Below, one piece after another: positions 1 to 32,118 of a stretch of DNA of 32,118 nucleotides. The notes beneath the pieces are model-generated. The model saw nothing but the letters and a program-made list of their open reading frames with translations. It was not told the origin of the DNA and ran no database searches. The first letter of the stretch is position 1, and each line of letters begins with the position of its first letter. Origin of the DNA: Monosiga brevicollis MX1 (lineage: Eukaryota; Opisthokonta; Choanoflagellata; Craspedida; Salpingoecidae); the NCBI RefSeq assembly GCF_000002865.3, contig NW_001865064.1:360895-393012 (forward strand). Reading direction: 5' to 3'. The translations under genes and the position numbers were made by a program.

Positions 1-1002
1 GATGCCCTGGTGGCGACGAGCAGAGGTTGGAAGCTTGGCAGGACGAGTGGCAGAGGTGGTGGACGCACCGGGACCGATCTCTGGGTTTGGTGAAGGGGTG
101 GTGTTACGCGCAGGTAGAAAGGCACCGAACGGAGAGTCAGGTTGTTGGTGAAGGGGCTGCGGCGAGTTGGTGGTCTGATTCTGAGTTTGGGTGCGTGAAC
201 GAGCGTGGGCATGACTGTTGTTGGCGGGTGTGGCGGGGGCGGAGCCGGACGGGGCCGAAATGGTGTGGTGTCGATTGGGGGCCGATCGCAGTTCACTGGG
301 GCGCACGGGGTATTGGGAGGGCTGGCCACCAACAGACTTGTTGCGGGTGTGGCCGCGGGGGCGCCGGGGGCTTTTGGGGCTGTGGAGAGGGGGAGGTGTG
401 CTGCTGTTCTCGTGCAAGCTGCGGGAGGACGCGACGAGGGCGTGCTGAAGCTCCTTGTCGTGTGGAAAGGTGTGGTGAGCTGGAAGGAGGCTGAGGCGCA
501 AGCTACGGCTGCTGGTTGAGAGGGGACCGTTGACAAGGTCATCATCCTCTTCGAGGGATTCGTTGCGGTAGTGGCTGAAGCTAAAGGCGTTGCGATCCAG
601 AGAGCGACGGCTGCTGGGAGCAGCGGTGCTGTGGTGCCGTTGGTGATGGGAGTGGGACGCTGATGGATTCTTCGCAAAGGGATCATCGGGATTGGTAACA
701 TTAATGAGAGAGGTTTCATCGGAGCGGTGCAAGCGATGCCCGCGATGATGAGCCGGGGATGCTTTGGACCCCTTGTTCCGACTGCCTGTCTTTTCAGGGC
801 GGGGCGAGAGGAGGCCGGGGTTCTGTTTTGTGGTCTCTTGCGGCAAAGCTTGCTGCTGATGCTGCTGCTGCTGCTGCTGCGAGGCCGGCAAAGGTGCGTC
901 CGTATCGGTTGATCCTTCGTCCAGATCAATCTGGATGGCGGTCATCCGCTGCAGATTTCCAGCGGCGGGCGCCGTGTCTGAACTGTTTGGTGGAGCCGCC
1001 AT
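1..1002 (-). CDS. 5' part of a gene for a low-complexity, probably disordered protein (runs off left edge)
   Basis: On the minus strand one reading frame stays open from position 1092 to base 1, with an in-frame stop at 1095-1093. The first good ATG is at 1002-1000 (context AGCATGG), giving at least 334 residues with no stop. The protein is rich in Ser, His, Pro, Arg and Asn, has a Gln run (six Q, then HQQQ) near residue 45, and an acidic patch EEDDD. Several RxxS or RNKS-type sites (RNKSVGG, RHHTISAPS, RRSLD) would suit basophilic kinases or 14-3-3 binding; that is inference. No folded domain is seen, so the functional part probably lies beyond the window. The strong codon bias (C/G at third positions) and the length of the open frame argue against chance. 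A small upstream exon is possible, because the frame is also open at 1003-1092. Confidence 0.6.
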   Translation of the reverse strand, partial: MAAPPNSSDTAPAAGNLQRMTAIQIDLDEGSTDTDAPLPASQQQQQQHQQQALPQETTKQNPGLLSPRPEKTGSRNKGSKASPAHHRGHRLHRSDETSLINVTNPDDPFAKNPSASHSHHQRHHSTAAPSSRRSLDRNAFSFSHYRNESLEEDDDLVNGPLSTSSRSLRLSLLPAHHTFPHDKELQHALVASSRSLHENSSTPPPLHSPKSPRRPRGHTRNKSVGGQPSQYPVRPSELRSAPNRHHTISAPSGSAPATPANNSHAHARSRTQTQNQTTNSPQPLHQQPDSPFGAFLPARNTTPSPNPEIGPGASTTSATRPAKLPTSARRHQGI

Positions 1003-1633
1003 GCTTGCAGGCGAGTCTGTTCTCTGCTCCCTGCTCGTCGACTCTGTCAGCCCAACCGATTCAGGCTGCTCACTCGGCTCTGCTGGCTCTGTTCAAGTGT
1101 CAAGGTCCAAGGAGCAAGCGCGCACGGTCGAGCTCGAGAAGCGGAGAAACGTGAAGAAACGGCGCTTGCGCCGGTATAACGGGCTGAAGCGGCTAGAAAC
1201 CTCTCGGTCGTCCCGCACCGAGCCACGGGTGAGCGTGACCAATGAGGTGTTTCAAGTCCACCGGCGGGGGGGGTGGGGCGTAGTGGGATCCAGGTGCTGG
1301 GGTGGCACACACGGGGGAGGGAGGGGGAGGAGTAGTCGCCGCCGCTGCCGTGCTTTGCGAACAAGCCGGCTAGAGATGAAGGTACGTTTGGTCACCGCTT
1401 CAGAGAAAGTGCTGGCTGAAGCAAATGTGTAAAGGGTGTTCAAAGGCAAAGTCAGAGAATGCGGATTTGCCCGTGCGAAAATCAGAGACGAAGTGTGCTC
1501 GTGCGCCAAGGTCACAAAAGCACGCGCACGATGTTACAGATGTGAGAGCGTAAAGTATTTTACTCAATTTAATATCAAAAGGAAGGCGACAACAACTGTA
1601 TTTTACAACACGTGTTGCTCAGAAATACTGACA
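1003..1633. promoter_or_regulatory. Divergent intergenic region between the left-edge gene and RPF1
   Basis: The two flanking genes are read away from each other, so this stretch should hold both promoters and both 5' untranslated regions. I see no clear TATA box. The part nearest RPF1 (1550-1633) is AT-richer than its surroundings. Open frames here have no recognisable protein content. Confidence 0.4.
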
Positions 1634-1650
1634 ATGCCAAAGGTGAGAGT

Positions 1651-1696
<46 letters not shown>

Positions 1697-1704
1697 GAGA
1701 GAGG

Positions 1705-1751
<47 letters not shown>

Positions 1752-3547
1752 CACACACGTGTGCTTGAGCTGCCGGGCGCGCGCTGCTGGTTGCTCGCAA
1801 GGGGTGGTGATGGCAGCGCGTGGGTGAGGGGCGAGGGGAGCATGCTAGAACGTCAACGTGTGGTGGGGCGGATGGCGAGTCTTTATCAACCCCGAAAAAT
1901 TCTCCATGGATGTCTCATCATTGGCCGCATCGTGCTTGTCCCTGTTTCTCTCTCTGGCTTGATCTGTCGCCTGCGCTGGCTCAGGACAAGGCCAAGGCCG
2001 CAGCTGCGGCGGCGGTCGCTGCTGTGCAAAAGGATGGATTCTTAGACTCTCGCAAGGGCCCCACCCCTGGGCTGGTGCCGAACAAAATTCGCCGGCGCGA
2101 ACTTTATGCTCAACAGAAGAAAGCGAAAAAGGCAGACCGTCGCGTTCGGCGCGAGGCCCACAAGCGTGACGCTTCCTCCACCGCCGGCGATGCAAGTGCT
2201 GCTGCACAAGATGGTCAACCTCCGGTGCGGTCTTCAGCTCACCTTTTGCATCGATCCCGTGGTGGCCTTGTGGCAACCGTGCAATTTTCTCTTGACTCTG
2301 GATGCGCCAACCATTGCCCACCCCAATGCCTCACGGCCATGTGCACATTGCATTGCAGGCCAAGCGGGTGCCCAAGACGCTTGACAACATGCGTGAAAAG
2401 GACGATACGATTGTGGATCCAGAAGACGATGAAGTGATGCAAGACCAAGCCACCGATGAGCTGGCCAGCTATTTTGACGGCAAGGAGCCCAAGGTCCTCA
2501 TCACCACCAGCAACAAAGCCTGCGGCGTGCGTCCTTGCCCAACCTTGACATTCAGACGAACCCTCCGTTGCGCTCTGTCTCTCTGTCGTGCGCTGGCATT
2601 CACCCGTGGTGTGGTGATGCGCTTTCAGGATGCTTACCAATTTGGCGAAATTCTGGCCAACATGATTCCCTCGGCTCAATTTTTCAAGCGCAAGGTCTGC
2701 TTTCCGCAACGCTTTGCCTTGCTTCATTTGATGCCCCCCCCGCGTGCTCATGATTTTTCGGGTTGTTAGGGCTTTGAACTCAAAACAATCATTAAGCAGG
2801 CCATTGCCAAGGGCTTTACCGATGTAATGGTCATCAACGAAGATAAGAAAAAAGTCAACGGCCTGGTCGTTTCCCACCTCCCCGATGGTCCTACTGCCCA
2901 CTTCAAAGTCACAAAGTGTGTAGCTCAGAGCGCGACCCGTGTGAAAATTTTGGCCTCGCTTCCATTTCCCTAGTCCTGCACCCTCTTGGCTTTTACCCAC
3001 ATGCCCTCACTTGTAACCCTTCTCCTCGACCCCAAAAGCATCAAGTATGCCAAAGAAATTCACAACCACGGTGCATCCACCATGCACTATCCAGAGGTCA
3101 TCATCAACAACTTTCACACCCGCCTTGGTCACCAAGTGGGCCGCCAGCTGACCGCGCTGTTCCCGCAAGTGCCCGAATTTGAGGGCCGCGCCGTCGTCAC
3201 CTTTCACAACCAGCGTGATTTCATCTTTGTTCGCCGGCATCGGTACATCTTCCGCAACAAAGAGCGTGTGGGCTTGCAGGAACTCGGACCCCGCTTCACG
3301 GTTTGTGACTGTCACCGTTTTTTGTTTTTGTTCTGGGGTTGCCTTTTTCGCCTATTTCGCCAGCTGCACACACACACACACGCACACTTCAGGTCTCACG
3401 TCTCACGTCTCGTTTGCGCTTCATGCTTCCTGTTGTTAGCTGAAGTTGCGGTCTCTGCAAAAGGGAACCTTTGATACCAAATTTGGCGAGTATGAGTTTG
3501 TTTATCGCAGCGAATTGGGCACTGGTCGCCGTAAATTTTTCCTCTAG
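1634..3547 (+). CDS. RPF1: Ribosome production factor 1 (Brix-domain 60S assembly factor), 7 exons, 332 aa
   Basis: Model exons: 1634-1642, 1985-2224, 2359-2526, 2629-2694, 2770-2915, 3039-3300, 3440-3547; total 999 bases. All junctions are GT...AG and in phase, and the last exon ends in TAG. The product follows yeast and human RPF1 almost throughout: a basic N-terminal helix ([17 protein letters not shown]), the acidic linker [19 protein letters not shown], then a Brix domain from about residue 127 ([74 protein letters not shown]) and the typical ending [23 protein letters not shown]1 acts in the nucleolus in maturation of the large-subunit rRNA (27S processing). The start is the least certain point: ATGCCAAAG followed by a consensus GTGAGA donor joins in phase to DKAKAAAA, giving MPKDKAK. 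Alternatives are an ATG at 1872 spliced at 1931, or an unspliced ATG at 1820. Exons from 1985 on are secure. Confidence 0.92.
1645..1748 (+). repeat. GA/CAGAGA microsatellite in the first intron of RPF1
   Basis: About 100 bases of (GA)n interrupted by CAGA units begin directly after the proposed GTGAGA donor of RPF1 exon 1. The long open frames across it (RERERE / SLSLSL) are artefacts of the repeat. Confidence 0.9.
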
Positions 3548-5621
3548 CCGCCAAGCGGCCCTCTTTTTTTTTTCTCCGATCTGGGCGCAGTCGTCTTCGC
3601 CTGGTGTCGGCCTTGTGTTCACTCGCTGGCATGCCCCTTTTGTAACAAGCACTCTCTGGTGGGCAGCTTTGTTCGGGCTTGCTGGATTCCGTTTTTTTTC
3701 TATGCTTCCGTCTATCGTCCGCACTTGTTCCGAATCGACATTGCACTTGCAAACCGCCTTTCACATGGTCTTATGATAATCATGCCTGCTTGGGATTTGG
3801 CCTGTCTCGTCAGCCCAGTCCTCGATTAGAGAGACACGGCATTGTGTTATCTTGCATATGAATGGTATTGATCAGAGAGAAAGCCAGCGATAGAAAGACC
3901 AGAGACAGAGAAAGCCAGAGAGAACAACTTGGCTTGTTTTTGCGCGGCACGCTGCATTTTCCTTATGAATTTGAGCCAGATCCCATGTTTCTGAGTCTTG
4001 GCCACTTTGTTTGATGGAGACTGCTCCTCCGGGTTAAGGTCGGAGAAGACGCTGCTGCGCCCATAGCTCAACTGTTAGCGCCAACTCTGGGCTTCCAACT
4101 GGCCTCCAAGACTGCATCATCCCTGTGTCCCCAAACTGACTGACAAGCAGGACTCTGAAGTCATGATGAAAATGTAGCTAACGTTACACTTTAATCACAC
4201 CCATGATCAACGCAATGACATTTATTTAGTATGACATTCGTCACACTCTTCTTTTTTAAAAGTGTATTGAAAACTACAGTTGAAAGTGGAGGAGCATTGG
4301 TGCTACCAACTGTAACTGTGTGTCTTTCTCGAAATGGCAGCCGGGGTCCTTGGTTCCTGGCTTGATGCCAGCGCACGAATCCGAGCACGATGACCATCAT
4401 GCTTGAGCAGCCTCGTCTGCTGGACTCAACTCTAATATCCGTGGCAGCTTGCGGCTGGCTATCGATCGCTATGGCATCGCTGGAAGGAAAGGGGGCGTGG
4501 GCCAAATCAGCACTAGCAAAAAAAGGAAAAAACGCTCTGTCCCATAGAGGGTCAGAGGTGATGAACCCACAGTCTCAACAACGCGCCCTACAACAAAGCC
4601 TTTCCAAGCCAAAGCAGAGACGGTGCACGACTCGAACACACCCACATCAGTTCAGTTACGCGATAACACACACGCGTTGACTGTGCGTGTGTGACTTTTC
4701 CTCCTCTTTCTCTTTGGGTAAGAGGGGCAAGGCTGCTGGTGCATGTGGTGTAGAGAAAGTGTGTTTTTTGGGATATTTTCTTGAGGCAAAACCAAGGGTA
4801 AAGCAGAGAAGGCTTCTGGTCTTGTCTTTCCGTCAGAGAAACATCAGATCAATGGCTTGAGGAAAAGCGCTTCGCTTCAAAACGGCAGCGACCCTCTGTT
4901 CATACACGCCCGTGCTTCTTGACTGAGCACCCGTCTGATCTCGCACACACGCTGGCAGCGCCCTGGGCCACACCCTTGGCCCTGCCCGTTGCCGTTGAAA
5001 ACCTGCCTCGCAACCGCCGTGCTTGTGTGGAGCCCCGTGCCACATCTCGCTTGTCTCTCTGTGTCTTTCTCTGCCTCTCTTGCTGTCTCTGTCTCTTTCT
5101 CCATCTCTGTCTCTGTCTCTTTCTCTCTTTCAATTTGCTTGTGTGTTCTGTATTTCTGGTTTCCTCCCAGTCTCTATCTCTCTTGTTGTGCAGCTCTTTC
5201 CCTCTCTCTCTGCCTCTGTCTGTCTGTCTCTCTCTCTCTCTCTGGCGTCGTCGTCGTCGTCATCCGAGGGCTCATCAGGTTGTGCTCTGCCACTTTCGCT
5301 GCACAGGGTCCCTGCCCATCTCGCCGCCCTGTGTGCACTTGAGGCTGAGGTTGTGCCTTGGGTTTGCTTGTCGCACTATCGGCGGCCCGGAAACCCCCAG
5401 TCCCATTGCTGGGCTGCTGGGGGGCCGCGCCGAGTGAGTGTGCCCGTTGTTGTCCCGTCGGACTGCGTTGTACCTTCCAACTCGCACACACACAAGCAGA
5501 ACAAGCAGAAGAAAAAGAAAAAAACGAGAGCTGTGGTCGCAGCGTTTGCTTGCACTTCGGTCCTTTCTTCTTTTCCCCGAGGATTATATCAGGGCTCAAC
5601 GAGCCTCTTGTCGAGGTCATC
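3548..5621. other. Gene-poor interval between RPF1 and the giant receptor gene
   Basis: No open frame here shows family similarity or splice-consistent structure. The first part is the RPF1 3' untranslated region. An AT-richer part at about 4180-4330 holds imperfect inverted repeats (ACACTTTAA near 4186 with TTAAAAGTGT near 4257; ACAGTT with AACTGT around 4276-4314). From about 5040 the sequence becomes pyrimidine-rich, running up to the start of the next gene. A minus-strand frame at 4071-3847 (74 codons) is unsupported. Confidence 0.5.
5041..5245 (+). repeat. CT-rich / CTGTCT low-complexity tract upstream of the giant gene
   Basis: Interrupted runs of CTCT, CTGT and CTTT units lie about 380-580 bases before the proposed start codon at 5622. 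The composition resembles the tract before the methyltransferase gene at 26161-26555. A promoter-proximal role is possible but not shown. Confidence 0.7.
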
Positions 5622-8600
5622 ATGGCCTCTTCAACGCGCGTGGCGTCAACCCAGAGGATGGCGCCCCTGCTCCTTTTGCTTCTTCTGCCCTTCCTGGCCC
5701 ACACCGCCGTCGTTACGCCCTTGGTGCGTTCAAGCCGACCAATCTCCTCCGTTGAATTCAGAGCGCATTAACCACTGTGCCCCCACCCCCTCTCTCTCTC
5801 TCCCTGTGGCCATATGACTTGATTGACTCACGCTTGTTCCTGGGCGTGCGGCCCTGCTCACTGATAGGCTACGCAAAACGGCCAGCTCAAACTGACTCTC
5901 ACCCCCGAGTTGTTGTGCGTCATAACATTGCCCCTTGATGAATCCCCGCCTCGCTTTCTTCCTCGGCCATTCACCGGCCGCCTTGTTATGCTCGTGCTCG
6001 GACTATAGGCTACACGCCGAGGATGACTCGCACAAGCTGACTGCCCCCGACAACGCCACGCACGCGTGCGACCTGCATTGCACCGACATCCCCAACACGG
6101 CTTCACAAGCTCAGCGGGATTTCTGTGAACGGCGTTGCAGCCCTCAACACCGCCAACGTCGCTCCGGTTGCATCGCCGACGGTGGTCACAGTGCCTGCTC
6201 TTCAGACACTTTTTGCGATTACTGGTATGCTGGCTTGAATGCACAATGGCCCCAAATTACGGTCTGCAAAGACATCCTGGATAGGATTCCTCGTCTCATC
6301 CACTTTGATCGTGCACCTGTACCTATTCATCTTTTGCATCCATCAGGGACGGATGCTGGCCTTGCAGTGACTGCCGGGACATTGAGAGCTTCGACTACGC
6401 CTGCCCTGCAAAATGCTCGGCTGATGAAGGTTGGCGTTGGCGCTTTGTATTTTTTTTTTTTATCTTCATATTTTTTTTTGCCTTCATCACAAATTTCGTC
6501 CCCCCCTCCCTCTCCCATGCTGTCAACGCCCGCCTGCTGCTTCTAACATCTTTGCTGTGTCCAGGTGATTACATTCAAGTCACTCTGCCCACCGCCTCGG
6601 ATGCGGCCGCAGCCGGTTATTACTTTGGGCTTGAATGGCGTGAAGTTGGTGTACGTTCCTATTCTCAAGGAGGCGCATCTCCATGGAATTTGGGTGGTGT
6701 CATTCTTTTCTTGCCTCTGGCTCCCACCGCTTCCCACTCCACCTTTGCTTCTCTTCACAATCATTCGTGTGGTGCCCCTGCAGTCCGTCGACGAATACAT
6801 CACGGCTTATTTGGTCCCTAAAAATTCAGTGACGCCCATGTACACCATTGTGACCTGGATTGACAAGCGCGTGGGCCAATACTACGGCTGGCGCATGCCC
6901 GAAACCACGCCGGCGGGTGAATACTGGGTTGCCATTGTTTCAGCCCATGATCCCACAACCGTCATTGGCACTGGCCCTGCTTACTCCACGTCCCTCGGAG
7001 ATACAGGCTTTGAAGTGATTCCCTACTACTGTGAATCCCATGACGACTGCGATGGTGATGAATACTGCGATGCTTATGGTTCCTGCTGGCTTTGCAAGGA
7101 CTGCTTCCTGGAGCGTGACAGCTTTGATGGCGCATGCCCAGCCCACTGTGGTGGAAACACTTTTGCGCATGGCACGGCTTACCCCACCGCCGACGAGGCG
7201 ACAGCCGTGGGCAGTGACGTGGACATTATCCGCCCCGGTTGCCCAGCCTACCAGGCTTTGCAAACTTTGCGCGCGCAAGCTGGGCTGTCCTTTGCCCCTT
7301 CGTCTGGCAACATGTACCCCAACGTTGTCTCTGCTCGCATGGCATCTCGCCTCAAAGTCCTTGCCAACCTCGTGCCCCGCGTATTTGGTGAAAGCGCTGC
7401 CGTGCTGGTCCTCGATGCCTATCGAGCTGCCCCGCTGGTTGCAGCCGAGGCCACTTTGCACAACACAGGCCGTGCAGCCCTACTCACCGTCATCAATGTC
7501 ACCGCCTCCCTCGACGATGAGCTGGCTGCGCTTGCCTCGGTCTGCGCTGATGCCGGCTTTGACTATGTCCTCTACAATAGCTCTGCTGCCATTTACGTCT
7601 CGGTCATGGAGGACTCTTGCGACCGTCCCATGGACTTGGCCTTCTTGATCGACGCCTCGGGCTCCATCGACAAGCCAGAGTATGGTGGTCGCAATGGCAC
7701 CTTCTCCCAGCGCGTCATTCCCTTTGTCAAGAACGTCGTCCGCAACTTCAACGTCTCGTCGGAACAAACCCGCGTATCCGTCACCACGTTCTCCTCGGGC
7801 TACAACATCTCCTTCTTCTTGGACGAGCACTCTGACCTCAACAGCGTCCTTGCTGCCGTCGACACTATTGCTTACACGGGAGGCGGAACCTACACCGCGG
7901 CTGGACTAGAGGCCATCCGCACCCAGGTCTTCACCGAATCCAATGGCATGCGCCCCGCCAGCGAGGGCGTCCCTCGCGTTCTCATTGTTGTGTCCGACGG
8001 TGCCGCGTCGGCGGGCTATGAGCCCGCCTCGGAAGCTGCCCTTCTTCACGAAGATGACGTGAACGTCATTGCCGTGGGTGTCGGCAAGGCCATGAATCTG
8101 AACCAGCTCCGAGACATGGCCACCGGCAGCGGCGACAGCAACTTGTACACCATCAAGTCGTTTGATAAAATCTCAGCCATTGTTGATGAAATGAGCTCGG
8201 GCGCTTGTGATGAACCTGCGATTCTGGCCACGGGTCTCACCATTGAAGCCACGGTCCAGGCCTGTGAAACGCTCTTTTACAAGCCCCAGTGTGCTGATCA
8301 GAACAACGTTCGCCTTGAGCTGACCAGCGCTACGGGTGCCGTCAACCTCTACGCAGCCCGCTCCACCCAGACTCCCACGGAAGCGCGTCACGAGTACGCC
8401 AGCACGGGCTCTAGCCAAGTCAAGTCGATCGTGGTCGAACCAAATGAGGATACCCTCTACGTCGGCATTCACGGCACTGCCCTGGTGCCTGAGAGCTTTT
8501 CCCTGACCGTGTGGACAGACGTCTTTAGTGGCACCGCCGACCCTGTCATCTCCCGTGCCGAGAATGCTCCGATTGGCTCGATCGTCTACACCCCCAGTGT

Positions 8601-11600
8601 TGCCATTGCTGGCACCTTCACCTTCTCCTTCGCTGGCTCCGTCTCGGCTCTGGCGACTTTTGCTGTCAATGCCACGTCGGGCGTCATCACCCTCATTGCC
8701 CCTCTGGACCGTGAGGTGATTGACGTGTACACCCTGCAGCTCGTGGCTCAGAGCCAAACCCTCGAGTGTGTCAAGGGCAGCGTTGACATAACAGTACAGA
8801 TCGCCGATGTCAACGATAATGCCCCCGTACCCTTGATCCCGAGCTACGATCTAAGCATCGCGGAGAACGCAGCCGTCGGTACCCTTGTCACCCAAGTGCT
8901 TGCCACCGATGCTGATGCTGGAGTCAATGCAAACCTTGCCTTCAGTATTCCTGCCAACGTCATGGCCTTTGCCATGGACGGCACCACCGGCCGCCTTACC
9001 GTGGCCAGTCCCCTCGACGCCGAAACCCAGAGCACGTACACGTTTCAGGTGACAATCGCCGATGGCGGGGCACCAGCCCTCGTCACGAGTGTCCCCGTCA
9101 CCATCACCGTTTTGCCCGTCAACTGCTCTGCTGGCAGCTTCAGCACCACTGGCACGTACCCCTGCACGGCCTGCCCTGCTGCCCACTACCAACCGGGCAC
9201 GGATCGTACCCAATGCCTAGCCTGCGGCTGCCCTGCCAACTTTTACCGCCAAGGGTCTTGCACTGCCTCCTCGAATTACAACTGCCTGGCGTGCCCGGCC
9301 AATTCCGAGGCGGCCGCGGGCGCGACCCAGCTCTCACAATGCCAGTGTTCCAGCGGTTATTATCGCTTTGCCTTGGGCGCCGGGAGCTTTGAATGTCGGC
9401 CCCATGTCACAAATTGCGCTGATGGGCAGTATTTGACCGGTGAGGCCACTTCTACCTCCACCCGTACTTGCACCGATTGCACCCGAGCCAGCAGCTGCGG
9501 GCCCAGCGAGTACCTGGCGGGCACTTGCAGTCTCAGCTCGAACACCGTTTGCACCTCGTGCTCGACCTGTGCCGCTGGAACTTTTGTGGCCACCGCCTGC
9601 GCCGCCAAGGCCGACACTGTGTGCGCCCCCTGCACGGATTACGACAGTGATTGCGCCGCCAATCAGTATTTGACCCACCTGTGCAGCTCCACAAACACAC
9701 TGTCCAATCCGACTTGCCAGGACTGCATCACCAGCTGCGGTTCGGGTCGCTACCTCACGGGCACGTGTGGTGGCGCCGACGGCACGGACTTTCCTTCGTG
9801 CGCGGATTGCACGCCTTGCGCTGCCGGTCGTGAGTATCAGGTGCAAGCCTGCAGTGCCTCTGCCGACCGCGTCTGCGCGCTCTGCACGACCGAGTGCGGA
9901 GACGGTCAATATCTCTCCGGACCCTGTACCGTGACTGGCCCTGCGCCGACGTGTGTTGACTGTGTCACCGAATGTGCTGCGGGAGAGTATCTGACCTCCG
10001 ATCCCTGTGGTCCCACGAGTGGCCCGGTCTGTGCTGCCTGCGATCCCAGCTGTGCCACTTGCACCGGTCCCCTTGGCAACGAATGCACCGCGTGCCAAGG
10101 CGAGCAGCACCTCACCCCGAGCGGTACCTGTGCGGACGACTGCCCCGAGGGATTCTTTCCCCTTGAAGGTGTCTGCACTGCGTGCGACACGCTATGCAGT
10201 TCGTGCATCAACGCCTCCTCTCACGGCTGTGTCAGCTGCGATGACCTTGCATACCTCCATGATGGCGGCTGCGTTGAGACCTGTCCTGCTGGAACTTGGG
10301 CGAATGACGCCACTGGGAGTTGCAGTCCTTGTTCAACGTGTGCTGAAGATGAGTGGCAGCAATCCGCCTGCTCCGCGACCAGTGATGCTATCTGCAAGCC
10401 CTTGCTCGAGTGCGAGGCTGGAGTGGCATTTGAGTTGACCGCACCCACACCCACGACGAACCGACAATGCCAGGTGTGCCGCTCCTCTTGCCCTGCCGGC
10501 CAAGAGCTGACCGGTGATTGCATCACCAGCGATCGGGAGTGTGCTTCGTGCCCCAACCAGACCTACAAGGCGATGGCCGGCGCTGGCGCTTGCGAACCCT
10601 GCTTGACGGTGGGTGCTTGCAGTGATGGATACTATCTTGCCGGCACGTGCAGTGATGGCGTGTCTTCAACGCATTGTGCAGTGTGCCCCACCTGCGGTGC
10701 CGGTACCTACCGTGTGGGCGAATGTGGCGGCACCAGCTCCTCGACCTGTGCCCCTTGTGACGAGTGCGGTCCGGGTGAGTTTCAGGTGTCACCTTGCGCC
10801 AACGAGCAGAACCGCGAGTGCGCCGCGTGCACCACGGCGACCGATTGCATCACTGGCCTTGAGTACCTGGCCGGCACCTGTGGTGGTACCTCCACTCCCA
10901 CTTGCACTGCTTGCCCGACAGCTGATCAATGCGCCATCGGGGAGTACTTGGCGGGATCGTGCACCACTGATGGTCCACCACCCGAGTGCACCACCTGCAC
11001 GCCATGCGCTGCTGGTGAACACGAGGTTTCGCCCTGCACGGCTACCAATGACCGCGTCTGTGCCCCCTGTGTGGCCAATTGCCCCTCGGGTCAATTCCTG
11101 ACCGGCATCTGCCCTGGAGATCAAAGCACCACCTTTGCCCGCACGCTGGTCGTTGATGGTATCAGCTTTGCCGTCCTAGACGGCACTGACCCAGCTAGCA
11201 GTGACATTGCTGGCCAAACTGGCGCCCATACCTTGCCGGCTGGCTGGTCCTTTGCTGCCGCCATCTCCGCCAGCAGTGCTCAGATTGCCTCGGCGGCCGC
11301 ACAAGCCGCTTGGGGAACCACTTGCGTCGCCATCGCAGGGGATGAGGCCTTGCAAACAGCCCAGGGTACTAGCCCGGGCACTGCTTGTGCCTGCGAGCCC
11401 GCCGATTCGTATTTCACTTTCCTTTCTCAGACGAGCCAAGCGGTGCCAGGAAGCTGCCAAATGCGCATTCTCGTGGCCTTTGTCCCTCCCGCTTGCTCTG
11501 CTTGCACGGCCGAGTGCGGGGAAGACGAGTTCCTCGACGTTATCTGCTCGGGTCGTCAAGACAGCGTCTGCCGCCCATGCACCGTCTGCACGGCGGGTGA

Positions 11601-14600
11601 GCAGTATGAAGCAGAGGCCTGTGCGCCAGCTGGTCCGGGCACGGCTGATCGCGAGTGTGTAGACTGCACCTCGTCGTGCGCGGCTGGTGAGTATCTGGAT
11701 GGCACCTGCACGGCATACACCACGCCAACTTGTGAGGCCTGTTTGACCTCGTGCCCTGCGGGCTATTGGTTGGAGGGCACTTGTTCGGGTGGTGCGGACC
11801 ATCCCACTTGCCAACACTGTACCGTCTGCCAGTCTGGCGTTGAATTCTTGACGGCCAGCTGCACCGCCTCCTCTGATGCAATCTGTGACACGTGTCTCAC
11901 GGCCGATGACTGTGCCGGCAAGAACCTGTTCCTCGCGGGAACTTGTGGCCCAACCAGCGGTACCACGTGTGAACCTTGCGTGACGAGCTGCACAAACGGT
12001 GAATATCTCGCTGGCGTCTGCGATGACGGCCTTGAGAAGACGTCCTGCGAGGCTTGTCATGCTAGCTGTGAAACTTGCAACGGTGCTGGCGCAAGCGCCT
12101 GCACCACGTGTCCCTCGAACATGGTCCTTGTGCGCAACGCACTTGACTCGGCTGGCCACTGCACCAGCGAATGCCCCAACGGACAGGCGGCCGACGCTAA
12201 CGATGAGTGTCAGGACTGCGATGACAGCTGTGCAAATTGCGCACTGCCTGCCAATGCCAGCGCATGCACATCGTGCCCCAGTGGAGCCCCCTTCTTGACC
12301 GCTGATGGCACATGTGTTGCAACTTGCCCCAGCGGCTATTTCGGTCATACGGGCCTTGGCCAGTGCCAGCCGTGCGGTGAATGCGATGCAGAACAATACA
12401 TTGCCACACAATGCGGCAGCACCACCGCCACCGTCTGTGCCGACTTGACGGTGTGTGAGCCCGGCACTAGCCAAGACCAAGCCGCAACACCCACGACGGA
12501 TCGCACTTGCGCGCCTTGTGCTCAAGGCACCTTCGCTTCATATTCCGGGGCTCTGGCATGTGCTGAGCACACCGCTTGCATCGCCGGTGTCACCTTTGCG
12601 TCGCAAGCCCCAACCACCTCCAGCGACCGTGTATGCACTTCCGTTGCACCTGCGTGCACTTCTCAACAGTATGAGACGGCCCATCCGACACTCACTAGCG
12701 ACCGGACCTGCGCCACCCTCACAACTTGTGGCATTCATCAGTTCGTCAGCCAGCGTGCTACGGCTTCAACGGACCGCTCGTGCACCAACTACACGGTCTG
12801 CAGCAGTTCAATGTATCAGAGCGTGGCCCCCACGGCCACCACTGATCGCGCTTGCGCTGACGTGACGACTTGCTCTGCTACACAGTACGAAACTGCAGCC
12901 CCGGACGCCAGCAACGATCGCCAGTGCGCTGACGTGTCGGCACCCTGTGCTGCCGGTGTTGCGTTTGAAACGGCAGCGCCAACCGCCACATCTGACCGCA
13001 CTTGCCAAAGCTACAGCCCAGCGTGCAGCGCCCCGGCTTCCTTTGAATGCACGGCGCCAACGCCGACGAGCGATCGTTTGTGCTGTGCCACTACACCATG
13101 CGCGGCCTCGCTTGAGTACCAGGCTGCTGCGCCCACAATGTCCACGGATCGCGCGTGCGCCAATGTCTCAGCCTGCGACCCCGAATCCTTTATCAGCATG
13201 CCTGCAACACCCACCTCAGACAACGTTTGCGCGGCCGCCACGGGATGCGAACCCTCTGAGTTTGAGAGTGGCGCTTTGACGGCCACTTCAGATCGCGCTT
13301 GCACTGAGTGTGCAGTATGCGATGCTGTTTCCACGTACACCCTGGCCAACTGCAGTGCCTACGCTGACACGCAGTGCGCTCCTTGTTCCACGTGCGGTCT
13401 AGGCTACTTTGCCGCAGACGACTGCTCACCTTTTGCTGACACGCGCTGCCAATCTTGTGCAGACTGCGGAGCAAATCAGTTTGTTGCCACGGCATGCAGC
13501 AGCACGGCCAATACAGTCTGCAGCGACTGCTCCAGCTGCGCAGCTGGTGAGTACCGTGCTGCCAGCTGCAGTGACAGCTCTGACACCATCTGTCACACCA
13601 TTTCCACCTGTACCGCATCTGAGTATGAGCGCCATGCGCCCACGACCACGTCCGACCGTGTCTGCTTGGCCGTCACCACTTGCACGAGCGCGCAGTTTGA
13701 GGCCTCCGCGCCCACGACCACCTCCGATCGTGTCTGCCTGGACGTGCGCAGCTGCTCCTCTCCGCAGCTGTACGAGGCAGCAGCTCCCACTGCCACCTCG
13801 AACCGTCAGTGCGCCTTCCTGCGCAACTGCACGGTGGAGCAGTACGAGTCTGCAAGCCCCACCCCCACGTCAAACCGTCAGTGCACCCCGTTGACCGAGT
13901 GCAACTTTGGCGAATTTGTTGGCACCGTCCCGTCAGCAACCAGTGACCGCGTGTGCGTGCCCTGCCCGGCGGGCACTATTGATCACGATAGCATGCCCGA
14001 AACTGCCTGTCAACAGCTGCCTTCAGGCTCGTACGCGCCCGCCGGCTCCTACGGCACCCCGGCCAGCTTTGTGTGTGCGCCCGGCTCGGCGGATACGGAT
14101 GCCAACCCGGCTACTGCTTGTGCTGGCTGCTCTGGCGAGACCTACCAGAATCTGGCCGGCCAGACCTCGTGCAAGGCAGTCGCCCAATGCTTGGCTGGTG
14201 AGGAAGAGAGTCGTGCACCAACACCGACATCCAACCGTCTTTGCGACGAGTGCATCGTGGGCGTGACCTTTAAAGCCGTTGCTGGACAGGCTGTGGGCTG
14301 TGCCAACGTATCTCAGTGCGCGGCTGGAGAGCAACAGCTTGCTGCTCCAACGCTCATCTCAGATCGCACGTGCGAGGCTTGCCCAGCCGGCACCAGCAAA
14401 TCAGAGCCTGGACAGGCTGTTGATTGCGAGGCTCACCAGGTTTGCGTGGCTGGCGAATACGAGACTGCGGCCCCCACGAGCTCTACGGATCGCGCTTGTG
14501 CCGCCTGTGACGCAGGAACCACCGACGACGATGGTGTAGCCACGACCCCGTGCCAAGCCTGCTCTGCAGGAACTTTTGTGCCCGCGGGACAAGCTGGCTC

Positions 14601-17600
14601 TTGTGCCAGCCTCCGCTGTGCCCTCGGTTGGGCTGATAAGGATGAGGATCCCACCACAGCGTGCGAGGCGTGTACGGGTGGCGTCGACTTTGCCGACGAA
14701 CGCGGAGCCACGGCGTGTCAGCCTGTGCAAGCGTGCGCGGCAGGTACCACCGAGGGCAGCGCGCCCACCACTTCAGCCGATCGAGAGTGCGTAGCATGCC
14801 CCAGTGGCACCTTCAAGGCTGATTCGGGATCGGCAGCTTGCATTCCTCATACCAACTGCACGCAGCTTGGCCAGTACTACGCCGCCGTTGGCACGGCTAC
14901 GGCGGACAGCCAGTGTGCCCCGTACACGACCTGCCAAATGTGGCAGTATGAGCTTCTGGCACCCACGTTGTTCCAGGATCGTCAGTGCCAGAATACAACG
15001 ACATGCACGGTGCTGGAGTTTGAGTTGAGCGCTGCCACGGCAACATCAGATCGTTCTTGCGACGCCCTCTCGCCGCCTTGCACCTCCAACCAGTACGAGG
15101 CACTGGCACCTTCAGCCACATCCGACCGTGCCTGCGCGCCGCTGACCACGTGCGCAAGCTCAACTGAGTATGAGCAGGTGGCGCCGACTAGCAGCACCGA
15201 TCGCGCCTGCGCCAGCCTGACCACGTGCGCCTCGGATCAGTACGCCTGCCTTCCAGCAACGCCCACTTCGGACCGCAGCTGCTGCGCTGTCCAGACCTGT
15301 CTCGCCAATCAATACGAGTTTCGCAGCCCCACTGCTACCAGCAACCGTGTGTGTGCTTCCTGCTCGGCCTGCACCACTGGCTACTATGAGTTTGAGGCTT
15401 GCAGTTCAGGCAGCAACACCAACTGCCAGGCCTGCACAACGTGTGCCGCGGGTGCCTACGAGACCCAGCCTTGCCAAGGTGGCTTGAACCGTGAATGCAG
15501 TACCTGCACTGCGTGCGTGCCAGGCTCGACCTACGCTGCTACTCCGTGCAGCCCCACCCAGAATCGGGCGTGCAGTCCTTGCACCCCCTGCGCCACGGGC
15601 GAGTATCGTACCGCGCTCTGCACGGTGGATGCCAACACGGCGTGTGCGCCTGTGTCCCCTGCGTGCGATACATCCTCGGACTTTGAGCTTGCTCAACCCA
15701 CGACGACTACCGATCGCGTGTGCCAGGCTCTCACTGAGTGCAGTGCGACACAGTACGAGTGCCAGGCCCCCGATGAGCGCCATGACCGTCAGTGCTGTGG
15801 TATCAACACCTGCAGCAGCGGCTACACAGCTACCACGGCTACGGCTACCTCGGACGCACAGTGTGCCGACCTTACCGAGTGCGAGGCTACCCAATATCAA
15901 CAGGTGGCTCCCACCGCCACTTCAGACCGCGTGTGCACCAGTCTGACGACATGCACGGAAAACGAGTACCAAGCCACGGCCCCTGGCCCGTCTAGCGATC
16001 GCATCTGCCTGCTGCTGAGCACTTGCGGGGCTGGCGAATACGAGTGCGTGCCCGCCACCGCAACCTCCAATCGCCAGTGCTGCGTGCAGCCTCTTCAAGC
16101 CCAACCGCCTGTGCCTCGATTTGATGTGGAACGTGCCTTTGTGGCTGGTACGCCGGTCTTGGGTGCTTCGGCCTCTACCGGCAGTTTCAGCTACGAAGCC
16201 AGCGCTGACTTGACTGCTACAGCTGGCTTGCCCGTGACCTCCGAGTACGAGGTTTCGGCTACAATCGGTGATGTCACAGGCCACGCAACCATCAACATGG
16301 GTTTGCCTGCTGCTGCTCGCGTCGAGGCCATTCTGGCCATGGATGGCGACGTTTTCCCCGAGCAGCCCTTGGTCACGGTGGCTTTTGCCGTGTCCGATGC
16401 CAATGGCGGCGCTCAGGTCACTAGCACTGACGTCGCACTCGTGCTGGTGCACAGTGACGGCGTATCGGAAGTCACAGCCACCTGTATCACGGACGCTGCG
16501 ACCGGCACGTGTGTGGCCCGGCATGCCGTTCCTGCTCACTGGTTTGCCCCAACCATCACCACGCTAACCGTGCGTTATGGCCTTGCCAGTGCGGGTTCCG
16601 CTGGTCTGGCCACCCTGCAAACGGTTACACTGCAACCAACGCGTAGCCCGGCCGTTGTGGAGGACGTTTTGCTGGCCCTCCCTCGTGACAACGTCTACGC
16701 TGGCGACACCTTTGTTGTCAGCGCACACGCTAATTTCAGCTCCTCCGTCAACGCCTGGGCCCTCACCATGACGCTCGGCGAGGGTCTTGAGCTAGTGGGC
16801 GTGGAGTATGACCACGTTCTCTGGCGTGCAACGACCAGCATTCACTCGCTCAACCGCGGCCTCGCGGCCGTGGGACAGCTGGCATCCTACGACAACGCTG
16901 CCCTCACTTCTTCGGTGCTCTTCAACGTCACCGTTCGCGTGACGGCTGCCGTTGTCGATGCCGACGTGGCCATTGACTGCGCTGTCAATCACGTGGCAAC
17001 CGTTGAGGGCGGCCATGTTCTGCCCGGCGGGCGTACCGCCAGCTCACGTCGTCCCACTTTTGCTGATCGCTACGGCGTGCAGTCTGCCGTTGCCGGCCGC
17101 GTATATGTTGCCAGCACCGCCGACCTAGGTCTCTTTGTCGTACCCGACACGGTCAATCTGTTCAACACGGCATTCTTGGACGGTCACGACGTCAGTGCGA
17201 CCATGGCAATTCTTGGCGTCACACGCCAGGGCACCCTGCGCAGCATCACCGATGGCATCACGTGCTCCAGCGAGTCGAGCTTGGTCACGGCCTCTGTTGA
17301 TTGCCGCACGCTTTCTCTGACTGCGGCCAGCGCCACCACCGTTGAGCCTTCGCGCAATGTTGTGTTTAACGTGGGTGACAACTCAAAGTCGACACAGGTG
17401 CGCGTGTGGAGCCCAAGCACGTTTGCCATGACCGTCTCCGACGACGAGCTGAGCCCGGTGCAAGGCTGGCTGGATGCTGACAATGGCTGCCAGCAAGTGT
17501 ACCAACGAGCCGCCGTGACCGTGCGTGCCAACTTCGAGGCCCAAGGCAGCAGCGCCATCACCGACGCCGACGTGACTGCCTTTGTGCAGCTCCACTCAAG

Positions 17601-20600
17601 CGATGCGGCCACAGCTGGCGTAACGCCCGTTCTGCACGGCAGCCACATTGTCGGGTATGACGTACAAGGCGTGGCACCAGGCACCGTGATCGTGGAGGCG
17701 CGCACTAGCTCCGGCACCACCTTGGCGTCAGAGGCCGTCACTGTAACGGCAACGCCTGTTTTGCCCACTCGCCTTGATCTGACCCCAGTGGCGCAGATTC
17801 GCGTCACCGTACCTGGTTTCCAGCGCGGAAGTGATGGCATTGCCCAAGCGACCGTGGTCTCGAACCTAACAACAGCGGCCCCGCGCGCCTATGTACACGC
17901 CACCCTCATTACTTCGGACTCGCAGCGCCAAGCGTTGACTATCGATGATGGTCTTGCTTTGACGACGAGCAGCGCCAGTCTGCGGGTGGATGGACAAGCC
18001 ATCATTGGCCAAAGCCGCTCCAATGGTGCCCTCTTTACGGCGTCGTGGACGACCGCTACCTGTGCCGCAGCTGCTTCGCTTCAAAGCACGGTGCAGGTTG
18101 TTGTTGACCTGCCGGCCGTGGCCAGCATCACTCTTGCCGCGAGCTCCACAAGCCTGCGGGCTCCTGGTTCCGTTCTCGCCAGCCTGGCTGCCACCTCGCA
18201 CCCGAGCTGGGTCGATGTGTCAGTGACCGTGGCGTTGACGGACGGTACTTCACGCCCCGCCGTAGCAGCGGATGGCATCAGCCTGTCCGCTGCCCCGGGT
18301 GGCATTGTATCCGTGTCGAACCTGCGCGTGACGGCGGCCACGGTCGGCGCCACTGTTGTGACCGCCACTGCTGGCAACGGAGTCATCGCCACCCTCAACT
18401 TTGCCGTGGTTGATGCAGCCTCGTACACGGTCGCCTGTGATGATGTGACAGGTCAGTCTGTGACGGAGCTACGCACCGTGCATGCCAACGGCTTCTACGA
18501 AGCGTGTGAGGTCAAGCTCACCGCTTCGTTAACGGATGGCTCCGAATTAACAAATCTTGCTGCCGAGGCGGCTTGGTCGGCTATGCCTGCTTCTGCCGGC
18601 TCTTTTGTCGCGGGTTGGTGGCGACCGAGCCAGCTTGGCAGTGCAACGCTCACCGCTTCCTTGGTCGGCACGGCGCTTGGTTCAATTGCTTTGGACGTTG
18701 TTTCAACCACGGTGGCTGTGACCGGCATTTCTCTCGAGCTGCCGACTCACGTGTCAGGCGAATACGATGCCGTGCAAACGCTGCCGTTCAGCGTCACGCT
18801 CGATGATGGCACCGTGATTACATCTCCCCAAACCCCTTTCCTCCCAGGCAACCTCTTGGCCGCCTCGGTTAGTGGCGCAGGTGCCGCTGCCGTGGCCGTG
18901 ACCGCTTCGGGGGTAGCTGACGCCCTGGCTCTACGATTGATTGGCTCAAGTTCCGCCCCGTTCACTTTGGCTGTGGCCACGACGGCCGGGACCCCGGTGA
19001 GCTCCCAGATGACAGATGTTGTCGTCAATTTGTTGCCTGGCGTACACGACGCAGACCTCGGTACCGCCAACGGCTTGCCTCTGGGTCAACCGCAGGTTGG
19101 TCAGAGCCAGGTGGCCGACCTGCGCATCAACGTGGGAACCGAGTCTTTGGTGGAAGCGCGTCTGCGGGTGACATTTTCAGAGCACGTGCGTGTCCTCAGT
19201 GTGTCGCGTGCAGCGGCTACAGTGGATGGCACTTTCACGACGGTGGTGGGATCAACCGGTGAGGTGACGATTATTGCAGCGCCCGCCTCGAGCGCCACCG
19301 GTGTCGTGTCGCTGGGTGGCCTCACTTTGGCCATGGACAGCGCCGGCGATGCATCCGTGCTCGTATCCATCCTGCGACTTGAAACGTCAGCAGGTGTCGT
19401 GGTGCCCAGCTCGGCGCCTGTGGACGCTGTTGCTGCTTCGTTTGACTTTACCGTCAGCGGCGACAGTGGAGATCGACGCCGCCGTGATGTTGCCACGACC
19501 GCCTGTGCCAACCCTCCCTGCGCCTCATGCGCGGGTGGTGCGGCACACCAATCGGGCGACGTGGACGGCAACTGCATTTTTGATGCCAGCGACATCACAT
19601 ACATCCAAACAGTTGCGCTCGCCACCCTGCTTGACCCGGCGTTCCCCGACACGCTATTGCAAAACCAGCAGGCCAACCTCGATGCCGATGGTGACGGAAG
19701 CTTTGATATGTCAGATGCCGATTATTTGCTCCGGGTGTACTCACGCCTGATTTTCTTTGTGCACGACTTGACTGTGGCCCCTGTCTCAACGGATTCGGGC
19801 TGTCGCCTCACCATCTCAGCCTCGGTGGTCGGTCGCAGTGACTTGCCTGCCAGTGCTGCCTCGGTGAACCTTTTCTTCGACGTCGAATCAACTCTGGGTG
19901 GCTTCAGCTCCCTGTTTGCGGCAAGCGAACTGGAGGTTGGCAGCGTGTTTGCCTCCACCAAGGGTGCCAATCATCAAGGAGGGCTGTGGCAGGCCGCCGC
20001 AGACGTCGAGACGCCGGGCCGGTTCCTCGTCATCGCGCGTACCCCAATGAACCTGACGGGCGAGTCAGGCATTACCGTCATCCAGGCCTCGTCGCCCTAC
20101 TCGTCAGCCAGTACTGGCAATAGCAGCAGTGGCAGTGGTGGCACCATCAACGTAGGAACCGATTCGTCCCCGGGTGGTGGCTCTACAAGCCTCACAACAA
20201 ATGCTCTGAACGGCCGTGTGCGCGTGACATCAGGAGCCGGTGATGCGCCATATGCTTACTCGCCTCTCAACATTGAAGTATCGGCGGGCAGTGCTGGTTT
20301 GGCCCGTGTATCGCTGACCGAAGGCTACAATCCGCTCGTGTTGTTTGAGAACGATCTGGCCACAGGCACCTGCCACGCTCAGGCCGTCGTTTGTACTGCC
20401 AACGAGTATGAGGTGGCGGCACCCACGGCTACGACATCGCGCTCGTGCATGCCCCTGACCACATGCGCTGTTGCAACACAGTTTGAGTCTGTGGCGCCAA
20501 CGAGCACATCAGATCGCTCGTGTACCAACGCCACTCAGTGCACGGTTGACGAGTATGCTGCGCAGTCGCTGACGGCCACCTCGGATCGCGTCTGCAATCT

Positions 20601-22476
20601 GACCTCTGTTTGTGCGCCCGAGCAGTTGGTGTTCCGAGAAGTGACTGCGACCTCAGACCGTGTTTGCCGCAACAACGTGACCTGTGACGTGGGCTCTCAG
20701 TATGAACAGGTCCCCATGTCCCTCAGCACGGAGCGTGTATGTGCTAACCTGACCGTGTGCAGCGAGTACCAAGACACATTGGCCCAGCCTACCCCCACCT
20801 CTGACCGAGTGTGTGAAGACATTGACTTCTGCGAGTCAAACCCCTGCCTCAATGGAGGAGTCTGCGTCAGCCTGGAAGCCACCTTTGAGTGTGTCTGTCC
20901 TCAGGGTTTCACGGGCGACACGTGTGAGCTGGTGGACTACTGCTCCTACGACGACTACTGCGGCATTGCTGCGGGCCGCGCCTCGGCGTGCATCAACGAC
21001 TATGAGAAAGAGGCCATCTTCTGCACGTGCACGGCAAACCATGCTTGCGGCTGCTGCGACAGTGCGCCGAGCCCATTCCCTTGGGTTGTGGACCAATGCC
21101 CCAGCTGGACGCCTTCGCCGACGTTGGACAAGTCCTGTGAGTCCTTTGACAAGATTGAGTCGGACGCTAGCCGTTCCAACTCGAACAGTGGCACCAACAC
21201 CCTTCAGGAGAGCTCGGCGGCCATTGCTGGGCTGGCTGCGGGCGTGGTTCTGGTGCTTTTGGTATTGATCTTTGTGGCGGTTCGCTACCGTCGCTCCCAG
21301 CGCTTCAAGCCGGAGGATGACGACATGACCACGTTGATGATGCACAACAATCCCGTCTTTGAGCAGCCCGTGCCCGTGGATGCCTACATTGGCAGCCACA
21401 AGCGAGCAGCTGGCTTTGCTGGCATGCGGTACCACGACAATCTGCTGCAACTGGATGATGCCCAAGTGGGTGTGGTATACGATCTGCTTCAGCTTCCGCG
21501 CCCAGCCAAGTGCATGCTGCAGCCGTTGCAGGGTCGCCTGGACATGTTCCTCAACCGCTACGTGCCCCCTGCAGCCGCCGAACTAGGCTCCATGGGCGAG
21601 GCTCACCCCATGCTGGAGGAAAGCCTGGCCTATCTTCTCTCGGCTCTTGTTGATACGATGATGGAAGAAGCCTTGGACACCTCTGCCAGTCTTGCGCAGA
21701 ATGAGGTACCCGAAGCCGAGCGCGCCGTCCTTGCGTGGGCCGAGCCCGCCAAGAGGGGTCGCGCGCTTCGCATCAAGGATTTTGCGGGCATGAAGCCCAT
21801 GCGCTGGAGTCCGTATGTGGACCCGTCTACGGGCTTGCGCGAGGAGGCTGAGTACGAGGATATGTCTGCTTTCTTCAGTCGCCCTACAATTCGTCGCAAG
21901 GGCGTCATGGCCAACAACGGCTATGACGTTGCTCTGCACGCGCAAAGCGGGGAGTATGACTTTGCGTTGCCGCAAGACGAAACGACCTATGATCTCGCCG
22001 CCAAGACCGGCGGCGATGTGTATGACGTGGGAGCTCGGCTGCACGAGCCTTTGCAGGGCTTTGACGAAGCACCGTACTACATGGCATCTCCGGAAGCGAC
22101 TTACACGGTTGCGTCTCCCGAGGTTACATACTCAACGGCAACGCCGCAGCATGGGCACGATGACGACCGACGCTACTCATATGCAAGCGACGTTTACTCA
22201 CAGCGCGGAAGCAACCCATACCTCAACAAAACTGATGACTATGAACAGGCCAATTACGGCATGCCTTTGTATGACGATCATGATGACGACTATGACGATG
22301 CGTCCACGCTTCGGGTGCCGCAGCCCAACTTGGACGACGACTACGATAACATGGTAAACGCGCATCAGGCATCAGAACCGCAACGCTTGCAACAAGCTTC
22401 GCGCCCCATCGAGGTGCGCCCGGGCTCGGTGCGCTATTCGAAGCGTGATTCAACCGCTGATTCGGCCGAGATTTAA
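5622..22476 (+). CDS. Giant hedgling-like transmembrane receptor: Hedge-VWA-cadherin-TNFR repeats-TMEM132-like-dockerin-EGF-TM-pTyr tail, about 5,408 aa
   Basis: Exons: 5622-5723, 5868-5914, 6009-6224, 6347-6429, 6565-6650, 6784-22476; 16,227 bases in phase, all GT...AG. Domains by approximate residue: signal peptide 1-29 (hydrophobic LLLLLLLPFLA; Met13 is an alternative start); paired Cys modules near 119-131 and 261-290; Hedge-like 345-456; VWA 458-647 with MIDAS D468xS470xS472; PPC-like beta domain about 660-755; two cadherin repeats 764-957 (DVNDNAP, ATDADAG); Cys-rich repeats 958-3279; TMEM132-like module about 3290-3834; Ig-like beta domains to 4257; second cohesin-like domain; RRRR at 4409-4412; dockerin-like EF-hand pair about 4436-4500; short Cys repeats 4712-4857; EGF 4857-4894; membrane helix 4990-5011; tail 5012-5408 rich in tyrosine. 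This indicates a type I surface adhesion or signalling receptor. Hedge-VWA-cadherin order is that of hedgling proteins. Introns occur only in the first 1.2 kb. The family calls are by eye; the membrane topology is strongly supported. Confidence 0.9.
7291..7617 (+). other. Hedge-like (hedgehog N-terminal signalling) domain within the giant protein
   Basis: Residues about 348-456 follow the hedgehog signalling domain by eye: SARMASRLKVLANLV matches the CKDKLNALAISV helix, ATLHNTGRAALLTV matches the SLHYEGRAVDIT segment, and CADAGFDYVLYNSSAAIYVSV matches [22 protein letters not shown]-type sequence. The VWA domain starts immediately after it, as in hedgling proteins. Of the animal zinc triad only one His is kept (H404); the Asp and second His positions are L411 and Y449. 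The acidic calcium-binding cluster is not evident. Confidence 0.75.
7618..8190 (+). other. von Willebrand factor A domain within the giant protein
   Basis: Residues 458-647 start at MDLAFLIDASGSID, giving the metal-site DxSxS at D468, S470 and S472. The GGGTYTAAGL loop supplies T547, and VLIVVSDGA supplies D583. The MIDAS therefore looks intact and able to bind a divalent metal and ligand, as in integrin I domains and collagen-binding VWA domains. Confidence 0.9.
8536..9120 (+). other. Two cadherin repeats within the giant protein
   Basis: Residues about 764-957. Repeat 1 ends in the calcium-linker motif DVNDNAPVP. Repeat 2 has SIAENAAVGTLV, ATDADAGVNANLAFSI and the strand motif TGRLTVASPLDAE. 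The first repeat is divergent at its N-terminus (ISRAENAPIGSIV) but has TSGVITLIAPLDRE in the expected place. Confidence 0.88.
9121..12450 (+). repeat. TNFR/GCC2-like cysteine-rich repeats of the giant protein, with a non-Cys insert
   Basis: Dozens of units of about 40 residues with patterns such as CxxCxAGxYLxGTCxxxSxxxC resemble TNFR, GCC2/GCC3 and furin-like repeats. They begin with an ephrin-receptor-like unit (GTYPCTACPAAHYQPGT). At about 11126-11490 a low-cysteine insert of about 115 residues breaks the pattern between GDQSTT and CSACTAECG. These units probably form a long disulphide-linked stalk outside the cell. Confidence 0.88.
12450..16086 (+). repeat. Short APTxTSDRxC tandem repeats of the giant protein, main block
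   Basis: I count about 33 copies of a unit of roughly 22 residues with consensus TxCxxxQYExxAPTxTSDRxC, mixed with TNFR- and GCC2-like units (for example 13300-13600 and 13960-14900). The cysteine pair, QYE and TSDR core are the best-kept positions; SNR, STDR and TTDR variants occur. A second block of six lies at 20383-20820. Confidence 0.9.
16105..17750 (+). other. TMEM132-like cohesin and Ig module within the giant protein
   Basis: Residues about 3290-3834 track the TMEM132 ectodomain in order: TCITDAATGTCVARHAVPAHWF (the Cys pair followed by WF), then a cohesin-like domain from DVLLALPRDNVYAGDTFVV to AVNHVATVEGG. Next come VVPDTVNLFNTAFLDGHDVS and a C-x8-10-C segment, then VWSPSTFAMTVSDDELSPVQGW followed by CQQVYQRAAVTVRANF. 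TMEM132 proteins have VWxPxLPLxIxxSDxELSxIxGW and a QYQRAxVxVxxxF segment at the same places. TMEM132 is known to combine a cohesin homologue with Ig domains and to be of holozoan origin. Confidence 0.75.
19027..19435 (+). other. Second cohesin-like beta domain within the giant protein
   Basis: After several bacterial-Ig-like (BIG2-type) beta domains, residues about 4260-4396 begin GVHDADLGTANGLPL and continue with VGQSQVADLRINVGTESL, ARLRVTFSEHVRVLSVS and VSLGGLTLAMDSAGDASV. This is the usual cohesin-type alternation of hydrophobic strands. It lies directly before the polybasic site and the dockerin-like pair. The family call is by pattern only. Confidence 0.5.
19555..19752 (+). other. Dockerin-like pair of calcium loops within the giant protein
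   Basis: Residues about 4436-4500 contain GDVDGNCIFDASDITYIQ and DADGDGSFDMSDADYLLRVY. Each has the dockerin calcium loop with acidic or Asn ligands at loop positions 1, 3, 5 and 12 (DVDGNCIFDASD, DADGDGSFDMSD), followed by a short helix. The gap between the two loops is about 10 residues longer than in bacterial type I dockerins. The pair follows a CANPPCASC segment and a polybasic RRRR. Confidence 0.75.
20818..20931 (+). other. EGF domain within the giant protein
   Basis: Residues 4857-4894 read DIDFCESNPCLNGGVCVS followed by FECVCPQGFTGDTCE, with all six cysteines and the CxNGGxC and CxxGFxGxxC motifs of a canonical EGF domain. It sits between the second block of short Cys repeats and the membrane helix. 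Confidence 0.93.
21217..22476 (+). other. Membrane helix and tyrosine-rich cytoplasmic tail of the giant protein
   Basis: The helix AAIAGLAAGVVLVLLVLIFV (residues 4990-5011) is followed by the stop-transfer RYRRSQRFK. The tail has an NPVF motif, a helix-rich stretch of about 200 residues without a recognised fold, and then about 18 tyrosines in the last 185 residues. Four YD(V/F/L)(A/G) units start at bases 21922, 21955, 21988 and 22021, exactly 33 bases apart. Two YxN motifs (YLNK, YDNM) match the known Grb2-type SH2 preference. An ASPEATYTVASPEVTYS near-repeat also occurs. Confidence 0.85.
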
Positions 22477-23637
22477 AGACATCAGCATGGCTTCTTCTTG
22501 GCATCGACGGGTTAGAAGCGTAAGCAAATCTTTTGCTCGCGACTTGAATTCTTTCGTCGTTTTTGTTTCGTTCTCGTTCCCCTATTTTCTTCTCTTTTGC
22601 TTCTTTTCTTTGTGACGTTTCGTGTTGAGTCTTGTGGTCATCAAGGATGAGTAATCAAGATTCTCCATCAATGTGTTCTTGGCATCTTCTGATTGACATG
22701 CCTATTTTGTCCTGCGGGCATGACGTCTGTGCCCAGCTGTCCCCGCTGTCCAACTTTTCGTTTTATCCCTGACCCATCCCTCGCTTTGGTGGAGCACATC
22801 AGAATCAAACTCGCGCGATACAGCAAATACCATCGCGAGCGTGCTCATGGCTTCATAATTCTGCCAACGAGGCTTTTTCATGCATCCGCTATGCGGCCAG
22901 ATTTTGTTTTTGTTTTTTTGGGTGGCGCGTTTTGTTTCATTTGTGAATTGGTTTGTTGGTTTGAGCATGCTTAAAACTTTGGGGCGTCTATTGAGCTTGC
23001 CTTACGTAAGCCAATCGCCCCTTCTCTTCTTTTTGTCGAGGGGTTCAACCACGTACCATGCTTTCCTCTGCTCGATACTCGCGTGTAGGCTTTTTAACCA
23101 TGATGTTGGTTTCTTATGTGAACGTTGTGTTTGTCTGAGCTGTTATTTCCATGTTCTATCATCTCTGCACCAAGTTCTTGTGTTGGTATTGTTTTGGCTC
23201 ACAATCCTCCGTCTTTTTTTGGGGCGGTGTGCAGTCAGATTCGTGTGCAGTCAGATTCGTAGTGCTGTGTTGTTCATGATTGTCCTTCTGGACAGCTGTG
23301 CTGTTGTTGTGATTGTTTTTGCCTGCCTGCTCTGCTCTTCTCATTGTTTTAGAGAAGACAACCCTTGAGCGCGTGGCAACCGGGCGATTTTTCTGATCGT
23401 CCCACCACAATTGATTGGAAAAAAAAAAAAAAAAAAAACCCCCCCGACTCGTTGTGGATCCTTGGATGGTGCAGAAGGTTTTGTCCACAACTTGGGTCAC
23501 AGGGCACTCAGCCTAGTCTACGACGGTCTGCTTTTGGGAAACGCCCGTGCTGACGTTCGCGTACATGCAGCTATCATTCGTGCATCCTTTGCAACAATTG
23601 TGTCATTTGAGTTGGGCTTGCTCTGAATTAAAGTTGT
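22477..23637. other. Convergent intergenic region (3' ends of the receptor and GT43 genes)
   Basis: The region is T-rich and lacks a supportable gene. Within it are A20 followed by C7 at 23419-23445 and a perfect tandem 16-base duplication at 23227-23258. Both flanking genes end towards this stretch, so it should contain both polyadenylation sites. I see no AATAAA on either strand close to either stop codon; an ATTAAA lies at about 23627 on the plus strand. Confidence 0.5.
23227..23258 (+). repeat. Tandem 16-base duplication
   Basis: GTGTGCAGTCAGATTC occurs twice head to tail without mismatch. This is a recent local duplication with no evident function. Confidence 0.9.
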
Positions 23638-25494
23638 TTAGACATCAACAAACTGGCTAGTTTGCTCAGTGTACTTGGCCTCGAGACGTGCCACGGTCTT
23701 GACATGCCTGTAAATCCACACATACACGCAGCAGAGACGGGCAAATTGATATCAGGGAGGATCAAACCGAAAATTCGATTTGTTTTCCTGTGGGAGTTGG
23801 AGCACGCGCCCGTTTGCACGTACCAAACATATACCCGTGTGCATTCATCAGCCAAGGGCTCGAGCGTGTCAACGGTCATGCCGGTAGCAAGCAGGAAGCG
23901 ATTTTCACCAGTGCTAGTGGGTGCCAACTCTTCAAACTTGACCGGATCTTCTCGCAAAAAGTAGCTGGGCGAGTTGGCCGGTCAAAATGGGGTAAAAAGG
24001 TCAGACCCGGATAAAAAAATCAAAGAGGGGGAGACTCGGATCAAAAAAAAAAAAAAAGAGGGGGGTAGAGTGGGTCATATAGTACAAACCGCACAGAGAC
24101 GGCAAAACCAGCCATATCGAGCGGGAAAGGGTGGCGAAAGCTGGGATTATAGGCGAAAAACCCCGTGACCTAAGCATCACCGAGGCATGAGCCAGCGAGA
24201 AAGAAACCAAAGGGACCAAGGCAAGGCGAACCGAGCCGAGACCTACGCGGCCATGCTGGACGATGGGGTATTCGACCCGTCGAGCTCCCGAGTAGGCAAC
24301 AGGCCAAACACCCACGTTCTTCACCTTGGCAATCTCATCAAAGAGTGCCAGCGCGTAGACGTTGTCATCGTCTAGTGGACATTGAGAACCGGTGGAAAGT
24401 GAGGGTAGAAGGAGGAGCAACGATGCCCAATACCAAGCAAGTGTGTGATCGTTGAGGTGCATTGGGATGCTTTTGTGAGCGACTAGGGCGAGAAGGGGGC
24501 AGACCAGCAAAGTAGGCTTTGGAGTCGGGGTGTGGATTCAGACGGCGGATGTACTCAATGCCAAAGTTGCGCTGAGTATTGGCCTTGAAAGCGTTGGCAG
24601 GGCGCACTTCTTTGATGGCCAAATGGGCATGATTTACCGAGCAGTCCGCCAGGAATCGAGATACTGGCACGGGTGGGGAGCAGCAATGCGAAACATTCAC
24701 ACACATTGCCCGGCATGAATAAGCGTGAGGAATAGGGGCATGGGACCATCTTACTGAGACCATACCTGGACCGGTCTTCTCCGCGGAATCTTCCACGACG
24801 ACCCAGAATATGTTGTGCTAAGTTAAGATGCATGGACGTGTGCGTTTGAATTGGGCCGGGGTTGTGTGCGGGTATAGGAAACTGAGGCTGATCGATTCGG
24901 AGACGGGAAGCCAAGGGCCAACCTTGAAGGATGCGGCGTACAGTGTGTGGGAAAGCTTGTGCAGGTCAAGTAGCTGTGTCGGTCGGCTGTACGTTGGCGT
25001 GACCTGAAGGGAGCAATTGCCGGCGTGACGGGCATGTCACGGGGAGACAGTCAAACGCATGAGCAGGCTCACCCACAAAAATGATTGCTGGTTGGTCTGT
25101 TTGAAAGCGCGGAGGCCTAAAGTGAGCAGACATGTAGCAAGCCCGGATGAGGTTGAAGGACGGGCTGGATGAGACTCTGGGGCATGATACCGAGCTCAGA
25201 AGGGCGAAGGCCGACCTGAGAAGTCCGCGAGATGTACGTGACGGCAGGGCTTCAAGCACATCCTCGAGCTGTACCAAAAGCTTAAGAGGGAGTAAAGAGC
25301 AGGGCGCAGAGTGATGAACAGCGGGGTACTCGAGGCAAGGCGCGCGCATGTCACGAAAGTCGCTTGAACTGGGTGTATGGCAGTGACGGGTAAACCACCT
25401 GGCGATTTTGTATCATGAGATAGAAGCTGAGCAAGGCCAATGCGACCACAGCCACATACTCCCAGCGCCCGACGACGCGGCCAACCCCAGCCAT
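23638..25494 (-). CDS. Glycosyltransferase family 43, beta-1,3-glucuronyltransferase-like type II membrane protein, 10 exons, 302 aa
   Basis: Exons on the minus strand: 25494-25399, 25280-25216, 25116-25077, 25003-24923, 24817-24766, 24663-24505, 24371-24247, 24169-24090, 23964-23824, 23707-23638; 909 bases, every junction in phase. The product has an N-terminal signal anchor (YVAVVALALLSFYLMIQ, about residues 13-29), then AIIFVTPTYSRPTQ, FWVVVEDS, NTQRNFGIEYIRRL, the metal motif AYFADDDNVYALALFDEI (D165-D167), VGVWPVAYSGARRVE, HPFPLDMAGFAVSVR and TLEPLADECTRVYVWHVKT. This order is that of B3GAT-type GlcAT enzymes, which add glucuronic acid to the galactose end of proteoglycan linkers or similar glycans in the Golgi. 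The segment carrying the GGYQES motif, with the catalytic-base Glu of human GlcAT-I, is not found between DMAGFAV and FLRED. Activity is therefore uncertain. The donor of exon 1 (CAG|GTGGTT) is the weakest junction. GT43 xylosyltransferases are an alternative. Confidence 0.88.
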
Positions 25495-26240
25495 TGTGGC
25501 ATCAAGTTGGCAGCAATCCACGGCCAGCCACCGGCGATGAGCAGATGGAAAGCTGTCGTCGTCTGCTTCACAGACGCGCGAAGATGTTTTTAAATTGCTT
25601 GCATGCACGCTCGTGTGAGGTCACATCTTGGTTATGGTTTGCACGGCACTGCTCCGTGCCAATCGGGCCAGGTCAGGCAGAGGCTTTGCCCCAAGCCCTT
25701 TGTAGCCCTTTGTAAGGCAGTGGCTTTGTAAGGAGGTAATTAGCGTCGCGAGTCGTGTTGCTCAATGGGTCACAGCAGGCCCTCAGGGTTGTGCTGTGTC
25801 TTCCTCAGCCATACTGTGGCTCTTCCTCTCTCATGATCAAGCAAAGCTTCTTTGTAGCGCAAGGAGTCGTGTCACAAGAAGAGGCTCAGTAGATAACAAG
25901 CAGGTGTGTGTAACACCCCAACCAGCAGGCATCGATAAACCCTGTCACCGATGCCCATGCCCTCGTTCAACTCTCTTCCCATCAGCCATCTCTTCGAGCC
26001 TTAAAATAATAGATCCGATGTTAAAAATGGAAATTGACGAATAATTGACAAAAAATTAACAAAAAATTGACGAAAAATGAACAAAAAAATCAATCCGCTC
26101 TCTTTTGTTCCCTGTTGTTGTTACATGTGGTAGTTGTACTTTTCCTTTGTGTCTTTGCTCTTTCCTTCTCTCTTTCTCAAACCGACCAAACCAATTCATC
26201 TCTCTCTCTCGCTCTCTCGCTCTCTGTCTCTCTCTCTGTC

Positions 26241-26289
<49 letters not shown>

Positions 26290-26563
26290 ACTCTCTTTCT
26301 CAAACCGACCAAACCTCTCTGTCGCTGTCTCTGTCTCTGTCTCTGTCTCTGTCGCTGTCTCTGTCTCTGTCTCTGTCTCTGTCTCTGTCTCTGTCTCTGT
26401 CTCTGTCTCTGTCTCTGTCTCTGTCTCTGTCTCTGTCTCTGTCTCTGTCTCTGTCTCTGTCTCTGTCTCTGTCTCTGTCTCTGTCTCTGTCTCTGTCTCT
26501 GTCTCTGTCTCTGTCTCTGTCTCTGTCTCTGTCTGTCTCTCTCTCTCTCTCTCTAGGGACGCG
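25495..26563. promoter_or_regulatory. Divergent intergenic region between the GT43 and methyltransferase genes
   Basis: The flanking genes point outward, so both promoters should lie here. Positions 25980-26095 are AT-rich, with repeated short AAAATTGAC / AAAAATTAAC units. The methyltransferase side is filled by the pyrimidine repeat at 26161-26555. No gene is visible. Confidence 0.4.
26161..26555 (+). repeat. CT and (CTGTCT)n repeat with a duplicated 24-base block
   Basis: About 110 bases of (CT)n with GT interruptions are followed at 26320-26536 by a nearly pure CTGTCT hexamer array of over 30 units, ending in (CT)n and TAG just before the methyltransferase start. A 24-base block ending in CAAACCGACCAAACC occurs twice, at 26169-26192 and 26292-26315, showing that a segment of about 123 bases was duplicated. 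Long frames through the repeat are artefacts. Confidence 0.93.
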
Positions 26564-27454
26564 ATGCATGGGAGCGTGATGGCGGCGGTGCGGGGTGGTG
26601 TGCGGTTGGGGTGGCGGGGGATGGCGACGGGCAAGACCGGGGCGACGTTGCGGATGCCACGGGCGACACCGGCCATGCAGACGTTGCAGACGGCCAAGGA
26701 CGAGGCAACGCGGCACGGGCGGTCCAGTCACTGGGAGACGGTGTGGCAAGAGGGCGTCCGGCCGCTCGGCAAGTTTGATGCCGGGGGGCCCTGTCCGGCT
26801 CTTGAGATCTTGCTGGCGCAGGACGACGTGCCACGGCACCCCGAGGCGCGGGCCTTGGTGCCGGGATGCGGCCGGGGCTATGACTTGCCGGTGCTGGCTC
26901 GGCATGGATTTCACGTCGAGGGCTGGGAACTCTCAGAGACGGCCGCGCAGGTGGCTCGGGACTACATCAACAGTCAGGAGCACGCCACCCCTGATGCTCC
27001 TTTGACAGGCACCATGAGCGTCGCCCGCATGGATTTTTTCGAACCCACCTCCGATCAGCAGTACGACCTCATTTATGACTACACCTTCCTTTGCGCGCTG
27101 CATCCAGACAGCCATCAAGCATGGGCCCGGCAAATGCGCGCCCTCCTCCGTCCCGGTGGTCTTCTCGTCACCGTCATCTTTCCCATTGTTGACAAAGAGG
27201 GTGGGTCACCTCAACACCCGCTGTTTTTGGTGTTGCTCGATTGTCTTTCTTCCCCCCGCTCATTGCTTCGCCCCCCTTCCTTTCTCTGCGCAGGTGGGCC
27301 ACCCTTTGCCATGAGCATGGAGCTGGTGTCAGGGCTGCTCCAAGGCCAAAACTTTGAGTGTCAGCACCTGGCCATGCTGCCAGATAGTAGCTGCAATAAA
27401 GGCCGCGAGGGCATCACCGCCCTCGGTCTCTGGCGAGCTCCAGACGCTTGCTGA
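26564..27454 (+). CDS. TPMT-like SAM-dependent (thiol/thiocyanate) methyltransferase, 2 exons, 265 aa
   Basis: Exons 26564-27200 and 27294-27454 give 265 residues. The fold is that of the TPMT/HOL family: SSHWETVWQEG (residues 54-64), the SAM-binding loop ALVPGCGRGYDLPVLA (97-112), VEGWELSETAAQVA, YDLIYDYTFLCALHPD (167-182), LRPGGLLVTVIFPI and KEGGPPFAMS (211-220). The latter spans the splice site and is restored only by splicing. Relatives methylate thiols, thiocyanate, iodide or other small nucleophiles; the substrate cannot be told from sequence. The first 50 residues are Arg/Gly/Ala-rich with almost no acid and may be a mitochondrial presequence. Starts at Met6, Met20 or Met38 are possible. 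The intron is 93 bases and free of stops, so the unspliced frame stays open and would insert 31 residues. Confidence 0.9.
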   Translation: MHGSVMAAVRGGVRLGWRGMATGKTGATLRMPRATPAMQTLQTAKDEATRHGRSSHWETVWQEGVRPLGKFDAGGPCPALEILLAQDDVPRHPEARALVPGCGRGYDLPVLARHGFHVEGWELSETAAQVARDYINSQEHATPDAPLTGTMSVARMDFFEPTSDQQYDLIYDYTFLCALHPDSHQAWARQMRALLRPGGLLVTVIFPIVDKEGGSPQHPLFLVLLDCLSSPRSLLRPPSFLCAGGPPFAMSMELVSGLLQGQNFECQHLAMLPDSSCNKGREGITALGLWRAPDAC

Positions 27455-27643
27455 GCGGCTTGATAATTTTGCACCCGCCGCCGTGTCGACAGGCCTACCT
27501 CTTGTGCTCTTCATGATGACACGGCAGCCTGTTTCTTGTTCATACTTGATGTGACGTGTGAATTCGATGACCAGCGAACAAGTGTGTGCAATCGTCTTCT
27601 TATCATCTAGCATGAGTGTAGCGCGAGCCGCTTGCGGTCGAGG

Positions 27644-28883
27644 CTACGCATCTTGGTACGTTTGCGGGGCCTCGGCCACGAGATGTTGGGTATAGCCGGC
27701 TTCGACCAGTGTCTCCCAGGCCCCGAGGACTTCAGCCGGCACGCTTTGCTCTATCTATCAAGGGGAAATGTGAAGGATCAAGGGTGAAAACCACGACCAG
27801 GCCTCATCGCCTCATCGCCTTGCCGCTCGTTCCTCCTTGCAACTTGACGGCTCACCTGAAAACCTCGCTTGGGATACTCGAGAATGCGATGCAAGTGTCC
27901 GACCATGGCATGAATCACCTATGGGAGCAGAAAGGGACCCGGTCAGAAACTGGGCAACAGTCGTGCTCAAGCTGCAGGCGGGGCGAAGCGCTGCTCTTGT
28001 GTGCCATGCGTCAAAACCATACGTCATCTTTGGGTAAGAGGGCACAGTACTCGTCCATGGTCAGGCGCGGAGAGGATACGGCAGCCACAGTCAGCTCTGG
28101 CCACTGGCAGCGCACGGTCGCGTAGGCACGTCGCTCCATAAACGGCTTTTGCAGCAGGATGCACGAGTTGACCTCAAGGCCACGCTCACGTAGTAGGGCC
28201 GCTGAGTTTCGGCAGTTTTCTCCTGTGACAGGCCCGAGATGATGCATGCGGGATGGCAAAAAATAAATAAAAAGTCAATGGAATGGACGAGGGCTGAAGC
28301 CGAGGGACCGCAGAGGCGCCTTGGAATAAGGAGGCGGGTTGCCTGACCAGAGTTGGAGCTTTGGGTCTCGATGAGAATGGCATCGTCGGGCACGTCATGT
28401 GCCTTGGCTATTTGGGCAAATAGCTCGGCTTCTGGTTGGGTAAACACACCCTGTGTCATCGGAAGAAACAAAAGGGACGGCCATGGAAGCGGAGCATGAG
28501 TTGACGACGCATTCTGGCAGAAAAAAAAAAGCGAGCACTATCAATCAACAACACACACGGCCATTCAAGCGTCTTGTCGTACTTCCGTGAGAAAGCCGAC
28601 GCCTCCGGTAAAGAGGATGTAAGGGGCCTTTTGCTGATGCCAGAGCTGGGCGGCGTATTCGGCCACCCTCGTGTCATTGGAGCCCATGACCAAGAGCATA
28701 TCGGCTTGAACTTCGCTCAAGTCATGGTGGAGCTGCAGATAATCCCAGACCTGGTTCGGCCGTGGCGTGCACAAATAGCCAGTGAGACCATTGTGGCCTT
28801 GTCCAACAAAATTTTAGCGTGAGGTACGGGTGGAGGTTTCCGCATACCAAATCAATGGCCTTTTCAAGCTGATCTGCCGTCAT
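27644..28883 (-). CDS. DUF218 (YdcF/SanA/ElyC-like) family protein, 6 exons, 226 aa
   Basis: Exons on the minus strand: 28883-28848, 28750-28583, 28450-28348, 28222-28023, 27918-27856, 27754-27644; 681 bases in phase. Motifs follow cytoplasmic YdcF-type DUF218 proteins in order: LVWDYLQLHHDL, ADMLLVMGSNDTRVAEYAA (GSND at 35-38), APYILFTGGVGFLTEG (TGG at 60-62), PEAELFAQIA, VPDDAILIETQSSNSGEN (GEN at 103-105), LLQKPFMERRAYAT, WPELTVAAVSSPRLTMDEY, MVGHLHRILEYPKRGFQI. YdcF of E. coli binds SAM; a cellular function for eukaryotic members is not established. No membrane helix is seen. The ATG at 28883 gives the first exon 12 residues; an upstream exon is possible because CTGCAG lies just before it. 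The gene converges on the methyltransferase gene, with 189 bases between stop codons. Confidence 0.87.
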
Positions 28884-29396
28884 CGCGTCTGCAGTGACAA
28901 CAACCAATCAGCGAGCCGAGGAAAAGTGTGTGCGGTGGTGACACCGCTTGGAGAAGAAATAGGCCGGCCGATGTGCGCAGCTTTTGAAGGTCTCAAGCCA
29001 AGGGCCAGCCGGCGGGTGTTGGCAGCAACAAGAACGGCAGTGTTGCAGCAGATGTCTTTCACCACCGAAGGAAAGAGGCAGGCCAAGGGAACCAACTTGC
29101 AACAGGAGCGGGGTAGTGGGACTGGTATATCGAGCGGTTGACGGGTAAACCAGCGGTCGAATCGGATGTTTCGTGAAAAATGTCACGTCAAGCCCGCAAT
29201 GCCAACGAGCTCGGGTGGGTCCAGGAGAGGAACAAGGCTGAGCGGGTGGAGGGGCGACACAGTCAAAAGCCAAATGGCGAAACAGAGAGTAAAGACTCAC
29301 AAAAGAGGCATGGCAGAGAGGTTGGGTTTTGAAGGCACAACACAGTCGGACAGAGGCCCGAGATGGACGCATCGACCAGTAGCAGTCAGCGGCAGC

Positions 29397-29437
29397 CAGC
29401 AGCAGCAGCAGCAGCCAGCAGCAGCAGCAGCAGCAGA
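29397..29437 (+). repeat. AGC trinucleotide repeat
   Basis: AGC/CAG units with two CCAGC interruptions run directly into the GT dinucleotide array. This composite microsatellite does not lie in a supported coding region. Confidence 0.9.

Positions 29438-29440
<3 letters not shown>

Positions 29441-29476
<36 letters not shown>
29441..29476 (+). repeat. (GT)18 dinucleotide repeat
   Basis: Eighteen uninterrupted GT units. The Thr-His run it encodes on the minus strand is an artefact. Confidence 0.95.
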
Positions 29477-29477
<1 letters not shown>

Positions 29478-30194
29478 GATTTGGTGCGAAAACGTGTCCG
29501 CAGTTTGATGATGATGTCCGCATCGGCAATATACAGAATACGAAGGCAGTGAAAATACAAAAATTATATAGAGTGCGAAAGCAGTAACGAGAAATTCAAA
29601 AACCCTAGGCGTTTGCGCTTGATTCACATTCTCTCGAGCTGTGTTGGTATTTTGGTTGTATCTCTGATTTTATCACCCATGTTCACAAATTCTCTGCTTT
29701 TACTACGACTCCACCTGGCAACCGCAGTCACAAATCGCTCACATCTCTTCCATCATGTCCGTCCTCAGAGTCTCTCTCTACCCAATCACCGTCTGATCAT
29801 CCTCATCTCTTTCTGAATTTTTTTTTTTTATCTCTCTCTGGCAGTGGAGCGCGCGAGCGCGCAGCAGGTTCGGACGCCGGGTGTCAATGTTCTGTTGGAC
29901 GGGCAGTTGCCCGCAGGGCTCTGGGGTTGTGGTGTTGCATCTGGCTGAAGGGAAATGGGTGTTGCCTGTGGCTTGGACGCTTTTCCGAGCGATCCTGCAT
30001 TTTCGGAATGGGAGGGGGGGTTATCGGCTCGCCCCTGACCGGGCGTGATTGTTGTTTCCGGTGTTTGGACATCTCTATTTCATGCTTTTCAAGCCTCAAG
30101 AGTGCGCATGCTTGACTCTTTGGGTCGTGATGGTGGTCTCACGGATCACCCTCACCTCCTGGCTGCCTTGCGTGGTGCATCCGCTTCATCCAAG

Positions 30195-30197
<3 letters not shown>

Positions 30198-30234
<37 letters not shown>
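30198..30234 (+). repeat. Poly-T run of 37 bases
   Basis: An uninterrupted T37 follows CAAGGCC and precedes AAACTTGAG. It could be slippage-grown intergenic sequence or the poly-A tail of a minus-strand retrocopy; no recognisable retrocopy body is visible beside it. Confidence 0.9.
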
Positions 30235-30239
<5 letters not shown>

Positions 30240-30595
30240 TGAGATAATTTGGCTCACTTTTGCTCTGGTATTTCGTAGTCGGTGCTTTCCCAGCCTTGCC
30301 CAGCGGTAGCCGTCTCTGTCAAAGCAGATAGTATATGTGGACCCGTGCAGGTGTGGCGCCGTGCGCGCCCTCTTCTATCCTACATTCCACTCAAGTATGA
30401 ATGATGCGATCCGTTGTCTTCGGTGCTTGTGTCAGGACCTTGAGCCACAAACCCTTCAATGTTGTGAGAAGTGTCGGGGAAGGCCTTGGTACTTGACTTG
30501 CACTCACGTTTTGCCTGGTTGCCATCCACACAAATGCCCCAATCAAAGAGTCCTGGTCCCCTTGCGTGATTCCTCCATGAACAAGACGGCTCGCC

Positions 30596-31653
30596 ATGCC
30601 GCGGGAGCAACGAACCGTGCGACTGCAACGCATGACGGCCCAGCCCTTTGGAGTCGAATTCAAGGGTGATAAAGATGCTGTTGTCGTTCGCGTTCGCAAA
30701 GGAGAACCCGCTGATGTATGTCGCCTGTCCAAGGTTTTATGCGCGCTTTGTCGTTGCATTGCCCGCCCGCCCTGTCTGCGCATTTTGCTCACCCGCTACT
30801 CATTCTCTCAGGTGGCAGGCCTGCGGATCGGCGATCGCATAGTCTTTGTCAACAACCGCAGCGTTGTGGATTGGCCTCATCTCACCATTGTTCGTGAAAT
30901 CAAAAACTCTGGTCTCGCTGTTGATCTCACTGTTGTCAGTGACATGGAACGCTACAAGGCCATCTGCGGTTCCCCTTCCGTCGCGCGCCGAACAACGGAA
31001 GGCGCTTCAAACTCCAGGCGACCCAGCACCCACAACGCCCATGGTCAGTGCCCGTTCAACATACGTTCCAAAGGGCATTGGATATGTACTTCTCGCTGTT
31101 CCATGGTCCTGTCGTCGTAGACCAAGACCGCAACATTCCTCGTACATCCTTTCTGACCTCGTTTTCTTCTGCTTGCAATTCTTGCGACAGCCTCGCCAAA
31201 AGTGGAACACCACCCCTCTTCCAGTCAGCTCATGGTTTGTTATTGTTCTAAATGCACCGCCAAGACCGAGCGTCTCCCTGACCTCTCTCATCCCATCAAC
31301 TTGCGCTGAACCTGCTCTCCTCCTTATCACACCATCCCCACACGCACGCCGGGTTACTCTTGGTTACGGCATGCACTCAGGCTCAGTCGTTGCATGGGTC
31401 CCCGGTGGCCCGACGCGATTCCACTTCCGCACAGTCATCTCGCACCCCGGCGGCGCGTCATGAGCATGACTATCCGGTATGTCGTCAAGCCCCGTCACCA
31501 CCAACCTTTCTATATGCCCCAGCTCACGATTTACTTGATTTTCTGCATCATCACACTCTTTCTCCCCAAGGTTGCCTTGCTCGGCGTTTGTCCTGCACTC
31601 TTACCACCTCAAGGCCAATGGTCCTTCTTGCACGTATCCCATGCCTGCAATGA
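30596..31653 (+). CDS. PDZ-domain protein, multi-exon, 3' end uncertain
   Basis: Secure exons are 30596-30715 and 30812-31043; probable ones are 31191-31234 and 31381 onwards, all GT...AG and in phase. An in-frame TGA at 30578 makes ATG 30596 the first start. The first 80 residues form a PDZ domain: RTVRLQRMTAQPFGVEFKG (the PFGVEF strand takes the place of the GLGF carboxylate loop), AVVVRVRKGEPAD, then across the intron VAGLRIGDRIVFVNNRSVVDW and LTIVREIKNSGLAVDLTVV. PDZ domains bind C-terminal peptides and scaffold membrane or signalling complexes. Downstream the product is Ser/His/Pro-rich and probably disordered (SPKVEHHPSSSQLM, VARRDSTSAQSSRTPAARHE). Unspliced, exon 4 reads to a stop at 31653. 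A strong GTATGT donor at 31477 suggests further exons, possibly 31571-31686 and 31755-31842 (TAA). Confidence 0.75.
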
Positions 31654-32065
31654 AATTGTGACTGCCCGTGCCAACAGTAGCTACAGGTTTGTCGCATCTG
31701 TATGCGCTACCCGTCCGCCCTAGCCTTGATATGCCAGCAGACCGCTCTTTCTAGGCCTGCCCGCTTACAAGGTGCCCATCTCTCATCCGTGTCGCACACC
31801 ACGCCAGCTCTCCCATGTTCCAGAGCCCTTACGAGTATTTAACTGAGCAGCTCATGCGCCAGCCTCTAATGCACAGCAGCTCAGCACACGGGTCAGTGCA
31901 AGCAACTCCCCTTCATCTCATCATCTCAGCATAACTTTCTTTTTTCTTACTGTTTCAAGAACAAATCAGGTCGACGTGGCATGAAATGTTTTCTCACCGC
32001 CCTGTTGGGTGTGTATAGGGAGAGTCCAGCTCGTCTGTATCGCACAACGCCGGCAGCAGAGTAAG
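31654..32065 (+). other. Downstream of the PDZ gene; possible last exon
   Basis: A CTCTTTCTAG acceptor at about 31754 precedes an open stretch ending in TAA at 31842, which could be the last PDZ exon. The remainder is AT-richer and shows no coding character. Confidence 0.3.
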
Positions 32066-32072
32066 GGGGGTT

Positions 32073-32103
<31 letters not shown>

Positions 32104-32118
32104 GGGGTTTCCCCCAAA
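32066..32118. other. Homopolymer run at window end, probable low-quality sequence
   Basis: G6, T12, G25, T3, C5 and A3 follow each other to the last base. Such a succession of homopolymers is typical of read-end artefact at a contig edge rather than of genomic sequence. Confidence 0.7.

Follow-up and report, generated by a model that had tools for sequence, protein, structure and literature searches.

A TMEM132-type module and a cohesin-RXRR-dockerin unit in a giant hedgling of Monosiga brevicollis

The window, by which we mean the whole stretch of 32,118 nucleotides analysed here from the Monosiga brevicollis MX1 contig NW_001865064.1, encodes a giant cell-surface receptor with Hedge, VWA, cadherin, TNFR and EGF domains and a transmembrane segment (Table 1). 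Pfam searches and the sequence itself place the Hedge domain beside the VWA domain, in a protein that also has cadherin repeats and a membrane-spanning segment, which makes it a hedgling in the definition that we took from endnote c of PMC4054682. The genome holds two PF01085 (Hedge) matches, one of which is the window copy. The limits of the TNFR array are approximate and were set by eye. Simple WIRS and RVxF patterns found no match in the 397-aa cytoplasmic tail.

Table 1. Features of the hedgling frame in the window, with the evidence for each.
Feature	Position	Strand	Basis
Hedgling open frame	6547..22476	+	5309 codons + stop; excludes upstream first exon(s)
Hedgehog signalling (Hedge) domain	7204..7602	+	PF01085 E 1.1e-6
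von Willebrand factor A domain	7633..8187	+	PF00092 E 5e-37
Two cadherin repeats	8557..9114	+	PF00028 E 1.2e-25, 2 stretches
TNFR-type cysteine-rich repeat array	9200..16100	+	PF00020, 7 + 17 stretches, E 1.5e-18 and 4.7e-44
Whole TMEM132-type module	16303..18126	+	leave-one-out paralog profile, 315 bits, E 7e-95
TMEM132 2nd domain (conserved; Cys pair, VPxxWF)	16339..16566	+	PF23481 E 8e-4, under cut-off
TMEM132 3rd, cohesin-like domain	16651..17050	+	PF23039 E 0.14; bounds by alignment
TMEM132 4th domain (first Ig/BIG, own Cys pair)	17131..17418	+	PF16070 E 7e-12
TMEM132 5th domain (second Ig/BIG)	17431..17751	+	PF23486 E 9e-4 to 2e-3, under cut-off
TMEM132 6th domain (third Ig/BIG)	17752..18126	+	alignment + paralog profile
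Spacer, looks like about three Ig/BIG-like domains	18127..19038	+	by eye; no Pfam match
Second cohesin domain	19039..19470	+	alignment; low-confidence model; Pfam matches in paralogs only
RRRR, candidate furin-type cleavage motif	19474..19485	+	sequence; motif in 17/17 units
Dockerin, two calcium-type loops (DVDGNCIFDASD, DADGDGSFDMSD)	19555..19728	+	PF00404 E 0.0014; loop pattern
Conserved beta-rich domain after dockerin (ends GYNPL...C)	19756..20370	+	alignment of 13 units
TNFR repeat + EGF domain	20698..20922	+	Pfam search
Transmembrane segment	21223..21282	+	hydrophobic stretch in sequence
Cytoplasmic tail, tyrosine-rich	21283..22473	+	sequence

As judged from profile searches, the stretch 16303-18126 is confirmed as a TMEM132-type ectodomain module inside the hedgling. 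The series of TMEM132 landmarks that the sequence-only reading had noticed in a hedgling-type receptor is borne out: all are present in the plus-strand open frame of 6547-22476, stop included, with a Cys pair at 16483 and 16510 ahead of VPAHWF at 16528, LFNTAFLDG at 17158, VWSPSTF...VSDDELSPVQGW from 17404 and QVYQRAAVTV at 17494. Among 24,736 Pfam models compared with the module by hmmscan, Ig_TMEM132_4th reached E 7e-12 (45.6 bits against a cut-off of 27); Ig_TMEM132_2nd (E 8e-4) and Ig_TMEM132_5th (E 2e-3) were found in the correct order, both under their cut-offs, and the sole other listing at E <= 1 was Calmodulin_bind (E 0.047). For the window copy the cohesin-like 3rd domain gave only E 0.14, with a longer query, and the 6th was unlisted. 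A profile of 11 other modules from the same genome matched frame residues 3253-3860 with 315 bits (E 7e-95), and neither 50 module shuffles nor the reversed frames gave a match. The sequence-only reading ended the module at 17750, which is too short: its interval omits the third Ig domain, because the module continues to about 18126. Its residue numbers, 3290-3834, follow a gene model of its own; when numbering starts at the GTG at 6565, residue 3181 corresponds to nt 16105.

At E <= 0.01 PF16070 is matched by 12 of 12 modules; the 3rd-domain model PF23039 is matched in two of the 12 (best 3e-4) and the 6th-domain model PF23487 in one, a paralog; in the window copy the 3rd and 6th domains are placed by alignment. 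Both Cys of the 2nd domain are invariant across the 12 aligned modules. Moreover, the Cys for the BIG1 disulphide and one between BIG2 and BIG3 occur at the matching columns of the window copy; these positions follow the description in PMC6030884, and the bonds themselves are predicted.

The genome contains at least 19 TMEM132 modules. They are found with Hedge, VWA, cadherin and TNFR domains (window), with cadherins (frames C22, C40, C10), with cadherin and EGF (C27), with TNFR repeats (C54, C34, C4, C11) and with EGF repeats (C22c), a distribution which supports the view that the module behaves as a cassette within this genome. One copy, C22c, was lost to the HMMER bias filter; without that filter it scored E 1e-17, its match spanning profile positions 108-534 only; a partial C38 stretch (profile 322-598) was not counted. 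When the whole genome was searched in six frames, the 5th-domain model gave five matches, the 6th two, the 3rd one (under cut-off) and the 2nd none anywhere, and the window copy was absent from the lists for the 3rd, 5th and 6th. PF16070 had no match in 14 control genomes. No stand-alone TMEM132 was seen: all 14 PF16070 matches in the genome lie in frames of at least 1275 aa, the shortest of these (C54, 1275 aa) being a TNFR-rich piece beside a gap, and the window module sits in a frame of 5309 codons against the roughly 1000 aa expected of an A-E type TMEM132. This absence is not proven, because the genome search works on exons, leaving introns out, and only the best candidates receive a score.

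In this genome the repeated unit is larger than TMEM132, with the module as its N-terminal part and an Ig-like spacer, a cohesin, RXRR, a dockerin and a beta domain after it. The idea of a TMEM132 cassette is supported by its many copies in varied contexts in this genome, with a larger extent of what is repeated, and the cassette may have been mobile before animals; overall, the sequence-only reading is partly supported. A second unit of cohesin, R-X-[K/R]-R, dockerin and beta domain follows 17 of the 18 modules judged (C54a, which ends at an assembly gap, was left aside). The contrary case is C40c, which has no such unit and is followed by cadherin repeats with a membrane segment. The C34 frame holds three cohesin-RXRR-dockerin units. 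The distance between the two halves is 315 +/- 31 aa (range 274-405 aa) in the 14 units measured, a set that excludes C22c, and C38b and C11b as copies.

For the second cohesin, Pfam Cohesin is matched at E <= 0.1 in six of 13 paralogous units (best 4.6e-17), the window copy not among them; a Foldseek search with the low-confidence model of the window domain returned cohesin chains as its top five, none at E <= 0.001. The window dockerin scored 19.2 bits with PF00404 (Dockerin_1) against a cut-off of 22.9. It has both paired calcium-type loops of the form D-x-[DN]-x-[DN]...D expected of type I dockerins. Dockerin_1 is found at E <= 0.1 in seven of 13 units (best 4.5e-5), and in the genome search the C38 and C4 copies exceed the cut-off. 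A profile of the 13 units matched solved dockerins in the PDB, the best being 4dh2_B with E 3.6e-6; its match to cohesins was weak (4ums, E 0.005). As a check on a bacterial origin, the window cohesin-dockerin stretch was compared with bacterial and archaeal contigs, and none of 140 pattern matches was confirmed. Have the two halves of the cassette travelled together? A Mantel test gave r 0.49, p 0.001 for 14 units and r 0.29, p 0.09 without C40b. The trees of both halves agree on (C22a,(C22b,(C40a,C40b))), and the window copy is placed with C38 by one and with C34c by the other. These data may indicate that the halves share only part of their history within this genome.

The basic motif is kept ahead of the dockerin. 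In each of 15 units an RX[KR]R lies no more than 85 aa upstream of it, and the same holds for two further units that a cohesin search brought in later. The 34,908 aa surveyed, in which overlapping stretches count double, contain 31 RX[KR]R motifs, and 25 of them fall in this segment before a dockerin; when the window protein was shuffled with its composition kept, a motif appeared at that place in 0.3% of 2000 trials. The linker is otherwise gappy, yet two Arg columns are among those at least 90% conserved. Two cysteines go together here, one lying between the candidate cut site and the dockerin, the other in calcium loop 1: 12 of 15 units have the pair and the remaining three have neither. 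Such a pair would tether the newly formed N-terminus to the dockerin. The genome encodes a furin-like convertase exon (E 2.3e-35 to solved furin). What sequence can show for a furin substrate is thus at hand, namely a convertase gene and an R-X-[K/R]-R that separates folded domains outside the cell.

The presence of TMEM132 domains in hedglings has already been published (2017, PMC6030884). Choanoflagellate and sponge hedglings, coherins and lefftyrins, large receptors of the cadherin family, were reported there to carry all five TMEM132 domains in identical order (Sanchez-Pulido and Ponting 2017, PMC6030884 section 2.3), and the window protein belongs among these hedglings. In the main text of that paper we found mention of neither a cut site nor a dockerin beside a second cohesin for these proteins. 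What is added here is the count of at least 19 modules, none seen stand-alone, and the cohesin-RXRR-dockerin-beta unit that follows; we found no earlier description of the cohesin-RXRR-dockerin unit in the literature searched, a body that stops short of key papers and supplements. Animal TMEM132A-E have the Pfam domain order and the Cys places in common with the window module, whereas the window protein is much larger, has a tail lacking the WIRS/RVxF pattern and carries the extra cohesin-RXRR-dockerin unit. Dockerin loops and cohesin and dockerin profiles of the paralogous units match bacterial cellulosomal pairs (PDB 4dh2, 4ums); unlike these, both partners here lie in one chain of a eukaryotic receptor, with a furin-type motif between them.

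What could such an arrangement do? The best explanation, to which we give a probability of about one half, is a furin-cut receptor clamped in cis by its cohesin-dockerin pair. Furin would cut the chain between cohesin and dockerin in the secretory pathway; the calcium-loaded dockerin of the membrane-bound half would retain the cohesin of the distal half, so that the severed Hedge-VWA-cadherin-TNFR-TMEM132 ectodomain would remain on the cell, the two halves forming a non-covalent heterodimer. Force or ligand could separate the two, and signalling might proceed through the tyrosine-rich tail. Notch S1 and the GAIN and SEA domains give rise to cleaved, non-covalent heterodimer receptors. The proposed logic is alike, with a cut in the secretory pathway and halves held together but separable; unlike in those systems, the clamp would consist of two separate, mutually binding domains.

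Other readings of the unit have to be set against the clamp. The same motif and the same furin-like gene would also serve shedding, in which the cut frees the distal ectodomain as a soluble or matrix ligand, while neither cohesin nor dockerin has the other as its partner and both bind elsewhere; the RQRR found upstream of the Hedge domain at the genome's second Hedge locus fits this too. However, the motif is flanked by the members of a bacterial binding pair, and C34, with three units in one frame, would lose almost everything, and we hold shedding to be fairly unlikely. A dockerin might instead bind a cohesin, the second or that of TMEM132, on another molecule or cell, any cleavage only exposing the dockerin N-terminus. 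Bacterial pairs do connect separate proteins (PMC6030884 section 2.2), and cohesins and dockerins are numerous here in many surface proteins; but the one-to-one order in each unit and the similar spacing indicate, without proving, a partner in cis, and adhesion in trans seems to us distinctly improbable.

It is a slender possibility that no cut occurs at the basic motifs, which would then be plain linkers, and that the region is no more than the known adhesion ectodomain with its TMEM132 domains. Cleavage is predicted from sequence, and several copies have two or three basic clusters; against this, RX[KR]R is scarce elsewhere in the frames and kept in a variable linker, and the furin-like gene is present. 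Nearly negligible is the chance that the module is not TMEM132 at all, but generic BIG/Ig domains with a fortuitous likeness of motifs. The Ig domains of TMEM132 do resemble BIG domains (PMC6030884), and most window domains score under the Pfam cut-offs or are unlisted; yet the 4th is far over its cut-off with the others in order. In the Pfam searches TMEM132 was matched, and generic Ig and BIG families gave nothing at E <= 1 for the window stretch or at E <= 0.01 in any of the 12 modules. These searches reject a generic identity in practice.

If the cis clamp is taken further back, giant adhesion receptors that preceded animals may have used a force-sensitive cohesin-dockerin clamp over a furin cut, up to three per chain as in C34, and animal TMEM132 proteins may be remnants devoid of clamp and cut, as the membrane-proximal C40c already is. 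We put this forward tentatively, as a rather doubtful extension. The cut-but-clamped principle, if true, would supply a clear principle of operation for these receptors, and the role of eukaryotic cohesins in hedglings, coherins and TMEM132 would become a question of two-domain binding and cleavage. It would also suggest, as a definite hypothesis, by what route TMEM132 became a protein with this ectodomain on its own.

We conclude from the sequence that the TMEM132-type module in the hedgling receptor frame is real, with its end near position 18126, because of its Pfam matches, the lack of a generic Ig/BIG fit and a paralog profile with clean controls. All the TMEM132 landmarks named in the sequence-only reading were located in this frame. 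In the window copy, Ig_TMEM132_4th scored over its Pfam cut-off (E 7e-12), the 2nd and 5th TMEM132 domains fell under theirs (E about 1e-3) in the correct order, and the cohesin-like 3rd domain matched weakly (E 0.14); Pfam matches to the 6th domain were found in paralogs only. An equally good fit to generic Ig/BIG domains, which the sequence-only reading gave as a ground for rejection, was not found: Pfam returned no generic Ig or BIG family at E ≤ 1 in the window module stretch and none at E ≤ 0.01 across 12 modules. A profile built from 11 other modules of the same genome matched the window with 315 bits (E 7e-95), but none of 50 shuffles and none of the reversed frames. This match extends beyond position 17750, where the module had initially been taken to end.

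From its N-terminal side, the frame (Table) encodes a Hedgehog signalling domain, a VWA domain, a pair of cadherin repeats and some 24 TNFR repeats. After the TMEM132/cassette stretch come one more TNFR repeat, an EGF domain, the membrane segment and a tail rich in tyrosine. The Hedge/VWA/cadherin make-up of the frame fits hedglings as endnote c of PMC4054682 describes them, namely Hedge with adjoining VWA and cadherins within a large membrane protein; the source is accordingly most probably a choanoflagellate. The tail tyrosines stand in recurring contexts (YDVAL, YDFAL, YDLAA, YDVGA, YTVAS, YSTAT), as would be expected for tyrosine-kinase signalling. At a second Hedge-domain locus (L022, C28:223519 region), a VWA-like stretch likewise comes after Hedge, and an RQRR upstream of the Hedge match is a possible propeptide site.

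Table. Positions of features in the window
Feature	Position	Strand	Basis
Hedgling open frame	6547-22476	+	Domain series by Pfam and sequence
TMEM132-type module	16303-18126		Profile of 11 other modules
RRRR furin-type motif	19474-19485	+	Window frame sequence
Hedgling tail	21283-22473		Tyr 6.5% vs 2.6% upstream of membrane segment
Thiopurine methyltransferase-type methyltransferase match	26105-27454	+	PF05724, E 1.2e-26

Across the genome (39.5 Mb in 57 contigs, with the window at C31:360895-393012), PF16070 gave 14 matches, in frames of 1275 to 11,470 aa, and our own module profile added 5 divergent modules (2 in contig C34, 1 each in C54, C4 and C22, the last at 333-336 kb); there are therefore at least 19 modules, none of which was seen standing alone. 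Their neighbours vary, being cadherins, TNFR repeats or EGF repeats. Near-identical tandem cassettes in C11 (L016/L025, 900/900 aa) and C38 (L011/L019, 865/900 aa) are either recent duplications or assembly effects.

Downstream of the window module, the same frame encodes a second cohesin-like domain, RRRR, a dockerin whose two loops are of the calcium type, and a beta domain that is conserved. Of the 18 assessable modules (C54a, ending in an assembly gap, is not among them), 17 have this series behind them, at a distance of 274-405 aa (mean 315, sd 31; 14 units measured). The exception, C40c, passes directly into cadherins and a membrane segment. At E ≤ 0.1, Pfam recognized Cohesin in 6 of 13 second units (best 4.6e-17) and Dockerin_1 in 7 (best 4.5e-5), and a profile of the 13 units matched PDB structures of dockerins (E down to 3.6e-6) and, less strongly, of cohesins (E down to 0.005). 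The window dockerin is supported by its two loops and by a Pfam match under the cut-off (E 0.0014). The candidate second cohesin of the window is supported only by alignment and by a low-confidence structure model, whose top five Foldseek matches were chains of cohesin or cohesin-dockerin entries; with VIA-align 2, other beta sandwiches tied with cohesins. Elsewhere, in unit C22b (L023, C22:141900-144300), the beta domain that follows the dockerin contains an inserted Kunitz inhibitor domain (E 1e-14), and the cytoplasmic part of the C54 receptor (L026, C54:1933400-1936800) includes a PDZ domain (E 3.9e-5).

In all 15 units of a first set, an R-X-[K/R]-R motif precedes the dockerin by no more than 85 aa; among these units, the dockerins of C27, C10, C11a and C34b are not blind cases, since they were first noticed by inspection around such sites. 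Two extra units from a cohesin search also carry it (RARR; RRRR and RSRR), giving 17 of 17, all counts being from non-independent paralogs of one genome. By hand tally, 25 of 31 motifs in 34,908 aa, a set including some overlaps and near-identical copies, are pre-dockerin; of the other 6, 3 come after a membrane segment (1 in the window, 2 overlapping in C34). When the window protein was shuffled by composition, 0.3% of 2000 trials gave such a motif in the pre-dockerin position. A Cys between basic site and dockerin co-occurs with one in calcium loop 1, both occurring in 12 of 15 units and neither in 3. In C40 (L013/L014), C4 (L020), C38 (L018), C34 (L017/L029), C22b and C54, units contain more than one basic site: one lies close to the cohesin end and another just ahead of the dockerin; the linker between them could be excised.

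Bacterial cohesin and dockerin are binding partners (PMC6030884, section 2.2), and here they flank a furin-type site in one chain, which suggests a receptor that would be cut between the two domains and whose parts would be kept joined by the cohesin-dockerin pair. A furin-like frame is present in the genome; it covers the final part of a subtilisin-type catalytic domain together with a P domain (E 2.3e-35 to solved furins). The basic motif could also be an uncut linker, and shedding of the cut part or adhesion in trans through the same domains are possible outcomes.

The module half and the second-unit half of the cassette appear to share only part of their history. Between C40a and C40b (L014, L013), likeness is 81% over the part running from the cohesin to the beta domain and 32% in the TMEM132 module; this contrast suggests that the second half alone underwent conversion or a partial duplication.

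All five TMEM132 domains, in identical order, are reported in lefftyrins, coherins and hedglings in the text of Sanchez-Pulido & Ponting (PMC6030884), so that the heart of the finding has been in print since 2017. Among the titles and opening lines of abstracts listed in searches of the open literature on choanoflagellate or receptor cohesin-dockerin and TMEM132-furin, no description of the cut-and-clamp arrangement was found. Within that scope, the cassette is a new arrangement of known parts, the TMEM132 part itself being known.
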